Part shown: in pieces, positions 1 to 64,000 of the stretch
Numbering within the stretch: position 1 is the first letter of the stretch
How the letters are laid out: every line of letters starts with the position of its first letter
NCBI GenBank assembly: GCA_031275405.1
Contig: JAISOV010000049.1
Location: forward strand, 1 to 64,000
Direction: 5' to 3'
Length of the DNA: 64,000 bases
From: Clostridium sp.
GTDB taxonomy: Bacteria > Bacillota > Clostridia > Lachnospirales > Lachnospiraceae
Translations under genes and position numbers: made by a program
Notes under the pieces: model-generated
Database searches by the model: none
The model's input: only the letters and a program-made list of their open reading frames with translations
What the model was told of the DNA's origin: nothing

Positions 1-243
1 CCGGCCATGTACCCAGTAACGACATGTGCTTTCTGCCCAGCCGTGAACCGGCTCTTTTGCGGCATGGATATGCTCCCCTCTCCGGGACAGTGTCTTATTA
101 TTTCCACTGTCTACTTTAAAGGGAGCATATCACATTCCGGAGGAGCGGGCTTTTTCTGCTGCGCTTCATCTGATCCTGACTACGACCGCTACAGTTTTTT
201 TGAAAAAGTGCAGTGTCGGCTGGTTCAAGATTGCGCCGTCCAG

Positions 244-327
244 TGCGGAAGATGGGACTTGAACCCACACAGTGTAACCACCACAAGATCCTTAGTCTTG
301 CTCGTCTGCCAGTTCCGACACTTCCGC
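244..327 (-). tRNA. tRNA-Leu (anticodon AAG)
   Basis: Read on the minus strand, this 84-base segment folds as a class II tRNA. The acceptor strands GCGGAAG and CTTCCGC pair, the anticodon stem CAAGA/TCTTG closes the loop CTAAGGA (anticodon AAG, Leu codon CUU), there is an extended variable arm, and the T arm carries GGTTCAAGTCC. The discriminator base is A and no CCA is encoded. The short G/C-rich sequence GGTATGCGCTTCGCA occurs twice in the downstream spacer (about 339-353 and 406-420). Confidence 0.93.
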
Positions 328-616
328 GTAAAATAGCAGGTATGCGCTTCGCATGAAAACCATGATGTCGTCCGCCAGGTGCCGGGCAAAAACATCACGC
401 ATAGCAGGTATGCGCTTCGCACGAAAATCATGATAGCAGTTCCGAAAAGGAATGTCAAGCAGTTTTTGAGTCTTTACCGACTTTGTTCCAAATTTCTTTT
501 TTGCTGCGCGAAGACGGCCATCACACGGCAATGGTGAGGCGCAACCAGGCAGCCTGCAGCGAGTCCCGGAAAGACCCCGGGTTTTTGGCCGGCCTGGCAA
601 TCCGGCCATCTGTAGC

Positions 617-645
617 TTGAATCTGCGGGCCGCCTATGTTATCCT
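617..645 (+). promoter_or_regulatory. Sigma-A-type promoter upstream of flavoprotein gene
   Basis: TTGAAT and TATCCT are separated by 17 bases. It lies about 340 bases before the flavoprotein start at 988, so the transcript would have a long leader made mostly of the hairpin repeats listed next. Assignment to that gene is inferred from orientation only. Confidence 0.5.
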
Positions 646-722
646 GTTAAAAAGCGGCGTACTTCCGCGCCGCCCTCTGCCGGAGGGAACCGTTTGAAAG
701 AAGGGCGCTTTCCACTGCTGAG

Positions 723-940
723 GCTGACGCCCGCCAAGCGGGCGGGCGTATGATTCCGGTACTCTCGCAGTCCGGGATCCTGTTATGCTGACGCCCGCAA
801 GCGGACGGGGATGTGTGGGATAACGCCGCCCCTGCCGCCGAAAGTGAAGTCGCTGACGCCCGCCAAGCGGGGGGAGATGTCGTGCCATGGGGGATGGATC
901 GGCCGATACTCTGTTGACGCCGCCCAGGCGGATTCAGGGC
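723..940. repeat. Four spaced copies of a short GC-rich hairpin repeat
   Basis: GCTGACGCCCGCCAAGCGGG-like units start at 723, 787, 852 and 913, a spacing of 61-65 bases; the last is diverged (GTTGACGCCGCCCAGGCGG). Each is a short self-complementary hairpin. The whole 328-987 spacer otherwise holds no convincing gene. Confidence 0.6.
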
Positions 941-987
941 ATGTCGGCACAAGATGAGGCAGGCGGAAGACGGAAATGAGGTAGCTT

Positions 988-2226
988 ATGGGCAGACATA
1001 CGGCGGTCATCGGAGGCGGCGCTTCGGGGATGACGGCGGCGATCACCGCCGCGAGAGAGGGGTGCCGGGTCACTTTGTATGAGGCCGGGGAGCGGCTGGG
1101 CAGGAAACTGCTTGCCACCGGGAACGGGAAATGTAATCTGGGGAATCTGCGGCTTTCCCGGCAGGATTATTATGGGAAGCAGCCGGAACGGGTGGAAGCT
1201 TGTCTGGAACGATTTTCCACAGAGGACACCGTCCGCTTTTTTGCCGGGCTGGGTCTGCTCCTGAAAGAAAAAAGCGGGTATCTGTATCCGCTCGGCGCCC
1301 AAGCCGCCGCTGTTCTGGATGTCCTGCGGTATGAGATACAGGATCTTGGCATTCTGGTTCGGACGGGCTGTAAGATTGATTTCCTGCGGAAATCGCCGGG
1401 GAAGGAAAGTTTCATCGTAGGTTTCCAAGGACAGCGGGCGGAGCATGACAAAGTGATCCTGGCGTGCGGAGGAAAGGCAGCGCCTAAGACGGGTTCGGAC
1501 GGCAGCGGCCTGGAACTGGCGGGCGCCCTGGGGCATACCATCGTTGCCACGGTTCCCGCGCTGGTGCCGTTGAAATGCCGGGAGGGATACTGCAAAGCCC
1601 TTGCGGGGGTACGCGCCGAGGGGGAGGTGCGGATCTGGGAAGGAGAAGAAGAACTCGCCTGTGAAACGGGAGAAATCCAGTTTACGGAGTACGGGCTGTC
1701 CGGAATCCCGGTGTTCCAGCTGAGCCGGATCGTGAATTACCGTCTCCTTGACCCGCAGCCGCGCTCCAGGGAACTCAAAGCCCTCATCGACTTCCTGCCC
1801 GGAGAGAGCATGGAACAGACACGGGAGCGGCTGACGCGGCGGCTGCTTTTCCAAGGCGGGAGGACGGCGGAAGAGTTTTTTACGGGCATTCTGCATAAAA
1901 AGCTGATGTCTGTATTTCTGAAACTGGCGGGAGTGAAGCCGGGCGCCCTCGTGGCGGATCTGGACCGGGAGCGGCTATGGGAGGTTTTTTGCCTGTGTCG
2001 CAGGTTCCCCATGCGGATCAGCGCCAGCCTGTCTTATGACCACGCGCAGGCCAGCGCCGGGGGAGTGGACTTGGAAGAACTGACCGACGAGCTGGAATCC
2101 CGGAAAGTTCCAGGGCTGTATTTCGCGGGGGAAATCTTGGATGTGGACGGAAAGTGCGGCGGCTACAACCTGCACTGGGCGTGGTGCAGCGGTTCCCTTG
2201 CCGGAACAGCGGCGGCGAGAGCGTGA
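988..2226 (+). CDS. HI0933/BaiN-family flavoprotein (NAD(P)/FAD-dependent oxidoreductase)
   Basis: A 412-residue protein of the HI0933/YhiN/BaiN flavoprotein family. The dinucleotide-binding signature GGGASG lies at about residues 8-13, and the family motif GNGKCNLGN at about 46-54. The C-terminus has the family's GKCGGYN segment followed by a final GSLAGTAAA helix that would complete the FAD site. Length is normal for the family. Members have been linked to bile-acid 7-dehydroxylation reductases in some Clostridia, but most have no assigned substrate and nothing here fixes one. The ATG at 988 follows a GAGGTAG ribosome site. A second, unrelated flavoprotein follows on the same strand. Confidence 0.85.
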   Translation: MGRHTAVIGGGASGMTAAITAAREGCRVTLYEAGERLGRKLLATGNGKCNLGNLRLSRQDYYGKQPERVEACLERFSTEDTVRFFAGLGLLLKEKSGYLYPLGAQAAAVLDVLRYEIQDLGILVRTGCKIDFLRKSPGKESFIVGFQGQRAEHDKVILACGGKAAPKTGSDGSGLELAGALGHTIVATVPALVPLKCREGYCKALAGVRAEGEVRIWEGEEELACETGEIQFTEYGLSGIPVFQLSRIVNYRLLDPQPRSRELKALIDFLPGESMEQTRERLTRRLLFQGGRTAEEFFTGILHKKLMSVFLKLAGVKPGALVADLDRERLWEVFCLCRRFPMRISASLSYDHAQASAGGVDLEELTDELESRKVPGLYFAGEILDVDGKCGGYNLHWAWCSGSLAGTAAARA

Positions 2227-2238
2227 GCGTTTCCCAAC

Positions 2239-2485
2239 GGCTGTCTGTGCCGCCTGCGGCGGCAGCGCCGTATGGGACGGACTGACAGATAGATCCCCGG
2301 CGACGCCGGCTGTCTGTGCCGCCTGCGGCGGCAGCGCCGTATGGGGCGGACTGACAGATAGATCCCCGGCGACGTCGGCTGTCTGTGCCGCCTGCGGCGG
2401 CAGCGCCGCAAGGGACGAATGATAGATAGATGATTCCCGGCGATGTCGGTCATCTGTGCCGCCTGCGGCGGCAGCCCTGCGGGGA
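2239..2485. repeat. Tandem array, four units of about 69 bp
   Basis: Units beginning with GGCTGTCTGTGCC start at 2239, 2308 and 2377, with a diverged one at 2448 (periods 69, 69, 71). Each contains the palindrome GCCGCCTGCGGCGGC. The array fills the gap between the two flavoprotein genes. It is open in one forward frame that would extend the next gene at its N-terminus, but the ribosome site at 2524-2530 points to a start after the array. Confidence 0.85.
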
Positions 2486-2535
2486 TAGGCCCGCGCAAGT
2501 CGCCTGATAGGAAAAAGCGGGCAGAAGGAGCGGGA

Positions 2536-4401
2536 ATGCTTCAGATACAGCAGCTGAAAATGCTCCCGGAGCATACCGGAGGGCAGCTTCGGAAAAAAGC
2601 GGCGGCGGTCTTGGGGATCCGTGAGAGCGAGATCCTTTCTTTTTCCGTCGTCCGCCGTTCCATAGACGCCAGAAGAAAGCCGGAGATTTTTTATCGCTAT
2701 GCGGTAAACGTGGAAGTCGGGAACGAGGAACGGATCCTAAGTCGCCGTAAGGGGAGCCAGGTGCGCGCCGTCCAGCCGGTGGGCTATCGCTTCCCATACC
2801 GGAAAGAGGGGCCGGTCGCCTGCCAGCCCCTTCGTCCGGTCATTGTCGGCACAGGCCCTGCGGGGCTTTTCTGCGGGTATTTTCTGGCTCTGCATGGGTA
2901 CCGGCCGATCCTGCTGGAGCAAGGGGAGGATGTGGATGCCCGCAGGCGGACCGTGGAAACGTTCTGGAAAGAGGGGAAGCTGAATCCCCTTTCCAATGTG
3001 TCTTTCGGGGAAGGGGGAGCCGGGACGTTTTCCGACGGGAAGCTCCATACTTTGGTGAAAGATCCGGAGGGGCGAAACCGGGCGGTTCTGGAGACGTTTG
3101 TGGCATTCGGCGCGAAAGAGGAGATCCTATATGACGCGAAGCCCCACATCGGAACCGACGTCCTATGCGGGATCGTGAAAAGAATCAGGGAAGAGATACG
3201 GCGTCTGGGGGGCGAAGTCCGTTTTGCGAGCAAAATGACCGGTCTGCTGACGGAGGAGCCGCCGGGAAGTCCGGCGGGAGCTTTGGCCGTCTGGCCGCCG
3301 GAGAAGCGGTCGGCGAACTTCTCCGGGCCGCCGGGGACGGTTCCGGGAACGCGGGTCGCGGGGGTCGTGGTGAACGGTCGGGAAATCCTGCCTTGCAGTC
3401 AGCTGGTGCTGGCCATAGGACATAGCGCGAGGGATACTTTTTCCATGCTGTACGAAAAAGGGATTCCGATGGAGGCAAAGGCTTTCGCGGTGGGGCTTCG
3501 GGCGGAACATAGCCAGAAAATGATCAACCGGAGCCAGTACGCCGGAGAGGATCCCGGCAGTTTGGGTCCGGCGGCCTATCAAGTGGCCGCCAGAACGGCA
3601 AGCGGCAGAGGGGTGTATTCTTTCTGTATGTGTCCGGGCGGCTACGTGGTGAACGCTTCCACAGAGGAAGGGCGGCTGGCGGTCAACGGGATGAGCTACA
3701 GCCGCCGTGACGGGAGGAATGCCAACAGCGCCGTCATCGTGACCGTGACGCCGGAGGACTTCGGTTCCGCCCATCCTTTGGCGGGGATCGCTTTCCAGCG
3801 TTCGCTGGAAGAAAAAGCTTATGCGCTGGGGCGGGGGAGAATTCCGGTTCAGCGGTATGGGGATTTCCGCAGGGGCGTAGAAGCGGCTGCTTTGGAACGC
3901 CCCGCCCTTTCCTGCCGTCGGCGGGGGGAGTCTTGCGGTGCGGGAAGCGTCGGGCGGGAGGAACCAAAAACGCCACCGGAGCCGGAACTGAGGGCGCCGG
4001 AGCCGGAACTGCCGCCGGAGCCGGAACTGAGGGCGCCGGAACCGGGAGTGCCGCCGGAACCGGAGCTGCGGCCGGAGCCTGCTACGAAAGGAGATTTTGT
4101 CTACGCCGATCTTTCCGCCCTCCTGCCGCCGGAATGCAGCCGCGCCCTCGTGGAGGGGATGGAGCAGTTCGGGAAACAGATTTCCGGCTTCAGCAGCCCG
4201 CAGACCCTGCTTTCCGGTGTGGAAAGCCGCACTTCGTCTCCCGTTCGCGTGATACGGGGAGCCGATATGCAGTCCGCGCTCAAAGGCCTGTATCCCTGCG
4301 GCGAGGGCGCGGGCTACGCGGGAGGGATCACTTCCGCGGCCATGGACGGAATCCGAGCGGCCGAGGCGGTCGCAAGCCAGGCGGAAGATCCGCCCGGATG
4401 A
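2536..4401 (+). CDS. COG2509-type FAD-dependent dehydrogenase with low-complexity inserts
   Basis: A 621-residue flavoprotein related to the uncharacterised FAD-dependent dehydrogenases of COG2509. An N-terminal domain of about 100 residues precedes the FAD-binding motif VIVGTGPAG (about 102-110). The family segments SFGEGGAGTFSDGKL and CMCPGGYVVNAS are present, and a closing FAD motif with GEGAGYAGGITSAA sits near the C-terminus. The start at 2536 follows AAGGAG; longer in-frame readings run into the 69-bp repeats. Two stretches look like expansions: a Pro/Gly-rich insert near residues 240-275 and a Pro-Glu repeat (PPEPELRAPEPEL-like) at about 474-515. Function is unknown beyond a flavin-dependent oxidoreductase. 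Confidence 0.8.
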   Translation: MLQIQQLKMLPEHTGGQLRKKAAAVLGIRESEILSFSVVRRSIDARRKPEIFYRYAVNVEVGNEERILSRRKGSQVRAVQPVGYRFPYRKEGPVACQPLRPVIVGTGPAGLFCGYFLALHGYRPILLEQGEDVDARRRTVETFWKEGKLNPLSNVSFGEGGAGTFSDGKLHTLVKDPEGRNRAVLETFVAFGAKEEILYDAKPHIGTDVLCGIVKRIREEIRRLGGEVRFASKMTGLLTEEPPGSPAGALAVWPPEKRSANFSGPPGTVPGTRVAGVVVNGREILPCSQLVLAIGHSARDTFSMLYEKGIPMEAKAFAVGLRAEHSQKMINRSQYAGEDPGSLGPAAYQVAARTASGRGVYSFCMCPGGYVVNASTEEGRLAVNGMSYSRRDGRNANSAVIVTVTPEDFGSAHPLAGIAFQRSLEEKAYALGRGRIPVQRYGDFRRGVEAAALERPALSCRRRGESCGAGSVGREEPKTPPEPELRAPEPELPPEPELRAPEPGVPPEPELRPEPATKGDFVYADLSALLPPECSRALVEGMEQFGKQISGFSSPQTLLSGVESRTSSPVRVIRGADMQSALKGLYPCGEGAGYAGGITSAAMDGIRAAEAVASQAEDPPG

Positions 4402-4483
4402 ATGGGGAAAGAAGCGGCGGATCAGCGTCTGGTGCACACGGGCAGCCTCCGGAAGATCCGCCTGGATGAATGGGGAAAGAAGC
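4382..4483. repeat. 34-bp direct duplication across the gene end
   Basis: The segment at 4382-4415 reappears at 4450-4483 with one substitution. The first copy contains the stop codon of the upstream flavoprotein (TGA 4399-4401), so a local tandem duplication has copied the end of the gene into the spacer. Confidence 0.8.
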
Positions 4484-4554
4484 CGGATCGACCGTCCTTG
4501 CGGCCGGCTGGCCGGCTGCGGTAAAAAGCTGTTTCCTTTCCGTGCTTTTTCTGT

Positions 4555-4560
4555 TATACT
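4555..4560 (+). promoter_or_regulatory. Possible -10 box for proB
   Basis: TATACT lies about 60 bases before the proB start, preceded by T-rich sequence with only a weak -35 match. Suggested by position rather than a full consensus. Confidence 0.35.
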
Positions 4561-4620
4561 TTCCGGTAGGTGATGGCGGTCTGTCCGGAAAGCCGGGCAG
4601 AGCGCGGATAGGAGTCGGAG

Positions 4621-5502
4621 ATGAGCAGGCTGAGGGAAGCCGTTCGGGAAAAAAAGAGGATTGTGGTAAAAGTCGGTTCTTCCTCCTTGCAGCATGGGCA
4701 GACCGGGGATCTGGACTATCCGAAACTGGAAAAACTGGTAAGGGAGCTGTGTGACCTTCGCAACCGGGGGAAAGATGTGATCCTGGTCACTTCGGGAGCT
4801 ATCGCCGTGGGGAAAAAAGCGCTGAATCTCAAGGAAAGCCAGGCGCAGGCCCCGGAGGCCAGACGGCTGGAGATCGCCCGGAAACAGGCCTGTTCCGCGG
4901 TGGGTCAGGCAAGGCTGATGATGATCTACCAGAAAATATTTGCGGAATATAACCAGGTGGCCGCTCAGATTCTGATCACCAAGAATACTGTGGTGGATAA
5001 CCTGAACCGTTACAATGCCTACAATACCTTTTCCCAGTTATTGCAGCTGGGCGTGATTCCCATCGTGAATGAGAATGACACGGTAGCGACCTTTGAAATT
5101 GAAATCGGGGATAACGACACACTCTCCGCCATTGTGGCGGCGCTTGTGGGCGCGGATCTGCTGATCCTGTTATCGGATATTGACGGCCTGTATACCGATG
5201 ATCCCAATCAGAACCCGCAGGCGCGGTTCATCGAGCAGGTAGACGAGCTGACGCAGGAACTGATGGGGATGGGAAAAGACAGCACGGGCAGCGGCATAGG
5301 GACAGGGGGCATGAATACGAAGCTGCTTGCGGCGAAAATCGCCACCGCTTCCGGCGCGGATATGGTCATTGCCAACAGCAAAGATGTGGGCATCCTGCAC
5401 CGTATCCTGGACGGGGAGAAAGAAGGGACGCTGTTTGCCGCCGGCCCCCGTGAAAATTTTGATCTGCCGGTTTTTCTGGAAAATTTATATAAAGGACTGT
5501 AA
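4621..5502 (+). CDS. proB: Glutamate 5-kinase, short form
   Basis: Phosphorylates L-glutamate to gamma-glutamyl phosphate, the first step of proline synthesis; proA for the second step lies 1.1 kb downstream. The amino-acid-kinase fold is visible: VVKVGSSSL at the N-terminus (nucleotide site), VTSGAIAVG, IVNENDTV with its conserved Asn-Asp, LLSDIDGLYT, and GTGGMNTKL near the end. At 293 residues it lacks the C-terminal PUA domain of the roughly 367-residue E. coli type, as in other short ProB enzymes. The family is usually feedback-inhibited by proline; nothing here tests that. The start ATG at 4621 follows a GGAGTCGGAG stretch. Confidence 0.95.
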   Translation: MSRLREAVREKKRIVVKVGSSSLQHGQTGDLDYPKLEKLVRELCDLRNRGKDVILVTSGAIAVGKKALNLKESQAQAPEARRLEIARKQACSAVGQARLMMIYQKIFAEYNQVAAQILITKNTVVDNLNRYNAYNTFSQLLQLGVIPIVNENDTVATFEIEIGDNDTLSAIVAALVGADLLILLSDIDGLYTDDPNQNPQARFIEQVDELTQELMGMGKDSTGSGIGTGGMNTKLLAAKIATASGADMVIANSKDVGILHRILDGEKEGTLFAAGPRENFDLPVFLENLYKGL

Positions 5503-5586
5503 TGTTTCCGGGAAACGGACAATCGGGTACGCCATCTGGAATCACTCCATCCGTTTCCGGTAGCCCAAAAGAAAAGGAATACGCCT

Positions 5587-5823
5587 ATGTCAGCTATGGA
5601 GGAAAGAATCAGACGGATCAACGAACTTTATCATAAATCCCAGGCGGAGGGACTGACGGAAGAAGAACGGCGGGAACAGGCACAGCTTCGCAAGGAATAT
5701 ATTTCCAATATCCGTGCGAACCTAGTCGGCCAGCTGGCCAGCATTGACGTCCGGAATCCGGACGGAACGATAGAGAACCTAGGAGAAAAATACGGACAGC
5801 GCCATGCGGACAGACCGGAGTGA
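5587..5823 (+). CDS. DUF896 (YnzC-like) small protein
   Basis: A 78-residue protein matching the DUF896/YnzC family of Firmicutes: two N-terminal helices (RIRRINELYHKSQAEGLTEEE), an Arg/Glu-rich second helix ending in YISNIRANL, then the typical tail with SIDVRNPDG. Members are small cytosolic helical proteins, some SOS-linked in Bacillus; the role is not settled. It sits between proB and the folate gene and overlaps the first in-frame ATG of the latter. Confidence 0.85.
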   Translation: MSAMEERIRRINELYHKSQAEGLTEEERREQAQLRKEYISNIRANLVGQLASIDVRNPDGTIENLGEKYGQRHADRPE

Positions 5824-5827
5824 CTCC

Positions 5828-6436
5828 ATGAAAGCCGGAAACGAAGCGGAAAGGAGCCCCAAGACCGCCAGGGAGGAAATCAGAAACCGCAAGAAAGCAA
5901 TCCGCAGAGCCGTGCTTTTGGTACGTGACGCCATGCCGGAAGAAGAACGGGCAAAAGCTTCCCGGCTGCTGGCGGAGCATATCATCGCGCACGGGTGGTT
6001 TCGTCAGGCGGAAGAACTGCTCTGCTTCCTAAGCTTCGGAAGCGAGGCGGATACCACGGAAATCATAGAGGAAGCCCTCCGGAGCCGGAAAAAAGTATAC
6101 GTTCCGAAAGTCACGGGGGAGGATATGGAGTTTTACCGGATCCTTTCCTTAGACGGACTGCGCATAGGCTATCAGGGGATCCGCGAGCCGGATCCGGGCG
6201 GCGAGTCCTACCGCTATCGCCGGGAAGAAGAGCGTGTGCTGCTCCTGATGCCCGGGGTGGCTTTCGATCCGCAGAGACGGCGGCTAGGCTACGGAAAGGG
6301 ATTTTATGACCGTTTTCTCCAGGGGAAAGGGCAGCTGCTGCGCCGTTCTGTCGCCATCGGCTTCCGGTGCCAGCTGGTGGAAGAGATACCGGAGGAACGG
6401 CAGGATGTCCGCCCTGGCCAGGTGGTGGTGCGGTGA
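5828..6436 (+). CDS. 5-formyltetrahydrofolate cyclo-ligase
   Basis: ATP-dependent conversion of 5-formyl-THF to 5,10-methenyl-THF, recycling an inhibitory folate. The family features are an N-terminal RKAIRRAVL helix, LSFGSEADT, VYVPKV, and the nucleotide/Mg signature PGVAFDPQRRRLGYGKGFYDR (split here at the GKGFYDR end). Length about 202 residues is normal. I chose the ATG at 5828, preceded by GGAG; an ATG at 5804 would add eight residues and overlap the DUF896 gene. Confidence 0.9.
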   Translation: MKAGNEAERSPKTAREEIRNRKKAIRRAVLLVRDAMPEEERAKASRLLAEHIIAHGWFRQAEELLCFLSFGSEADTTEIIEEALRSRKKVYVPKVTGEDMEFYRILSLDGLRIGYQGIREPDPGGESYRYRREEERVLLLMPGVAFDPQRRRLGYGKGFYDRFLQGKGQLLRRSVAIGFRCQLVEEIPEERQDVRPGQVVVR

Positions 6437-6588
6437 ACGGTCGGGATCAGCAGCCTGTGCTTCTGTCCTCCCGCACCGTGTGGAGGGCGTGGCCTTAGGC
6501 GCGGGCGTACATGCGGGCGACCGGCTCGTTCCTGCCCTCCCGCGCCGGGTGAAAGGCATGAATTCAGTAAGAAAGGATGGTCATCGTC

Positions 6589-7833
6589 ATGGATTTGATA
6601 CAGATGGGGAAAAAAGCCGCGGCGGCAAAATATCTGCTACAGAACGCCCGGACGGAGCAGAAGAACGAAGCCCTGCTTGCGGCTGCGGAAGCTTTGCGCG
6701 GGCAGGAGGCCCGGATCCTGCGGGCCAACGAAGAAGACCTTGCGGCGGCTGCGGCAAACGGAATGCGCCGTGCCATGCAGGATCGTCTGCGGCTGGATCG
6801 GAAAAGGATAGAAGCCATGGCGGAAGGACTTCGCCAGGTCGCCGGGGAGCCGGACTGTATCGGGGAGCGGATGGAAACCATGACGCGCCCAAACGGCCTG
6901 CGTATCGAAAAGAGGCGTGTTCCCTTGGGGGTCGTCGGTATCATCTACGAATCCCGGCCGAATGTCACCGCCGATGCGTTCGGACTCTGCTTCAAGACCG
7001 GCAACGCGGTGATCCTGAAAGGAGGGAGCGACGCGCTCCGCTCCAATGCGGCGATTACGGCAGTCCTCCGGGAAGCCCTTTCGGGCTGTGAAGTGACGCC
7101 GGACGCGATCCAGCTGATCACGGATCCGGACAGGAGCGTCACCCAGGCATTCATGAGGCTGTCCGAATATGTGGACGTGCTGATCCCGAGAGGCGGAGCG
7201 GGGCTGATCCGTGTCGTCGTGGAGAACAGTACGATCCCGGTCATTGAAACCGGCACGGGGAACTGCCATATCTATGTGGATGAGACAGCCGATCTGGACA
7301 TGGCGGTTTCCGTCATCCGGAATGCCAAGACCCAGCGTGTCGGCGTCTGCAATGCCTGCGAATCCTTGGTGATCCATGAAAAGACGCGCAGGCGGCTGCT
7401 TCCCGTACTGGCGGCAAAACTTTCTGAAAAAAAGGTGGAGATACGCGGGGATGAGCCGGTTCGGGAGATTCTGCCGGACTGCGTCCCGGCGTCCGAGGAA
7501 GATTACGCCGCAGAATATCTGGATTACATTCTTTCCATCAAAACCGTGGCCGGCATCGAGGAAGCCATCGCGCATGTCAACCGCTACAACACCAGACATT
7601 CCGACTGCATTATCACCCGCGACGAGGCTGCCGCGGAGAAATTCCTGCAAGAGGTGGACGCCGCCTGTGTGTATGTCAACGCTTCCACCAGATTTACGGA
7701 CGGCGCGGAATTCGGTTTCGGCGCGGAAATCGGCATCAGCACTCAGAAGCTTCACGCCAGAGGGCCGATGGGGCTGAAAGCACTGACTTCTTATAAATAT
7801 TGTATCCGAGGAGACGGGCAGATCCGGGAATAG
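6589..7833 (+). CDS. proA: Gamma-glutamyl phosphate reductase
   Basis: NADPH-dependent reduction of gamma-glutamyl phosphate to glutamate 5-semialdehyde, the second step of proline synthesis. Aldehyde-dehydrogenase fold with [16 protein letters not shown] near residue 105, the Gly-rich LKGGSDA loop, [11 protein letters not shown], and the catalytic Cys in the [10 protein letters not shown] segment. The C-terminus [22 protein letters not shown] is the usual ProA ending. The start at 6589 has GAAAGG about 12 bases upstream; an ATG at 6577 abuts that site and is less likely. Separated from proB by two genes and a GC-rich spacer. Confidence 0.95.
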
Positions 7834-7987
7834 ACCGCGCCGAAACCCCGCGTTCCAAGTCGTTCCGGTATTGCCTGGATGACTTCGGATCTTCCGCCAG
7901 GGAAGAGGGCTGGGCTTCCTCGTAATGGTTCCGCCGCTTTTTGGGGAAAAAGGGGAAATTTCTGATGGAAAACGCAGGTGCGTTGTG

Positions 7988-7993
7988 CTATGA
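7988..7993 (+). promoter_or_regulatory. Extended -10 promoter candidate before kduI
   Basis: TGCTATGAT forms an extended -10 (TGn TATGAT) with a poor -35. It lies in the otherwise gene-free spacer 7834-8226 and would give a leader of about 230 bases containing the hairpin below. Confidence 0.4.
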
Positions 7994-8156
7994 TAGAAGT
8001 ACTTCACAAAAAAGCGGTTTTTGGTTACGGATCCATAGGATCCGGCAGGAAGGCAGGGTATCTGTGCGTCCGCCAAAGCCGCTTTACAGAAGAACGTTTT
8101 CAGATATGGAAGGCATGTCCGCCCAAGCGGACAGGAAGGTATAGGCTGAACGAATT

Positions 8157-8226
8157 GCATTCTTTCAGCCGGAGGTCTGTGTTACGTACAAAGTCTCCAG
8201 ACTTTGGAAGGAGCGTGGTTCTTAAA
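8157..8226 (+). promoter_or_regulatory. Hairpin leader element upstream of kduI
   Basis: A perfect inverted repeat CAAAGTCT-CC-AGACTTTG (8189-8206) overlaps the start of the kduI ribosome site GGAAGGAG (8206-8213). The surrounding segment (CATTCTTTC, CCGGAG, TGTG-TACG, AAAGT-TCC) is shared with a second copy at about 13519-13586. It could mask translation initiation; that is inference from position. Confidence 0.5.
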
Positions 8227-9087
8227 ATGGAGTTCAGGACGGCGGTGTCACCAAAGGATGTGAAGCATTATACGACGGAACGTTTACGGGAAGAATTTCT
8301 GATTCAGGATCTTTTCGTGCCGGGCAAGGTGAAGCTGGTGTACAGCCACATAGACCGGGTCGTTACGGGCGCGGCGGTACCGGTGGAGCCGCTTGCGCTG
8401 ACGGCGGCGGCGGAACTCCGGGCGGAATATTTCTGCGAGAGGCGGGAGCTGGGAATCATCAACATCGGAGGCCCGGGAACGGTCACGGTAGACGGGCGCC
8501 GGTACGAGGTAAGCTTCCAGGAAGCCATGTACATCGGCAAAGGCTCGAAAGAAATCCTCTTTGCCAGCGAGAGACCGGACGTTCCGGCGAAGTATTATCT
8601 GAATTCCGCCCCGGCGCATAAAACCTATCCGACCGTCCGGATCAGGCTGGAGGGTACGCCGGAAGAAGGCGTAGTGATCGTAAAACCGCAGAACCAGGTG
8701 GAACTTGGTTCCTTGGAAGACGCCAACCACCGGGTGATCCGTAAATATATCCTGCCCGGACAGGTGGAAAGCTGCCAGCTGGAGATGGGCATGACCAGGC
8801 TGGAGCCGGGGAGCGTGTGGAATACCATGCCGAGCCATACCCACGACAGGCGGATGGAGGTCTATCTGTATTTTGAAATGTCGCAGGACGCGTTTGTCGT
8901 GCATTTCATGGGGGAGCCGGGGCAGACCCGCCACATTGTCATGCGCAATGAGGAAGCGGTGCTTTCCCCTAGCTGGTCGATCCATTCCGGGTGCGGAACC
9001 GGAGCCTATGCCTTTATCTGGGGCATGGCGGGGGAAAACCAGGACTTTGGCGACATGGACGCAGTGGCGATGAAGGATCTGCGGTGA
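8227..9087 (+). CDS. kduI: 5-keto-4-deoxyuronate isomerase
   Basis: Isomerises 4-deoxy-L-threo-5-hexosulose uronate, from oligogalacturonate lysis, to 3-deoxy-D-glycero-2,5-hexodiulosonate. A cupin-fold protein of 286 residues from this start, close to the family length. The metal-binding His cluster is visible in MPSHTHDRRMEVYLYFEM, followed by WSIHSG and a WGMAGEN ending typical of KduI. The frame stays open upstream, but family alignment by eye begins at MEFRTAVSPKDVK, and GGAAGGAG precedes that ATG by 13 bases. It opens a pathway cluster continued by kduD, eda and kdgK. Confidence 0.93.
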   Translation: MEFRTAVSPKDVKHYTTERLREEFLIQDLFVPGKVKLVYSHIDRVVTGAAVPVEPLALTAAAELRAEYFCERRELGIINIGGPGTVTVDGRRYEVSFQEAMYIGKGSKEILFASERPDVPAKYYLNSAPAHKTYPTVRIRLEGTPEEGVVIVKPQNQVELGSLEDANHRVIRKYILPGQVESCQLEMGMTRLEPGSVWNTMPSHTHDRRMEVYLYFEMSQDAFVVHFMGEPGQTRHIVMRNEEAVLSPSWSIHSGCGTGAYAFIWGMAGENQDFGDMDAVAMKDLR

Positions 9088-9283
9088 GGAAGAAGCGCGC
9101 AAAGGGGAAATCACATCGGGAATGTTATAGAGATCGGGACAGGCGTAAAAATAGAACAGATCTAAAAACAGGTCTGGAAATAGATCCAGCGTAATCACTA
9201 CCGTCTACGGATACAAAGCTTTGCAGCGGTATCAGCTGAAGTCCAATGCGTGAGATGGAGGAATCATAAGGAGACGACTGACA

Positions 9284-9856
9284 ATGAACGTAGTAGGATT
9301 CAACGGCAGCCCGCGCACAAGCGGCAGCGCGGCGTGGGCGATCAGCACAATATTGGAAGCCGCAAAAGACCGTGGAGCGGAAACCATGCTGTTTCATTCC
9401 GGCGAACTTGACATCAGGCCATGCAAGGGATGTCTCGGCTGTGTCAAGAGCGACCGCTGATTCATGAAAGACGACATGCAAGGGAGATACGACGCGCTTG
9501 AAACTGCCGACGCGCTCATACTCGGTACGCCAATCTATATGGGACAGATGAGCGCACAGGCAAAGACCTTCACCGACCGCCTTTTCGCACAGCTCACCCC
9601 GCGCTTCTCCCCACGTTTCAAAGAGGAGAACGCCGGGAAGAAACTACTGGTGTTTGTCTTCACTCAGGGCAACCCTGACGCGGGCAAGTTCCAGACCTAC
9701 ATCGCCTATACCGAGGAGATGTTCGGATTGCTGGAGTTCAAAGTAAAAGACGTGGTGGTGGCTGCCGGCACGCGTAGCGGGCCAGCGAGCGAACAGGAAG
9801 GCCTGACTGGCCAGCTGGAGTCCGTCGGCGAGGCGTTGTGTGGCGAAGGGCTGTGA
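9284..9856 (+). CDS. NADPH-dependent FMN reductase-like flavoprotein with in-frame TGA
   Basis: The N-terminal 58 codons (VVGFNGSPRTSGS, then PCKGCLGCVKSDR) end in TGA at 9458-9460. The same frame continues without interruption to 9856 as FMKDDM, then LILGTPIYMGQMSAQAKTF and a normal C-terminus. Together they make one flavodoxin-fold reductase of about 190 residues. In relatives the motif runs Cys-x-x-Cys-...-Gly-x-Cys-Val-Ile-x-Asp-Asp-Met; the TGA sits where that last Cys is expected. AAGGAG precedes the ATG at 9284. It is therefore either a selenocysteine codon or a Cys-to-stop mutation. I see only a weak 4-bp CAAG/CTTG stem as a possible SECIS. The gene lies between kduI and kduD, flanked by short-repeat DNA. 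Confidence 0.6.
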
Positions 9857-9885
9857 CTGGTATCATTTGATGGTAGGCCAGCCAT

Positions 9886-10250
9886 AGAAACAGCATAGAA
9901 AATAGAATAGAAATAGATCTGGAATAGACATAAAAATAGATCATAGAAATGATAGAACAGAGATGATAGAATAGAAATGATAGAACAGAAATGATAGAAC
10001 AGAGATGATAGAATAGAAGTGATAGAACAGAAATGATAGAACAGAAATGATAGAATAGAAATGATAGAACAGAAATGATAGATATAGAAATGATAGAACA
10101 GAAATGATAGATATAGAAATGATAGAACAGAAATGATAGAATCCAGCTGATGGGACAGAGCTGACGGAATCCAGCTGATGGGACAGAGCTGACGGAATAG
10201 AGCTAATGGAATCCAGCTGATGGAATCAAAATGATAGAACAGAGATAGAA
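9886..10250. repeat. 14-bp minisatellite upstream of kduD
   Basis: Fourteen consecutive units of 14-15 bases (AAATGATAGAACAG and variants) run from 9947 to about 10144. A second, longer set based on CAGCTGATGGGACAGAGCTGACGGAAT follows to about 10240. Similar ATAGA-rich sequence occurs at about 9140-9190, so repeat DNA lies on both sides of the flavin reductase gene. One reverse frame stays open through it because the repeat has no stop in that register; I do not consider it a gene. Confidence 0.9.
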
Positions 10251-10268
10251 GGGCAGGAATCATACGGC

Positions 10269-11075
10269 ATGGGGGATTTTATTCAGAAATTTTCCTTGGA
10301 GGGAAAAGTCGCCTGGATCACGGGCGCTTCCTATGGGATCGGCTTTGCCATCGCGACGGCTTATGCCCAGGCGGGAGCCGCCGTCGTTTTCAACGACGTC
10401 AGCCGGGAGCTGGTGGACAAGGGGCTTGCGGCTTATGCGGAAAAAGGCGTCCGGGCGCACGGCTATGTATGCGACGTCACGGACGAGATACAGGTACAGG
10501 CGACCGTGGCAAAGATCGGACGGGAAGTGGGTTCCGTTGACATTCTGGTGAACAATGCCGGGATCATCAAGCGGGTTCCCATGCATGAAATGGAAGCCAA
10601 GGATTTTCGCCAGGTCATCGACATCGACTTAAACGGCCCGTTCCTTGTGGCGAAAGCCGTTCTCCCCGCCATGATGGAGCGCCGGAGCGGCAAGATCATC
10701 AACATCTGCTCGATGATGTCCGAATTCGGGCGGGAAACCGTTTCCGCGTATGCGGCGGCAAAAGGCGGCTTAAAAATGCTGACGAAGAATATCGCGTCCG
10801 AATACGGAGAATATCATATCCAATGCAACGGTATCGGGCCGGGTTATATCGCGACCCCGCAGACCGCGCCGCTGCGCGAGGTTCAGCCGGACGGCGGCAG
10901 ACACCCTTTCGACCGGTTCATCCTTTCCAAGACCCCTGCGGCGCGCTGGGGAACGGCGGAAGACCTGCAAGGGCCTGCGGTGTTCCTTGCGTCCGAGGCT
11001 TCCGACTTCGTAAACGGGCTGATCCTGTACGTGGACGGCGGGATCTCCGCTTATATCGGGAAACAGCCGTCCTAG
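10269..11075 (+). CDS. kduD: 2-dehydro-3-deoxy-D-gluconate 5-dehydrogenase (KduD-like SDR)
   Basis: Short-chain dehydrogenase that would reduce the KduI product to 2-keto-3-deoxygluconate with NAD(P)H. The cofactor motif is TGASYGIG, then NNAG, a catalytic Ser in NICSMMSE, and Tyr-Ala-Ala-Ala-Lys as the YxxxK pair. The C-terminus LYVDGGISAYIG matches KduD/gluconate 5-dehydrogenase relatives. Length 268 is normal. Gluconate 5-dehydrogenase is the main alternative; the KduI and KDG-handling neighbours favour KduD. Confidence 0.88.
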   Translation: MGDFIQKFSLEGKVAWITGASYGIGFAIATAYAQAGAAVVFNDVSRELVDKGLAAYAEKGVRAHGYVCDVTDEIQVQATVAKIGREVGSVDILVNNAGIIKRVPMHEMEAKDFRQVIDIDLNGPFLVAKAVLPAMMERRSGKIINICSMMSEFGRETVSAYAAAKGGLKMLTKNIASEYGEYHIQCNGIGPGYIATPQTAPLREVQPDGGRHPFDRFILSKTPAARWGTAEDLQGPAVFLASEASDFVNGLILYVDGGISAYIGKQPS

Positions 11076-11241
11076 GAAAGACTTGGCGCCTTGGCGGAAA
11101 GGGGAGACGGAAAGGTTCCCTGACGGCCGCCCTGCCGCCCCTGCCCCGCGGGAAGCTTTCCGCAGGGCGTGACACAGGGCGGCTCGTAAAGGGCGCGGCG
11201 TTACTCACAAATTTGCAAGCGAGAAGGAGGATCTGGGATCT

Positions 11242-12207
11242 ATGGACGCAGTTTTAGAAAAGCTCAGCAAAATCGGCATCGTGCCGGTGGTAAAAATTGA
11301 CAGGGTAGAGGATGCGGTTCCTCTTGCCAGGGCGCTCTGCGCCGGAGGGCTTCCCTGTGCGGAAGTGACGTTCCGCACCGACGCGGCTTCCGGCGCGATC
11401 AAGGCCATCACGGAGAAGTTTCCGCAGATGTGCGTGGGGGCCGGCACTGTTCTGAATGCGGCCCAGGTGGACGCCGCGATCGGAGCGGGGGCGCAGTTTA
11501 TCGTAAGCCCCGGCATCAACCCTAAGACAGTCAAATACTGCCTGGACAAGGAGATCCCCATCACTCCCGGCACCTCCACGCCCAGCGACTTAGAACAGGC
11601 GATTGAGTTCGGCCTGGAAGTCGTGAAATTCTTTCCGGCGGAACAGTCCGGCGGCCTGGCGAAAATCAAAGCCATGTCGGCGCCCTATGTGAATATGAAG
11701 TTCCTGCCCACCGGAGGAATCAGCGCGAAAAACCTGACGTCCTATCTGGATTTTGACAAGGTGGTCGCCTGCGGAGGTTCCTGGATGGTTTCCGGCGACC
11801 TCATCAACGCGGGGGCATGGGATCGGATCGAGCAGCTCGCCCGGGAGGCCGTACAGCTTATGCTTGGCTTTGAGCTGGCGCATGTGGGGATCAATGCGGA
11901 GAATGAAGAAGAAGCCGCCAAAGCGGCCGAACGCTTTTCCTTTTTGTTCGGAGTACCCGCGAAGCCGGGGAATCTGTCTATTTTTGCCGGAAATATTTTA
12001 GAAGTCATGAAAACTCCTTATTTTGGGAAACAGGGGCATATCGCTATCCGGACGAACTATATGGACAGGGCGGTCAACTACCTGGAAGGCGTCCTCGGCG
12101 TGGAGTTCCGCTGGGAATCCGCCAAAAAAGACGAGAAGGGGAAGCTGAAAACCATTTATCTGAAAGAAGAGATCGGCGGCTTCGCGGTACATCTGGTACA
12201 GAAATAG
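11242..12207 (+). CDS. eda: KDPG/KHG aldolase with C-terminal VOC-like domain
   Basis: Cleaves 2-keto-3-deoxy-6-phosphogluconate to pyruvate and glyceraldehyde-3-phosphate. The class I aldolase barrel fills residues 1 to about 210: AEVTFRT with the catalytic Glu, VGAGTVL, the Schiff-base Lys in VVKFFPAE, and PTGGIS for phosphate binding. Residues from about 211 to 321 are extra compared with the roughly 210-residue E. coli enzyme. They resemble a glyoxalase/VOC-type fold (LAHVGINAENEEEA, then HIAIRTNYMDRAVNYLE), a fusion I associate with some gut Clostridia. The role of the extra domain is unknown. Confidence 0.9.
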   Translation: MDAVLEKLSKIGIVPVVKIDRVEDAVPLARALCAGGLPCAEVTFRTDAASGAIKAITEKFPQMCVGAGTVLNAAQVDAAIGAGAQFIVSPGINPKTVKYCLDKEIPITPGTSTPSDLEQAIEFGLEVVKFFPAEQSGGLAKIKAMSAPYVNMKFLPTGGISAKNLTSYLDFDKVVACGGSWMVSGDLINAGAWDRIEQLAREAVQLMLGFELAHVGINAENEEEAAKAAERFSFLFGVPAKPGNLSIFAGNILEVMKTPYFGKQGHIAIRTNYMDRAVNYLEGVLGVEFRWESAKKDEKGKLKTIYLKEEIGGFAVHLVQK

Positions 12208-12209
12208 GC

Positions 12210-12430
12210 TGCCGGAAAGCGGGACACGGACAGGGAAATCCAGAGGGAAGCCCAGGCGTGGAAGCCAGACGGAAGAGACCAGACGGGAAGAGCCGGATCG
12301 GAAGCCCGGATGGAAAGAGCCGGACGGAAGAAACCAGGCGTGGAAGCCGGCTCGGAAGAGACCGGAGGGAAAGAGCCGGACGGGAAGAGACCGGGCGGGG
12401 AAGCGCAGGAAAGCAAGATCGCGGAAAGGA
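12210..12430. repeat. Purine-rich degenerate repeats before kdgK
   Basis: The spacer consists of diverged copies of GGAAGAGACCGGACG-like units. It is open in the kdgK frame and would encode an Arg/Gly/Glu-rich extension, but kinase homology and a proper ribosome site start after it. Confidence 0.7.
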
Positions 12431-12437
12431 ACGGAAC

Positions 12438-13469
12438 ATGGCAAAAGTGATCACCATGGGTGAGATCATGTTGAGGTTATCGACACCCAATTATGAAAAA
12501 TTGATCCAAGCGGATGAATTTGACGTGAACTATGGCGGCGGCGAGGCGAACGTGGCGGTTTCTTTAGCCAATTACGGCCATGACGCCGAATTCGTGACAG
12601 CGGTGCCCGACAACGAGATCGGCGAATGCGCGGTGGCGGCGCTGCGGAAATACGGGGTCGGAACACGGCACGTCGCCAAGTGCGGCGAAAGGCTCGGGAT
12701 CTATTTTCTGGAAAGCGGCTCTGCCATGAGAGCGTCCAAAGTGGTTTATGACAGGGCGCATTCTTCCATTTCCACCGCGGCCGAAGCGGACTTTGACTTT
12801 GACGCCGTCTTTCAAGGCGCCGACTGGTTCCATTTCACCGGGATCACTCCGGCGCTGTCCGACGCGGCGGCGCTTCTGACGGAAAAAGCGCTGATCGCGG
12901 CGCGCAGGCATGGCGTGAAAGTATCCGTTGACCTGAATTTCCGCAAAAAACTGTGGACTTCGGAAAAAGCGAAGAAGGTCATGACGGGCCTGATGAAATA
13001 TGTGGACGTCTGTATCGGCAACGAGGAAGACGCGGAACTGGTGCTGGGCTTCAAGCCCGGGAAAACCAATGTGACGAGCGGAGAACTGGAACTGTCCGGC
13101 TACGCTTCTGTGTTCGAGCAGATGGTGGAAAAATTCCATTTTGAATATTGCGTTTCTTCTCTGCGCGTCAGCCGCTCCGCTTCCGACAACGGCTGGTCCG
13201 CCTGTATCTATTCCAGAGATACCAAGGAATTTTACCATTCCAAAGCATACCGTATCCATCCGATCATCGACCGCGTAGGCGGCGGGGATTCCTTTGCCGC
13301 CGGGGTGATCTGCGGCCTGCTGGACGGGCGGGATTTCAAAGCGGCGCTGGAATACGGCGTGGCGGCTTCCGCCTTGAAGCATACGATTCCCGGCGATTTC
13401 AACCTCGTGTCCAGAAAAGAAGTGGAAACCTTGGCGGGCGGGGATGCGTCGGGACGGGTACAGCGTTGA
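12438..13469 (+). CDS. kdgK: 2-dehydro-3-deoxygluconokinase (PfkB family)
   Basis: Phosphorylates KDG to KDPG, the substrate of the aldolase encoded just upstream. PfkB/ribokinase features: GGGEANVAVSLA near the N-terminus (sugar site), VDLNFRKKLW, and the C-terminal catalytic motif DRVGGGDSFAAGVI with its general-base Asp and anion hole. About 343 residues from the ATG at 12438, which follows GGAAAGGAACGG. With kduI, kduD and eda it completes the route from pectin-derived uronates to central metabolism. Confidence 0.92.
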   Translation: MAKVITMGEIMLRLSTPNYEKLIQADEFDVNYGGGEANVAVSLANYGHDAEFVTAVPDNEIGECAVAALRKYGVGTRHVAKCGERLGIYFLESGSAMRASKVVYDRAHSSISTAAEADFDFDAVFQGADWFHFTGITPALSDAAALLTEKALIAARRHGVKVSVDLNFRKKLWTSEKAKKVMTGLMKYVDVCIGNEEDAELVLGFKPGKTNVTSGELELSGYASVFEQMVEKFHFEYCVSSLRVSRSASDNGWSACIYSRDTKEFYHSKAYRIHPIIDRVGGGDSFAAGVICGLLDGRDFKAALEYGVAASALKHTIPGDFNLVSRKEVETLAGGDASGRVQR

Positions 13470-13518
13470 GGAACGGTTTTTCTTCCGGGGCGGTTCCGAA
13501 ACGGGAAGGCGGAAAGAA

Positions 13519-13586
13519 TGGCATTCTTTCCACCGGAGCTTTTTGTGCTACGCGTAAAGTTTCCGGACGTTGAAAGAAGCATGGTG
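13519..13586 (+). promoter_or_regulatory. Hairpin element related to the kduI leader
   Basis: Outer arms TTCTTTC and GAAAGAA enclose CCGGA/TCCGG and CTTT/AAAG arms around the loop TTGTGCTACGCGT. The sequence matches the kduI leader segment in order and spacing with scattered differences. Here it precedes the small Cys-rich gene. Confidence 0.55.
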
Positions 13587-13623
13587 ATCAGCAGGAAAAG
13601 AATGACGGTCAGGAGGGGTCTGC

Positions 13624-13836
13624 GTGGAACAGTTTTTGATCCGCAATACTACCAAAGAGCAAAGGGAAGAGATTGTAAGGAACGCCCTGGACTGCGGCGG
13701 AGGCGGCTGCGAGAACTGTTCCGCCTGCGGCGCGTATGGCGCGGTCGATCCTTATGATATGTACCAGGCCTATATTGACGGAAAAAAAGAGCTGGATGAA
13801 ATCAACCGGGAATTTCAGGCCAGGTATCTTCGATAA
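13624..13836 (+). CDS. Small Cys-rich protein, unknown
   Basis: Seventy residues starting from GTG, eight bases after AGGAGG. A predicted helix (TTKEQREEIVRNAL) leads into a Gly/Cys knuckle CGGGGCENCSACG with four cysteines, then a second acidic helix. The four close cysteines could bind zinc or an iron-sulfur cluster. I do not recognise a named family. It follows kdgK on the same strand and carries a hairpin element like that of kduI. Confidence 0.7.
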   Translation: MEQFLIRNTTKEQREEIVRNALDCGGGGCENCSACGAYGAVDPYDMYQAYIDGKKELDEINREFQARYLR

Positions 13837-13877
13837 GCCGGAAAGACATCCGCGCAAATTCAGCAAGGGGGAAGCCT

Positions 13878-15026
13878 ATGGCTCGGAATCGCTTATGGGA
13901 AACTTTTTGTGCCTTGACAGATATTTACAGCCCTTCCTTTGGGGAGCGGCAGTTATGCGACTTCTTAAAAGCCCGTCTCGGGAGGCTGTCCGTGGAATGC
14001 CATGAGGACGCCGCCGGAGAGCGGTTCGGAGGGAGCTGCGGCAATTTATACGGCTTTCTTGCGGGCAGTGCCGGGGCAAGCCAGACGCCGCTTCTTTTTT
14101 CCGCGCATATGGACACGGTGGAGCCGGCTCTGGGAAAGCGGCCCTTTCTGCGGGGCGACGGCCGCGTGACCTCTCAGGGCAGCACCATCCTCGGAGCGGA
14201 CGACAACGCGGGGATCGCCGTTTTACTGGAAGCATTGGCCAGGCTGAAAGAGGGGAACCTTCCCCATTGCCCGGTAGAACTGCTTTTTCCGATCGCGGAA
14301 GAGCGTTACTGTCTGGGTTCGGCGGAAGCGGATTACAGCCTTTTCCGTTCCAAAGAAGCCTATGTGCTGGATCTGAGCGGCGAAATCGGAGAAGCGGCCC
14401 ATGCCGCGCCGACCATTCTTTCCGTTTCCGTTACCGTGGAAGGGAAAGCGGCCCACGCGGGCTTCGCGCCGCAGGACGGAGTCCACGCCATTGCGGTCGC
14501 GGCCAAAGCCATAGCCCGCATACCGCAGGGCGAGTCGCGGGCAGGAGCGGAAACGGCCTCCCCCTCTGTGCCGGTCACTTGCAACCTCGGGCAGATCAGC
14601 GGCGGCGAAGCGGACAATATTGTTCCCGCACGGTGCAAAGTCACCGGTGAAATTCGGAGCTTTTCGCATGAAGCCGCGATAGCCCGGTGGGAGCTGGTAA
14701 AAGCGGTGTTCGCGGAAGAAGCGGACAAAGCCGGAGCGGTGATCCAGGCGGAGCATAAGGTGGGGATCACCGCCTACGAAACGCCGCTGGACGCGGAAGT
14801 GGCAAAGCGGTTTCAGAGGGCCTGCGGGGAGAACGGCATACCCTGCCGGATCCATGCCACCATGGGCGGCAGCGATAACAACAACTTCGCGCTTCACGGC
14901 ATAAAAGGGCTGGTGCTGGCCTGTTCCATGCACGACGTGCATAGCGCCAGAGAATGGTGCCGGCTGGACGAACTGGAAGCCTGTACCCGGCTTGTCCTGT
15001 CCTTAGTCAGAGCGGACGTGCGGTAG
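13878..15026 (+). CDS. M20-family metallopeptidase (PepT-like)
   Basis: A 382-residue di-zinc peptidase. Metal and catalytic residues are visible: SAHMDTVEP (His and Asp), LGADDNAG (bridging Asp), AEERYCLGS (general-base Glu and metal Glu), and a C-terminal SMHDVHSAREW (His ligand). A lid/dimerisation domain with AAHAGFAPQDGVHAI sits in the middle. Most like the tripeptidase-T/M20B group; substrate specificity cannot be read from sequence. GGGGGAAGCCT precedes the ATG. Confidence 0.88.
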   Translation: MARNRLWETFCALTDIYSPSFGERQLCDFLKARLGRLSVECHEDAAGERFGGSCGNLYGFLAGSAGASQTPLLFSAHMDTVEPALGKRPFLRGDGRVTSQGSTILGADDNAGIAVLLEALARLKEGNLPHCPVELLFPIAEERYCLGSAEADYSLFRSKEAYVLDLSGEIGEAAHAAPTILSVSVTVEGKAAHAGFAPQDGVHAIAVAAKAIARIPQGESRAGAETASPSVPVTCNLGQISGGEADNIVPARCKVTGEIRSFSHEAAIARWELVKAVFAEEADKAGAVIQAEHKVGITAYETPLDAEVAKRFQRACGENGIPCRIHATMGGSDNNNFALHGIKGLVLACSMHDVHSAREWCRLDELEACTRLVLSLVRADVR

Positions 15027-15155
15027 GAACGCGCGGTCAGAGCCGGAACATGGGAATCATCGGGACTCTCGCGCCTGGTCTCGGCACAGGCGGCAAAACC
15101 GCGCAGACAGACGTGTGCCGCTGCGTGCGGCAAAGGCGCACAGATAGGAAGATAC

Positions 15156-15776
15156 GTGAAAATACCACTACAGTATCAGCGGACGGAATATGACTGCGGG
15201 CCCACCAGCCTGCTGAACGCGGTCAGCTTCTTGATGAACCGGGAAGAAATACCGCCGGACGTCCTGCGTTATGTGATGATGTACACCTTGGACAGCTATA
15301 ACCACAAAGGGGAAGCCTGTAAAAACGGCACTTCCCGGATGGCGATGCTGTTTCTGAGCAGCTGGCTGAACCAGTACGCCAAGGCGACCAGATTTCCTCT
15401 TTCCTGTGAATACCTCAGCGGCGACCGGGTGCGTATCACGGAGGACAGCAAAGTGGTCGAGGCCCTCCGGCAGGGCGGCGCGGCGGTGGTGCGCCTGCTC
15501 TACGGCTGCGAGCATTATGTCACTCTCACCGGCTTTTCCGGGCGCAGGCTGGAGCTGTTCGATCCCTATTACCGGAGACGCCCCTTTAAGCAGGAAGGGA
15601 TTTCCATCCTTACGGATAAACCGCATTCCGCCAACCGGAGTCTGCCGTTCGAGATGCTGAACCAGACCGGACGTCTGCCCTACGCGCTGGGTCCGGAAGA
15701 GAGCCGGGAAGCGGTGCTGCTGTTCCATACCGGCACCCGCAGGACGCCGGAGAGTACGATTGAATATTTTTTATAA
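15156..15776 (+). CDS. C39-like papain-fold cysteine peptidase domain protein
   Basis: A 206-residue protein with YDCGPTSLLNAVSFL near the N-terminus, the Cys-Gly-Pro-Thr/Ala signature of C39-like peptidases. A putative catalytic His lies in YGCEHYVTLTGFSG, followed by LFDPYYRRR with the usual Asp. No signal peptide or transporter domain is present, so it is probably cytosolic. The start is GTG at 15156 after AGGAAGA. Its stop lies just before the ribosome site of the next gene. Confidence 0.75.
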   Translation: MKIPLQYQRTEYDCGPTSLLNAVSFLMNREEIPPDVLRYVMMYTLDSYNHKGEACKNGTSRMAMLFLSSWLNQYAKATRFPLSCEYLSGDRVRITEDSKVVEALRQGGAAVVRLLYGCEHYVTLTGFSGRRLELFDPYYRRRPFKQEGISILTDKPHSANRSLPFEMLNQTGRLPYALGPEESREAVLLFHTGTRRTPESTIEYFL

Positions 15777-15788
15777 GGAGCCTATGTT

Positions 15789-16931
15789 ATGCGCATGAAA
15801 GACAGGAAGACCCTTTGCGTACACGGCGCGAAGGACGGACATAACAACACGGGGGCGGTCGCCGTGCCGATCTATCAGTCGGCGACCTTCGCCCATCTGG
15901 GAGTGTCGAAGAGTACCGGGTACGACTATTCCCGCCTGCAGAACCCGACCAGGGAAGCCCTGGAAAAAACAGTCGCGGCGTTAGAGGGCGGGGCGGAAGC
16001 CATCGCCTTTTCCACAGGCATGGCGGCCATGACGGTTCTGATGGAACTCTTCGCGCCGGGGGCGCACATCGTCGCTTCCCGGGATCTGTACGGCGGCTCG
16101 GTGCGCCTGCTGGAGCATGTGGTGAAAAAAAACGGGCTGGAAGTGGACTATCTGGATACCGGAGATCTCACGCGGCTCCGGGCGGCGATCCGGGAGCATA
16201 CCAGGGCGATTTTTGTGGAAACGCCCACCAATCCCATGATGCAGGTGACGGATCTGGCGGCGGCGGCGCGGCTTGCCAAAGAGCGAGGGATCCTGCTGAT
16301 TGCGGACAATACCTTTCTGACCCCCTACTTCCAGCGCCCTCTGGAACTGGGCGCGGATGTCGTGCTGCACAGCGCGACCAAGTATCTGGGCGGCCACAAT
16401 GATACGCTGGCGGGTTTTCTGGTGGCGGATTCGCCTGAAATCATAGAGAAGCTGCGTTTTTTCAGCAAGACCATCGGCGCGTGCCTTGCCCCGTTTGACA
16501 GCTTCCTGATCCTGCGCGGAATCAAGACCTTGGCGGTACGCATGGAGCGCATTCAGGAGAACGCCCTGCGCCTGGCGCAGTGGCTGGGAACCCAGGAAAA
16601 AGTGCGGGCCGTCCATTACGTGGGGCTTCCCTCCCATCCTGGTTACGAGGTTTCCCGCCGGCAGGCTGCAGGCTTCGGCGGCATGATCTCTTTTGAGCTG
16701 GACAGCGAGGAAACGGCGAGGAGGCTTCTGGAAAGAGTGCGGCTCATTCTGTTTGCCGAGAGCCTGGGAGGGGTGGAAACCCTGATCACTTATCCGCTTT
16801 TGCAGACCCATGCCGACGTGCCGCAGGAAGTCCGGGAGGAGCTGGGGATCAACGGACGCCTGCTTCGGCTTTCCGTGGGAATCGAGGCGGTGGAAGACCT
16901 GATTGAGGATTTGGAGGCGGCGCTTGCATGA
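15789..16931 (+). CDS. Cys/Met-metabolism PLP enzyme (cystathionine gamma-synthase/lyase type)
   Basis: A 380-residue fold-type I enzyme of the MetB/MetC/MGL family. TYDYSRLQNPTREALE-like N-terminus, FSTGMAA, ETPTNPMM, ADNTFLTP and the PLP lysine in SATKYLGGHND are all present. C-terminal RLSVGIEAVEDLIEDL is typical. Synthase, lyase and O-acetylhomoserine sulfhydrylase activities cannot be separated by eye. AAGGAG lies eight bases before the ATG. The gene is translationally coupled to the next enzyme by an ATGA overlap. Confidence 0.9.
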   Translation: MRMKDRKTLCVHGAKDGHNNTGAVAVPIYQSATFAHLGVSKSTGYDYSRLQNPTREALEKTVAALEGGAEAIAFSTGMAAMTVLMELFAPGAHIVASRDLYGGSVRLLEHVVKKNGLEVDYLDTGDLTRLRAAIREHTRAIFVETPTNPMMQVTDLAAAARLAKERGILLIADNTFLTPYFQRPLELGADVVLHSATKYLGGHNDTLAGFLVADSPEIIEKLRFFSKTIGACLAPFDSFLILRGIKTLAVRMERIQENALRLAQWLGTQEKVRAVHYVGLPSHPGYEVSRRQAAGFGGMISFELDSEETARRLLERVRLILFAESLGGVETLITYPLLQTHADVPQEVREELGINGRLLRLSVGIEAVEDLIEDLEAALA

Positions 16932-18145
16932 AATATGAACGTGGTTTTGACGCCGTGGCCGGAGAAACAGGCACGGCTGGCCTGACATACGACTTTGACG
17001 CCGTGACCGAACGGACGGACACGGATTCCCTGAAATATGATTTTGCCGCGGAGCGCGGCAAGCCGGAGGGGCTTCTTCCTCTATGGGTCGCGGACATGGA
17101 TTTCCCCGCGCCGCCGGAAGTGCTGAAAGACTTGCAGAAATCCGTGGCACACGGAATCTTCGGCTACACCGAGGCAAAGGACGCGTATTACCAGGCTCTG
17201 ATCCAGTGGTTCCATCAGCGGCTGGATTATGATTTCACACGGGAGGAAGTGGTCAAAACGCCGGGGGTCGTCTTTGCCTTGGCACAGGCCATCCGCGCTT
17301 TCACCGAACCGGGCGACGCGGTACTCATACAGACCCCGGTGTATTATCCTTTTTATGAGATCATACGCGACAACGGCAGGAAACTGGTCAGAAATCCCTT
17401 GCGCTACGCAGACGGCGCCTATGAGATGGATTTTGAGGATCTGGAGCGCAAGGCCGCGGAGGAAAAGGTGAAGCTGCTGATCCTGTGCAGTCCCCACAAC
17501 CCGGTTGGGCGCGTGTGGACACGCGAGGAACTGACGCGGCTGAACGCCGTCTGTGAGAAAAACGGCATTGTCGTGCTTTCGGATGAGATCCACTGTGATT
17601 TCACCTACCCGGGACAGCTCCACACCTGCTTCGGAAAGATCAGCGAGACGGCCGTCGTCGCCACCGCTCCGAGCAAAAGCTTCAACCTTGCGGGTCTCCA
17701 GGTGTCCAACATCATCGTCAAAGACAGCAGCATGAGGGGCAGGCTCAAAAAAGAAATCGCAAGGAGCGGATACAGCCAGCTCAACACCCTGGGGCTGGCC
17801 GCCTGTAGGAGCGCCTACGCCTGGGGGGGCGGCTGGCTGGAGCAGTTAAAGGCATATCTGGCTGAAAATGTCCGCCTGACGAGAACTTTTCTGGCGTCCT
17901 GCCTGCCGGAGATCCGGCTCGTAGAGCCGCAGGGCACTTATCTGCTGTGGCTGGACTTTTCCGCTCTGGGGCTGACGCAGGCCGAGCTGGACCGGCGCAT
18001 AGTCTACGGCGCGAAGCTGTGGCTGGACAGCGGCAGCCTGTTCGGCAGGGAGGGCGAGGGCTTCCAACGGATCAATATCGCGTGTCCGAAAGCCACGCTG
18101 TCGGAAGCCCTGCACCGGCTGAAACAGGAATTTGCCGCAAGGTAG
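16928..18145 (+). CDS. MalY/PatB-type cystathionine beta-lyase (C-S lyase)
   Basis: A 405-residue PLP aminotransferase-fold enzyme expected to cleave cystathionine or other cysteine S-conjugates. Motifs: WVADMDFPAP, GVVFALAQAI, CSPHNPVGRVW, SDEIHCDF, and the PLP lysine in APSKSFNLAGLQ. Homology begins with a YDFDAVTERTDTDSLKYDF-like segment. Upstream of it this protein has a partial second copy (YERGFDAVAGETGT), a small N-terminal duplication. It overlaps the preceding gene by four bases, so the two lyase-type enzymes are probably made together. Confidence 0.88.
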   Translation: MKYERGFDAVAGETGTAGLTYDFDAVTERTDTDSLKYDFAAERGKPEGLLPLWVADMDFPAPPEVLKDLQKSVAHGIFGYTEAKDAYYQALIQWFHQRLDYDFTREEVVKTPGVVFALAQAIRAFTEPGDAVLIQTPVYYPFYEIIRDNGRKLVRNPLRYADGAYEMDFEDLERKAAEEKVKLLILCSPHNPVGRVWTREELTRLNAVCEKNGIVVLSDEIHCDFTYPGQLHTCFGKISETAVVATAPSKSFNLAGLQVSNIIVKDSSMRGRLKKEIARSGYSQLNTLGLAACRSAYAWGGGWLEQLKAYLAENVRLTRTFLASCLPEIRLVEPQGTYLLWLDFSALGLTQAELDRRIVYGAKLWLDSGSLFGREGEGFQRINIACPKATLSEALHRLKQEFAAR

Positions 18146-18159
18146 AGGAAGAAATGGAG

Positions 18160-18202
18160 CCTGCTCCGCGGGATCTCCCGCGGGAAGATCCCGCGGAGCA
18201 GG
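18160..18202. terminator. Long palindrome between convergent genes
   Basis: CCTGCTCCGCGGGATC (18160-18175) and its exact complement (18187-18202) form a 16-bp stem with an 11-base loop. It lies between the convergent C-S lyase and uxuB genes, so a bidirectional transcription stop is likely, although no long T tract follows. Confidence 0.6.
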
Positions 18203-18218
18203 AACAGGCGGTTTCAGG

Positions 18219-19838
18219 CTATCCGAAATATTTCCCCAGTGTCCTTGCGACCGCTCCTTTCCCCGCGGAAAGCTCACGGAAATACTCTTTGACACGCTCC
18301 GCCAGTCCCGCCTGGAATAAGTCCACGCCGAAGATTTTTTCGTTCCGGAGCAGAGGATCCAGACCGGAAAGATCCTTAGGAGCCTCCGTCAGCTCAAACC
18401 CCGCCACGTAAGGAACCACGGTATCCAGCAAAGGATCGGAGCTTAAGGGGAAGGTCTGCCCGCCGTCGTCCGTTCCCATCAGATAACGCAGCCAGCCCGC
18501 GAACACGAGCGGAATCCCGGTCAGGCTTTCCGCCGCCGCGTTCCCGCCGCGTTTCCCGTAAGCCTTGATCGTCTCCCCGAACCGGATGGAGAGTTTCTGG
18601 GAAGTGTCCGTGGCGATCCTCTGGGGCGTATCCGGGAGGAACGGATTGGGGATCCGGCTGCTGACTACCTCGTCAATAAACTTCTGCGGGTCGATGATGC
18701 CGGGATGGACCACCACAGGCAGGCCCTCCAGGTAGCCGATGGTTTCCGCCATTTTTTTCAGCAGCGGATTTTTCATCTCCTCCGAAATCAGGGTATAGCC
18801 CAGCAGGCAGCCGTAGACTGCCAGCGCGGTGTGCAGGGGATTCAGACAGGTGCAGACCTTCATCTTCTCCACCTTGTCCACGGTTTCCCGGTCGGCGAAC
18901 AGGATCCCGGCTTGTTCCAGGGGCGGCCTGCCGTTGGGGAACTGATCCTCGATGACCAGGTATTCGCACTCTTCGGCGTTGACGAAAGGGGCGATGTAAG
19001 TATTCTTGGACGTGACCACAGGCTCCAGGCCCTCTATGCCGCTCTGGGCGAGCATTTCCTCCACGGCGGCGTCCGGGCGCGGAGTGATCTTGTCGATCAT
19101 GCTCCAAGGGAACGAGACGCGCCCGGGATCCTTCACGTAGGCCAGGAAGCCGGACTCCGCCAGACCAGCGCCGCACCAGGCCGAGGCGAAAGCGGTCACG
19201 GCGGCGGCCAGCTTATCCCCGTTGCGGGAACAGTTGTCCATGCTGACCATAGCGATGGGGAGCCGGCCGCTCCGGTAGCGGCCGTATAATAGAGAAACCA
19301 CTTTTCCCAGATAGCCGGAGGCCTTTTCAGGGCCGTTTGCAAAATCCAGCTCAATGCCGGGCAGGAGCTTCCCTTCGCTGTCGGTCAGGGCATAGCCTTT
19401 CTCGGTAATGGTAAAACTGGACATCTGCAAAGAGGGCGAGGAAAAGATCTCATTCAGCCGCCGGAAATGGGCTTCCTGTTCCCGGTCCAGAATCAAGGCT
19501 TCCAGAACGCTGCCGACGATCGTCTTTTCCATGGATCGGTCCGGCTTCAAGGTCACGAGGATCGAAAGATTGTCATGGGGCAGATACATTTTTTCGATGA
19601 TCTCATAATCATACCCTTCCGCCGCGATCAGCCCGGTGCCATACGCGCCGCTGTTTAACAGCTTCTGCACCGCGTTCGCCTGGAACGCCCGGAAGATATT
19701 CCCCGCCCCGAAATGGATCCAGGCCGGAGCCGCAAGGGTCTGGCGCCTTACTGTTTCATAGTCAAAAGCCGGGAGCTGATACCCCGCTTGCGCAAAAGCC
19801 GACGGATGTTCCTGTACTTCTTTTAAGGTAAGCTGCAT
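18219..19838 (-). CDS. uxuB: Mannitol dehydrogenase-family fructuronate reductase
   Basis: NAD-dependent interconversion of D-fructuronate and D-mannonate. A 539-residue polyol-specific long-chain dehydrogenase with FGAGNIFRAFQ (nucleotide site), VSMDNCSRNGDK with the catalytic Asn, VTSKNTYIAPFV, KVCTCLNPLHTALA and GKRGGNAA. The frame is open further upstream, but the family start is MQLTLKEVQEHP at 19838. It follows uxuA on the minus strand with a 76-base gap, so the pair is probably one operon. Other mannitol-dehydrogenase-family substrates remain possible, but uxuA next door supports fructuronate. Confidence 0.88.
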   Translation of the reverse strand: MQLTLKEVQEHPSAFAQAGYQLPAFDYETVRRQTLAAPAWIHFGAGNIFRAFQANAVQKLLNSGAYGTGLIAAEGYDYEIIEKMYLPHDNLSILVTLKPDRSMEKTIVGSVLEALILDREQEAHFRRLNEIFSSPSLQMSSFTITEKGYALTDSEGKLLPGIELDFANGPEKASGYLGKVVSLLYGRYRSGRLPIAMVSMDNCSRNGDKLAAAVTAFASAWCGAGLAESGFLAYVKDPGRVSFPWSMIDKITPRPDAAVEEMLAQSGIEGLEPVVTSKNTYIAPFVNAEECEYLVIEDQFPNGRPPLEQAGILFADRETVDKVEKMKVCTCLNPLHTALAVYGCLLGYTLISEEMKNPLLKKMAETIGYLEGLPVVVHPGIIDPQKFIDEVVSSRIPNPFLPDTPQRIATDTSQKLSIRFGETIKAYGKRGGNAAAESLTGIPLVFAGWLRYLMGTDDGGQTFPLSSDPLLDTVVPYVAGFELTEAPKDLSGLDPLLRNEKIFGVDLFQAGLAERVKEYFRELSAGKGAVARTLGKYFG

Positions 19839-19914
19839 CAAGACGACCGTTCCTTTCCGAATGGGAATCCATTCTGAGATAAAGCCGGAAAGACGGAGCT
19901 TTCCGGCGGTTTGT

Positions 19915-20988
19915 TTACCGTTTCCGGTGCTGTTTTTCAATGGCCTCCCACAGACCGTTCAGGTAGGAGGCGCCCAGCGCCCGGTCGTAAAGCCCGTATC
20001 CCGGCATCGCCTGTTCCCCCCAGATCATGCGTCCGTGATCCGGACGGATAGGCCCGGTAAAGCCGATGTCGTAGAGAGCGAGCATGATTTCGTACATATC
20101 GAAGCTTCCGTCCGCCGACAGATGGGCGGATTCTTCAAAGTCGGTGGGCGAGTTGAATTTCAGGTTGCGCACATGGGCGAAGTGGATCCGTCCTTTCAGG
20201 GAACGGATCATATCCGGCAGGTCGTTTTCCAGGTTCGTTCCATAGGAGCCGGAACAGAACGTCACGCCGTTGTGAGGATTGTCCACCATCTTCATCATAC
20301 GCAGGATGTTCTGCTTGCTGATGATGATCCGGGGCAGGCCGAACACGCTCCAGGCCGGGTCGTCGGGGTGGATCGCCATGTGAATATCGTAACGGTCGCA
20401 GACGGGCATGATCCTTTCCAGAAAATATTTCAGGTTGGAAAATAAGGTGTCTTCGTCAATATTTTTGTACAGTTCAAACAGCTCCCGGATCTTCGCCATC
20501 CGCTGCGGTTCCCAGCCCGGCAGGAGCGCCCCGTTGGCATCGGCGGAGATGGCTTCAAACATCTTTTCCGGTTCCAGGGCGTCCACCGCTTCCTGCGTAT
20601 AGGCAAGCACGGTCGAGCCGTCCGGGCGGACGCGCGCAAGCTCCGTCCTGGTCCAGTCGAACACCGGCATGAAATTGTAGCACACCATAGGAACCCCGGC
20701 TTGTCCCAGGCGTTCCAGGGTCAGGATATAGTTGTCGATGTAGCGGTCGCGCTCCGGCGTCCCGGCCTTGATGGCGTCATGGATATTCACGCTCTCAATG
20801 CCCGCCAGACGCAGGCCCGCGTCCTCGATCTCTTGTTTCAATGCCAGGATGTCCTGTGTTTCCCAGACCTCGCCGGGGGATGTCTGGTAAAGAGTGGAAA
20901 TTACCCCGCTGACCCCGGGAATCTGCCGGATCTGGCGCAGCGATACGGTATCATATCTGCTGCCGAACCATCGTAACGTCATCTGCAT
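19915..20988 (-). CDS. uxuA: Mannonate dehydratase
   Basis: Dehydrates D-mannonate to 2-keto-3-deoxygluconate, feeding KdgK and Eda encoded upstream in this window. About 357 residues of the UxuA TIM-barrel family: MTLRWFGSRYDTVSL at the N-terminus, CYNFMPVFDWTRT, HPDDPAWSVFGLPRI, FCSGSYG, HFAHVRN and RPDHGRMIWGE with the conserved Arg-Pro-Asp-His. AAGGAGG precedes the ATG. A regulator gene is divergent. Confidence 0.94.
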   Translation of the reverse strand: MQMTLRWFGSRYDTVSLRQIRQIPGVSGVISTLYQTSPGEVWETQDILALKQEIEDAGLRLAGIESVNIHDAIKAGTPERDRYIDNYILTLERLGQAGVPMVCYNFMPVFDWTRTELARVRPDGSTVLAYTQEAVDALEPEKMFEAISADANGALLPGWEPQRMAKIRELFELYKNIDEDTLFSNLKYFLERIMPVCDRYDIHMAIHPDDPAWSVFGLPRIIISKQNILRMMKMVDNPHNGVTFCSGSYGTNLENDLPDMIRSLKGRIHFAHVRNLKFNSPTDFEESAHLSADGSFDMYEIMLALYDIGFTGPIRPDHGRMIWGEQAMPGYGLYDRALGASYLNGLWEAIEKQHRKR

Positions 20989-21073
20989 CAATACGTCCTC
21001 CTTCCTATGTGGCGACCGCTTGTCTGTCTCCAGTATATCCATTCCATAAATGCAAGAAAAGCACAAAAATTGC

Positions 21074-21102
21074 TTGAAATAAGGTAAAAGTTGCGGTATT
21101 AT
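21074..21102 (+). promoter_or_regulatory. Promoter for the AraC-type regulator
   Basis: TTGAAA and TATTAT are separated by 17 bases, 46 bases before the regulator start. The same 160-base gap must hold the uxuA promoter on the other strand (a TATACT-like box with a weak -35), so regulator sites probably lie here. Confidence 0.7.
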
Positions 21103-21148
21103 CAGGTGGAAAGTGGGAAAAAAACAGGAAACTGGGAAGGAGCGGGAT

Positions 21149-22042
21149 ATGCCGGGGAAAGAAGAGGAAACAAGGCTGCGCCGTCTGGAAGCGGCGGATG
21201 AACGCCAGTACATGATCCATGAAAAGTACGAAGTCTATGAAAAACAAGGCGCCCCCTCGGGAGCCTTGACGTTCCATTATCACAGTTTCTATGAGATCAT
21301 CTACGTGCTGGAGGGGGATTACGCTTCCATGATCGAGGAACGGACTTATCATATGAAGAAAGGGGATTTCCTCCTGATCGACGCCAATAAAATGCACAAG
21401 TACCATTTCATCGAAAAGAGGCACGATACTTCCAGGCGTCTGATCGTATGGATCACCAAGGAAATGCTGGACGACCTGTCACGGGAGGAAGTGGATCTGA
21501 AATCCTGCTTCACGCTCTACGGCACCCGCGCCTACCATTTTCCGGTGTATTATGAGGAAATGCTGAGGAACTGCCTCCTGAAACTGGCCATGCCGGAAAT
21601 GCCGGACGTGGATCTGCCGGGGGCGAAGCCTGTCTTGGACAGAGGGTATCTGACGCTGTTCTTTGTGTACCTGAACGCCCTCTGCGGACGCAGGGAGTAT
21701 CTTTTCAGCGCGCAGAAGGGAACGCAGCACCCTATGGTGGAACAGGTGTTAGCCTATATCGACGAACACATCTCGGAACCCATCCTGGTGGAAGACCTGG
21801 CGGAGCAGGTGCATATGAGCAAATATCATTTCCTGCGCAAATTCAAGGAATGGACGGGAGTGACCGCCCATGCGTTCGTGATCCACAAGCGGCTGATCAA
21901 GGCAAGGGAGGCGATCAGGGAGGGCAGGAGCATTACGCAGGCATACCAGTGTGCCGGGTTCAGCGATTATTCCTCGTTCCTGCGCAATTTCAAGAAAGCA
22001 TACGGAGTACCGCCGGGAAAAAAAACCTTACCCGTTGGATGA
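21149..22042 (+). CDS. AraC-family regulator with N-terminal cupin domain
   Basis: A 297-residue protein. The N-terminal cupin/arabinose-binding-like half has FHYHSFYEIIYVLEGD and MKKGDFLLIDANKMHKY. The C-terminal double helix-turn-helix of about 100 residues has ISEPILVEDLAEQVHMSKYHFLRKFKEWTG and a second recognition region AYQCAGFSDYSSFLRNFKKAYG. The start at 21149 follows GGAAGGAG. Divergent placement next to uxuA suggests it controls hexuronate use, perhaps sensing a uronate or KDG; this is inferred from context. Confidence 0.88.
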   Translation: MPGKEEETRLRRLEAADERQYMIHEKYEVYEKQGAPSGALTFHYHSFYEIIYVLEGDYASMIEERTYHMKKGDFLLIDANKMHKYHFIEKRHDTSRRLIVWITKEMLDDLSREEVDLKSCFTLYGTRAYHFPVYYEEMLRNCLLKLAMPEMPDVDLPGAKPVLDRGYLTLFFVYLNALCGRREYLFSAQKGTQHPMVEQVLAYIDEHISEPILVEDLAEQVHMSKYHFLRKFKEWTGVTAHAFVIHKRLIKAREAIREGRSITQAYQCAGFSDYSSFLRNFKKAYGVPPGKKTLPVG

Positions 22043-22060
22043 GGACGGGTAAGGTTTTCT
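22021..22060 (+). terminator. Intrinsic terminator of the AraC-type gene
   Basis: AAAACCTTACCCGT (22021-22034) pairs perfectly with ACGGGTAAGGTTTT (22044-22057) around a 9-base loop, with T-rich sequence at the end. The left arm lies inside the last codons of the gene. The following 22061-22329 holds nothing I can support. Confidence 0.85.
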
Positions 22061-22329
22061 CTATTATGAAGGATGCGCGACTGCTATTTTTCCGCCTGAT
22101 CCGGCTGATGGTCGTCCGGCTTTCCGTGCCATCCGACGGCCGTGCCAGGCGCGGTGCTTTGGAGCTTCAAGACGCTGCCCGAAAGAGGAAGCCCGGAAGA
22201 AGCCTGTCTGTCAGGCAGTGTCCTTTCTAAAAAACAAAGATGCTTGACTGCTGCTATTTTAGTCCAAAAGAACCCCCTTTTACTGGAAAGTCTTTTCCTG
22301 GAACAAGTACTTACAAATATCCCCCTTTT

Positions 22330-22902
22330 TTACGCATTGTATACATAGCTGGCTGTTGTCTGCGGCAGTTCCTCGGTATATCCGTAAATATGGGTATAGT
22401 GGGTAACGGAGGCTCGGTAAGTCGCCCCGTCCACAGCCGGGAGATACCAGTAATCAGCGGTATAAGAAGTTGCGTTCGTCGTGTAGCTTCCTGCGGAGTC
22501 GGTTGCCACCGTCGCCCAGCCGTACCAGTAACTGCGTTCGATCACGAGGTTCTTCGTGCCGACCACGGAGGCCGTTCCTACCGTCTGGGTAATGGCTTTG
22601 ACAACAAAACCGCCTTGCACGTGCTTCGCAAGCGAAACATTGCAGTTCGTGAAATAAGTAGCGGAAAACGGCACGACCGCGTAATAAGTCGTCCACTCCG
22701 CGTCCTGCGTCACGATGGCGGCGGCAGCGGGATCCAGTACAAGGATGCCGCCGGAAACCGGCTCCGCAGGCGGGCTGGCCGCAGCGGCTTCGGCGCCCGA
22801 CAGCGCCAGGGCCAGGAAAACGGCGCAGATACCGCGCAACAGCTTTTGGATCCTCTGACGGGACAAAAGAATCCTGCCGCTGACTGGAAAAAGCCGTAAC
22901 AT
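22330..22902 (-). CDS. Secreted protein of unknown function
   Basis: A 190-residue protein starting at 22902 after a GGAGG site. A basic N-terminus and the hydrophobic stretch GICAVFLALALSGAEAAAA form a signal peptide, probably cleaved after Ala-rich sequence. The mature part is rich in Thr, Tyr, Val and Ala with alternating polar and hydrophobic residues, suggesting a beta-sandwich. There is no LPXTG or lipobox. It lies downstream of a sigma/anti-sigma pair on the same strand and could belong to that regulon; this is a guess. Confidence 0.65.
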   Translation of the reverse strand: MLRLFPVSGRILLSRQRIQKLLRGICAVFLALALSGAEAAAASPPAEPVSGGILVLDPAAAAIVTQDAEWTTYYAVVPFSATYFTNCNVSLAKHVQGGFVVKAITQTVGTASVVGTKNLVIERSYWYGWATVATDSAGSYTTNATSYTADYWYLPAVDGATYRASVTHYTHIYGYTEELPQTTASYVYNA

Positions 22903-23080
22903 GTCCTGTTTCCTCCTTTCCCGGCAGGATGGGCTTCCGGCGTGGCTCCCCCTAAGTTTCCGCACCGTCCGCGGTCTGCCGTTAGTCGAGTAGATCTGTT
23001 AATATTGCTGTTCATAGAAAGAATGTCGAAACCGAGTAAAAGATTACAAGAAAAAATAAAGAAAATTATGGAAATTTTGT

Positions 23081-23090
23081 GGGGGGGGGG
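23081..23090. repeat. G10 homopolymer
   Basis: Ten consecutive G residues lie 38 bases beyond the stop of the anti-sigma gene and about 180 bases upstream of the secreted-protein start, both minus strand. Such tracts change length easily, and this one lies in the likely promoter/terminator gap. Confidence 0.8.
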
Positions 23091-23127
23091 AAGCGGCGGC
23101 TTTCCCCGCCCGGAAGCTGTCTGCCGG

Positions 23128-24339
23128 CTACCTCCCGCAGCTTCTTGCCGGGGTGTTCAGGGCAGTCATCTCCTGCCCGGCAGTCGCGTTCTGCCCGGCA
23201 GTCGTCTGCTCCTGATATGCGGCGGCGATCCTCAGCATGGCAGCCAGCTCCAGTTCCCCGCTGATCCGGTATTGCGTAACCGGGTCGGTATAGTAGATCA
23301 GGTACTCCGTTCTGCCCTTCTCTGTTTTTTCATAGACGTCCATGGCTGTTCCGCCCTGCTCCACCCGCTCCAGAAAGTCATGGCCGGGAAAGAGGGCGGA
23401 AGCCACGACAGGGGAGGACGTCGCATAGTGCGTCGCCTGGATCCGCAGCGCGGAGGCCGAGTCGGCGGAAGAAAACTGCTCGATAATATCGGTCGTCATG
23501 CCCTGCTGCAAAAGCTCCACATGGGAGACGGACAGGCCTTCCGGCAGTCCGGCGGGATCCCAGAGGTATGGCGCGTAGGGCTTCGGCACTTCCTCCAGGC
23601 TTTCATACCGGAATTGCTTCCGTGCCTGCGGCAGGAGAATGATGACATCCTCTTCATACTCGGAGAGGTTGCCGGAAGCGATTTGGAAAAATCCGTTTCC
23701 ATCTTCGGATATTGTGGATATTCCGCCAAAGGTAACGGTGGCGGCAAACGCCATCGCCAGGGCGGAGCCTGTGAGGAAGGGATATTTCCAGACCCGGTAG
23801 GCCTTCGCCTCTTTGAGGGCTGGCTGCGTCAGCCGGAGGATGGAACGGAAAGAGCCGTCCGGTCTCCGGACATAGTTTTCCGGGGCGTAATCCGCCAGCT
23901 TCAGGATGTTTGCCGAGAACAGCGTCAGCCGGCGCCCCAGGAAGCCTTCCTCATAGCGGAACTGCTGATAGCGGCCTTCAAATCGTTTCAGCGCGCGCTG
24001 CGCGTTGAAATAACCCGAATCGGCGGCTTCCTGGAGTTTGGTGATCAGGTTCAGGGTGGCTTCCATTTCGGCGGGGGCGGAGTCTGGCCGGGCGGTCAGA
24101 TCCTCCAGCCGGTTCCACAGCGTCCGCAGCAGTTCCTCCCTGTTTTCCCCGTTCCGGGCCGCCGCGGCGGTCGGTTTCAGGTTCCATCTCCGGAATTCCG
24201 CATTCTGTGCCAGGAGCTTCCTGATCCGGCGGTTAAAATCCAGAAGCCGGCCGTTTTCCCCTGACAGCCTGCTTTCCGGAAGATCCGGGTTCTTCTGGAA
24301 GGAACGCCTTTCTTTTACACTTTGTTTTTTGGGTCGCAT
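23128..24339 (-). CDS. Putative anti-sigma factor with DUF4367-like domain
   Basis: A 403-residue single-pass membrane protein. The N-terminal part of about 190 residues is basic and helical and would be cytoplasmic. A transmembrane segment follows (FLTGSALAMAFAATVTFGG). The extracellular part ends in a DUF4367-like domain (DFLERVEQGGTAMDVYEK, then EYLIYYTDPVTQYRISGEL). Adjacent to and downstream of an ECF-type sigma gene, the usual arrangement for a sigma regulator. The ATG at 24339 follows AGGAGG. The C-terminal tail has a short Gln/Ala/Thr repeat (QEQTTAGQNATAGQE). Confidence 0.65.
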   Translation of the reverse strand: MRPKKQSVKERRSFQKNPDLPESRLSGENGRLLDFNRRIRKLLAQNAEFRRWNLKPTAAAARNGENREELLRTLWNRLEDLTARPDSAPAEMEATLNLITKLQEAADSGYFNAQRALKRFEGRYQQFRYEEGFLGRRLTLFSANILKLADYAPENYVRRPDGSFRSILRLTQPALKEAKAYRVWKYPFLTGSALAMAFAATVTFGGISTISEDGNGFFQIASGNLSEYEEDVIILLPQARKQFRYESLEEVPKPYAPYLWDPAGLPEGLSVSHVELLQQGMTTDIIEQFSSADSASALRIQATHYATSSPVVASALFPGHDFLERVEQGGTAMDVYEKTEKGRTEYLIYYTDPVTQYRISGELELAAMLRIAAAYQEQTTAGQNATAGQEMTALNTPARSCGR

Positions 24340-24431
24340 GAGCTGCCTCCTGTTACACAATTCATGGCAGAATCCCCGAATTTACACAATTTTCAGTCTG
24401 CCTTCTGTTTCCGTTGGTCTTTCCCTATGGT

Positions 24432-24947
24432 TCAAAGAAGGCCAAGTTTCAGAGCCAGCTTCTTTTTCAAGGCCGCCAGCCGGGCCGCCGCGCTTTCTTC
24501 GCTTGTCCTGAGGACGTCCGCGATTTCCGCAATGGGATGCGCCTGGAGATAATACATGTCGAACAGCAGCCGTTCGTAAGGGTTCAGCATCACTTGAAGG
24601 ATATTGTCCAGTTTCGTGATCCCGTAACGTTCCTCCAGCTGGAGCAGCTCCGCCAGACGCTTTTCCCAGTCCGCCGGGGGCAGTCGCTCCGCCCGCCGGT
24701 TCAGCCGGGTGGTTTTCGCCGTCAGCACATCCAGCAGCCATTCCCCTTGGGCCGGATGCAGTTTCAGCAGCTTCACGTTCCGGGCCGCGTCATAGAACGT
24801 CTCCTGTACCAGGTTCTCCGCCGCCATCTTGCTGCTGAGCAGGCCTAAGGCGGCAGTAGATAACTTCCCATAGTTTTCATCGAACAGCCGGTCGAGCAGT
24901 TTCCCGTTTTCCTGGTCTTCCCGGTGTCCGTCGTCGTGTCCGTCCAT
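24432..24947 (-). CDS. ECF-type RNA polymerase sigma factor
   Basis: A 171-residue protein with a sigma-2-like region (KLLDRLFDENYGKLSTAALGLL, then AENLVQETFYDAAR) and a C-terminal sigma-4 helix-turn-helix (NPYERLLFDMYYLQAHPIAEIADVL). The size fits extracytoplasmic-function factors. The ATG at 24947 follows AAAGGAGGG. It heads a minus-strand cluster with the DUF4367-like protein and a secreted protein, suggesting a membrane or envelope stress switch. Confidence 0.75.
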   Translation of the reverse strand: MDGHDDGHREDQENGKLLDRLFDENYGKLSTAALGLLSSKMAAENLVQETFYDAARNVKLLKLHPAQGEWLLDVLTAKTTRLNRRAERLPPADWEKRLAELLQLEERYGITKLDNILQVMLNPYERLLFDMYYLQAHPIAEIADVLRTSEESAAARLAALKKKLALKLGLL

Positions 24948-25117
24948 GGCCGTGTCCCTCCTTTCCTCCGCCGTGACAAGTCCTTGGGTATGTATTTTTC
25001 TATTATATAATTTTTACCTGATTTTAGCAAAGAAGATTTTATGAAAAAAATATGAAATTTGAGGAAATTTGTTGCTGTTCAGCGGCAGCCTCCAGACCGC
25101 GAGGCTCCGGCTGGCCG

Positions 25118-25146
25118 TTGACAAGGCGGGCCTGCCATGGTATCCT
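25118..25146 (+). promoter_or_regulatory. Consensus promoter of the junction RNA
   Basis: TTGACA and TATCCT are separated by exactly 17 bases. No coding sequence follows on the plus strand before the terminator at 25341-25378, so the transcript would be non-coding. Confidence 0.75.
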
Positions 25147-25151
25147 ACGTG

Positions 25152-25378
25152 TAAGCAGCGAGCCAAGTGTGCGAAGTACACTTTGTGCCGCGAAGCGGCC
25201 TTGACAAGTACAGGAGGATTCTGATGGTAAACAAGCAGAATCTGACTGTACGAAGTCAAGTGGTTGTGAAGCGGGCGTTTGGCGAGCGCACACGAACCGC
25301 GAGTGTGCGAAGCGGATTCCTGGTACCACATTTTCAGGAGGCCAGGAAATGCCTTGGATAGGGCGTTTCCTGGCTTTT
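25152..25378 (+). ncRNA. Candidate structured small RNA next to the phage integration site
   Basis: About 225 bases between a consensus promoter and an intrinsic terminator, densely self-complementary. Visible stems: AAGTGT/ACACTT (25165-25170 with 25178-25183); GCCGC/GCGGC closed by GAA (25187-25199); a three-part hairpin CTTGAC/GTCAAG, GTACAG/CTGTAC and GATTCTG/CAGAATC (25200-25260, 19 paired positions); and CGCACAC/GTGTGCG (25287-25309). The motif CGAAG recurs at or near several loops. No open frame with a ribosome site fits. I do not recognise it as 6S, SRP, RNase P or tmRNA. It may be a trans-acting RNA, or a leader whose gene was displaced by the prophage. Confidence 0.6.
25341..25378 (+). 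terminator. Intrinsic terminator ending the junction RNA
   Basis: GCCAGGAAATGCC (25341-25353) pairs with GGCGTTTCCTGGC (25362-25374), a 13-bp stem with one wobble, followed by TTTT. The T run is on the plus strand only, so it does not serve the convergent integrase gene equally well. The phage attachment core probably overlaps or adjoins it. Confidence 0.8.
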
Positions 25379-25385
25379 CCCGTTC

Positions 25386-26402
25386 CTAACGGGTTACTAA
25401 CGCTAAGGCTTCTGCAAGCTCTTGGAGCGTTTTATGGGTGTAAATTCTCTCGCCCACGTCCTTGCTCGTATGCCCCATCATTAGGTCGATGCACTTCTTA
25501 TTCGCCCCTGCGGAGTCGAGCAGACTGCGGAAGGTATGACGGCACTCGTGAGGGGTATGGTCGAGACCGTTAGATTCCATAAAAGCGTTCCAGAATGTAT
25601 AATATTGGGACTGGCTGACCCTCTTGCCGTTGAGAGATACAAGGTATTTGCTTCCCTCCCGCACTCGTTTCTTTACTATATCCAAAATCAAGCTGTGGAT
25701 TGGAACCACTCGGTCTCTCCCGGCTTTCGTCTTCAAGCCGCCCTTTATCCAATTTTCCTCAAGGTTCACGTCGGCGGTTTCAATGCTCAGAAGCTCATTT
25801 ATACGGAAACCGCTATAGATGAGGATCAGGACGGTATCGGCGTATGGTTCGTGCTGGTGCGCCCAGACCGTTTCGATTTCTTCCTTATTAAAGGGTTCTT
25901 TGGACGTAGGAGGTATCGGCGCGGCGTGAATGAGTTCTGAGTTCTTCTTCGCAATGACATCAAGCTCCATGGCATAGAGGTCGAGTTTTCCGAACAGATT
26001 CTTAATCGCGCCCTGCGTACTGTAACCACATCCGCAGCCGTCAATCATCTCCTGCATCTGATACGCCTTGATAGACTTATACGGCAAGGACAAGAGAGCG
26101 GCACAATGTTTCAACGCCGCCTTATGGCTACTGGAAGATGACCTGGACATCTTGGGGAAATCCCTCACTGACCACCTATCATAGAGTTCCTGCATGGTGA
26201 TTCTAGCAAGGTCGATGTCGTAGGGGTTTCGATTATACTCGGCAAGAGCCATAAGAGCTTCTTCCCTCTTGGCATAGTAACCGATGGGCCGGTATATTGG
26301 AAATCCCCGCTCATCATAGCCGTCCGTCTTCCTGGCGCAGAACGGCCGGCGGCGTTTCCCGCCCAACTTGACTACGCTTCCATATCCATTGGGATGTTTC
26401 AT
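25386..26402 (-). CDS. int: Phage tyrosine-recombinase integrase
   Basis: A 338-residue site-specific recombinase. An N-terminal arm-binding part with YAKREEALMALAEYNRNPYD precedes a core-binding domain. The catalytic part carries Arg in SGFRINELL, Lys/Arg in LKTKAGRDRV, HECRH (about 285-289), GHTS, and the nucleophile Tyr near 321 in IYTHKT. The gene ends 12 bases from the host RNA terminator, the usual position of an integrase beside attL. AGGTGG precedes the ATG. Confidence 0.95.
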   Translation of the reverse strand: MKHPNGYGSVVKLGGKRRRPFCARKTDGYDERGFPIYRPIGYYAKREEALMALAEYNRNPYDIDLARITMQELYDRWSVRDFPKMSRSSSSSHKAALKHCAALLSLPYKSIKAYQMQEMIDGCGCGYSTQGAIKNLFGKLDLYAMELDVIAKKNSELIHAAPIPPTSKEPFNKEEIETVWAHQHEPYADTVLILIYSGFRINELLSIETADVNLEENWIKGGLKTKAGRDRVVPIHSLILDIVKKRVREGSKYLVSLNGKRVSQSQYYTFWNAFMESNGLDHTPHECRHTFRSLLDSAGANKKCIDLMMGHTSKDVGERIYTHKTLQELAEALALVTR

Positions 26403-26413
26403 AAAATCACCAC

Positions 26414-27055
26414 CTATCTCACATCGCTCTGAAAAGCGACTGCTTTCCCTAAAATCCTAATCGAGGTCAGTTCTTCTCCCACATAAACAAAAGGCTCATA
26501 AGAGGGGTTTTCAGCTTGTAAGACCAGCTTTCCTTTATCGGGATAATAGTAGACCCTCTTGAGAGTCGCTTCTTCTCCTATAATCACGGCGGCGATTTCT
26601 CCGTTTTCTACGGTCGATTGTTTTCGGATGAAAACTATGTCACCGTCCTTTATACGAGCATTCACCATGCTGTCACCTTTGCACCTCAAACAAAAATCCG
26701 CCTGTAGGTCTGCCCCCGCTTCTACATATGCCTCAAAATCCTCGTTCGCAAAGATAGGCTCCCCGCAGGCTATGGCACTGAGCAGAGGGAATCGTCTTGT
26801 ATCCACCTGAAATACATTATCAAGGTCAAAAGTGCTGTTCACGTCATCCGTCATGCCCATAAGGTATACGGGAGTAGTCTGTAGGATAATGGCTAATTTT
26901 CCCAGGATTTCGTGACTGACCTTATTTATGGTACCTTTTTCATACCGGAAGACGGTTGTCCTGTCAACACCTAGCCTGTCCGCCACTTGGTCAGCCGTGA
27001 GTCCAATCTCTTTTCTCCGAGCCTTTATACGTTGTCCGATTGTCATCTCAATCAC
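26414..27055 (-). CDS. CI/LexA-like phage repressor (XRE HTH plus S24 peptidase)
   Basis: A 213-residue repressor. The N-terminal XRE helix-turn-helix (LTADQVADRLGVDRTTVFRYEKG) is followed by an S24 autoprotease: cleavage-site Ala-Cys-Gly in AIACGEPI, nucleophile Ser in GDSMV, and Lys in ATLKRVYYY. By family logic it keeps the prophage dormant and is cleaved on RecA activation. It may start at 27055 or at the Met three codons in (27046). It is divergent from a Cro-like gene across a compact operator region. Confidence 0.92.
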   Translation of the reverse strand: MIEMTIGQRIKARRKEIGLTADQVADRLGVDRTTVFRYEKGTINKVSHEILGKLAIILQTTPVYLMGMTDDVNSTFDLDNVFQVDTRRFPLLSAIACGEPIFANEDFEAYVEAGADLQADFCLRCKGDSMVNARIKDGDIVFIRKQSTVENGEIAAVIIGEEATLKRVYYYPDKGKLVLQAENPSYEPFVYVGEELTSIRILGKAVAFQSDVR

Positions 27056-27065
27056 CTCCGAATCT

Positions 27066-27155
27066 ATGATACCCTACATAATGCAAAATTGCAACATCTT
27101 TTTATGGCTGAAATGCGATTTTGCTATTGACATTCATTCAGGCACATTATATACT
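27066..27155. promoter_or_regulatory. Lysis-lysogeny switch: two divergent promoters and two operators
   Basis: On the minus strand TTGCAA (27089-27094) and TATCAT (27066-27071) with a 17-base spacer drive the repressor. On the plus strand TTGACA (27127-27132) and TATACT (27150-27155) with 17 bases drive the early genes. Operator-like TGCAAAATTGCA (27082-27093) covers the repressor -35, and TGCGATTTTGCT (27114-27125) abuts the early -35. Their centres are 32 bases apart, about three helical turns. Confidence 0.8.
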
Positions 27156-27165
27156 TATATCAAAG

Positions 27166-27183
27166 AGTGGCGGAAGCGCCACT
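27166..27183 (+). promoter_or_regulatory. Stem-loop AGTGGCG-GAAG-CGCCACT in the cro leader
   Basis: A perfect 7-bp stem with a 4-base loop just after the early promoter start region and before the Cro-like ribosome site. A second hairpin with the same outer stem occurs at 27424-27441. Confidence 0.65.
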
Positions 27184-27214
27184 ACATCATTCCATATTAA
27201 GGAGGAGTCATATA

Positions 27215-27424
27215 ATGGCTAAGATGTCAAGGTTGCGCGGAAAAATCATTGAACGCGAGACTACCCAGGAAGCGGTCGCGGATAGGATGGGTATAGACAG
27301 GTCTACGTTCTACCGCAAAATGAAAAAAGGCGGCAATCCGTTCACGGTCGAGGATGTTCAGAAAATCGCAGAGATCCTTGCCTTAACGAGTACGGAAGTA
27401 ATGAAAATTTTCTTTGACATGTGA
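27215..27424 (+). CDS. Cro-like small XRE helix-turn-helix protein
   Basis: Sixty-nine residues, almost entirely one helix-turn-helix: TTQEAVADRMGIDRSTFYRKMKKG, then VEDVQKIAEILALTSTEVMKIFF. The ATG at 27215 follows AAGGAGG. First gene of the rightward early transcript and divergent from the CI-like repressor, so a Cro-type switch protein is the likely role. Confidence 0.82.
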   Translation: MAKMSRLRGKIIERETTQEAVADRMGIDRSTFYRKMKKGGNPFTVEDVQKIAEILALTSTEVMKIFFDM

Positions 27425-27441
27425 GTGGCATTTATGCCACT
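27424..27441 (+). promoter_or_regulatory. Stem-loop AGTGGCA-TTTA-TGCCACT before the third early gene
   Basis: Same length and outer stem as the hairpin at 27166-27183 with a compensating change in the closing pair (G-C to A-T). It lies directly after the Cro-like stop and before GGGAGG of the next gene. Confidence 0.65.
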
Positions 27442-27460
27442 ATAGGGAGGTGACACTGTT

Positions 27461-27796
27461 TTGCCGGAAGCACAGCCAATCATACCTGCTATCTTGCGGC
27501 CATCCCAAGCAGCGAAGGTTTTAGGCTCAAATGCGGAATCGGTACGGGTCCGTATGCGACAGGATTCTTTCAAGCCTTCCATTGGGACAGCGTGTCAGAA
27601 CCGCAGAAGTAAAAAGTTCACTTACGAGATTTTCCCGGAACGGCTTGCAGCCTACCTCAATGTCACTGTCGATGCTGTGTACGGAAGGCTTAATGCTCCG
27701 AAGGAAAGTAAGGGAGTCTGCGGTAGCGAACGAAGCGGACAGAGAAAAGAAAACAATGACGGAAAAGGAGGTGACGGAGAATGCGGGAATGGCTGA
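27461..27796 (+). CDS. Excisionase-like DNA-binding protein (TTG start)
   Basis: About 111 residues from a TTG that follows GGGAGGTGAC. ILRPSQAAKVLGSNAESVRVRM resembles an excisionase/MerR-type helix-turn-helix, and the rest (FTYEIFPERLAAYLNV) fits a small phage DNA-binding protein. The last 25 residues are Gly/Lys/Glu-rich and overlap the next gene. A role in excision or early regulation is inferred from position only. Confidence 0.55.
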   Translation: MPEAQPIIPAILRPSQAAKVLGSNAESVRVRMRQDSFKPSIGTACQNRRSKKFTYEIFPERLAAYLNVTVDAVYGRLNAPKESKGVCGSERSGQRKENNDGKGGDGECGNG

Positions 27797-27918
27797 GACG
27801 GCATCCGAAGATCAACAACTGCCGCCCTCTGATCAGGATGTATTATCTGTACTGCATTGCAGGCTGGGCGGTCGCAGATGCCAAGTACAGGCGTCTGGAA
27901 AGGAAGGAGGAAAGACGG
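27781..27918 (+). CDS. 45-residue early phage protein
   Basis: A short protein: basic N-terminus, a hydrophobic middle (MYYLYCIAGWAVADAKY) and a charged tail. AAGGAGGTGACGGAGA precedes the ATG, an excellent ribosome site. Its stop overlaps the GTG start of the next gene (GTGA). Function unknown; it could be membrane-associated. Confidence 0.65.
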
Positions 27919-28232
27919 TGAATAAGGATAAAGAGCTGTTTAGATTGGACATACATCCTGCCGTCAGGCAGTCGCATGGATGTGTCTGGGAAGACCTGGC
28001 TCACGCCGTCATCTTACAGGCCGCAGACGACTACCGCTCCGCCCTTGCTGGTGAAACCGACGAGGATGAGGATGTCGCCCGGGAATGCGAGCTTTTCTTC
28101 CTGTCGGGCTGGTTCGAGGCCCTGACGGATCTTGACGGAAGGATGCTCATGGACAGGATTAAAAGGAGATGGAGTAATGACCAAGGACGAGTACGAATAC
28201 AAAATAAGAAGTCTGCAATGCGAAAACGATGA
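27915..28232 (+). CDS. Hypothetical early phage protein (GTG start)
   Basis: A 105-residue acidic protein starting at GTG, overlapping the previous stop and preceded by AAGGAGG. Visible: HGCVWEDLAHAVILQAADDYRSAL and ECELFFLSGWFEALTDLDGRMLMDRI, both helical. Proteins of this look occur in Firmicutes phages ahead of recombination genes, but I know no function. Confidence 0.65.
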   Translation, partial: TVNKDKELFRLDIHPAVRQSHGCVWEDLAHAVILQAADDYRSALAGETDEDEDVARECELFFLSGWFEALTDLDGRMLMDRIKRRWSNDQGRVRIQNKKSAMRKR

Positions 28233-28359
28233 ATTGCGTGAAAAGCTGAAAGCCGTCCAAAACAGGTTAGACAGCGCGGAGTATCGTATTAGGACAGACC
28301 TTGAACCACGTATAGCGGGCGAACGCAGAGCGTATGACCTCAATTTGTCAGATTGGTAA
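28177..28359 (+). CDS. 60-residue coiled-coil phage protein
   Basis: Mostly one amphipathic helix (YKIRSLQCENDELREKLKAVQ, then LDSAEYRI), probably a coiled coil. AAGGAGATGG precedes the ATG. It overlaps the end of the previous gene by 56 bases in another frame. Function unknown. Confidence 0.6.
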   Translation: MTKDEYEYKIRSLQCENDELREKLKAVQNRLDSAEYRIRTDLEPRIAGERRAYDLNLSDW

Positions 28360-28371
28360 GGTAGGTGCGAT

Positions 28372-28869
28372 ATGCCGTACAAGAGCGAGAAAATCCGGCT
28401 TGCCGAAAACCAAGACAGGCGGCGCAAACTCACGCAGGAGCAAAAGGACGAGATTGTTGCGCTGTATGCTACTGGCAAACACAGCTTGCGCTCTCTCGGC
28501 AGACAGTTTGGGGTTGATAGGACATACATGAAAATCCTTGTCAACCCCGACAGGGCAGAAACAGTCAAGAATCGAATCAAGGAGCATTGGCACGATTATG
28601 TTCCCTCCAAGGAACAGCGCAACGAAATAATGCGCGAACACAGGCAGTATAAACACAGCCTGTATCTGAAAGGAGAGCTTAGAATTATGAAATGCAACGA
28701 CTGTAAGTTTTGCGTCACTATGCCGCAGGAAGACGGTATTCCCGCCGATGAGTGCAGAAATCCCGCGCAAGAAGAACTGTTCGGTACGTGGGTATCTGGC
28801 TATGACGCTTGCAATTATTTGCAACCCAGAGGGGAGGCGACTGACAATGGCGAAATCCTTATCGTATGA
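28372..28869 (+). CDS. Helix-turn-helix protein fused to a Cys-rich C-terminal segment
   Basis: A 165-residue protein. The first half has a resolvase-type helix-turn-helix (EIVALYATGKHSLRSLGRQFGVDRTYMKIL). The last 60 residues form a Cys-rich unit (MKCNDCKFCVTM, then ECRNP and YDACNYL) that begins with its own Met at 28687, nine bases or so after AAAGGAG. The internal start suggests two genes that have become joined, or a natural fusion. Confidence 0.6.
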   Translation: MPYKSEKIRLAENQDRRRKLTQEQKDEIVALYATGKHSLRSLGRQFGVDRTYMKILVNPDRAETVKNRIKEHWHDYVPSKEQRNEIMREHRQYKHSLYLKGELRIMKCNDCKFCVTMPQEDGIPADECRNPAQEELFGTWVSGYDACNYLQPRGEATDNGEILIV

Positions 28870-28946
28870 AGAAATCGACGCAAAAAAATGAACAAATGAC
28901 GACGCTTGAAATCATTCGCTTGTGCAAGGAAGTGGATTTGCTGTAA
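28847..28946 (+). pseudogene. Small phage gene interrupted at an A7 run
   Basis: ATG at 28847 after GGGGAGG gives MAKSLSYEEIDAKK and a stop at 28889. Removing one A from the A7 run (28882-28888) continues it as NEQMTTLEIIRLCKEVDLL to a stop at 28944-28946, a plausible 32-residue protein. I therefore call it frameshifted at the homopolymer, or read through slippage. Confidence 0.5.
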
Positions 28947-28961
28947 TGGGCGCAAAAAAGA

Positions 28962-28986
28962 CGACCGGGAGCAACCGGTCGCCTTT
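28962..28986 (+). terminator. Hairpin with short T run
   Basis: CGACCGG (28962-28968) and CCGGTCG (28975-28981) form a perfect 7-bp stem with loop GAGCAA, followed by CCTTT. It separates the first early genes from the recombination block. An A/T-rich stretch (about 29025-29055) follows, and may hold the next promoter. Confidence 0.55.
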
Positions 28987-29080
28987 AACCGAAAGTGAGC
29001 AAAGCGATGAAAACCGCCCTAACTCATTTATATTATAACACAAAAAATCTGATAAATCAAGACCGAAAGGAGCAAAGTTT

Positions 29081-31069
29081 ATGAAGATTATGCGGATGGC
29101 TCTTGAAAACTTCAAGGGCATACGACACGCCGAGTTTGCCTTTAACGGCAACGACGCGAACATCTACGGCGCGAACGCCGCCGGGAAGACTACCGTCTTT
29201 GACGCTTTCACGTGGCTGCTGTTCGGGAAGCCGTCCGAGGAACGGCCAGGCTTCTCTCCGAAGACAATCACGTCGGAGGGCGCGGCTCATAACCTCGACC
29301 ACAGCGTTGAGTGCGAGATTGAGGCTGACGGCGAAGCTGTTACGTTCCGGCGCGTCTACCACGAGGTCTACAAAAAGACACGCGGAAACGCCCGCGCCGA
29401 CCTCACCGGGCATACCACAGACTACTACATCAACGGAGAGGTCAAGAAAGAGAAAGAATATCAGCGGTACTGGGAGGACATCTTCCCGGACGACGAGGCT
29501 GTCAAACTGCTGACGATGCCGTACTACTTCCCGGAAGCGTTACATTGGGAGAAGCGTCGCGCGCTGCTGCTCGAAATCTGCGGGAACATCTCCGACAGCG
29601 CGATAATGGAAACCGACGCGGAACTGGCGGGGCTGATTCCCCTGCTCGGAAAAATGACCGTAGACGGCTTGAAGAAAACCGTCAAGGCGCAAAAGGCGCA
29701 AATCAACCGCAGCATCGAGTTGCTTCCGGCGCGAATCGACGAAGCGGAAAAAGCGATACCCGACATCACGGGTTTGTCGGCAGACGCGCTTAAAGCTCGA
29801 CTGGGGAAAGTCCGGCAGGACATCTCGGACGCAGAGCAGGAACGCGCCGCGCTCCTGTCCGGCGGCGATAAGGCGGCGGCGATAAGGGCGCAGATTTCCG
29901 AACTGAACGCCCGGCTTTCGGAAGCCCGTGGGAAGTATGCCGACGAACAGCAAGCCGTAACCGCGTCGTTCCATAAGTCGGTGAATGACGCAAGACGAAA
30001 CCTCACGAACGCGCAGGGCGATTTAGCCGAGAATAAGCGCAACCTTGACGAAGCCCGGCGCAAGGCATCCGACCTCGAAAAACGCCGGGAGTATATCTTG
30101 ACGGAATACCGCAAGAAGCAAGCGGAACACGCCCGAATCCAATCGGAAACATTTGACGAGAGCGCGACAATCTGCGACAAATGCGGTCAACCTCTTCCGG
30201 AAGATAAGGTGAACGGACTGCTTGAAGCGTTCAACGAACGCAAGAGCAACCGCCTTAATGCCCTCACCGAATCAATGGCCGCCCTCATAGAGGCCGGAAA
30301 AGCCGAAGCGTCAAAGGATATGCTCGCGGAAGCGCAAGGCTATGTTAAGACCTTAGAGGGACTGGTAGAGGGCAACGAGGGCTTGATTATCATTCTCACA
30401 GGCAAGGTGACGGACGCTGAAAAGGATCTGAGGGGAAAGACCCTACCGCCGTTCGAGCAGTCACAAGCGTATGCCGACATCACCGGGCAGATAGCCGCTA
30501 TCAAGGAATCCGAAAAATCGTCCGCTCCGGACACGAGCGCGGTTGACGCGAAGATGGCGGGCTACCGTTTGCAAGAGAGCGACATCAACGCCAAAATAGC
30601 CGCGCTCTCGACCGAAGCCGTTCAACGTCAACGGATAAAAGATTTAGAGAACGAGGAAAAGACACTCGGCAAGCAGTTTGAGGAAGCCGAACGCACCTTG
30701 TACCTCTGCGAGAAATTCACACGTGTCAAGTCGGCTCTGCTGAACGACAAGATAAACGAGAAATTCAGCACCGTCCGCTTCCAGCTGTTCAAGCGGAACA
30801 TCACGAACGACGGAATCGACGACATTTGCGACGTGCTTGTGCCGTCCGACACCGGGGCGTACGTTCCGTTCGCTGACGCGAACAAGGCGGCAAGGCTCAA
30901 CGCCGGGCTGGAAATCATCGGCGTACTGGGCGAGCATTACGGGATCGAACTCCCGATATTCGTGGACAACGCGGAGAGCGTCACAGATATTATTCCAACT
31001 CACAGTCAGCTTATACGGCTAATTGTGAGTGCGAACGACAAGACATTGCGTCTTGAATTGGAGGGCTAA
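29081..31069 (+). CDS. SbcC/Rad50-like phage ATPase
   Basis: A 662-residue SMC-type ATPase. N-terminal ALENFKGIRHAEFAF and Walker A GANAAGKTT, two long coiled-coil arms, and a zinc-hook CDKCGQPLPEDK at about 364-375 in the middle. The C-terminal lobe has LPIFVDNAESV where Walker B is expected and a D-loop-like ending. Placed directly before RecT, it probably acts in phage recombination or DNA-end processing, perhaps with a nuclease partner encoded nearby. GAAAGGAGC precedes the ATG. Confidence 0.85.
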   Translation: MKIMRMALENFKGIRHAEFAFNGNDANIYGANAAGKTTVFDAFTWLLFGKPSEERPGFSPKTITSEGAAHNLDHSVECEIEADGEAVTFRRVYHEVYKKTRGNARADLTGHTTDYYINGEVKKEKEYQRYWEDIFPDDEAVKLLTMPYYFPEALHWEKRRALLLEICGNISDSAIMETDAELAGLIPLLGKMTVDGLKKTVKAQKAQINRSIELLPARIDEAEKAIPDITGLSADALKARLGKVRQDISDAEQERAALLSGGDKAAAIRAQISELNARLSEARGKYADEQQAVTASFHKSVNDARRNLTNAQGDLAENKRNLDEARRKASDLEKRREYILTEYRKKQAEHARIQSETFDESATICDKCGQPLPEDKVNGLLEAFNERKSNRLNALTESMAALIEAGKAEASKDMLAEAQGYVKTLEGLVEGNEGLIIILTGKVTDAEKDLRGKTLPPFEQSQAYADITGQIAAIKESEKSSAPDTSAVDAKMAGYRLQESDINAKIAALSTEAVQRQRIKDLENEEKTLGKQFEEAERTLYLCEKFTRVKSALLNDKINEKFSTVRFQLFKRNITNDGIDDICDVLVPSDTGAYVPFADANKAARLNAGLEIIGVLGEHYGIELPIFVDNAESVTDIIPTHSQLIRLIVSANDKTLRLELEG

Positions 31070-31204
31070 ATGCGACCAGCAAGGCACGGAATGAGCGAAT
31101 CGCGACCGTGGCGAATTTGGCGGGATATGAAACTCTTGTCGCCCGCTGATAGAAGACGTAAGCGTCAAAAAATCGGCACAAACCGAAAGGAGAGAAAACG
31201 ATGA
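31070..31204 (+). CDS. 44-residue basic peptide between ATPase and RecT
   Basis: Starts right after the ATPase stop and ends overlapping the RecT ATG (ATGA). Strongly basic, with Trp-Arg and RRRKRQK clusters. It has no clear ribosome site of its own, but translational coupling is possible. Could also be non-functional spacer. Confidence 0.35.
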   Translation: MRPARHGMSESRPWRIWRDMKLLSPADRRRKRQKIGTNRKERKR

Positions 31205-32289
31205 ACAACCCGAACAGCGAACTGGCTAACCCCACGGCAGGGCAAGCCCCGGCTCGACCGCCCGCCCAACCTCCGAAGAACGCGCCCTTGTCCGCGTCGC
31301 AAAGGTTCACGAACCTTGTGCTGCGCGAGTACGCGGCCAACGCGCCACAGGGCGTGATTCAGCTAAACGAGCGGCAGCGGCGGTTGATCCAAGGCTATTT
31401 CGTGATGATAGACCGCGCCTTGAAAACCGCCGAGGAAGAACGTCTACGTAAAAACAAAAATAACCGAAACCACGATTACGACAGCCTTATCCCTTACGGG
31501 TGGAACACGGTCAATATGACCGGCCTCGCGCTTGACGCGGTTCACTACGCCCGTATGGGATTGGATATGCAGGAGAAAAACCACCTGTTCCCCATTCCCT
31601 ACGTCAATAAGAAAGGCGGATTCTACGACATCGCCTTTATGCTCGGTTACTCCGGCATACAGTACATCGCCGAGAAATACGCGATGACACCGCCCAAGAG
31701 CGTGACGATTGAGCTCGTCTACTCCAATGATGCATTCAAAGCCTTGAAGAAAAGCAGGACGAATCCGGAAGACGCTTACGAGTTCGAGATTGTGAACCCG
31801 TTCGACCGGGGCGAGATCGTCGGCGGTTTCGGTTACATCGGATACGAAGAACCCGCAAAGAACCAGCTCATCATAATGACACGTGCCGCTATGGATAAGC
31901 GTAAGCCTAAATACGCGAGCGCGGAGTTTTGGGGCGGTCTGGCTAAACGGTGGGAGAACAGCAAGCAGGTCGAGGTAGAGCTGGAGGGGTGGCCCGACGA
32001 GATGTACCGCAAGACCCTTATCCGCGAGGTGTACAGCGGGAAGTATATCACTCGCGACCCCTCCAAAATCGACGACAGTTATCAGTATCTGCGGGAGCGC
32101 GAGGTCGTTTATGCCGAATACGAAGCGGAGCAGGACGCGCTTGAAAACGCGAACCGGACGGCGATTGACACGCCCTCCGCTCCTTTGCAGATCCCGGCGA
32201 AATTGCCGGACGCTCAACCGCAGGCAGGGCAACGAACAGCCGCCGCGAACAGCACAGCGGCGAATGCCAATCAGGCCCCGGATTTTTAA
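31201..32289 (+). CDS. recT: RecT-family single-strand annealing protein
   Basis: A 362-residue protein. Core RecT features: YDSLIPYGWNTVNMTGLALD-like segment, NHLFPIPYVNKKGG, FMLGYSGIQYIAEK, and a late KYASAEFWGGLAKRWENSKQ. The N-terminal 30 residues are Pro/Ala-rich and the C-terminal 50 Gln/Ala-rich, as in other phage SSAPs. It would anneal phage DNA ends, working with the adjacent ATPase. ACCGAAAGGAG precedes the ATG. Confidence 0.88.
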   Translation: MNNPNSELANPTAGQAPARPPAQPPKNAPLSASQRFTNLVLREYAANAPQGVIQLNERQRRLIQGYFVMIDRALKTAEEERLRKNKNNRNHDYDSLIPYGWNTVNMTGLALDAVHYARMGLDMQEKNHLFPIPYVNKKGGFYDIAFMLGYSGIQYIAEKYAMTPPKSVTIELVYSNDAFKALKKSRTNPEDAYEFEIVNPFDRGEIVGGFGYIGYEEPAKNQLIIMTRAAMDKRKPKYASAEFWGGLAKRWENSKQVEVELEGWPDEMYRKTLIREVYSGKYITRDPSKIDDSYQYLREREVVYAEYEAEQDALENANRTAIDTPSAPLQIPAKLPDAQPQAGQRTAAANSTAANANQAPDF

Positions 32290-32304
32290 GCAGGAGAGTT
32301 GTCT

Positions 32305-33018
32305 ATGCTGGGGTATGTCAGCAATATAACGGACGACGGTGTCCACATCTTCGTGCCTCTGGAAAACGCGAGGGCTATATGTGAGCGAAAACAGATAACG
32401 GAAGCAGAGGTTTTACTCCCGGACGGCAGGACGATAACGCCCAGTCAGCGCCGGAAAATATTCGCGCTCATTCACGACATCTGCGAATATGTGACCTCTC
32501 CACCTCACCGCGCATTAACGAGAGAAGAGGAAGGAACGCTCCGTGAAATGAAACTTTTGTATCTGATACAGAGGTCTTCAGAGGAAGTCCGTCACTGCCT
32601 AACGCTTTGCTATTGTGAACTCCGCGACATCGACGTTTTCAGCCTGTCAAATGTGAACGAAACGCTTGCAAGCGACTTCATCGACTGGCTTGTTGAGATG
32701 TGCGTCAAGCACGGCATACCCTGCATTGACACTTTGATAAACCGTGCTGAGGACGTGGGGAGATACGTCTACGTTTGCTTGCTGCATAGACGCTGTGCCG
32801 TTTGTGGGCAGTATGCCGAAGTTCACGAAGCGGAACGCGCAGGAATGGGAAGAAACCGCGCTAAAATGCACCATTTAGGGCAGTTGTGCGAACCGCTTTG
32901 CAGAATACACCACGATGAATGTCACCGTATCGGGCAGAAATCGTTTGACGACAGGTATCTGCTCTGCGGCGTGAGGTTAGACGAAGCACTATGCGAAGCA
33001 GTGAACTACAAAGAATGA
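32305..33018 (+). CDS. Putative HNHc-type phage nuclease
   Basis: A 237-residue protein whose last third carries a Cys/His-rich nuclease-like module: CAVCGQYAEVHEAERAGMG, HHLGQLCEPLCRIHHDECH and GQKSFDDRY. This resembles the putative HNHc nucleases found beside RecT in Firmicutes phages. The N-terminal part (ITDDGVHIFVPLENARAI) fits the same family. The ATG at 32305 follows AGGAGAG. Its position suggests recombination-linked cleavage. Confidence 0.7.
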   Translation: MLGYVSNITDDGVHIFVPLENARAICERKQITEAEVLLPDGRTITPSQRRKIFALIHDICEYVTSPPHRALTREEEGTLREMKLLYLIQRSSEEVRHCLTLCYCELRDIDVFSLSNVNETLASDFIDWLVEMCVKHGIPCIDTLINRAEDVGRYVYVCLLHRRCAVCGQYAEVHEAERAGMGRNRAKMHHLGQLCEPLCRIHHDECHRIGQKSFDDRYLLCGVRLDEALCEAVNYKE

Positions 33019-33027
33019 GGTGTTTTT

Positions 33028-33729
33028 ATGGACATCAAAGTAATCGCGTCGGGCAGTAGCGGCAACGCCACGTTCATCAGCGACGGCGTAACCGCCCTCC
33101 TGCTCGACGCAGGAATCCCGATGAAGAATATCCAGGCTGGGACAGGGTTTCGCCTGTCGAGCGTTGCCGGGTGTCTTGTTACGCACGAACACGGCGACCA
33201 CAGCAAGGCGATAAAAGACATCGCCAAGCGCGGCATTGACGTGTATGCCAGTCGCGGAACGCTTGACGAGGTTGGAGTAAGCGGACATCGCTTCCACGCC
33301 GTTGCCCGGCTTGAACCCATTACCGTCGGTTCGTTCGTCGTCCTGCCGTTTGACGTGAAGCACGACGCGGCAGACCCTCTCGGCTATCTTTTGGAGAGTA
33401 CAGCGACAGGCGAGAAGCTGATTTATTTCAGCGATACCGCCTATGTCAGGTACACGTTCAGCGGCTTGACCCACATCATAGCCGAGTGCAATCACGGCAA
33501 ACAGGAGTTGCGCCAGAGCGTCGCAAGCGGTGCCATTGAACCCGGACTTGCAAAGCGGATAGCCAAGAACCATTTCAGCGCTGAACGGCTGACTGACTTC
33601 CTCGAAGCCAACGATTTGTCGCGGCTCAAAGCGGTGTACCTTGTACACCTCTCCGACAACAACAGCAACGCAGGGAGGTTCAGGCAAGCAGTCCAAAGGA
33701 AAACGGGAGCAGAAGTGTACGTTCCGTAA
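33028..33729 (+). CDS. MBL-fold metallohydrolase
   Basis: A 233-residue beta-lactamase-fold hydrolase. SGSSGNATFISDG at the N-terminus, the metal motif THEHGDHSKAI, FDVKHDAADPLGY, YFSDTAYVR with the bridging Asp, and LVHLSDNNSN. It resembles YycJ-like and phage MBL proteins that may act on nucleic acids. Substrate unknown. Confidence 0.82.
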   Translation: MDIKVIASGSSGNATFISDGVTALLLDAGIPMKNIQAGTGFRLSSVAGCLVTHEHGDHSKAIKDIAKRGIDVYASRGTLDEVGVSGHRFHAVARLEPITVGSFVVLPFDVKHDAADPLGYLLESTATGEKLIYFSDTAYVRYTFSGLTHIIAECNHGKQELRQSVASGAIEPGLAKRIAKNHFSAERLTDFLEANDLSRLKAVYLVHLSDNNSNAGRFRQAVQRKTGAEVYVP

Positions 33730-33741
33730 ATATAACGGAAG

Positions 33742-33855
33742 GAGCGCATTGCCTATGAGCTGCCGAAGATTATCTACTGCCTGCTCGACCCCAACACCGA
33801 CCCGACAAAGGTTCGGACGCTGACAATGGAACTCAAAAATGGCACATGCTTTTGA
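33742..33855 (+). pseudogene. Remnant of a phage replication-terminator-like gene
   Basis: After GGAAGGAG the frame reads ELPKIIYCLLDPNTDPTKVR and LTMELKNG and stops at 33853-33855, with no usual start codon. DPNTDPxKxRxxTxxLxL resembles the middle of small phage proteins annotated as replication terminator proteins, which continue much further. I read a truncated copy. Confidence 0.4.
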
Positions 33856-33885
33856 TGGAAAAAGGAAATCAGGAAGGGAGCGGAT

Positions 33886-34230
33886 ATGAGGACAAGCAAG
33901 AGGGACCGGGAACTGGGACTGCCGGCCTACTGCCGGATCGGGAGCCGCGTATACAGCGAGTGGCGGCTCACCAACGGGAAGGACAGCCTGTCCGGCGAGT
34001 ACTGGACGGTACGCATGTACGACCGTGTGACGGCAGAGTCCGGCACCTTTTACCTGCGGGTGCCGCGATGGGCGGCAGATGCGCTCATGGACTGCCTGCG
34101 CAGCGGGACACGATACGACCTGACAGGCTGCCTGCAGACCGCCTGGACTTACGGCGAGACGATCCGGACAGCCAGGCAGAAAGCATACGGCAACTGCTAT
34201 ATCTATGAGGAGATGGAGGGACTGAGATGA
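33886..34230 (+). CDS. Hypothetical phage protein, 114 residues
   Basis: A compact protein with alternating strands: YCRIGSRVYSEWRLTNGK, YWTVRMYDRV, FYLRVPRWAADALMDCL and YEEMEGL at the end. It could be a small beta-barrel, but I recognise no family. GGAAGGGAGC precedes the ATG, and it overlaps the next gene by four bases. Confidence 0.65.
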   Translation: MRTSKRDRELGLPAYCRIGSRVYSEWRLTNGKDSLSGEYWTVRMYDRVTAESGTFYLRVPRWAADALMDCLRSGTRYDLTGCLQTAWTYGETIRTARQKAYGNCYIYEEMEGLR

Positions 34231-34403
34231 GATACATCTGCGGCAGGTGCGGGGCGCACCTCGACCCCGGCGAGCGGTGCGACTGCATGGACGAGAAACC
34301 CGAAAGCGAAGCGAAAAAGGGCGGCGAACTCGTCACCGAGATAATAACCGGCAAGCGGTGCAAGAACGCGCAGGAATCCTACGGATTGGAGGCGGCAGAA
34401 TGA
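34227..34403 (+). CDS. 58-residue zinc-ribbon protein
   Basis: CGRCGAHLDPGERCDC provides two CxxC-like pairs at the N-terminus; the rest is Lys/Glu-rich. Overlaps its neighbours by ATGA on both sides, so it is embedded in a tightly coupled early operon. Function unknown. Confidence 0.65.
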   Translation: MRYICGRCGAHLDPGERCDCMDEKPESEAKKGGELVTEIITGKRCKNAQESYGLEAAE

Positions 34404-35131
34404 AGCCTATCCTATTCAGCGCACCGATGGTACAGGCAATACTGGCGGGAAACAAAACCCAGACACGGCGCGTCTGCAATCCGCAGCCGGAACACCACTA
34501 TGACGGAATGGCATGTGTAGGTAACGACTGCGAGGGCGATAGGTGCGAACATTGCGACCGCGGTGTTCCCTGTCCCGGCAGGGAGCATAGCCGATGGTAT
34601 GATGCTGGCGGCAATAACTGGGCTTGTTCAATGTGCGGCGGCGAAATAGCACCATTCACAGGCAACAGCCGTATTCACGCAAAACATGAAAAGGGCGACA
34701 TCTTGTGGGTACGGGAAACGTGGTGCAAGAGTTATGGCAGCAGCGATGAAAACGACTTTTTGTATCACTACAAAGCGGACGACCCGCATTTCAAACCCGC
34801 AGACCATATCGTAGGAGGGCAATGGAAACCCCCAATCCATATGCCACAGGCGGCGGCGCGGATTTTCCTCAAAGTGACGGACGTGCGGTGCGAACGGTTG
34901 CAGGACATAAGCCCCGAGGACGCACACGATGAGGGCATAGCGTTCAGACCGTTTGACTCCAGCTTCCCAGACTACCGGGCGTGGCTTATAAGGGATTATC
35001 GGGAACTTTGGGACAGCATACACACCAAGCGGAGATACGACGGCGACTGCGTGGCGAAAAAGCGCGGGCATAATTGGGACGCGAACCCGTGGGTATGGGC
35101 ATACGTTTTTGAAAGGACGTGGATAAAATGA
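34400..35131 (+). CDS. ASCH/EVE-like phage protein
   Basis: A 243-residue protein opening with MKPILFSAPMVQAILAGNKTQTRR, the usual start of a widespread phage family related to ASCH/EVE (PUA-like) folds. Then a Cys-rich insert (CEHCDRGVPC, CSMCGG), GDILWVRETWCK, ARIFLKVTDVRCERLQDI and NPWVWAYVFER. PUA-like folds bind nucleic acid, sometimes modified bases; specific function here unknown. Confidence 0.7.
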   Translation: MKPILFSAPMVQAILAGNKTQTRRVCNPQPEHHYDGMACVGNDCEGDRCEHCDRGVPCPGREHSRWYDAGGNNWACSMCGGEIAPFTGNSRIHAKHEKGDILWVRETWCKSYGSSDENDFLYHYKADDPHFKPADHIVGGQWKPPIHMPQAAARIFLKVTDVRCERLQDISPEDAHDEGIAFRPFDSSFPDYRAWLIRDYRELWDSIHTKRRYDGDCVAKKRGHNWDANPWVWAYVFERTWIK

Positions 35132-35373
35132 CCAAGCCGCTCCCCTGCGATATTTGCTCGATGAAATGTCCGAGCCCGAAATTCCTCAACTGCACACGGT
35201 GGCAGGAATGGGCGGCATTGCAAAACCGAACCGAGAGCGAAGAAGAATACTGCCCCGTTTGCGGCGCGGCATTCATTGAGGGAAGCGGCAGGACAAACTA
35301 CTGCGGAAACTGCGGTCAGCGGTTGCAATGGGAGAAAGGAGAAGAAGCAGATGATGAACAAGCAATGGGATAA
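35128..35373 (+). CDS. Zinc-ribbon phage protein, 81 residues
   Basis: Cys pairs CDICSMKCPSP, then YCPVCGAAF and YCGNCGQRL form one or two zinc ribbons. The ATG at 35128 overlaps the previous stop. Function unknown. Confidence 0.65.
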   Translation: MTKPLPCDICSMKCPSPKFLNCTRWQEWAALQNRTESEEEYCPVCGAAFIEGSGRTNYCGNCGQRLQWEKGEEADDEQAMG

Positions 35374-35488
35374 ACAGGAAGTGCGAAACTGCGTAAACAC
35401 GCTAAGGAGCGATGGCGTAACGCTTGACAACATTTCAAAAAGAACTCGACTACCGCGACAACGCAAGAGATATGCGGTGGGACGATAA
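35351..35488 (+). CDS. 45-residue hypothetical phage protein
   Basis: MMNKQWDKQEVRNCVNTL leads into a basic C-terminus (KRTRLPRQRKRYAVGR). AAAGGAG precedes the ATG. Overlaps the end of the zinc-ribbon gene and the beginning of the next. Weakly supported. Confidence 0.4.
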   Translation: MMNKQWDKQEVRNCVNTLRSDGVTLDNISKRTRLPRQRKRYAVGR

Positions 35489-35579
35489 TCTGTACGAGTA
35501 CGAAACGTGGGAACTTGAACAGATAGAGGAAATGTACGGCGATATGCTTAAAGAGGAGGAAAAGGAGGGTGACGAGTGA
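35424..35579 (+). CDS. 51-residue acidic phage protein (TTG start)
   Basis: Begins at TTG, because an in-frame stop lies just upstream and no ATG fits the homology-like part FQKELDYRDNARDMRWDDNLY. The tail is Glu-rich (EMYGDMLKEEEKEGDE). Start codon and expression uncertain. Confidence 0.45.
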   Translation: MTTFQKELDYRDNARDMRWDDNLYEYETWELEQIEEMYGDMLKEEEKEGDE

Positions 35580-35588
35580 GGTGTGAAA

Positions 35589-35739
35589 ATGTTAATCGGA
35601 CTGGTACGACGGTGACGGCGACCCGCAAGGCGGTTATTTTGTGGATGATTACGGCAGCCACAAACGCCTTGACAACAGCGGAAAGAACTCGCCGGGGTGG
35701 TTTGAAGTTTGGATTATACGCAAGGGCGAATGGTACTAA
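35589..35739 (+). pseudogene. Small phage gene with an apparent one-base insertion
   Basis: ATG at 35589 runs only eight codons. The next frame reads WYDGDGDPQGGYFVDDYG, then NSPGWFEVWIIRKGEWY to TAA at 35737-35739, clearly protein-like but without a start. Removing one base near 35594 would give a continuous 49-residue protein. Confidence 0.45.
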
Positions 35740-35751
35740 GGAGTGGAAAGA

Positions 35752-35946
35752 ATGAAATGTGATAATTGTTACGCATATTTTGCAAACAAAGGTCATCCCG
35801 AATGGAGAGTTTGCAATTTCAACGGGCTTGGAAATGAAAACTATGGCTTTCATTTATTAGAGTATCAAGGAAATCAATGCAAGTGGTTCTTTAAGGGTAA
35901 AGATTACCGAATTGATACTCGCGGTAAGGTTGAGGGAGGAAAATAA
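35752..35946 (+). CDS. 64-residue hypothetical phage protein
   Basis: MKCDNCYAYFANKGHPEWR and CNFNGLGNENYGFHLLEYQ; three cysteines may bind metal. AAGGAG precedes the ATG. Function unknown. Confidence 0.6.
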   Translation: MKCDNCYAYFANKGHPEWRVCNFNGLGNENYGFHLLEYQGNQCKWFFKGKDYRIDTRGKVEGGK

Positions 35947-35949
35947 TAA

Positions 35950-36148
35950 ATGGGAATCAAATACACGCATTGCGCCGAATGCGGCGAAGAACTCGGCGAA
36001 CGGTTTTATACCTACCGTGACAATTTTCTGCAAGTAAAATTTTTTTGAGCAAGAGGACGGGAGCGACAACGCTTTCTGCTCCGACACTTGCGCCCTCGCC
36101 GCGCTGATGTGCGAGGAAGTGGACAACATACCAGAGGAGGGAATAAAT
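35950..36148 (+). pseudogene. Zinc-ribbon gene broken at a T7 run
   Basis: ATG at 35950 gives CAECGEELGERFYTYRDNF and then stops at TGA 36046-36048, within T7 (36040-36046). With one T fewer the frame continues FEQEDGSDNAFCSDTCALAAL and CEEVDNIPEEG, supplying the second CxxxC, and runs in frame into the next gene. This is a frameshift, a programmed +1 shift at TTT-TGA, or slippage on T7. Confidence 0.55.
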
Positions 36149-36697
36149 ATGAGCCTTAACAACACGCCGATAACGGGGAGCGAAATCGACACGCTCAAAC
36201 ACACGCTCGGATTAAACAACGGGCATACGCGGCACAAAGAGCCGTACAGAAATTACTACTGCACCCCGCAGGGCGGCGACCCGAGAATCAACAGCCTATG
36301 CGAGCGCGGATTTATGCGGGAGCGGTGCGAGGGGAGCTACACGGTAACGCCGGACGGCATTCACTTCTTGGAGGACGTACTCGGGATAAGGTTCATTCAC
36401 GAACCGAAGCAGGAAGAATGGCAGACGCTCCCGCAGGAACGGCGCGAACACTTCACGGCAATGCAAAGCACGATATACTGCCCCCATTGCGGCACGTTCT
36501 TTCACGATGACAACCCCTACGAGGACATCGCCGCCGAATTCGGCTACGAGGACGCGCTATGCCGCCCAGAGAAAAACGCCACGCTCGAATACGACAGGAC
36601 GTGCAAAGAGTGCGGCAAGCGTTACCATTTGAGCGTGGACGCGACGGTGGAACTGCATTTTACAACGACGTGCGAAACGGAGGAGGATACGCAATGA
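36149..36697 (+). CDS. Phage protein with C-terminal zinc finger, 182 residues
   Basis: The N-terminal half has YRNYYCTPQGGDPRINSLCERGFM, a segment seen in many small phage proteins. The C-terminal half has YCPHCGTFFH and CKECGKRYHL, a zinc ribbon. GAGGAGGG precedes the ATG at 36149. The frame is open upstream into the broken zinc-ribbon gene, so a longer fused product would be possible if that frameshift is bypassed. Confidence 0.65.
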   Translation: MSLNNTPITGSEIDTLKHTLGLNNGHTRHKEPYRNYYCTPQGGDPRINSLCERGFMRERCEGSYTVTPDGIHFLEDVLGIRFIHEPKQEEWQTLPQERREHFTAMQSTIYCPHCGTFFHDDNPYEDIAAEFGYEDALCRPEKNATLEYDRTCKECGKRYHLSVDATVELHFTTTCETEEDTQ

Positions 36698-36987
36698 AGC
36701 CAAATACAGACACCGTAACCAAAACCACCGAGAGCGGAACGCCGCTCTTTGAAACGGAAGCCCCGGCTCTCCTTTACAGGCGCGGAGCGCCGCCGAAATG
36801 CGTAAACATCGAAACCACAGCCACGCTCCAGTTTTACGCATACCCGAACGGCGAAAGCCAGATAGGGATATGGGCAGAGGGCGTACACGTCAGAGTGCCG
36901 CTCGCCGATTTGTCGGCTCTGGTAGCGCAGGGAGCGGACACCCTCCGTGGATTTACTGAAACGGAAACCGATAACGCTGACCGTTGA
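36694..36987 (+). CDS. 97-residue hypothetical phage protein
   Basis: Beta-rich: CVNIETTATLQFYAYPNGE, then IGIWAEGVHVRVPLADL. Starts with an ATGA overlap on the previous gene. Function unknown. Confidence 0.6.
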   Translation: MKPNTDTVTKTTESGTPLFETEAPALLYRRGAPPKCVNIETTATLQFYAYPNGESQIGIWAEGVHVRVPLADLSALVAQGADTLRGFTETETDNADR

Positions 36988-37015
36988 AACAAGCGGCGAA
37001 TAGGAGGTGGAAACA

Positions 37016-37387
37016 TTGGACGACCAACAACTCAAATCATTCTCGTTCTTCCGGAGCTACTACGAAGCGGGACGTGAGTTAGAAGACAAAGAGCGGCTCG
37101 CGTTTTACGACGCAATCATTAAACACTGTTTCGATGGTTTAGAGCCAAGTGTCAACGGAACAGTGAAAGCAATGTTTCTGCTTTGCAAGCCAAACATAAG
37201 CAGAAGAATTTCAAGAGCGAAAGCAGGGGAAAACGGCGGCATGGCAAATGGAAAACAAACGCCAAGCAACGACGAAGCAAACCGCAAGCAAACCGCAAGC
37301 AAACCGCAAGCAACGACGAAGCAAAACGCAAGCAAGGAGGGAGGTGAGCAATCAGCATGCCGTGGATTCAGATTGATACAGGGATAA
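37016..37387 (+). CDS. DUF6291-like phage protein (TTG start)
   Basis: About 123 residues from TTG eight bases after AGGAGG. FSFFRSYYEAGRELEDKERLA and YDAIIKHCFDGLEPSVNGTV match a family of phage proteins found just before replication initiators. The tail is a Lys/Gln/Ser repeat, encoded by three 11-bp repeats (AAACCGCAAGC, about 37280-37312). Role in replication is inferred only from location. Confidence 0.6.
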   Translation: MDDQQLKSFSFFRSYYEAGRELEDKERLAFYDAIIKHCFDGLEPSVNGTVKAMFLLCKPNISRRISRAKAGENGGMANGKQTPSNDEANRKQTASKPQATTKQNASKEGGEQSACRGFRLIQG

Positions 37388-38421
37388 AGGAACACGACAA
37401 GATTTACAACCTTGCCGACGCCCTGAAAATTACGAACGCCCACGCGGTCGGGCTGATGGTTTGCTTTTGGACGTGGGCGGTAGTTGCCGCGCCGGACGGA
37501 GACATAACGAACTTCCCGCCGCGAGCGTTAGCGTCAGCCGCAGGTTGGGAGAAAAAGCCCGAAACATTCTTTGACGCGATACGCTCGGAGAAAAGCCTTT
37601 TTGCGGAGCAGCGGGACGGAAGATGGATACTCCGCAACTGGGACATTCGCGCAGAGTTTCTCTTGGAGATCGCAGAGCGGACAAAGGAGCAGACACGCAA
37701 GAGGGTACAGCGTTACAGGGACAGAAAATCCGCAGAAAGCCCCGTTACAGGTAACGGGGAAATCGGGACGGAAGAAACGGACTGTAATGATGATGTAACG
37801 CCGAGTAACGCCGATGTAACGCGTTACGGTAACGAGGGGTGTAACGCCGATGTAACTGTTACAAATCCGAATGTAACGCCCCTACCTAACCTAACCTTAC
37901 CTAACCAAACATTACCTAACCTAACCAGACCATTAGAACCCCCCATACCCCCCGCAAGCGGGGGGAGCGCGGGGACGGTCGCGGGAGCGCGGCTGGATGA
38001 GCGGTTCGAAGAATTCTGGGCGGCATATCCGCGCAAGGTTGGCAAGGACGCGGCGAAGAAAAGCTGGCGAAAAATCAAACCTGACAAGGCTCTACGCGCC
38101 AAAATCATCGCGGCGATAGAGCGGGCGAAGCAGAGCGAGCAATGGAGCCGAGACAACGGCCAGTATATCCCGAACCCCCTAACATGGCTCAACCAAGGCA
38201 GGTGGGACGACGAATTAGACCCGGAGGGAGGTGAGGGCAATGGACGGGCTGCAGCCGGCAGGAGCGGTACCGGAGGGACTGGACCTGCGAGACCGCCGAC
38301 AGACCCCGGCAACTGGCCGGGATTCCGAAACGCGCTTGACAGGCACGAGGACGGAGGCGATGACCCGCGTGGATGGCAGGGACGAACCGGACAGCCACAA
38401 GATTTTGAGCAACGACCCTAG
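37357..38421 (+). CDS. Phage replication initiator (replisome organiser-like)
   Basis: A 354-residue protein. The N-terminal winged-helix-like domain (WIQIDTGIKEHDKIYNLADAL to ILRNWDIRAEF) precedes a Lys/Arg helix, a low-complexity linker encoded by iterons, and a C-terminal DNA-binding unit FEEFWAAYPRKVGKDAAKKSWRK with YIPNPLTWLNQGRWDDE. This layout is typical of Firmicutes phage replication initiators that bind an origin inside their own gene and recruit the helicase loader encoded next. Confidence 0.82.
   Translation: MPWIQIDTGIKEHDKIYNLADALKITNAHAVGLMVCFWTWAVVAAPDGDITNFPPRALASAAGWEKKPETFFDAIRSEKSLFAEQRDGRWILRNWDIRAEFLLEIAERTKEQTRKRVQRYRDRKSAESPVTGNGEIGTEETDCNDDVTPSNADVTRYGNEGCNADVTVTNPNVTPLPNLTLPNQTLPNLTRPLEPPIPPASGGSAGTVAGARLDERFEEFWAAYPRKVGKDAAKKSWRKIKPDKALRAKIIAAIERAKQSEQWSRDNGQYIPNPLTWLNQGRWDDELDPEGGEGNGRAAAGRSGTGGTGPARPPTDPGNWPGFRNALDRHEDGGDDPRGWQGRTGQPQDFEQRP
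37793..37930. other. Iteron cluster, probable phage replication origin
   Basis: Within the linker of the initiator gene, GTAACGCCG-like units (with leading AT or AG) occur about six times between 37793 and 37880, some inverted (GTTAC). TACCTAACC-type repeats follow to 37930. Repeated initiator-binding sites inside the initiator gene are the classic lambda-O-type origin arrangement. Confidence 0.65.
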
Positions 38422-39283
38422 CGTCGCCGGACTGCCGGACACGCCGCCGCCAGAAATATGCGGATTTTGCGGCGCGGAACGGTATACCGAGGGATTTGCA
38501 TTCGGCGACAGAATTTTCTGGTTCCCGCCCGGAGCAAAGCCCTGCACCTGCGAACAGGGCCAGGAAAAGCACAGGCGCGAGACAGCCGAGGACAAAGCGC
38601 GGGCAGAGGCAGAGCGCAAAGCAGAAGCGGACAGGAAAATGCGCGAACGGGTGCGGCGCGCCATAGGCGACAGCGGAATGGGCGAGCGGTTTCTGCAGCG
38701 GACGTTTAAGAACTACATCGCGGAAACGAAAGAGCAAGGCGCGATAGCGGGAGTGGCACTCGAGTATGCCCGAGACTTCGACAGCAAACTCCCGAAGCGT
38801 GGACAACCCCTGCCGGGACGCAACGGGTTTCTGATATCCGGCACGAAAGGAACGGGAAAGACACACATCGCGGCGGCAATAGCCAACTACCTGCTGGACA
38901 AAGGCACGGCGGTCATCTGCATGAACGAACGGGATTTATTCGGCAGAATCCGCAGGACGTTCTCGACCAGCGGCGGCATGGACGAAAGCGCGGTGCTTGA
39001 GACCTACAAGCGCGTCCCCCTGCTGATCATCGACGACCTCGGCAAGGAAAGAGCCACGGAATGGACGCTCGCCACGCTGTACGCCATCATAGACTGGCGC
39101 TACAACAGTGCAATGCCGCTGATAATAACGACCAACTATGACGCGCCGAAGCTGATTGAGCGGATGACGCCAACAACCCAATACGGGGAGCGAGACGCGA
39201 CGACAGCGGAAACCATCGTAGACCGTTTCGCGGAGATGACAGAGAGCATAACCATGCGCGGTGAAAGCTGGCGAACCCGATAG
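38240..39283 (+). CDS. DnaC-like helicase loader (AAA+ ATPase)
   Basis: The conserved part includes CGFCGAERYTEGF, a Cys-containing N-terminal segment, then GFLISGTKGTGKTHIAAAI (Walker A), VPLLIIDDLGKE (Walker B) and ITTNYDAPKL (sensor 1). This is the DnaC/IstB loader family. I use the ATG at 38240 because AGGGAGG precedes it by eight bases; it overlaps the initiator gene by 182 bases. A start at 38360 would remove an Arg/Thr-rich tail. Confidence 0.85.
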   Translation: MDGLQPAGAVPEGLDLRDRRQTPATGRDSETRLTGTRTEAMTRVDGRDEPDSHKILSNDPSVAGLPDTPPPEICGFCGAERYTEGFAFGDRIFWFPPGAKPCTCEQGQEKHRRETAEDKARAEAERKAEADRKMRERVRRAIGDSGMGERFLQRTFKNYIAETKEQGAIAGVALEYARDFDSKLPKRGQPLPGRNGFLISGTKGTGKTHIAAAIANYLLDKGTAVICMNERDLFGRIRRTFSTSGGMDESAVLETYKRVPLLIIDDLGKERATEWTLATLYAIIDWRYNSAMPLIITTNYDAPKLIERMTPTTQYGERDATTAETIVDRFAEMTESITMRGESWRTR

Positions 39284-39295
39284 GAGGACACGACA

Positions 39296-39532
39296 ATGGC
39301 AACAGCCGAAAGCGGAATTTGCATTTACGACCTTTTGACAGCGGCCGAACTGCAAGAAATAGCGAGATACACCGTCCAGAAAATCGAGAACTGCCCCAAA
39401 CAGTACGGGAAAACGCCGGAAAATTATTTCCACCTGCTGTTCCCGGACGAGGTGAAGTGGTACTTAGTGCGGAGGGACTTAACCCGTCGAGGCATGGAGA
39501 ACATGGCAAAACGGAGGGAGGGAGCGCAATGA
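39296..39532 (+). CDS. 78-residue hypothetical phage protein
   Basis: Helical: ICIYDLLTAAELQEIARYTVQ and YFHLLFPDEVKWYLVRRDL. It overlaps the RecU gene by four bases (ATGA). Function unknown. Confidence 0.6.
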   Translation: MATAESGICIYDLLTAAELQEIARYTVQKIENCPKQYGKTPENYFHLLFPDEVKWYLVRRDLTRRGMENMAKRREGAQ

Positions 39533-40098
39533 ACGGTTACGGGAACCGGGGGATGACGTTTGAGAGCCTTATCGGGTACGCGAACAGCCGCTACAAGGCA
39601 GACGGAACAGCGATCATCGAGAAGCAACACACGCTCTGCACACCGCTCCGAAACGGCACGGGACACATTGTGAGCGCGAAGTACGAGGAAAAGGCGACCG
39701 TGGACTTTATGGGGCGGTACGGAGCGCGACCGCTCGCGTTCGAGGCTAAACATTGCTCCGAGGACGTAATCGCACTTTCCCGCGTAGAGCCGCACCAGTA
39801 CGACTTCCTGCACGATTGGACATACGGCGGGGACGGGATAGGGTTCATTCTGGTGAGTTTCCGCTTCACGGATTTCTACCTGATACCCTACTACGGGTGG
39901 GTGGCGGCGAAAGCCGCGCACGAGCAGAAATCGCGGGGCGACAAGCCCAAAGTGCCAACAGTTGACGGCTTCACGCCAACGGGAAAGGCGAGCATACGCC
40001 GCGACGAACTGCCGGAGAAATGGCTCATACCGAGCGGAGGAACAGCCGCGCTGGACTACCTCGCGGTGGCGGAAAAAATATGGGGAGGCACAACGTGA
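39529..40098 (+). CDS. recU: Holliday junction resolvase RecU
   Basis: A 189-residue nuclease of the RecU family. RGMTFESLIGYANSRYKADG at the N-terminus, the catalytic run VDFMGRYGARPLAFEAKHC with Asp, Glu and Lys, then QYDFLHDW and a RDELPEKW-like end. It would resolve recombination intermediates of phage DNA. Coupled to its neighbours by short overlaps. Confidence 0.9.
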   Translation: MNGYGNRGMTFESLIGYANSRYKADGTAIIEKQHTLCTPLRNGTGHIVSAKYEEKATVDFMGRYGARPLAFEAKHCSEDVIALSRVEPHQYDFLHDWTYGGDGIGFILVSFRFTDFYLIPYYGWVAAKAAHEQKSRGDKPKVPTVDGFTPTGKASIRRDELPEKWLIPSGGTAALDYLAVAEKIWGGTT

Positions 40099-40673
40099 AG
40101 AACAGACGTAAGCGCAGAGATGCAATAGTTAGCATTTGCGCGATAGGCGTAATAGCAATCACGGCTACGGTAATCGTATCGGCGACCAAGCAAGCGGACA
40201 AGCCGAAACGCGAGGCGACGGAATCGGCGCCGCCTACATACGCGACGGCAAGCCCGACAGTTACGCCGGAAGCGACGACGCCGCGACCGATAGGCACACC
40301 GCAACCAACGCCTACCCCGCAACTGCCATACACCGAGAGCGACGTCATCATGCTGGCGCAGACGGTATGGGGGGAGGCGCGAGGGTGCGCCCCGGAGGAA
40401 CAGAGGCTCGTCGTTTGGACGATACTGCAAAGAGTGGATGCGGACGAATGGGGAGACACGATAGAAGCCGTAATAACGGCGCGTGGACAATTCGCGGGCT
40501 ATGACAAGGGATTCCCCATAGAGCCGGAAATTTACGCGCTGTGCGCCGAGGAAGCCGCGAAATGGGCAAACGGAGAGGCTCCGCCGATACTCGCGCCATA
40601 CGCGACTGCAGCGCCTTATTATTTCTTCGACGGCGACGGGCGGCACAACTGGTACAGGGAGGGATGGCGATGA
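40095..40673 (+). CDS. SleB-like cell-wall hydrolase with membrane anchor
   Basis: About 192 residues from GTG, which overlaps the RecU stop and follows GGGGAGG. A basic N-terminus and a transmembrane segment (AIVSICAIGVIAITATVIVSA), a Pro/Thr-rich linker, then a SleB/CwlJ-type domain: VIMLAQTVWGEARGCAPEEQ with the catalytic Glu, and GQFAGYDKG. Sitting among DNA-metabolism genes rather than in a lysis cassette, so its role is unclear. Confidence 0.7.
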   Translation: MKNRRKRRDAIVSICAIGVIAITATVIVSATKQADKPKREATESAPPTYATASPTVTPEATTPRPIGTPQPTPTPQLPYTESDVIMLAQTVWGEARGCAPEEQRLVVWTILQRVDADEWGDTIEAVITARGQFAGYDKGFPIEPEIYALCAEEAAKWANGEAPPILAPYATAAPYYFFDGDGRHNWYREGWR

Positions 40674-43498
40674 AAATAACACTCGGCTCACTGTTCGACG
40701 GCGCGGGCGGCTTCCCTTACGCGGCAACAATGGCAGGGATTACGCCAGTCTGGGCAGGCGAAATAGAACCGTTCCCGATAAGGGTGACGAGCAGGAGATT
40801 CCCACACATGAAACACCTCGGGAACATCACCGGGATAAACGGCGCGGAGATAGACCCGGTAGACGTGATAACATTCGGAAGCCCGTGCCAAGACCTAAGC
40901 GTCGCGAACGGAAAACGCAAAGGATTAGGCGGCGCACGGAGCGGGCTGTTCCGCGAAGCAATCAGAATAATCAAAGAAATGAGGGAAGAAACAGATGGAC
41001 GGTATCCAGCTTACATTGTCTGGGAAAACGTCTTCGGAGCATTTTCAAGCAACAAAGGCGCCGACTTCCGGGAAGTCCTGCAAGCAATCGTCAGCGTCAA
41101 AAAATCCGCAGTACTTATCGCTCGACCTGAAAAATGGACTATGGCCGGGGAAATCGTGGGAGACGACTTCAGCGTGGCGTGGCGGACACTCGACGCTCAA
41201 TTTTGGGGAGTACCCCAACGTCGCCGTCGAATCTACCTTGTCGCGGATTTTGGAGGACAACGTGCCGGACACATACAATTTGAGCGCGAGAGCGTGCTTG
41301 GGGATACTCCGCAGGGCGGAGCGCAGGGGCAAGAAACTGCCGGAGGCTCTGGAAAAAGCCCTGCGGGAACAAGCGGGATTAGATACCTGACGCCGTGGGA
41401 CGCGCAGAGCAAGCGGGTATTCGAGGAAAGCGGCGCGACGCCCACGCTTGACGGCGCGGACGGCGGCGGCCGAAGCCCCGGAGGATTTGTGATGACCGCA
41501 GGATTCAACGGCCACAAAAGCGCGACGGGAACGATACAGTACGCCGAGGAACGCGCTCCGACAATCAAGGCGAATATGCCGCCGAACGCGATAACGGGGA
41601 TATGCTTCCCCGACGTAGCGCGAACCTTGGCGGCGAGAGCGGACAGCAGCCCGTGCGTTGACAGAGGGCAGAACATAGTGGCGGTATTTATGGGCGGCCA
41701 AGGCGAAAAGGCGCGGGGAATAGCGTACAGCGAGACAGTATCCCCGACGCTGAAATCTGCGCTAAGCGGCAGTAACACGGTGCCGGATGTAGTGACGGCA
41801 GTGAACCAAAACGCGTCGGGAGAGGTACGAGAGGGCGCCGTTGCGAACACGCTGTCGACCAACGGCAACGCCAGCGGGAGGAACGCGCCGCTCGTGAGGC
41901 TGAATACCGCCGTATATGACGCAAGGGGCAACGGGGACGGGCGGACGGTCAACACGCTGACGGGCGACCACGAAAACCGCGTGACGGACTACACCGCGGT
42001 CTGTATTCAGGGCAACACGATAGACCGAGGCGACGCCTCCGGCGCGGAGGGTAAGGGTGCGCGGGAGAACGTGAGTTACACGTTGAACACCGCCGACAGA
42101 CACGCGGTGGCGTATAGCCTCGACAGAGCAAGCTACAACCAAGGGCAGAACGCGCAGTTTGACATAAGCGTACAAGAAGAACAGGCGCAGACGGTCGTCG
42201 CGAAAGGGGCGAACGCCGTCGCCGTGCCTCAAAAAAACCGCTATATCGTGCGACGACTGACGCCGCTCGAATGCTGCCGCTTGCAAGGCTATCCCGATTA
42301 TTGGGCGAAAGACCTCGCAACGCCGGAACCGACCGAAGAAGAAACAGACGAATGGTGCGCGATATTTGAAACCCACAGGCAAGCGACCACCCCGGAGAAA
42401 AAAGCCAAGACGCGCAACCAAGTGAAGAAATGGCTCACCGACCCGCACAGCGACAGCGCGGAATACAAAATGTGGGGGAACTCGCTCGCCATACCCTGCG
42501 CGTATAACGTTCTTGCGGGCATTGCGGAGGAAATCCGCGGAGAAGGAAGCCGTACCATGACAGTCAAAGAGCAAAAGGCGATTATGCGGATTAAGGAAGC
42601 GTACCTCATCGCGGAGCGTATGGGCAAGACGCTCATAGTAGCCTACAGCGGCGGCAAGGACAGCGACGTGCTTCTTGACCTTGCAATCAAGAGCGGTGTG
42701 CCGTTTGAGGTACAGCACAACCACACCACCGCCGATGCGCCGCAGACGGTGTACCATATCCGCGGGGTGTTCAAACGGCTGACCGAGCAGGGCATACCCT
42801 GTAAAATTAACGACCCGCCCGAGATTGAGGACGCAGACGGGAAAAGGGTACGCGCCACGATGTGGAGCCTGATACCCAAAAAGGGAATGCCGCCGACACG
42901 ACTTGCGCGGTACTGCTGTGGATATTTCAAAGAGCGACGGTTTGAAAATCAGCATCTTCTTATGGGAATACGGTGGGCAGAAAGCACGGCTCGAAAAACA
43001 CGGGGACTGCACGAAAGCCTAAGGCCAAAGAAAAAAGACAGGGTCGTCTTTATGGACGAAAACGACGACCGCAGAAAGCTACAAGAGATTTGCCATATGC
43101 GGAACAGCATCGCGACGAACCCTATAATCGACTGGACGGACAGAGAGGTTTGGGAATATCTCGACACGAACGGGATAGTAACAAATCCCCTGTACGCACA
43201 AGGGCTAAAGCGCGTCGGGTGCGTTGGCTGTCCGATGGCAAGCGAAAAGCAACGCCGCGAACAATTCTCGATGTTCCCAAAATACAAAGAGATGTACTTG
43301 CGGGCGTTTGAAAAAATGATAGCTTACAGCCATAAGCAGGGACGCAGGTGTAGTTGGGACACCGCCGAGCAAGTTTATAACTGGTGGACGGATATGCACT
43401 ATAACCCAGACCAGATGACCTTTGATTTTGAGAACGGAGGAATTGACGGTGAGCGATCGCAAGCGGCTGGCCCCGGTACAACGGCAGAGGATATTTGA
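40670..43498 (+). CDS. DNA cytosine-5 methyltransferase fused to PAPS reductase-like domain
   Basis: One frame of 942 residues. Residues 1 to about 625: C5-methyltransferase with SLFDGAGG (motif I), catalytic Cys73 in GSPCQDLS, WENV, and PQRRRRIYLV, followed by a long, repetitive target-recognition region and a C-terminal motif IX-X (LTPLECCRLQGYP, WGNSLAIPC). Residues about 630-942: PAPS reductase/DndC-like PP-loop domain with SGGKDSDVLLDLA, ARYCCGYFKE and CVGCPMASEKQRRE. A second ribosome-site-like GGAGAAGGAAG precedes Met at 42557, so separate production of the second part is possible. Such PP-loop proteins accompany phage DNA modification genes; the chemistry here is not known. Confidence 0.8.
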   Translation: MKITLGSLFDGAGGFPYAATMAGITPVWAGEIEPFPIRVTSRRFPHMKHLGNITGINGAEIDPVDVITFGSPCQDLSVANGKRKGLGGARSGLFREAIRIIKEMREETDGRYPAYIVWENVFGAFSSNKGADFREVLQAIVSVKKSAVLIARPEKWTMAGEIVGDDFSVAWRTLDAQFWGVPQRRRRIYLVADFGGQRAGHIQFERESVLGDTPQGGAQGQETAGGSGKSPAGTSGIRYLTPWDAQSKRVFEESGATPTLDGADGGGRSPGGFVMTAGFNGHKSATGTIQYAEERAPTIKANMPPNAITGICFPDVARTLAARADSSPCVDRGQNIVAVFMGGQGEKARGIAYSETVSPTLKSALSGSNTVPDVVTAVNQNASGEVREGAVANTLSTNGNASGRNAPLVRLNTAVYDARGNGDGRTVNTLTGDHENRVTDYTAVCIQGNTIDRGDASGAEGKGARENVSYTLNTADRHAVAYSLDRASYNQGQNAQFDISVQEEQAQTVVAKGANAVAVPQKNRYIVRRLTPLECCRLQGYPDYWAKDLATPEPTEEETDEWCAIFETHRQATTPEKKAKTRNQVKKWLTDPHSDSAEYKMWGNSLAIPCAYNVLAGIAEEIRGEGSRTMTVKEQKAIMRIKEAYLIAERMGKTLIVAYSGGKDSDVLLDLAIKSGVPFEVQHNHTTADAPQTVYHIRGVFKRLTEQGIPCKINDPPEIEDADGKRVRATMWSLIPKKGMPPTRLARYCCGYFKERRFENQHLLMGIRWAESTARKTRGLHESLRPKKKDRVVFMDENDDRRKLQEICHMRNSIATNPIIDWTDREVWEYLDTNGIVTNPLYAQGLKRVGCVGCPMASEKQRREQFSMFPKYKEMYLRAFEKMIAYSHKQGRRCSWDTAEQVYNWWTDMHYNPDQMTFDFENGGIDGERSQAAGPGTTAEDI

Positions 43499-43560
43499 CA
43501 AGCACGGCGGTTTTTGCGCCTACCTGCGGACTGTAGCCGCGACAGCGAATTTGAATTAAC
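43450..43560 (+). pseudogene. Truncated HNH endonuclease remnant
   Basis: GTG at 43450 after GAGGAATT gives RKRLAPVQRQRIFDKHGGFCAY, the usual start of a small phage HNH protein (C-x-Y-C expected next), but the frame is lost at that point. Continuations such as CGL and SRDSEFELT are visible in the other frames. At least two single-base changes are needed. Confidence 0.5.
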
Positions 43561-43577
43561 CGAAAGGAGCAAATAAA

Positions 43578-44498
43578 GTGAAAAAGACAGACATCGAATG
43601 GGCTGACCGCACGTTCAACCCGATTACAGGTTGCCTCCACGGGTGCGGATACTGCTACGCAAGGAACATAGTGCGGCGGTTTGAGGGCTATTATTTAGAC
43701 TGCTTGGACGAATCAAACGAATCAGACCCGCCGCAGGGCATACACGGAATGGACTGCGAACCTATGGAGGAAAGGGTACTGGACAGCCCGCTCCCTTACA
43801 AAACAAAGAAAGGCAAGATACACGCCGCGCCGTACCCTTTCGGCTTCGCGCCCACATTCCACCGACACAAGCTGGAGCGACCCGCCAAAGTCAAAGAGCC
43901 GTCAAACGTATTCGTCGGCTCAATGGCTGATAATTTCGGCGAATGGTTACCAGAGGAATGGCAAGCGGAGGTGTTCAAGGCTTGCGAGGACGCGCCGCAG
44001 CATCGGTATTTATTCCTCACGAAGCACTACGACGGCATACCGCCCTCGTCTTTCGTTTACTCGGGTGTTTTCAAGCCGCACAACGATAATTTCTGGTTTG
44101 GGGCAACGGTGACAACGCAGAAAGACATAGAGCGGGCATACAGAAGGCTGACGAACGTGGAGGGGCATACGTTTCTAAGCATAGAACCCCTCCACGGAGC
44201 AATAGAGCTACGGCATATCGACGTGGGAGATGTTATTTACGACATCGGGAGCGGATACGGGTACTACCTCGGCGGCGGCCAAAAGGCGCAACGCCCGAAC
44301 TGGATAATCATAGGAGCGGAAACGGGAAGCCGCAAAGGGAAGATAAAACCCGAGCGTGAATGGGTGGAGAAAATCTGCGAAGCCGCCGACCAAGCGGGAA
44401 TACCCGTGTTTATGAAAGACAGCTTACTCCCCGTTATGGGCGCGGACGGAATGCGGTGCGAGTTTCCCGAGGGACTGCGAAAGGAGGGCAAGAAATGA
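43578..44498 (+). CDS. DUF5131/Gp37-Gp68 family radical-SAM-like phage protein
   Basis: A 306-residue protein starting from GTG after ACCGAAAGGAG. IEWADRTFNPITGCLHGCGYCYAR carries a Cys-x3-Cys-x2-Cys cluster like a radical-SAM iron-sulfur site. VFVGSMADNFGEWLPEEW, HRYLFLTKHYDGI, TVTTQKDIERA and SIEPLHGAIEL are family landmarks. The activity of this common phage family is not established. Confidence 0.82.
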   Translation: MKKTDIEWADRTFNPITGCLHGCGYCYARNIVRRFEGYYLDCLDESNESDPPQGIHGMDCEPMEERVLDSPLPYKTKKGKIHAAPYPFGFAPTFHRHKLERPAKVKEPSNVFVGSMADNFGEWLPEEWQAEVFKACEDAPQHRYLFLTKHYDGIPPSSFVYSGVFKPHNDNFWFGATVTTQKDIERAYRRLTNVEGHTFLSIEPLHGAIELRHIDVGDVIYDIGSGYGYYLGGGQKAQRPNWIIIGAETGSRKGKIKPEREWVEKICEAADQAGIPVFMKDSLLPVMGADGMRCEFPEGLRKEGKK

Positions 44499-44713
44499 GC
44501 GAATCAAGGAACTTTTATAGGTATTACGAAAAGTGGGCGTTGCACTTCAAGCGCACGATAGCGGAATACTGGCGCGTTTACATTCGCGTTCCGCTCGGGG
44601 GGGGACGGCGCGAACCAGTACCCTGTTGGAATATCTAATACGTACACGAAGTCGCGGAAGTCGGGGAGCTTATCCGGCAGACGCGGGCAAACCGAAAGGA
44701 GGATGCGGAATGA
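44495..44713 (+). pseudogene. Degraded small phage gene around a G8 run
   Basis: ATGA overlap start at 44495 gives MSESRNFYRYYEKWALHFK and then a stop at 44636-44638 soon after G8 (about 44597-44604). Beyond the stop the same frame resumes YVHEVAEVGELIRQTR and ends in a TGA that overlaps the next ATG at 44710, as a natural gene end would. The middle needs frame changes. Confidence 0.45.
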
Positions 44714-45003
44714 AAGCAAAGTATTCAGAGTTTGTCAGGTATTGCATACGGTTCTATACCCGATACCCTCATCCCATATTCCGTGGAAAAACCGACAGAG
44801 AGGACTGGGCCGCTGCCCGTAACGCCCTCGACGATTTCACAGAAGAAGAAAAAGACATACTAGTGAATGTCTATTCTCTGCGGGATACGTTAACTGACAA
44901 TGTATCTCATATTTCAGAGATCTTACGACTTGACCAGAGACACGTTTGGAAACTGATGGCTGACTATGAACGAGCTGTTGCAAAACGAAGGGGGCTAATT
45001 TGA
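44710..45003 (+). CDS. Phage sigma-like/ArpU-type regulator candidate
   Basis: A 97-residue protein with YSEFVRYCIRFYTRYPHPIF, then a helix-turn-helix-like end (VSHISEILRLDQRHVWKLMADYERAVAKR). Size and location before the packaging genes fit late-gene activators of Firmicutes phages. AAAGGAGG precedes the ATG. Confidence 0.55.
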   Translation: MKAKYSEFVRYCIRFYTRYPHPIFRGKTDREDWAAARNALDDFTEEEKDILVNVYSLRDTLTDNVSHISEILRLDQRHVWKLMADYERAVAKRRGLI

Positions 45004-45139
45004 TGAAACTCATTGACTTAACTGGAAAAAGGTTCGGTCAATCTACCGTATCAACAACGATGGGAACTACGAACCCGAAAACTGCCGATGGGCTACGGCA
45101 AAAGAGCAAGCGAATAATCATGCTAACTGTAAGAGATAG
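45003..45139 (+). pseudogene. Internally deleted HNH/AP2-type endonuclease remnant
   Basis: The N-terminus [13 protein letters not shown] is followed in another frame by [18 protein letters not shown] and [15 protein letters not shown]. In intact phage HNH/AP2 proteins these pieces are separated by about 100 residues. A deletion has joined the two ends. Confidence 0.65.
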
Positions 45140-45150
45140 GAGGTTACGAA

Positions 45151-45264
45151 ATGAGTAATTGGATATGCCCTCTATGCTTTTCAAATTCAGACCCGGATAT
45201 GCCCTATGAAATATGCAGAGACGAAGAATGCGCGTGGTGGTGCGAAGAAGCTCAAAAACTTTAG
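45151..45264 (+). CDS. 37-residue zinc-knuckle protein
   Basis: MSNWICPLCFSNSDPDMPYE, then a CRDEECAWWC cluster: five cysteines in 37 residues. ATAGGAGGTT precedes the ATG. Common small phage protein type with unknown role. Confidence 0.55.
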   Translation: MSNWICPLCFSNSDPDMPYEICRDEECAWWCEEAQKL

Positions 45265-45265
45265 G

Positions 45266-45347
45266 TTTTGCGTATAACTTCCTCTTGATGCGCGCGTACT
45301 GCAAGAAAGTTACCGCAAAAACTGATTTTCAACTACTTTTACTACTT
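45266..45347. repeat. Dispersed repeat, copy 1 (one intact terminal repeat)
   Basis: A 55-base core (45266-45320) is shared with 51110-51164, with two substitutions. On the right it is followed by AACTACTTTTACTACTT (45331-45347), identical to the right terminal repeat of copy 2. The left terminal repeat is not recognisable here. Confidence 0.8.
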
Positions 45348-45376
45348 CCCTTCCGAAAAGAGGACTCTCCCGCATA

Positions 45377-45426
45377 ACACGAAAACGTGTATGACACGAA
45401 GGCGTATGTATAACACGAAATCGTGT
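45377..45426. promoter_or_regulatory. Three ACACG..CGTGT palindromes
   Basis: ACACGAAAACGTGT (45377-45390), a diverged ACACGAAGGCGTATGT (45394-45409) and ACACGAAATCGTGT (45413-45426) stand 17-19 bases centre to centre before the HNH/terS genes. The half-site ACACGAAA recurs around the promoter at 47771-47798, suggesting one DNA-binding protein acts at both. Confidence 0.6.
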
Positions 45427-45471
45427 GAATAAACAACTTTCCCGACTTTTAATTTTATGGAGGTATGAATA

Positions 45472-46065
45472 ATGGAAACGAAGAAAGAAATCGGCGGCAA
45501 CAATCCAATCGAGATATGGAAACCGATTGACGGTTACGAAGGTTACTACGAGATTAGCAATTTAGGGCGAGTGAAAAGCCTAACACGAAGTATGCCGCAT
45601 AAAACACACGGTAAGTGGACGATTAAAGAGCGCATATTGAAGCAGGGGCGAACGGTACCGGGTGACAAAGGGTATATGGGAGTCGTGCTACATAGCGGTG
45701 GCGGTAAGCAGACTATGTTCAGACTGCACCGTCTTGTGGCGAAAGCATTTGTACCCAATCCCGGAAGAAAACCCGAAGTAAATCACATTGATGGAGATAC
45801 TTACAACAACCGTGCTGATAATCTCGAATGGGTTACGCCGAAAGAGAATATGGCTCACGCTAAGACTATAGGTCGCTTGTCGCATACAGAGATTGGCCGT
45901 AGTATTGTAAATCTGACAACAGGCGAACATTTTGAAAGTGCGGCATCGGCGGGGCGAAAGTACGGGGTTAGTGGTGATGCTATATTAAAATGTTTGTACG
46001 GAATAAGCAAGACAAGCGCAGGACACGAATGGCGCACGGACGAAAGGAAGATTGCAAATGGATAA
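45472..46065 (+). CDS. NUMOD4-HNH homing endonuclease
   Basis: A 197-residue free-standing homing endonuclease. NUMOD4 part: EIWKPIDGYEGYYEISNLGRVKSL. HNH core: RLHRLVAKAFVPNP, EVNHIDGDTYNNRADNLEWVT. The C-terminus has a NUMOD1-like helix-turn-helix (SAASAGRKYGVSGDAILKCL). It overlaps terS by eight bases. Such genes are selfish but HNH proteins near terminases can also assist packaging. Confidence 0.88.
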   Translation: METKKEIGGNNPIEIWKPIDGYEGYYEISNLGRVKSLTRSMPHKTHGKWTIKERILKQGRTVPGDKGYMGVVLHSGGGKQTMFRLHRLVAKAFVPNPGRKPEVNHIDGDTYNNRADNLEWVTPKENMAHAKTIGRLSHTEIGRSIVNLTTGEHFESAASAGRKYGVSGDAILKCLYGISKTSAGHEWRTDERKIANG

Positions 46066-46600
46066 AAAAACAGCTCACGGTTTAGCGGGGAAACCCGGTA
46101 ATGGGAAGAACTCACCTGTGATTGGTAACAATGGCTTGCAGACAAAACCCGGTGACAACTCTCGATATGCTAAACTTGCTTTCGACTTGATGAAATTCCC
46201 GCCAGTCGAACGAAACGATATTCCCGCCCTGTACAAGCGGATGGACGAATATGTGCAATGGTGCATTGATAACGATGTGAAGCCGGGAAACCTTGCTTGC
46301 TACGCCGCCTTGGGCATCGACAAAGGTGTAGCGTATGAATGGGAAGTCGGACGAATGGGAACCTCCGAACACTCCGACTTCATAAAAAAAGTGAAGAGAT
46401 TTTGCGCTACAAATCGTGAACTTTTGATGCAGGATAACAAGGTAAATGTCATCACAGGGCTATTTTGGCAAAAGAATTATGATGGACTTGTTGATAAGCA
46501 AGAATATGTCCTCACTCCCAGCCATAAAGCGGAGGACGAATACGATGTGGACGAGATTAAAAAGCACTTTCTGATTGAGGGCGATGTGGAAACAGATTGA
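46058..46600 (+). CDS. Terminase small subunit / DNA-packaging protein
   Basis: A 180-residue protein with DLMKFPPVERNDIPALYKRMDEY, ACYAALGIDKGVAYEWEVG (helix-turn-helix) and NVITGLFWQKNYDGLVDKQEY, characteristic of small packaging proteins in Clostridia phages. It would recognise the phage packaging site. The large subunit is not next to it: about 6 kb of other genes intervene. Confidence 0.72.
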   Translation: MDKKTAHGLAGKPGNGKNSPVIGNNGLQTKPGDNSRYAKLAFDLMKFPPVERNDIPALYKRMDEYVQWCIDNDVKPGNLACYAALGIDKGVAYEWEVGRMGTSEHSDFIKKVKRFCATNRELLMQDNKVNVITGLFWQKNYDGLVDKQEYVLTPSHKAEDEYDVDEIKKHFLIEGDVETD

Positions 46601-46942
46601 CGGCTATGAGGGCATTTACTTAATCAACTCTGACGGCACGATATTCAACTCTACGACTTTACGCATATTGCGAGGGAATGTTAATTCTTGGGGTTATGTA
46701 GTGGTTGGGTTAGTCAAGAGGGCATACGTAAAGACCATAAACTCCATCGACTTTTAGCGGCGGCATTTTTACCGAACCCAAACGACTTTCCGTTAGTCAA
46801 TCACAAAGACGGAAACAAGCTGAACAACTCGTTGAGCAATTTGGAATGGAGAAGTTATTCGGATAATCTCCAACACGCTTACGACTTTAAGTTGCGAACG
46901 ACTTCTTGGGGAAAACCGCTCAAACGACTTTCTCAACTTTGA
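46584..46942 (+). pseudogene. Frameshifted NUMOD4-HNH endonuclease
   Basis: ATG at 46584 (overlapping the terS end) reads MWKQIDGYEGIYLINSDG to GYVVVGLV, then stops at 46755-46757. A different frame continues GIRKDHKLHRLLAAAFLPNP and VNHKDGNKLNNSLSNLEW to 46942. One base is missing near 46715-46725. Confidence 0.75.
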
Positions 46943-47087
46943 CCGACTTTTACGACTTTCTGGAGGTCGTTAGTGACACGTTAGTAACAAAAACCGCTTG
47001 AACCATGCCATATAGCGGCTTTCACAAATATTGGGCAACGATTTTCCCGCTTCCGGACAGCCGGGGGCGGGATTTTCGGGCAAGAGA

Positions 47088-47110
47088 AAAGCCCTCCGGC
47101 TATGCGGAGA
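47088..47110 (-). terminator. Minus-strand terminator of the small membrane peptide
   Basis: On the minus strand CTCCGCATAGCCGGAG forms a 5-bp hairpin followed by GGCTTTTCTC. It lies just past the stop of the peptide gene at 47129. A further GC-rich palindrome lies at 47047-47077. Confidence 0.45.
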
Positions 47111-47128
47111 GCTTCAAGTTATAGCGGG

Positions 47129-47224
47129 TTACGGAGTATGCTTCACCAGGTACGACAGCAGCATCCAGACGAACACGATCGGGGTCAAGATGATGATCCC
47201 AATGACCTTTAACGCTTTGCCCAT
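47129..47224 (-). CDS. 31-residue transmembrane peptide
   Basis: MGKALKVIGIIILTPIVFVW is a single hydrophobic helix with a short polar tail (LVKHTP). GGAAGGGGGG precedes the start at 47224. Same strand as the XRE regulator upstream, followed by a terminator. May be a toxin-like, exclusion or holin-like peptide; unknown. Confidence 0.45.
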   Translation of the reverse strand: MGKALKVIGIIILTPIVFVWMLLSYLVKHTP

Positions 47225-47382
47225 GCGGTTTTCACCCCCCTTCCTTTTGTCGGATTAGCTTGATATGTCCGGCCTGCGGCGGTTCCGGTGCCGAGAGCGC
47301 GTCTAAATCTAACGTTGGCGCGATTTTCTCCGGCGGCGCGGCTTTCTCTCGCGGATGTGTGACCTTGGCGGCGGATTGAGTT

Positions 47383-47598
47383 TCACCCTGTCAATTCCCA
47401 TTCGTGGCCCAATCCCTCTACTTTGACGGAAAAGCCCATAGCCGATAGCAGTTTTACAAAGGTATCAACCCTCATACTTTTGCCGTATAGCTTATTGCTG
47501 ATAGCGGATTGCGCATTATACCCCGCCAACTTTGCCAACTCTCCTTGATTGATGTTTCGAGAAGACATGGCGGCGCGAATGATTTCTTGCTCGTTCAT
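47383..47598 (-). CDS. XRE-type repressor of the island (possibly truncated)
   Basis: Seventy-one residues: EIIRAAMSSRNINQGELAKLAGYN (helix-turn-helix), then SMRVDTFVKLLSAMGFSVKVE. AAAGGAG precedes the ATG at 47598. It stops at GGG-TGA. Dropping one base there would add about 49 residues (THPREKAAPPEKIAPTLDLD and HIKLIRQKEGG) that have no start of their own. A paralogue lies at 50813-51083. Confidence 0.7.
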   Translation of the reverse strand: MNEQEIIRAAMSSRNINQGELAKLAGYNAQSAISNKLYGKSMRVDTFVKLLSAMGFSVKVEGLGHEWELTG

Positions 47599-47618
47599 GG
47601 TATACTCCTTTCGCATTT

Positions 47619-47665
47619 TGATAGTATTACACTATCATTATATTATAATAATCGTTATAAGTCAA
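47619..47665 (-). promoter_or_regulatory. Promoter and palindromic operator of the island repressor
   Basis: On the minus strand TTGACT (47660-47665) and TATAAT (47637-47642) with 17 bases between. The palindrome TGATAGTATTACACTATCA (47619-47637) starts at the last base of the -10, well placed for autorepression. Confidence 0.75.
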
Positions 47666-47734
47666 GTTAAACGGAAACTCGATAATGTGAAAATATTGCA
47701 CAAAAACGGCTATATATTTTTGTTCAGAACGCTG

Positions 47735-47817
47735 AAAACACGAAAACACGAAAATATTATAGAAAAGGTATTGACATATCCCGAATGCGTGATATACTAA
47801 ACACGAAAACACGAATT
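47735..47817 (+). promoter_or_regulatory. Island operon promoter flanked by ACACGAAA direct repeats
   Basis: TTGACA (47771-47776), 16 bases, TATACT (47793-47798). ACACGAAAACACGAA lies on both sides: within 47735-47754 upstream and 47799-47817 immediately after the -10. Four half-sites in all, matching those at 45377-45426. This looks like operator control of the rightward island genes. Confidence 0.7.
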
Positions 47818-47849
47818 TAGTACTTATCAATCAAAAGGAGGTCATTAAA

Positions 47850-48269
47850 ATGACAAAGAGAGAAGCCGCAGCTTATGCGACAGCGTGCCGCGCTTGTTAT
47901 GGCGCGGGATTACCCAAACCGCAGTTACCCGCACCGAAGCAAGATCCATCAACTGGAGGATCCGAACAAAGGCGCGGAACAATCAGAAAGGAGATCAACA
48001 TCATGAAAACATTAGGTAGTTGGACAACAGGCAGCGAGCGCGGATATTGCCACGTAGGGCGGCGGGGCGTCGAGAGTGACCCCGTAGCGATTACAGACGA
48101 GCAACGCAAGTTATCCGGTAACCACCGTTACAACATGGGTTACATGCTGGAGCGATACCCGGACGCAACGCATTACACCGTTACGGCATATGCTGGCACA
48201 AGCAAGTTTTACAGCAATCAATATATACATTATATATACACATTTTATAAAAAAAGGCCGACGACATGA
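47850..48269 (+). CDS. Island protein 1, unknown (139 residues)
   Basis: AAAGGAGGTC precedes the ATG. N-terminal Ala/Cys-rich part (REAAAYATACRACYGAGLP), a basic linker, then SWTTGSERGYCHVGRRG and NMGYMLERYPDATHYTVTAY. An internal Met at 48003 after AAAGGAGAT could be a second start. The C-terminus (NQYIHYIYTFYKKRP) lies in an A/T-rich tract. I recognise no family. Confidence 0.55.
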   Translation: MTKREAAAYATACRACYGAGLPKPQLPAPKQDPSTGGSEQRRGTIRKEINIMKTLGSWTTGSERGYCHVGRRGVESDPVAITDEQRKLSGNHRYNMGYMLERYPDATHYTVTAYAGTSKFYSNQYIHYIYTFYKKRPTT

Positions 48270-48307
48270 CGAACCAAAACGAAACCACCATTAAGGAGGG
48301 CAACAAC

Positions 48308-48514
48308 ATGACCTATAAAGCAGTAGCAAACCCGGCGTTATACCATTGCGGCGATACGTGGCTTGTGGTAGATGAGGAGTGGAACATCATAAGCAAGCAC
48401 ATTAGCCGCAAATACGCCGAACAAGAAGCCGAACAAGAAGCCGAACGGCTAACCAACAAATGGCGGGAACGCCTTAACCAAATGAAGGAGGAAAATAACA
48501 ATGAAACGCTATGA
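48308..48514 (+). CDS. Island protein 2, unknown (68 residues)
   Basis: MTYKAVANPALYHCGDTWLV followed by a charged helix with a direct AEQEAEQEAE repeat. AAGGAGGG precedes the ATG at 48308; an upstream ATG at 48266 lacks such a site. Overlaps the next gene. Confidence 0.55.
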   Translation: MTYKAVANPALYHCGDTWLVVDEEWNIISKHISRKYAEQEAEQEAERLTNKWRERLNQMKEENNNETL

Positions 48515-48746
48515 CTTAACCACGCACGATTCCCGGAAGTCCTTTTATGGGAAATGCCACGTTATCCAATTTGAGGACGGAACAGAACGCCTATACAGCT
48601 ACGAAACGGCAATTATTGACAGTTTACCGTCCGGGGAGCTTGTCCGCATATGGGACGGATGGAGCGCGACAACAGGAAGACACATTATGGAATTTTGCGG
48701 ACTGAATAAAGCCGCATACGACAAATTAAGGAGGTTCGGACAATGA
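48501..48746 (+). CDS. Island protein 3, unknown (81 residues)
   Basis: Beta-rich: KCHVIQFEDGTERLYSYETAI, LVRIWDGWSATTGRHIMEF. Overlaps neighbours on both ends (ATGA at 48743). Function unknown. Confidence 0.6.
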   Translation: MKRYDLTTHDSRKSFYGKCHVIQFEDGTERLYSYETAIIDSLPSGELVRIWDGWSATTGRHIMEFCGLNKAAYDKLRRFGQ

Positions 48747-49492
48747 AAAATTTCAGAACAACAATCATGCCGGGGAAGCTCCCGCACGGAAGAAACGGCG
48801 CACTTGTTCCCGCGCATTTCGGCATTACCTTTACCGATGGCAAGTTATCAATTTCCGGCGTTATCGGCGCGAAGTCCAACGGTAATTGTTGGGGCGGCGC
48901 AGGGCAATGTATAGACGCGCTGAAAGATTCCGGGCTTGTATTGGCGGCAGGGTGGACGGCTGAAACGGTGGCGCGATTCGTTGAAGTGTGGGAACGGTGG
49001 CACTTGAACGATATGCGCCCGACGTGCGAACACCAACGCGCCGAAGGATGGCGCGAAAAAGCCGGGGAAAAAGTCACGTTGTACCATTGGACAATAAACA
49101 CGGACGCAAGCAAACAGAAACGCGCCGCCGAACGTGCCGCCACGGATGCGTTAAAAGCCGGGGAAACATTCACACCAACGCCGGAACAAGTATTCTTTGC
49201 GGGGCTTGAATACGGCATTACAACGCATACCGACACAATACCGGGCGAATTAGCCGCGCATTATGCGCCGCAAAAGTCACTTTACCCCGGCGGCAAAGGA
49301 CACACGGAAATAAAAACGCTTGGATGGTTGAAGCCGTCCGAACATCCCGAAGGGCTTTTGTGCCGTCCTTGCCCGGTATGCGGCTATCAATACGGCTCCG
49401 CATGGTTGCGGGAAGAAGTCCCCGAAGACGTTTTAGAATGGCTTTACGCGCTCCCGGCGGCGGCTGTACCGTGCGCTTGGGGTAGATTATAG
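48743..49492 (+). CDS. Island protein 4, unknown (249 residues)
   Basis: The largest product of this operon. LSISGVIGAKSNGNCWGGAGQ, VARFVEVWERWHLNDMRPTCEHQR, a Lys/Ala helix, LAAHYAPQKSLYPGGKGH, and a C-terminal CRPCPVCGYQYGSAW zinc-type motif. Gly/Trp-rich segments suggest a compact fold. I cannot assign a family or activity. Confidence 0.6.
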   Translation: MKNFRTTIMPGKLPHGRNGALVPAHFGITFTDGKLSISGVIGAKSNGNCWGGAGQCIDALKDSGLVLAAGWTAETVARFVEVWERWHLNDMRPTCEHQRAEGWREKAGEKVTLYHWTINTDASKQKRAAERAATDALKAGETFTPTPEQVFFAGLEYGITTHTDTIPGELAAHYAPQKSLYPGGKGHTEIKTLGWLKPSEHPEGLLCRPCPVCGYQYGSAWLREEVPEDVLEWLYALPAAAVPCAWGRL

Positions 49493-49504
49493 GAGGGCGA
49501 AACA

Positions 49505-49747
49505 ATGACGATTCAGAAAGTAAAAACGAGCGGTTACGATTCCGTTAAACCCGGCGCGATTGCTTATGACATACAAGTTATCGCCGCCACGGTTAACGAG
49601 CTTGTAAACCTATACGGCACACCGCAACAGAAAGACGCGCAAAAAGAAGTTTTAGCCGCTTGCAACAAAACACAGTTAAAAGCGATTGCGGCGGAGCTTG
49701 CCACGGTAGAAAAACGCTTGCGTTATATCCTATTAGGTCAATATTGA
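49505..49747 (+). CDS. Island protein 5, unknown (80 residues)
   Basis: Helical: IAYDIQVIAATVNELVNLYG, then LAACNKTQLKAIAAELATVE. Follows AGGAGGG at a normal distance. Function unknown. Confidence 0.55.
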   Translation: MTIQKVKTSGYDSVKPGAIAYDIQVIAATVNELVNLYGTPQQKDAQKEVLAACNKTQLKAIAAELATVEKRLRYILLGQY

Positions 49748-49782
49748 GAAGGATAACACTATGAATTGATGGAGGTTACACA

Positions 49783-50049
49783 ATGAATATTAACGACACG
49801 ATGAAAGAATTGGCCGAATATATCCGGTTGGGAGAAGAAGTCACGGCGAATATTGAAGGCTTGAAAGACGCGCTAAAAGCGTACATGAGCGAAAAAGGGC
49901 TTGACACATTGGCCGGGAATGAACACAAGGCAGCATACAAGGCGGTTGAAAGCAGCCGCATAGACACAACCGCATTGAAGAAAGCTATGCCCGACATAGC
50001 CGCACAATACACACGCACGACCACAAGCAAGCGATTCATATTCAGTTAA
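49783..50049 (+). CDS. Island protein 6, unknown (88 residues)
   Basis: MKELAEYIRLGEEVTANIEG, a coiled-coil-like helix, then MSEKGLDTLAGNEHKAAYKA and a TSKRFIF ending. The layout (helix, then a short hairpin ending in Arg-Phe) resembles small phage proteins associated with nucleases, but I cannot name it. Confidence 0.55.
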   Translation: MNINDTMKELAEYIRLGEEVTANIEGLKDALKAYMSEKGLDTLAGNEHKAAYKAVESSRIDTTALKKAMPDIAAQYTRTTTSKRFIFS

Positions 50050-50063
50050 AGGGAGGTAACAAC

Positions 50064-50333
50064 ATGACAAGACAATTACTTGATATGCGGCAACGTAAAA
50101 ACAAAAATCCGATGATTCAAGATTTTATTGACAACGTAATAATAAAATCGTGGACATGGGAGCGGTTGACGGAGGAAGAACAAGCCTTGACAAATGGCGT
50201 ATTAGCGGGTATACAATCAAAAGCTAAAACCCATGCGGGAGCGTCTAAAACCGTTAATCATCATTATGGGGTACTGTTAGCAACATTCGGTTACAAGCCG
50301 ATAGGATGGAGGGAGGGCGAAGAATGTTCATAA
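50064..50333 (+). CDS. Island protein 7, unknown (89 residues)
   Basis: IQDFIDNVIIKSWTWERLTEEE, VLAGIQSKAKTHAGASKTVN and LLATFGYKPIGWRE. GGGAGGTAAC precedes the ATG. It is followed by a tiny hydrophobic peptide and a terminator. Function unknown. Confidence 0.55.
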   Translation: MTRQLLDMRQRKNKNPMIQDFIDNVIIKSWTWERLTEEEQALTNGVLAGIQSKAKTHAGASKTVNHHYGVLLATFGYKPIGWREGEECS

Positions 50334-50392
50334 TATGCCTGATCCTTTTCCCGCTGCTACTGCTCAAATACTTGATAGACAATATGGATTGA
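50324..50392 (+). CDS. 22-residue hydrophobic peptide
   Basis: MFIICLILFPLLLLKYLIDN, nearly all membrane-spanning. The ATG overlaps the previous gene end and follows GGAGGG. Second tiny membrane peptide of the island; expression uncertain. Confidence 0.4.
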   Translation: MFIICLILFPLLLLKYLIDNMD

Positions 50393-50398
50393 CCCGGG

Positions 50399-50431
50399 CG
50401 CCCCTGACATATGAGCAGGGGCGTTTCTTTT
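50399..50431 (+). terminator. Terminator of the island operon
   Basis: CGCCCCTG (50399-50406) pairs with CAGGGGCG (50416-50423) over a 9-base loop, followed by TTTCTTTT. It closes the operon that starts at 47771. Confidence 0.85.
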
Positions 50432-50760
50432 GCCCCTGCGGCAGCGTACGCGCCATTTTAAGCGGCTTTTCTTTTGCCCATAGGGTAACAACATACCCCT
50501 GACGCCGCGCGGCGTGTAATGGACGTTTAAGGGGCGTATATAGGCATTGGCCTAACCCCGGCACGGCGTGTTTCCATGTCGTTACGGCGGCGCGGTTGAT
50601 GTGGAGGTTGTATAATGCGCCTTTATCATGGGCGGCGGGGCGCGGTTGCGTGTTCCCGGCATAACCCCGCCGGGGGGATATGCGGAAAGGGGGCGGCGGG
50701 GCAGGGAGTAGGCTGAGTTGTCTCAAAAAATAAAAAGACGAAAATTTTACATGAAAATGC
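50432..50760. other. GC-rich non-coding stretch
   Basis: About 330 bases with no frame I would defend. Several short palindromes (for example GACGCCGCGCGGCGT near 50501-50515) and runs of G and C occur. It could hold a packaging-related site or an RNA, but I see no specific signature. Confidence 0.4.
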
Positions 50761-50789
50761 GTGACATCCATCCGTGTTTGTGCTATACT
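50761..50789 (+). promoter_or_regulatory. Promoter of the second island XRE gene
   Basis: GTGACA, 17 bases, TATACT, followed by GGAGGTTTCACT and an ATG at 50813. Confidence 0.6.
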
Positions 50790-50812
50790 ATAACTCAAAA
50801 GGAGGTTTCACT

Positions 50813-51083
50813 ATGACTGACAAAGAAATTCTCCGAGAACTTATGAATCTCTCCTCAATGAGTTCGCCTGTTCTTGCAAAAAAAAATGAACTATACAACA
50901 CCGTCTGATGTGACGGAAAAACTTCGCAGGAAAGAATCCATACGAGTTGACACGTTCGTAAAATTTCTTTCCGCTCTGGATGGTACGTTACTGGTTCGCC
51001 ACGGAGACCAAGAGTTCAAGCTTGGTTTTGACACGAAAACGAGTTATGACCTCGATACACTCTTGAATGAGGGGGATGAGTGA
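50813..51083 (+). pseudogene. XRE-type regulator paralogue frameshifted at A9
   Basis: ATG at 50813 after AAAGGAGG reads MTDKEILRELMNLSSMSSPV and stops at 50906-50908. One base fewer in A9 (50878-50886) joins it to MNYTTPSDVTEKLRRKESIR, VDTFVKFLSALDGTLLVRHG and a C-terminal LDTLLNEGDE. The joined protein aligns with the minus-strand regulator at 47383 (EIxR, LAKxxxY, RVDTFVKxLSA). Slippage on A9 could still make full-length product. Confidence 0.65.
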
Positions 51084-51191
51084 AGTAGTAAAAGTAGTTG
51101 AAAATCGGTTTTTGCGTATAACTTCCTCTTGACGTGCGCGTACTGCAAGAAAGTTACCGCAAAATCAAAAGTTTAACTACTTTTACTACTT
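51083..51191. mobile_element. 109-bp element with 17-bp terminal inverted repeats, copy 2
   Basis: AAGTAGTAAAAGTAGTT (51083-51099) and its exact complement (51175-51191) bound a 55-base core (51110-51164) shared with copy 1 at 45266. Inside the core, TTGCG-AACTT and AAGTT-GCAA arms and CTTG/CAAG form an inner hairpin. It has no coding capacity. MITE-like, or a regulatory palindrome; it begins at the stop codon of the XRE gene. Confidence 0.65.
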
Positions 51192-51216
51192 CGGTAAAAT
51201 CAAAAGAGGTGATTTG

Positions 51217-52599
51217 ATGTTTAATTTATTTGTCACATTAGGAGCAATTATGCTTGTTGCCGTTCCTATTGTATTTATAATAGCAATAGTTAAAACCATC
51301 GGTAAGAAACCGCAGAAAAAGAGATGGTGGTTCATTTGCTTTAGCGCATTTGCTTTGATGATTACTTTTGAACTTATTGCGGCGGCTGTAGAATGTAAGC
51401 ACGAATGGACGGCTATAAGTGAAAGTATAGCTACTTGCACCGAGCGGGGAGAAATTAAGTATATTTGTAATAAATGCGAACGAGAGAAAACAGAATACCA
51501 AAAAGAACTCGGTCACAGCATGAGAATTATGGATAGAATAGAGCCAACTACTATTCTCGAAGGTGAAACAACTAAGCAGTGCGAAAGATGTGGATATGAG
51601 GAAGCAGAATTAATTGAAAAATTAGTAGTAACGGCAACATCCTCGTCGGCAACCGCCGAACAACCCATATCTTCTCCATCCGTTGCCACATCAGATGAAC
51701 GAACAGAGACGGAAAACGAATATTCTCTTACCACCGAAGAGATAAATATCTCAAAAGATGCGTATTTGCAAGAGTTTGCTAATGCTTGCACAGAAATTGG
51801 TCTTGACACCGCTTTAATAACGAAGTGGGAACAAGTGGACGATTGGGTGAATGGTGAAATATTTCATTTTACATACAAACGGCATCGCTTTGAGACGTAC
51901 ATTAACTTCGATGAAACAATAAGTTCTATCAACCTTGGTGGAACCGCTATATACAAACGTGGCTACGAACCGTATAAGGTAGATGATTATCTATTGGACG
52001 AAGATACGGCAGAGTCTCTCATTCCTTATGCGGAAGACACCGTTAAACTTGCTCTCAATTATCCCTCGACCGCTGATTTCCCGTTGCTCGATTGGTCATA
52101 TGGACGAGAGGGCAGTCTTTATCAACTTAAAAGTTCAGTAAAAGCTAAAAATGGATTCGGGGTCGTAGATGAAATTCCATTCACGGTGATATTCGACATA
52201 GGTACAGAGGGAAAAGCAAATTGTGTATATCTTCAATTGGACGGAGTAGTTGTCGCGGATGAGAGAACACCTGCGCCGGAAAGAAAACGAGTAGAAATTG
52301 ATACTAAGAGCGATGATGTGCCGGAGGGGAGTATTCGTCTTGTCGATGGCGAATTAGGGGAATACGGAAAGCAAGACCCCGTTTACCCGGAATACGTTGA
52401 TTATTACCTTCCTGTCGGACGCTATAAAGTCAAGAACAATACCAAAACGAGTATCGTCATGATAATTGACGAAGACAGTAATGATGAACTCAACCGATTA
52501 ACGCTTGATACTGGACAAAGCGGTGAGATTGAGATTACCGCAGGGCAACACATTGAACTGACAATGCATTCCGATGTTACATTGGCAGTAATCAACTAA
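51217..52599 (+). CDS. Membrane-anchored extracellular protein, unknown
   Basis: About 460 residues. Two hydrophobic helices near the N-terminus (AIMLVAVPIVFIIAIVK; FICFSAFALMITFELIAAA). Then a tandem Cys-Cys unit (CTERGEIKYICNKCEREK; CERCGYEEAEL) of zinc-ribbon look, a Ser/Thr-rich linker, and about 280 residues of mixed alpha/beta fold ending in a beta-sandwich-like domain (YYLPVGRYKVKNNTKTS). It lies just before terL, so it may be a lysogenic-conversion or exclusion gene; this is inference. Confidence 0.6.
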   Translation: MFNLFVTLGAIMLVAVPIVFIIAIVKTIGKKPQKKRWWFICFSAFALMITFELIAAAVECKHEWTAISESIATCTERGEIKYICNKCEREKTEYQKELGHSMRIMDRIEPTTILEGETTKQCERCGYEEAELIEKLVVTATSSSATAEQPISSPSVATSDERTETENEYSLTTEEINISKDAYLQEFANACTEIGLDTALITKWEQVDDWVNGEIFHFTYKRHRFETYINFDETISSINLGGTAIYKRGYEPYKVDDYLLDEDTAESLIPYAEDTVKLALNYPSTADFPLLDWSYGREGSLYQLKSSVKAKNGFGVVDEIPFTVIFDIGTEGKANCVYLQLDGVVVADERTPAPERKRVEIDTKSDDVPEGSIRLVDGELGEYGKQDPVYPEYVDYYLPVGRYKVKNNTKTSIVMIIDEDSNDELNRLTLDTGQSGEIEITAGQHIELTMHSDVTLAVIN

Positions 52600-52624
52600 T
52601 AAGAATAGAACAATGGAGTTTATC

Positions 52625-52670
52625 GGCGCATGATTGCGCGTTCTTCGGAACGTACAGTTATGCGCTTTTT
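52625..52670 (+). ncRNA. Repeated leader stem-loop, copy A (before terL)
   Basis: GCGCA (52626-52630) pairs with TGCGC (52661-52665). Inside, after TGAT/GTTA internal loops, TGCGCGTTC pairs with GAACGTACA (one mismatch) around a TTCG tetraloop. TTTTT follows. It ends 17 bases before the terL start. See copies B and C. Confidence 0.65.
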
Positions 52671-52686
52671 CTATGGGGGGGTAGTT

Positions 52687-54324
52687 ATGGAAACCGTGCT
52701 TGAAAAAATTCTCGAAAAGATAAAAAGGGCCGATTTTGATTTTCGGTCTTTTGAATACTGCTACTTCATTTGCAAGGAAGCTATGAAAACGGACATACCG
52801 CTTGGCGTGAAGTATCTCAAGGCTCTTGCTAAGAAGAGCGAATCACTTCTTCTTGGCAATAGGCTCTCCAGAAGCGATATGCAGAAGTTATTCGGCCTGC
52901 ACAAGAGGGTTTTGCTCGAAGCCGCCCCGTATGACTTTGACTGTTATCTCCTATATGTGGAGTGGGAAAGGGACGCTGAAAAGCGATTTTATCTCCCCCG
53001 CCGTGGAGTGCTTTCTCCGCTCGTACAGGCGATGCAGGATATGATGGAGGAAAAACTCGACCTGCTGACGATTTCTATGCCGCCGGGTACCGGCAAGTCA
53101 ACGCTCGGAATCTTCTTCCTCTCTTGGGTTATGGGGAAGTTCCCGGACGGTCAAAACCTTGCAGCGGCACACAGCGGGATGTTGACCCGCTCGTTCTTTG
53201 ACGGCGTGTACCAAACCATCACCGACCCGGACTATCTCTGGGCAGATGTATTCCCCGGCGTCCGGCTTGCGTCCACCAACACCAAAGAGGAAACAATCGA
53301 CCTCAATAAGAAGCATCGGTTCTCGACCTTGACGTGCCGAGCCATCAATGCTTCTCTCACAGGCGCGACCCGCTGTGATAAGATTCTCTATGCCGATGAC
53401 TTGTGTTCCGGCATCGAAGAAGCTATGAGCAAGACACGACTCGACAAGCTGTGGGCGTCCTATACCAACGACCTCAAATCCCGTAAGAAAGAGGGCGCAA
53501 AGGAGATCCATATTGCTACGAGGTGGTCTGTGCATGACGTTATCGGCAGACTCGAACAGCAATACGGCTCTGATTCGAGGGCGCGGTTTATCGTCCTTCC
53601 TGCGCTTGATGAGAAAGGCTCGAGTAATTTCCGATATGCCTATGGTGTGGGATTCAGCAAGGAGTATTTTGAAGATATGCGGCTCAACCTTGATGACGCA
53701 TCGTTCAAAGCTCTGTACATGAATGAACCAATCGAGCGCGAGGGGCTTGTTTACCATGCGGACGAGCTGCGGAGATACTTCGAGCTTCCGAAAGAAGCCC
53801 CGGATGCCATCATCGGTATCTGCGATACTAAAGACAAGGGAACGGACTACGCTTTCCTCCCGGTGGCGTATATGTACGGCCAGAACTATTACATTCACGA
53901 CTGCGTGTGTGATAATGGTTTGCCGGATGTCGTGGATGCCCGGCTCTCTGAAATTCTGCTCCGGCACAAGGTCAAATCCTGCCGCTTTGAAAGCAACTCG
54001 GCGGGTGGCCGTGTCGCGGAGAAGATACAAGGTGAGATAAAAAAGAAAAACGGTATTACCCATATCACGACCAAATTCACTTCGGCTAATAAAGAAACGA
54101 AAATAATCGTGAATAGCGCGTGGGTGAAAGAGCATTGTGTGTTCAAAGACGCTTCGCTATACTCACGGCCGAGCGAGTACGGCAAGATGGTTGATATGCT
54201 ATGTTCGTACACAATGGCAGGAAAGAACGCTCACGATGACGTGCCGGACGGAATGGCGATGCTGGCAGAGTACGCGCAGTCGCTTCAAGGAAGCGTGGTT
54301 GAGGTCATGGAAAGACCTTGGTAA
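52687..54324 (+). CDS. terL: Terminase large subunit
   Basis: A 545-residue packaging motor. ATPase domain with Walker A PPGTGKST (about 142-149), Walker B ILYADDLC, and ATRWSVHDVIGRL as the coupling motif. The nuclease domain has ICDTKDKGTDYAF, FESNSAGGRVAEKI, and HDDVPDGMAMLAEY with the expected acidic residues. It would translocate and cut phage DNA together with the small subunit encoded about 6 kb upstream. Start at 52687 after a G7 run (GGGGGGG) acting as ribosome site; translation of upstream Met codons would run through the leader hairpin. Confidence 0.93.
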   Translation: METVLEKILEKIKRADFDFRSFEYCYFICKEAMKTDIPLGVKYLKALAKKSESLLLGNRLSRSDMQKLFGLHKRVLLEAAPYDFDCYLLYVEWERDAEKRFYLPRRGVLSPLVQAMQDMMEEKLDLLTISMPPGTGKSTLGIFFLSWVMGKFPDGQNLAAAHSGMLTRSFFDGVYQTITDPDYLWADVFPGVRLASTNTKEETIDLNKKHRFSTLTCRAINASLTGATRCDKILYADDLCSGIEEAMSKTRLDKLWASYTNDLKSRKKEGAKEIHIATRWSVHDVIGRLEQQYGSDSRARFIVLPALDEKGSSNFRYAYGVGFSKEYFEDMRLNLDDASFKALYMNEPIEREGLVYHADELRRYFELPKEAPDAIIGICDTKDKGTDYAFLPVAYMYGQNYYIHDCVCDNGLPDVVDARLSEILLRHKVKSCRFESNSAGGRVAEKIQGEIKKKNGITHITTKFTSANKETKIIVNSAWVKEHCVFKDASLYSRPSEYGKMVDMLCSYTMAGKNAHDDVPDGMAMLAEYAQSLQGSVVEVMERPW

Positions 54325-54354
54325 AATTAATTTATTGCATTTTGCGATTACCTA

Positions 54355-54383
54355 TTGACACCGGCGTAGTTTCGTGTTATAAT
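54355..54383 (+). promoter_or_regulatory. Perfect-consensus late promoter before the portal gene
   Basis: TTGACA (54355-54360), 17 bases, TATAAT (54378-54383): the full sigma-A consensus. Transcription would start near 54390, some 18 bases before leader stem-loop copy B. Confidence 0.85.
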
Positions 54384-54407
54384 ACGGTTAAAGAATATAG
54401 TAGTGAT

Positions 54408-54457
54408 GGCGCATGATTGCGCGGAGGCTTGGACTCCGTGCATTTGTGCGCTTTTTT
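54408..54457 (+). ncRNA. Repeated leader stem-loop, copy B (before portal)
   Basis: GCGCA (54409-54413) pairs with TGCGC (54447-54451). After internal loops TGAT/TTTG, TGCGCGGAG pairs with CTCCGTGCA (one wobble) around GCTTGGA. Six T residues follow. It sits at the 5' end of the transcript from the consensus promoter and 26 bases before the portal start, so it could act as an attenuator or as a stabiliser of the late mRNA. Confidence 0.7.
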
Positions 54458-54482
54458 GCATTCAGGGGGGGAGGGTGTTGAT

Positions 54483-55904
54483 ATGGCGAGTTTCGGCCGC
54501 AGGAAGATTCTCTTAGACGTTGGGAGAGTCCACGAAGGCAATGTCCTCGATGTCCTGAAAAGAGCCTTGGAAGTCCATCGGCTGAACAGCAAGGAGTGTC
54601 AGCATCTCATTGACTACTATAAGGGTAAACAGGGTATATTAGACCGCACAAAAGCTGTGCGCGAAGAAATCAACAATAAGATTCTCATCAACCATGCTAA
54701 TGAGATTGTCAGCTTTAAGGTCTCATATCTGCTTTCAGAGCCTATCGCATACGTCACTCGCGGTGGCGGGAACGCCGCCGAAAAGGTCAACGCTCTCAAC
54801 GAGATGATGTATCTCAATAACAAAGCCGCGAGAGACAAGGAAATCGCTGACGATTTCACGATTTGCGGTCAAGCGTACCGTATGGTGCTGCCGAACAAGG
54901 CAGAGGGGGACGATGAGCCGCCATTCAAGGTTTATACCCTTGACCCTCAATGTACGTTTGTGGTCTACAATAGCGGCTTGGGCGAAGAACCGATTTGTGC
55001 TGTCAAATATGTTTCGATACCCGATATGTTTGGTGATTCTGCGAAAGAGCCTACGTTTGATACTGTCTATAGCATTTACACGCCGGATATGTACTTCGAG
55101 GTCAAGAACGATATTCTTCAAACGGAAAAGACCAAACATCATTCCTTGGGTATGGTTCCGATTTTCGAGTATATGAACAACAATGCCCGGCTTGGCGCAT
55201 TTGAGGTTGTCGAAACGATTCTTGACGCAATCAACACCTTGGCAAGTAACCGTGTTGACGCTACCGAACAGGTCGTGCAGGCTCTTATGGTTTTCGTAAA
55301 TTGCGAGATTGACTCGGATCAGTACGATGAAATGCGGAAAAAGGGCGCAGTTAAGATAAAGTCTGTTGACGGAGCCACGAGTGACATTAAGTTGCTGACG
55401 GCAGACTTCAAACAGGCTGACCAACAGGTTCTGACGGATGCCTTGTACAATATCATGCTTAAAATCACAGGGATGCCGACACAGGCAAGCGAAACCAGTT
55501 CGGACAGTTCCAACAACGGAGCTATGATTGTCAAAAACGGTTGGTTCCACGCCGAAGCGAGGGCTAAGGATACGGAGCTTCTTTGGAGAGAAGCGGAGGG
55601 TAATTTCCTCAAGCTCGTGCTGAAAATCTGCCGTGAAACCGGGGATTTAGACATAAAACTGTCTGAATTTACACCCAAGTTCAGCAGGAAAAATTATGAG
55701 GATGTCCAAACAAAGAGCCAAGTTCTTACCGCGATGCTTGCGACCGATAAAATAGCACCTCGCCTTGCTTTCGCCCACTGCGGCCTTTTTGTCGATAGCG
55801 AGAGCGCATATTCTGAAAGCAAGGAGTGGTACGAAGCGAGTATGGTTCGAGAAGAAGAAAAACTGCCCGATGAGACCATTCTTGTGGAGGACGAACAAAC
55901 ATGA
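54483..55904 (+). CDS. Phage portal protein (SPP1 gp6-like)
   Basis: A 473-residue protein. YYKGKQGILDRTKAV near residue 45 is the usual early motif, followed by NKILINHANEIVSFKVSYLL, PIFEYMNNNARLGAFEVVET and KITGMPTQASETSSDSSNNG. Portal subunits form the ring for DNA entry and tail attachment. The start at 54483 follows GGGGAGGG. It overlaps the next gene by four bases. Confidence 0.9.
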   Translation: MASFGRRKILLDVGRVHEGNVLDVLKRALEVHRLNSKECQHLIDYYKGKQGILDRTKAVREEINNKILINHANEIVSFKVSYLLSEPIAYVTRGGGNAAEKVNALNEMMYLNNKAARDKEIADDFTICGQAYRMVLPNKAEGDDEPPFKVYTLDPQCTFVVYNSGLGEEPICAVKYVSIPDMFGDSAKEPTFDTVYSIYTPDMYFEVKNDILQTEKTKHHSLGMVPIFEYMNNNARLGAFEVVETILDAINTLASNRVDATEQVVQALMVFVNCEIDSDQYDEMRKKGAVKIKSVDGATSDIKLLTADFKQADQQVLTDALYNIMLKITGMPTQASETSSDSSNNGAMIVKNGWFHAEARAKDTELLWREAEGNFLKLVLKICRETGDLDIKLSEFTPKFSRKNYEDVQTKSQVLTAMLATDKIAPRLAFAHCGLFVDSESAYSESKEWYEASMVREEEKLPDETILVEDEQT

Positions 55905-56485
55905 GTAAGGAAGTCTGGAAAGACATTGAGGGTTACGAGGGGAAGTATCAAGTAAGCAACGAGGGCAAGGTCAGAACACTCAATTATAAGCGAACGGGGC
56001 GCATGGCCGTGATGTCTCCCTGCAAATCACGATGGGGATATGTATGCGTTAATTTATGGAACAACGGTCAACGGAAGTTTCGCAAAATTCATAGGCTCGT
56101 GGCGATGGCGTATTTGGAAAACCCAAACGAATTACCCTTCGTACATCATAAAGACGAAAATAAGACAAACAACAATGTGTCGAATTTGGAATGGAGCAGT
56201 GTCTCTCACAATACTCAATCTTTTGTAAATAATCATCCCGAATGGAAACAAAAGATAGGGGATGCTCAACTTGGTAAATCGAAACCGAGTACTTGGAGAG
56301 CGATTGAACAGCGTGATTTACAAGGGAATGTGGTCTCTTCTTTTTGCTCGATAAAAGACGTCGCCAAAAAGACACACTTGTTGGAGACGAGTATTGTCAG
56401 ATGTTGCAAGGGGAAAGCGAAAACCTGCGGAGGTTATAAGTGGCAGTACGCCGCTCGATATACCGAGTCAGAGAAGACTCGTTAA
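55901..56485 (+). CDS. NUMOD4-HNH homing endonuclease
   Basis: A 194-residue free-standing endonuclease: VWKDIEGYEGKYQVSNEGKV (NUMOD4), KIHRLVAMAYLENPNEL and HHKDENKTNNNVSNLEW (HNH), then a C-terminal NUMOD-type helix-turn-helix (CSIKDVAKKTHLLETSIVRC). It is inserted between portal and scaffold, joined to the portal by ATGA. Third such gene or remnant near packaging genes in this prophage. Confidence 0.88.
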   Translation: MSKEVWKDIEGYEGKYQVSNEGKVRTLNYKRTGRMAVMSPCKSRWGYVCVNLWNNGQRKFRKIHRLVAMAYLENPNELPFVHHKDENKTNNNVSNLEWSSVSHNTQSFVNNHPEWKQKIGDAQLGKSKPSTWRAIEQRDLQGNVVSSFCSIKDVAKKTHLLETSIVRCCKGKAKTCGGYKWQYAARYTESEKTR

Positions 56486-56546
56486 TCAAACTCAATGTGG
56501 TGCAGAGAAGCACTCAAAACTACACAATAATTAGGAGGAAGTTAGC

Positions 56547-57125
56547 ATGGCTATCGAATGGAGTTCTATTGAGGGTTATTCCGAAGGAATGAGTGATTCC
56601 GAAAAATTGGCGTTGCTCGAAAATCAATCGACAGATGGTTCCCCAAAAGTTGAGAAAGAAACTGAAATCGAAGACGAGACCAAAGTCGAGACCAAAGTCG
56701 ATACAAAATCCGCCTCGAAAATGGTTGACAAAAAGCTTTTCGATAAGGCGGCGAGCGAGGTCGCTAACCTAAAGCGTCAATTACGCGCTAAAATGAGCGA
56801 GGACGAAGCGAAAGAACTCGACCGTCAGCAGGAAATGGAGAGCGCGAAGCAGGAACTTGAACAGCTTCGGAAAGAAAAAACGCTGACCGCTTACAAGGCA
56901 TCGTTCCTTTCCATCGGCTACGATGACGAGCTTGCTTCGGAGACGGCTGACGCTTTAGCCGAGGGTGATATGGACGCTGTATTCACCAACATGAAGAAGT
57001 ACGGCGCGAATATCGAGAAAGCCCTCCGCGCTAAGATTCTCAAAGAGACACCTGCCCCTCCTGCCGGAAACAGTAAAGACGAAAAGGACAAAGACCCCTT
57101 TATCGAAGCATTTAAGAAAGGATGA
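56547..57125 (+). CDS. Phage scaffold protein (DUF4355-like)
   Basis: A 192-residue acidic, helical protein. A repeated Lys/Val/Glu/Thr stretch (TKVETKVDTKS) precedes a long coiled coil (EAKELDRQQEMESAKQELEQ), and a short basic tail DPFIEAFKKG follows, as in capsid scaffolds. Directly before the capsid gene. Confidence 0.82.
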   Translation: MAIEWSSIEGYSEGMSDSEKLALLENQSTDGSPKVEKETEIEDETKVETKVDTKSASKMVDKKLFDKAASEVANLKRQLRAKMSEDEAKELDRQQEMESAKQELEQLRKEKTLTAYKASFLSIGYDDELASETADALAEGDMDAVFTNMKKYGANIEKALRAKILKETPAPPAGNSKDEKDKDPFIEAFKKG

Positions 57126-57135
57126 GTGATGGAAA

Positions 57136-57966
57136 ATGATCAATTACGCTGAAAAGTATTCCCCGGTCGTGGACGAGAGGTTCTCTCTCGCGTCCATCAC
57201 CAACGTAGCGTTTAATACCGACTACGATTGGGCGGGTGTGCAGACCGTAAACGTCTATTCCGTAGCTACTACGGCAATGAACAACTACACGCGCACAGGC
57301 GCGAACCGCTACGGCACTCCTGCTGAATTGCAGGACACGAAACAGGCAATGACGATTACCCGCGACCGCGCTTTCACGCAGACTATCGACAGAGGTAACG
57401 ACATCGACCAGTTGGGCATTAAGTCTGCCGCTCGTGCGTTGCGCCGCCAGATGGATGAGGTGGTTATCCCCGAATTGGACATCTACCGTATCTCGGTTGT
57501 CGCGGCCGCCGCGAACCCGGCAAATGTCGATGCTACAACGGCTACGGCGGCGAACGCCTACAGTCTGTTCCTCAAGGGGCAGGAAGCTCTCGGCAATGCG
57601 AAAGTTCCTACGGTAGGGCGCGTTGCCTATATGACCTACGCCTACTATAACCTCCTGAAACTTGACCCCGCTTTTATCAAGCAGGGCGATATGTCACAGG
57701 AGATGCTTCGCGCAGGTATGATGGGTATGGTGGACGGCGTTCCGCTTGTTCCTGTTCCAGCCAGTTATCTTCCCGCCGGTCAGCAGTTTCTGATCTGGCA
57801 TCCGCGGGTCGCGGTCGCGCCTGTGAAACTGTCCGAGCTTCACATCCACGTTGACCCGCCCGGTATCTCCGGCGTTCTCATTGAGGGCAGATTCTATTAT
57901 GACTGCTTCGTCTTGGAAAACAAGAGAGATGCTATCTACAGTTGCACCAAAGAAGTCGATTCGTAA
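57136..57966 (+). CDS. Major capsid protein
   Basis: A 276-residue protein. MINYAEKYSPVVDERFSLAS, then FTQTIDRGNDIDQLGIKSA, LDIYRISVVAAAAN and RVAYMTYAYYNLLKLDP match capsid proteins of Clostridia siphoviruses. The size suits an HK97-fold subunit without a long delta domain. Follows scaffold at normal distance. Confidence 0.88.
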   Translation: MINYAEKYSPVVDERFSLASITNVAFNTDYDWAGVQTVNVYSVATTAMNNYTRTGANRYGTPAELQDTKQAMTITRDRAFTQTIDRGNDIDQLGIKSAARALRRQMDEVVIPELDIYRISVVAAAANPANVDATTATAANAYSLFLKGQEALGNAKVPTVGRVAYMTYAYYNLLKLDPAFIKQGDMSQEMLRAGMMGMVDGVPLVPVPASYLPAGQQFLIWHPRVAVAPVKLSELHIHVDPPGISGVLIEGRFYYDCFVLENKRDAIYSCTKEVDS

Positions 57967-57978
57967 GGGGGAACAATT

Positions 57979-58143
57979 ATGATTACAGTTCAAAAGGACG
58001 GCAGAACCCAGGCCCTTCATAGCGATGTACAGGCGGCGGCGTTTGTGGCGAACGGCTGGGAGGTTGTAAATACCGCCGAAACCAAGGGCGAGAAAACTTC
58101 CGGGAAGACGAAAGGCAGTGAAGGCGCGAAATCTTCTAATTAG
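57979..58143 (+). CDS. 54-residue capsid-adjacent protein
   Basis: MITVQKDGRTQALHSDVQAA and AFVANGWEVVN, then a Lys/Gly/Ser tail. Proteins like this often sit after the capsid gene, possibly a head-completion or decoration component. GGGGG precedes the ATG. Confidence 0.65.
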   Translation: MITVQKDGRTQALHSDVQAAAFVANGWEVVNTAETKGEKTSGKTKGSEGAKSSN

Positions 58144-58218
58144 GAAGAGCCTGCAAAAGGACACTGATGGGAACCGGACGAAGTCGAAGGATCCAACGGC
58201 TGATAGGAGGCGGATGAT

Positions 58219-58533
58219 ATGACTCTTGATGAAAAACTGACGGCTTTAAGAGCGATGGTCGGCGGCCCTGATACAGATGAAGTATTATCCACTTACCTCA
58301 CATTAGCCGGGGGGAAAATCATTGCGAAAGCCTTTCCGTACCGAACGGACGTGACCGAAGTTCCGGAGCGGTACGATTATCTGCATCTTGAGGTTGCCGC
58401 ATATATGCTGAATAAGCGCGGTGCGGAACAACAGGTGAGCCATTCGGAGAACGGCATCGCCCGGAGTTGGGAGAGTGGCGATGTACCGAGTTCATTGATA
58501 AATCAAGTCACACCAGTCGTGGGGGTTCTGTAG
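58219..58533 (+). CDS. Head-tail connector (gp6-like)
   Basis: A 104-residue protein: LDEKLTALRAMVGGPDTDEV, YLTLAGGKIIAKAFPYRTDV, LEVAAYMLNKRGAEQQ and SWESGDVPSSLI. This matches DNA-packaging/connector proteins that bind beneath the portal. Confidence 0.82.
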   Translation: MTLDEKLTALRAMVGGPDTDEVLSTYLTLAGGKIIAKAFPYRTDVTEVPERYDYLHLEVAAYMLNKRGAEQQVSHSENGIARSWESGDVPSSLINQVTPVVGVL

Positions 58534-58552
58534 GGGGGAGGGGGGCGGGTGG

Positions 58553-58975
58553 ATGAAGTGCCTGACTCGCAACAAAGTTGAGTTCTACTATGCGTTGTAC
58601 GAAGGTAAACAGCCTGTTACGATAACCGATAAACGGGGGAATGAAATACAAACGGGGGAGTACGAAGTCATACACGGAGACCCGGTTCAAAGCTACGCCA
58701 ACATCTCTCCCGCAAAAGGCGAGGTGCAGACCCGGCAGTTCGGAGAAGGCGATTCCTATGACAAAGTTATAGTCTTGGAAAAGGACGCTCCATCTCTGGA
58801 TGAATACTCGTGGCTGTGGGTAGACACAATGCCGCTCTCGGATGAGTACGGCGGCTTGGCGGTAGATTCCGATGGCGAAGTCCTCACCCCTCACGATTAC
58901 GTTGTGACAAGACGTGCCGCTTCGATTAACTCCGTAGCATACGCCATACGGAAAGTGAACGTCGATGGTCACTAA
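58553..58975 (+). CDS. Head-closure (stopper) protein
   Basis: A 140-residue, beta-rich protein: VEFYYALYEGKQPVTITDKR, NISPAKGEVQTRQFGEGDSY and LWVDTMPLSDEYGG. Order in the operon and motifs fit the head-closure component. A GGGGCGGGTGG stretch precedes the ATG. Confidence 0.75.
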   Translation: MKCLTRNKVEFYYALYEGKQPVTITDKRGNEIQTGEYEVIHGDPVQSYANISPAKGEVQTRQFGEGDSYDKVIVLEKDAPSLDEYSWLWVDTMPLSDEYGGLAVDSDGEVLTPHDYVVTRRAASINSVAYAIRKVNVDGH

Positions 58976-59486
58976 AGTCATTCGCTTCGGATTGTCCCAA
59001 AAACAGGTGGCAGGGGCGATAAAGGAGCTTCAAGCCTACAAGCGCGACCTCATTCAAAAGACCGACCTCCTGCGAGAGCGAATAGCGGCAGAGATAGCCA
59101 ACAATGCTCAAAGCGGATTTGCGGGAGCGATTGTCGATGACCTGTTGCGAGGCGGCAAACGAATTGCCGAAGTTGACGTGACTGTAAGCGACCGAGATAA
59201 TATCTCAATCGTAGTTGCGAACGGCGAAGACGCAATCTGGGCTGAATTTGGTAGCGGGGTTTTTCACAATGGTTCGGCAGGAAGTTCACCTCACCCGAAA
59301 GGGCAGGAATTGGGGTTCACCATCGGCGGGTATGGCAAAGGTATGGGCAAAAGAAACGTGTGGGGATTTTACGAAAACGGAGAATTGAAACTGACACACG
59401 GCGCACCCGCCGTGATGCCGATGTTTAATTCCGTGAAAATGGTTTGCGAAGATATTGTTTCTATAGCGCGGGAGGTGTGGCGATGA
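58965..59486 (+). CDS. HK97 gp10-like tail component
   Basis: A 173-residue protein: SQKQVAGAIKELQAYKRDLI, VVANGEDAIWAEFGSGVFHN and THGAPAVMPMFNSVKMV, typical of HK97-gp10-like proteins needed for head-tail joining. Overlaps neighbours on both sides. Confidence 0.82.
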   Translation: MVTKVIRFGLSQKQVAGAIKELQAYKRDLIQKTDLLRERIAAEIANNAQSGFAGAIVDDLLRGGKRIAEVDVTVSDRDNISIVVANGEDAIWAEFGSGVFHNGSAGSSPHPKGQELGFTIGGYGKGMGKRNVWGFYENGELKLTHGAPAVMPMFNSVKMVCEDIVSIAREVWR

Positions 59487-59887
59487 TCGATGCGGAAAGC
59501 CTCATATTTTCGGAAATCTCAAGCAAGGTTCGGGAGCAGTATCCGAAAGCCTTTGTCACAGGCGAGTACGTGCCTTCGCCGCCGTCTTTCCCCTGTGTAT
59601 CCCTGGTCGAGGTGGACAACGCTACCTTCCGCAACTCGCAGACACAGGAGAGCAGCGAGAACCACGCCGCCGTGACCTACGAGGTGAACGTGTACTCGAA
59701 CAGAACGACAGGCAAAAAAGCGCAATGCCGGGAGATAGCGGCTTTGGTGAACGATTTGCTCATGGGGCTGAACTTCACTCGGATGATGCTTGAGCCTGTA
59801 CCAAACCAAAACGATGCGACCATATACCGGATACTCGGACGTTACCGGGCGGCTGTCTCAAAAGACCAGACAATATTTAGGAGATGA
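59483..59887 (+). CDS. Tail terminator-like protein
   Basis: A 134-residue protein: IFSEISSKVREQYPKAFVTG, PSFPCVSLVEVDNATFRN and EVNVYSNRTTGKKAQCREIA. Position between the gp10-like gene and tail tube fits the tail-terminator role. The ATG at 59483 overlaps the previous stop region. Confidence 0.75.
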   Translation: MIDAESLIFSEISSKVREQYPKAFVTGEYVPSPPSFPCVSLVEVDNATFRNSQTQESSENHAAVTYEVNVYSNRTTGKKAQCREIAALVNDLLMGLNFTRMMLEPVPNQNDATIYRILGRYRAAVSKDQTIFRR

Positions 59888-59966
59888 CAGCGTTCGCACT
59901 GTTTCACTCAAAACAACTGGCGGTTCCGTTCGGAAATACGCCGATTAAAGAAAGGATTGGTAAATC

Positions 59967-60404
59967 ATGGCGATAAGCACGTACAAAATTTTCCTGATGA
60001 AGGGAACGACTGCCGATAGCACAACCACGTGGGCAAAGCTGGTCGACATCAAGGATTTCCCCGACCTCGGCGGTGCGCCGGAGATGTTGGAGACCACCAC
60101 GCTCTCCGACAAGATGCAGACCTACATCCCCGGTATCCAGAGCCTTGACGCGCTCGAATTTACCGCGAACTACACGCTTGCGGACTTCCGGACGCTCAAA
60201 GCCCTTGAGGGTACGGAACTCGACTTGGCTGTGTGGTTCGGCGGCACAGAGAACGGCGGCGTTCTGACTCCGACCGGGAGTGACGGCAAGTTCGAGTTCA
60301 GAGGCCAGATTTCGGCGTTCCCGGTCGGCAGCGGCGTGAACGAGGTTGTCGATATGACAATCACGATTGCTCCGTCCTCGCCCATCACTCTGGCTACGGC
60401 TTAA
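59967..60404 (+). CDS. Major tail tube protein
   Basis: A 145-residue protein: YKIFLMKGTTADSTTTWAKL, DFPDLGGAPEMLETTTLSDK and GQISAFPVGSGVNEVVDMTI. The motif order of phage tail-tube monomers. AAAGGATTGG precedes the ATG. Confidence 0.85.
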   Translation: MAISTYKIFLMKGTTADSTTTWAKLVDIKDFPDLGGAPEMLETTTLSDKMQTYIPGIQSLDALEFTANYTLADFRTLKALEGTELDLAVWFGGTENGGVLTPTGSDGKFEFRGQISAFPVGSGVNEVVDMTITIAPSSPITLATA

Positions 60405-60426
60405 AAAATAACAGGAGGACAGTGAA

Positions 60427-60753
60427 ATGATGAAAGCAATGCTCTCCCAACCCATGAGAGGCAAGACTCACGACGAAATAATTACTACACGCGACAAGGC
60501 GATCCGCGTATTGACGGAAAAAGGGTATGAAGCTATCAATACCCTTTTCGCGGACGAATGGTACAATGACGAGCAGATGAACAAGCGCGGGGTTGTGCAA
60601 AAACCTTTGTGCTTTCTTGCGAAAAGTCTTGAAAATATGTCGCTCTGTCACGCGGCGTACTTTGCGAAAGGCTGGCAGGACGCGAGAGGTTGTCGCATTG
60701 AACACGAAGCGGCAGTTGCTTACGGACTCGAAGTTATTTATGAGGAGGATTAA
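60427..60753 (+). CDS. DUF4406-like protein inside the tail operon
   Basis: A 108-residue protein: KAMLSQPMRGKTHDEIITTR at the N-terminus, LCFLAKSLENMSLCHAAYFA and KGWQDARGCRIEHEAAVAYG. This resembles DUF4406, related to nucleoside 2-deoxyribosyltransferase folds. It is not a structural protein by type and lies between tail tube and chaperone genes, so it is probably an accessory insert. Confidence 0.65.
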   Translation: MMKAMLSQPMRGKTHDEIITTRDKAIRVLTEKGYEAINTLFADEWYNDEQMNKRGVVQKPLCFLAKSLENMSLCHAAYFAKGWQDARGCRIEHEAAVAYGLEVIYEED

Positions 60754-60756
60754 GAG

Positions 60757-61086
60757 ATGAGTAAAACACTTCGATTTGCCGCTGACGGCAAGGATTACAC
60801 GCTTGAGTTCACGCGCCGTACGGTCTCGGAGATGGAGAGAAAGGGCTTTATCGCTTCGGAAATCACCGACAAGCCTATGACCACTCTCCCCGCTTTGTTT
60901 GCGGGGGCGTTCCTCGCGCATCACAGGTTCGTCAAGCAGGAAGCCATCGACGGTATCTTCTCCAGACTTGCGAAGAAGGAGGAGCTTATCGGCAAGCTGG
61001 CCGAGATGTACAGCGAGCCGATCATGACGCTTGTCGAGGATCCGGAACCTTCGGCGGGAAACTTGGACTGGGCAGCGAGCTGGTAA
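60757..61086 (+). CDS. Tail assembly chaperone, upstream frame (gpG-like)
   Basis: A 109-residue protein: TLRFAADGKDYTLEFTRRTV, PALFAGAFLAHHRFVKQEAI and LIGKLAEMYSEPIMTLVED. It holds the slippery site GGGAAAC eight codons before its stop. A minority of ribosomes should shift to the -1 frame and make the longer chaperone that guides the tape measure. Confidence 0.8.
   Translation: MSKTLRFAADGKDYTLEFTRRTVSEMERKGFIASEITDKPMTTLPALFAGAFLAHHRFVKQEAIDGIFSRLAKKEELIGKLAEMYSEPIMTLVEDPEPSAGNLDWAASW
61056..61062 (+). promoter_or_regulatory. Programmed -1 frameshift site GGGAAAC
   Basis: In the zero frame it reads G-GGA-AAC, the canonical X-XXY-YYZ pattern. Slipping one base back continues LGLGSELVSDPLSDETGG and bypasses the stop at 61084-61086. 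Confidence 0.85.
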
Positions 61087-61529
61087 GCGATCCGCTGTCT
61101 GACGAGACAGGGGGGAGCGGCAGTGAAACTCCAGCTCCCCTTGCCGCTTACGAAGCAAAATTCAACGAGCTGTTCCCGCTGTACCTCTGTATGGGGATGA
61201 CGGAGGAGCAGTACTGGGACAAAGACTGTAGCCTTGCCGTTCATTACCGCAAAGCGGACGAAATGAAGCAAGCTCGGCGTAATCAGGAGCTGTGGCTGCA
61301 GGGCAGGTATATCTATGACGCTTTATGTTCGGTTTCGCCGATACTTCATGCTTTCGCGAAGAAAGGTGCGAAACCGAGACCTTATTTATCGGAGCCTTAT
61401 TCTGTTTCAAAGACACAGGCCGAGACAAAAGAGGACGAAAAGGCCAGGAAGACCTACGACAAAGGCAAGCGGCTGATGGAACGCTTTCTGGTAGACACCA
61501 ATAAGAAGTTCGATAAAGCCAGTGAGTGA
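61062..61529 (+). CDS. Tail assembly chaperone, frameshift extension (gpT-like)
   Basis: The -1 frame adds about 155 residues: PAPLAAYEAKFNELFPLYLC, MTEEQYWDKDCSLAVHYRKA and QELWLQGRYIYDALCSVSP. There is no good start in this frame, and the helical, charged content fits the T part of lambda-type gpGT. The fused product would be about 257 residues. Confidence 0.78.
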   Translation, partial: LGLGSELVSDPLSDETGGSGSETPAPLAAYEAKFNELFPLYLCMGMTEEQYWDKDCSLAVHYRKADEMKQARRNQELWLQGRYIYDALCSVSPILHAFAKKGAKPRPYLSEPYSVSKTQAETKEDEKARKTYDKGKRLMERFLVDTNKKFDKASE

Positions 61530-61530
61530 T

Positions 61531-61580
61531 GGGCGCATAACTGCGCAGAGATAGATTTCTCCGTCTATTACGCGCCTTTT
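61531..61580 (+). ncRNA. Repeated leader stem-loop, copy C (before tape measure)
   Basis: GGCGC (61532-61536) pairs with GCGCC (61572-61576), with TAAC/TTAC-type internal loops, an inner arm GAG/CTC, and TTTT directly after. Starts two bases after the chaperone stop and ends 31 bases before the tape measure start. More diverged than copies A and B, but with the same architecture. Confidence 0.6.
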
Positions 61581-61610
61581 ACGTTGAATATCTTGAAGGG
61601 AGTGAGAAGA

Positions 61611-64000
61611 ATGTCCGAGCCTACAGTCGAAAGATTACAAATTGAAGTAGAGTCAAATGCTACTCCGGCGGCAAGCGGCATAGACGCTCTTGCTTCCACT
61701 CTAGATAAATTAAGAAACGCTACTAAAGGCGGCGCGGGGCTTACTGCCTTTTCCAAGCGGCTGGGTGTGTTAAACACAGCGTTGAAATCCATAACTACCG
61801 AAAACGCGAACAAACTGGATAAAATTACAAATAGTTTACAGAGGCTTTCTTCTCTTGGAAGTCTCAAGATCTCGTCTTCGATTGCATCACAGATAACAAA
61901 CCTTGGCGGCGCAGTCCGTTCATTGGACGGTGCCGGTTTCGGTGCGCTTGATACGCTTGTGACCTCGCTGACGCCGTTATCATCGCTGGGCAAGTCGAAC
62001 CTGAACAGTTTCATATCCCAACTGACAAGGCTGCCGCAGGCGGTGGCGGCTCTCGGGGCTACTGATTTCGCAAGTTTCAGCGCCCAGATAAACCAGCTTG
62101 CCGCGGCTCTCGCTCCGCTGTCTTCGATGGGGAAGAACAATCTCACATCGTTTATCACGCAGCTGTCGAAGCTCCCGGCGCTGATGGCTTCGTTGCAGTC
62201 TATAGATATGGGTACGCTGGCCGCACAGGTTCAGGCGTTGGCGAATGCGTTCGCTCCCCTCGCCACTCAGATGCAGCATATATCAGCGGGGTTCGCGGCG
62301 TTCCCTGCGAGGATCCAGAGGTTGGTTACCTCCACGAACAGATTGAGTTCCGCGAACAATAAGGCAAGCAAGGGTTATGTCAATCTTGCGGCGAAACTGG
62401 CGATTGCCGCGGCCTCACTAAAAACTCTTGTACGGACTATCGGCTCGTGGGTTAAAAAATCAAATCAGTATAGCGAAGACCTGAACCTGTTTATGGCTTC
62501 GATGGGAGAATACGCTGACGAAGCCAAACGCTATGCGGAAACAGTCGGCGAGATAATGGGCATCGACCCCGGCGGGTGGATGAGAAATCAAGGTCTGTTT
62601 ATGACGCTTGCCACCGGGTTTGGGGTCGCGGGTGACAGAGCGGAGATAATGAGCCGTAACCTCACTCAGCTCGGTTATGACCTGTCTTCGTTCTTCAATA
62701 TGAGTGTTACGGATTCGATGGCGAAGCTCCAATCAGGGCTTGCGGGTGAGCTTGAACCTCTCCGCAGAATCGGTTATGACTTGTCGGTTACGAAATTGCA
62801 GCAGGAAGCCGATACGCTTGGCATTAAGAAAAAAGTACAGGCTATGACACAGGCTGAAAAGGCTGAGTTACGCTACTATGCTATAATGAAACAGGTAACG
62901 GTAGCGCAGGGCGATATGGCGCGTACTCTGGAATCCCCTGCGAATCAGCTTCGTATTTTGAAAGAACAAGTCGAAATGGCAGGGCGTTCGTTGGGTGACA
63001 TTTTCATTCCCGCGCTGAACGCTGCTTTTCCTTATGTCATTGCGTTCGTAAAAGTCATTCGTATTATCGCGGACGAGATCGCCAGTCTCGCAGGGTTTAC
63101 TCTGCCTGAAGTGGATTATAGCGGTATAGAAACCATTACCGGGAGCGGCGTGGAAGACACGCTCAGCGATGCCGCAGAAAAAGCGAAAGAGCTTAAAAAC
63201 AATCTTCTCGGCATTGACGAACTGAACATTATCTCAAAGGAAGAAGACAACGGTAGCGGTCTCGGAGACATAGGCGGCGGTGGCGGTCTTGGCTTTGAGT
63301 TGCCCGACAATAAGAATTGGCTTAATGGTGTTGTTAATAAGAGGGTCGAGGAGATTATAGGAAAAATACAATCTGCGATAGACAAGATGAAAGAATGGTT
63401 CGGGCTGACTGAACCTATTAAGTCATGGGCTGATTTTATGAACACTCGGCTCTATGACATTCTTACTCCTGTCGGCGCAATCGCGGCGGGTATCGCCGCA
63501 TGGAAACTCATCGGTTTCTTAAAGAAACTGGAGCTGATTCCTATCACCTTGAAACAAATTACAGGACTTGCTTTGGCGGTGGCCGGAGCGTTCGAGTACG
63601 CTATGCAGTATTGGAACGCTTGGGTAAATGGAGTTGATTTGGAGAACTTCATCGGTCTGCTTGCAGGAGCGGCGGCGGTAATCGGAGGTCTTGCAATATC
63701 GTTTGGTTCAGTAGGAGCGGCGATTGGTGCGGCTGTGACAGGCGTCGGTCTGTTCGTCCTCGGTGTCAAGGATGCTATCACGAACGGATTGAATTGGCTA
63801 AACGCTGTTCTTATTCCACTCGGCTCTACGCTTTCCGGAGCAGGGATAGGAGCCTTAATAGGTACGCCTGGCGGCCCGATAGGCGCGGGTATCGGTGCGC
63901 TGATCGGCCTTGTGGTAGGTCTTCTTGTAGATTTAGGAATACTCATCTATGAAAATTGGGATGAGATTTGTGCTTGGTTCGCTGACCGTTGGAATGATGT
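61611..64000 (+). CDS. Tape measure protein (cut by the window end)
   Basis: At least 796 residues without a stop. ATG at 61611 follows GAAGGGAGTG. The N-terminal 230 residues contain imperfect repeats of about 47 residues (SSLGKSNLNSFISQLTRLP; SSMGKNNLTSFITQLSKLP). Then a conserved TMP segment (YSEDLNLFMASMGEYADEAK, ELRYYAIMKQVTVAQGDMAR, TLESPANQLRILKEQ), and hydrophobic helices rich in Gly/Ala from about residue 615. It sets tail length and helps DNA entry. The gene continues beyond the window. Confidence 0.9.
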   Translation, partial: MSEPTVERLQIEVESNATPAASGIDALASTLDKLRNATKGGAGLTAFSKRLGVLNTALKSITTENANKLDKITNSLQRLSSLGSLKISSSIASQITNLGGAVRSLDGAGFGALDTLVTSLTPLSSLGKSNLNSFISQLTRLPQAVAALGATDFASFSAQINQLAAALAPLSSMGKNNLTSFITQLSKLPALMASLQSIDMGTLAAQVQALANAFAPLATQMQHISAGFAAFPARIQRLVTSTNRLSSANNKASKGYVNLAAKLAIAAASLKTLVRTIGSWVKKSNQYSEDLNLFMASMGEYADEAKRYAETVGEIMGIDPGGWMRNQGLFMTLATGFGVAGDRAEIMSRNLTQLGYDLSSFFNMSVTDSMAKLQSGLAGELEPLRRIGYDLSVTKLQQEADTLGIKKKVQAMTQAEKAELRYYAIMKQVTVAQGDMARTLESPANQLRILKEQVEMAGRSLGDIFIPALNAAFPYVIAFVKVIRIIADEIASLAGFTLPEVDYSGIETITGSGVEDTLSDAAEKAKELKNNLLGIDELNIISKEEDNGSGLGDIGGGGGLGFELPDNKNWLNGVVNKRVEEIIGKIQSAIDKMKEWFGLTEPIKSWADFMNTRLYDILTPVGAIAAGIAAWKLIGFLKKLELIPITLKQITGLALAVAGAFEYAMQYWNAWVNGVDLENFIGLLAGAAAVIGGLAISFGSVGAAIGAAVTGVGLFVLGVKDAITNGLNWLNAVLIPLGSTLSGAGIGALIGTPGGPIGAGIGALIGLVVGLLVDLGILIYENWDEICAWFADRWND

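Follow-up and report, generated by a model that had tools for sequence, protein, structure and literature searches.

The locus raises the question of why one type of hairpin, each copy followed by a run of T, stands in front of three different genes of a single prophage of Clostridium sp., and what it does there. The window, by which we mean the whole stretch of 64,000 nucleotides analysed, encodes an integrase (25386-26402) as well as a repressor that is CI-like and has an S24 peptidase domain (26414-27055), and the region is a temperate prophage. Element A (52625..52670, + strand; terminator-type hairpin 52625-52665, U tract 52666-52670) is followed by terL as the first gene (52687..54324, + strand; PHROG 38, E 1e-62). 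Element B (54408..54457, + strand; hairpin 54408-54451, U tract 54452-54457) precedes the gene for an SPP1-type portal protein (54483..55904, + strand; PF05133, E 2e-73; PHROG 64), and element C (61532..61580, + strand; hairpin 61532-61576, U tract 61577-61580) the tape-measure gene, which extends beyond the window (61611..64000, + strand; PHROG 1535, E 2e-41). A sequence-only reading had reported these three copies, and all were found at their places with TTTT or more. They share a 5´ GGCGCATNANTGCGC, a variable middle, a GCGC-type 3´ arm and then 4-6 T. The exact motif occurs three times in the entire 2.98-Mb assembly, always in this prophage and on the + strand, and a control with the reversed pattern gave no matches in the same assembly. 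Minimum free energies of A, B and C are -26.5, -30.7 and -17.1 kcal/mol, with folding z-scores of -6.4, -6.4 and -2.6 relative to dinucleotide shuffles.

The 5´ half of each copy also folds on itself, as GCGCA-UNAN-UGCGC, a feature absent from the earlier description. Here, the 5´ arm of the terminator pairs alternatively with adjacent bases to give a hairpin of 4-5 bp, denoted HP1. In element A, HP1 (GCGCA-UGAU-UGCGC, 52626..52639, + strand) overlaps the terminator 5´ arm, has an energy of -6.9 kcal/mol on its own and covaries in relatives; the competing terminator 3´ arm, CAGUUAUGCGC, lies at 52655..52665 (+ strand; columns 68-78 of alignment A6, described below). Element B has the same HP1 sequence at 54409..54422 (+ strand), seen in the fold of the half-made RNA and in the three-way pairing, and element C is predicted to form GCGCA-UAAC-UGCGC at 61533..61546 (+ strand) when half made. 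In the window's half-made RNA, a further predicted hairpin, HP2, directly follows HP1, e.g., GUUC-UUCG-GAAC in A (52640..52651, + strand) and GGAG-GCUUGGA-CUCC in B (54423..54437, + strand); the intermediate made up of HP1 and HP2 is predicted at -11 to -14 kcal/mol.

Relatives were collected by TerL, portal, capsid and tail-tube searches of IMG/VR and GTDB contigs, which yielded approximately 230 loci; for the GTDB contigs, a single-sequence terL scan gave nothing and a profile scan succeeded. The sequence upstream of terL and portal was inspected at every locus covering that stretch, and dozens of loci share the element, with strongly divergent letters and a constant plan. A covariance model of the long hairpin only (R1) was then used to scan approximately 2.8 Mb. 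It scores elements A, B and C at 42.2, 46.0 and 40.6 bits and returned 90 distinct + strand matches. By assignment, terL accounts for 44 of these and portal for 42, and two more (L112 and L082) lie at portal or terL leaders as judged by position in cut contigs. Thus, 88 of 90 relatives lie upstream of terL or portal, in clostridial phages and prophages. Criibacterium bergeronii (L042) and Acetitomaculum ruminis DSM 5522 (L082) are cultured candidate hosts of such a prophage. The remaining two are at the tape-measure position, one in the window and one in a decayed prophage (L238/L268), and among 50 tape-measure upstream regions inspected the element is present in the window alone. Homologous phages without the hairpin had been named as a possible refutation: the terL and portal copies occur widely in such phages, though some lack them, and the tape-measure copy is almost confined to this prophage. 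The portal element is missing in some close relatives that keep the promoter, and it is therefore dispensable.

Other searches found little. An exact-pattern scan of IMG/VR gave five matches, apparently by chance and inside genes, with none at terL or portal leaders, and weaker R1 matches in Clostridia genomes lie away from terL and portal, several of them representing a different leader type. BLAST with the leaders against 50,697 phage records returned nothing relevant; the best TerL in these records reaches only 47% identity. No Rfam 15 family matches the region or the relatives, even with the E threshold for the region relaxed to 5, and a literature search, covering mostly papers available without subscription, found no description of the element.

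The long hairpin is of the intrinsic-terminator type and under selection, as read from its sequence, because the outer stem covaries and ends in a U tract. In alignment A6 (63 distinct sequences), 92.7% of the cells of the 12-bp hairpin are paired, and the covariation score is 0.616 compared to 0.292 for shuffled alignments, with slid structures never exceeding 0.18. Two-sided changes are found at 11 of the 12 pairs, which together with the homologues at the same places bears out the earlier suggestion that structure is selected. The 9 nt past the stem are 76% T, and TTTT is found in 85/90 matches, such that a stable GC-containing hairpin stands with a U tract directly behind it, the sequence signature of an intrinsic (Rho-independent) terminator. 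We infer that the elements terminate transcription in vivo.

Selection on HP1 had to be evaluated separately, since membership in A6 originally required HP1 and counts from it are biased. In a set of 57 leader hairpins chosen by long stem and U tract, blind to HP1, 45 have an HP1 stem of at least 4 bp, compared to 131 of 448 control hairpins taken elsewhere in these loci; with shuffled 5´ arms the figure is 24%. Among the R1 matches, for which the model's training sequences were initially selected with HP1, the hairpin is present in 89/90, against a mean of 63 and a maximum of 71 after swapping 5´ halves between phages. The lone exception, the portal copy of L108, has one 5´-arm letter that mismatches both partners simultaneously. 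Variants in relatives include GUGCG-UUAU-CGCAC, CGUAA-UGAU-UUACG and GCGUA-UGUU-UACGC. The outer bases of the HP1 3´ arm (columns 20-22) have no partner in the consensus of the long hairpin, yet track changes in the 5´ arm, and the 5´ base is compatible with both partners in 401 of the 407 positions. By the TerL tree, the 5´ letter has changed at least 8 times in one HP1 pair and at least 10 times in another; in every supported contrast (3-4 independent ones per pair), both partners shift the same way or stay, never the opposite. A local three-strand scan without an energy term was too noisy for use (329 forward and 272 reverse hits).

The predicted folds agree with an ordered exchange of structures. 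HP1 is present in the fold of the 34-nt intermediate for 78/90 matches and in that of the whole element for 0/90, with median energies of -9.9 and -28.1 kcal/mol, respectively. The terminator greatly exceeds HP1 in stability, and HP1 would thus be effective only kinetically or when stabilised. The modelled leader can adopt either of two RNA structures that exclude each other, the terminator being one, which is what characterises an attenuator or terminator-antiterminator switch. HP2 is found in 79/90 matches. The HP1 loop is conserved (U as first base in 84/90, A as third base in 76/83) and the stem is variable (20 arms), reminiscent of hairpins that are recognised through their loop. Within one phage, terL and portal copies are more alike than random partners (0.864 vs 0.681; 0/2000 shuffles), which may in part reflect shared descent. 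A link to an HTH gene located upstream (37/44 vs 9/35) is confounded by relatedness.

The portal copy has its own promoter. The sequence-only reading noted a perfect-consensus promoter ahead of element B, and the σ70-type TTGACA-17-TATAAT at 54355..54383 (+ strand), which matches at 12/12 positions and has an extended -10, is where the portal transcript is predicted to originate. A consensus promoter with extended -10 (score at least 9.5) precedes 40 of 42 portal elements, with a mean score of 11.1 compared to 8.1 for shuffled sequence. From -10 to the element there are typically about 28 nt, and the hairpin begins approximately 20 nt into the predicted transcript. The terL copies lack a promoter (7.42 vs 7.46 shuffled), and none was found upstream of copies A and C in the window. 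An operator-like palindrome, CACAAGATATTGTG (at most 2 letters off), is found at the portal promoter in 9 of 14 loci examined and at no other place in 219 kb. In several phages an extra ORF is inserted between the element and terL or portal; the inserted gene sits downstream, and the element thus remains at the head of the block. These arrangements also bear on simpler forms of leader control. The roughly 28 nt between -10 and the portal element leave no room for a leader peptide in a ribosome-mediated attenuator, and translational control by occlusion of the Shine-Dalgarno sequence was rejected, as this sequence lies outside the hairpin. The AUG in the HP1 loop, an in-frame start in a listed terL ORF from 52630, is missing in relatives with a UUAU loop.

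The much greater stability of the completed terminator requires HP1 to act ahead of 3´-arm synthesis or to be held by a factor. This leads us to propose, with a probability of roughly 55%, that each copy is a default-off, regulated intrinsic terminator, i.e., an attenuator, on a late gene block that is opened late through HP1 by a putative factor. In the emerging RNA, the first 14 nt would form HP1 and the following stretch HP2. Once made, the 3´ arm would pair with the HP1 loop and 5´ arm, opening HP1, and the long hairpin would form just ahead of the U tract and stop the polymerase. By default, transcripts from the portal promoter, or arriving at terL from upstream, would end at the element, and in the lysogen the packaging and head genes would be silent. 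Late in the lytic cycle, the factor may stabilise HP1 and keep the 5´ arm off the 3´ arm, allowing read-through; it would most likely be a phage-encoded RNA-binding or polymerase-bound antitermination protein. The sequences provide the long hairpin, U tract, HP1, mutual exclusion, selection, positions and portal promoter, and from these we infer that transcription stops there in vivo, that the default is off and that a factor relieves it. A more tentative possibility is an antitermination system for late genes of clostridial phages whose recognition hairpin has been built into the terminator 5´ arm, such that one 50-nt RNA could be both stop signal and docking site for a phage factor, in a module copied to 2-3 gene blocks per genome.

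One alternative holds that the elements are plain insulators, constitutive terminators that keep stray transcription from the accessory region and the portal promoter out of the late genes and are overridden by general processive antitermination, with HP1 tuning efficiency only. Two other, unrelated hairpin sequence classes occupy the same position in other clostridial phages, which suggests that having a terminator at this site is more important than the letters that form it, and internal terminators with a processive antiterminator are documented for conjugation operons (PMC8955417, PMC11658703). We nevertheless regard insulation as unlikely, as it predicts neither a second hairpin that covaries and has a conserved loop, present in 89/90 matches, nor a consensus promoter right before a terminator. 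HP1 and HP2 might instead act in cis as in put RNA of HK022, binding polymerase to confer protein-free resistance to later terminators. Put RNAs are two stem-loops just past a promoter (PMC9378689), and the portal transcript is similarly predicted to begin with neighbouring stem-loops, with HP2 in 79/90 and the promoter before 40/42. However, put is about 70 nt long with bulges and a triplex and has no overlapping terminator, the 3´ arm here, lying in the same 50 nt, would undo the active form, and the terL and tape-measure copies lack promoters, which makes a put-like role very unlikely.

The HP1 sequence is also a palindrome in DNA (GCGCA-N4-TGCGC) and could bind a dimeric repressor or act as a roadblock, and the likeness of palindromes within a phage (0.864 vs 0.681) is as expected of the sites of one regulator. 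Different half-sites can coexist in one phage, however (TGCGA and CGTAA in L153, GTGCA and CACA in L011), the 14 G-U pairs within HP1 are easier to reconcile with RNA than with a DNA palindrome, the terminator 3´ arm as a third strand changes together with HP1, and several relatives already have a separate operator-like palindrome at the portal promoter. A DNA operator is accordingly a highly improbable reading. Least probable of all is a role in mRNA processing or 5´-end stabilisation, with the hairpin protecting or marking late mRNA ends: it is stable and close upstream of genes, but a stabiliser has no need for a U tract kept in 85/90, and the portal hairpin lies inside the predicted transcript rather than at its end. 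The sequence-only reading had proposed a leader RNA tuning late genes as attenuator, stabiliser or protein-binding site. Homologues, covariation and promoter strongly support such a leader, and the attenuator fits best; pure stabilisation leaves the U tract and the exclusive second hairpin unexplained, and protein binding is possible as the way in which HP1 is used.

The proposed attenuator has several counterparts among known systems. In the pR'-tR' region of phage lambda, a late promoter is followed by a promoter-proximal terminator that is subject to antitermination by Q. The portal leader is similar in having a strong promoter, a short leader and a terminator before late genes. In contrast to lambda, the element is reused without promoter at terL and, rarely, tape measure, and has an alternative hairpin; the scanned prophage proteins include no recognisable relative of Q or product of another antitermination gene. 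Q antitermination is among the subjects treated in PMC7171158. In ANTAR targets, e.g., of EutV, a protein holds a small hairpin overlapping a terminator (PMC8934654), and HP1 likewise overlaps the terminator 5´ arm in mutual exclusion. These targets comprise a pair of hairpins, each with a hexaloop carrying A1 and G4 (PMC8934654), whereas there is just one HP1, whose tetraloop is U-N-A-N; read as A-UGAU-U or G-UUAU-C, the loop carries A instead of G at position 4. An ANTAR domain had no match among the prophage proteins scanned. The boxB hairpin of lambdoid nut sites has a short variable stem and a conserved small loop and is repeated within a phage genome. HP1 shares these features but is part of a terminator, which boxB is not, and boxA matches upstream of the elements are at the level of shuffled sequence (best match 5.28 vs 5.22), unlike in a nut site. 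HK022 putRNA (PMC9378689) is likewise a pair of neighbouring stem-loops near the start of a phage transcript; it binds polymerase alone and outside any terminator, whereas HP1 is a terminator part. The canT system of Tn916 and conAn of pLS20 (PMC11658703, PMC8955417) similarly combine internal terminators and antitermination in Gram-positive mobile elements, with separate antiterminator and terminator sequences rather than one shared arm.

In conclusion, attenuators are of a known kind, and the family, the built-in competitor hairpin and the late-gene location look new. Covariation of three strands, one arm with two partners, is seldom seen this clean. To our knowledge, hardly anything is known of how strong late promoters are silenced in lysogens of temperate phages of gut Clostridia. 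A compact and widespread element with a searchable model, outside Rfam, makes such silencing directly testable and provides a handle for finding the putative factor.

The interval between terS and terL is variable in related phages (its counterpart in the window spans 46600–52600). In 93 of 125 loci it encodes a small serine recombinase; nothing in the window matches this protein. An HTH protein of 70 aa is encoded in 72 of the 125 and lies at 50874–51083 in the window. Presence of the element, the terminator-type hairpin with U tract that precedes late genes, is associated with both proteins, possibly as a result of relatedness. The window has two free-standing NUMOD4/HNH homing endonucleases, one adjoining terS (45472–46065) and one following portal (55901–56485). 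In one related locus (L017:7106–9763, the figures after the colon being positions in the locus), an in-frame insert of ~330 aa breaks TerL at Walker A (GK/ST). The insert carries homing-endonuclease-like motifs, HN precedes Ser at its end, and its first residue is Arg instead of Cys/Ser; apparently, it is an intein. The terL gene of L027 is also broken at this site. The decayed prophage L268 is without the terL-to-tail-tube stretch and has the order terS, DUF5055 gene, element and a frameshifted tape measure gene.

Other hairpins are found besides the element. A second class occupies the spot of the element in terL or portal leaders (L014, L015, L061, L065, L072, L075, L076, L078, L154, L155) and consists of a direct repeat, GAGCC-N3/4-TGAGCC, a single 3´ arm, GGCTC, shared between the two 5´ arms, and a U tract. 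A third class, CAGGGACTA...TAGTCCCTG with a U tract, is located upstream of terL (L164, L194, L197, L201, L203) or between late genes, with further loci at L018:2755 and L211. Clostridia genomes (L240, L241, L243, L244, L245, L248, L249) share a recurrent leader of two tandem terminators, GTGTGtAGCAAC...GTTGATGCGTTTTTCGGTGCATAAC...GTTATGCACTTTTT, that has no match in Rfam.

Finally, the palindrome CACAAGATATTGTG sits within the spacer of the portal promoter (L101:10476, L106:11711, L097:3710, L042:11707, L050:11660 and others) and nowhere else in 219 kb. It is likely an operator for a regulator.
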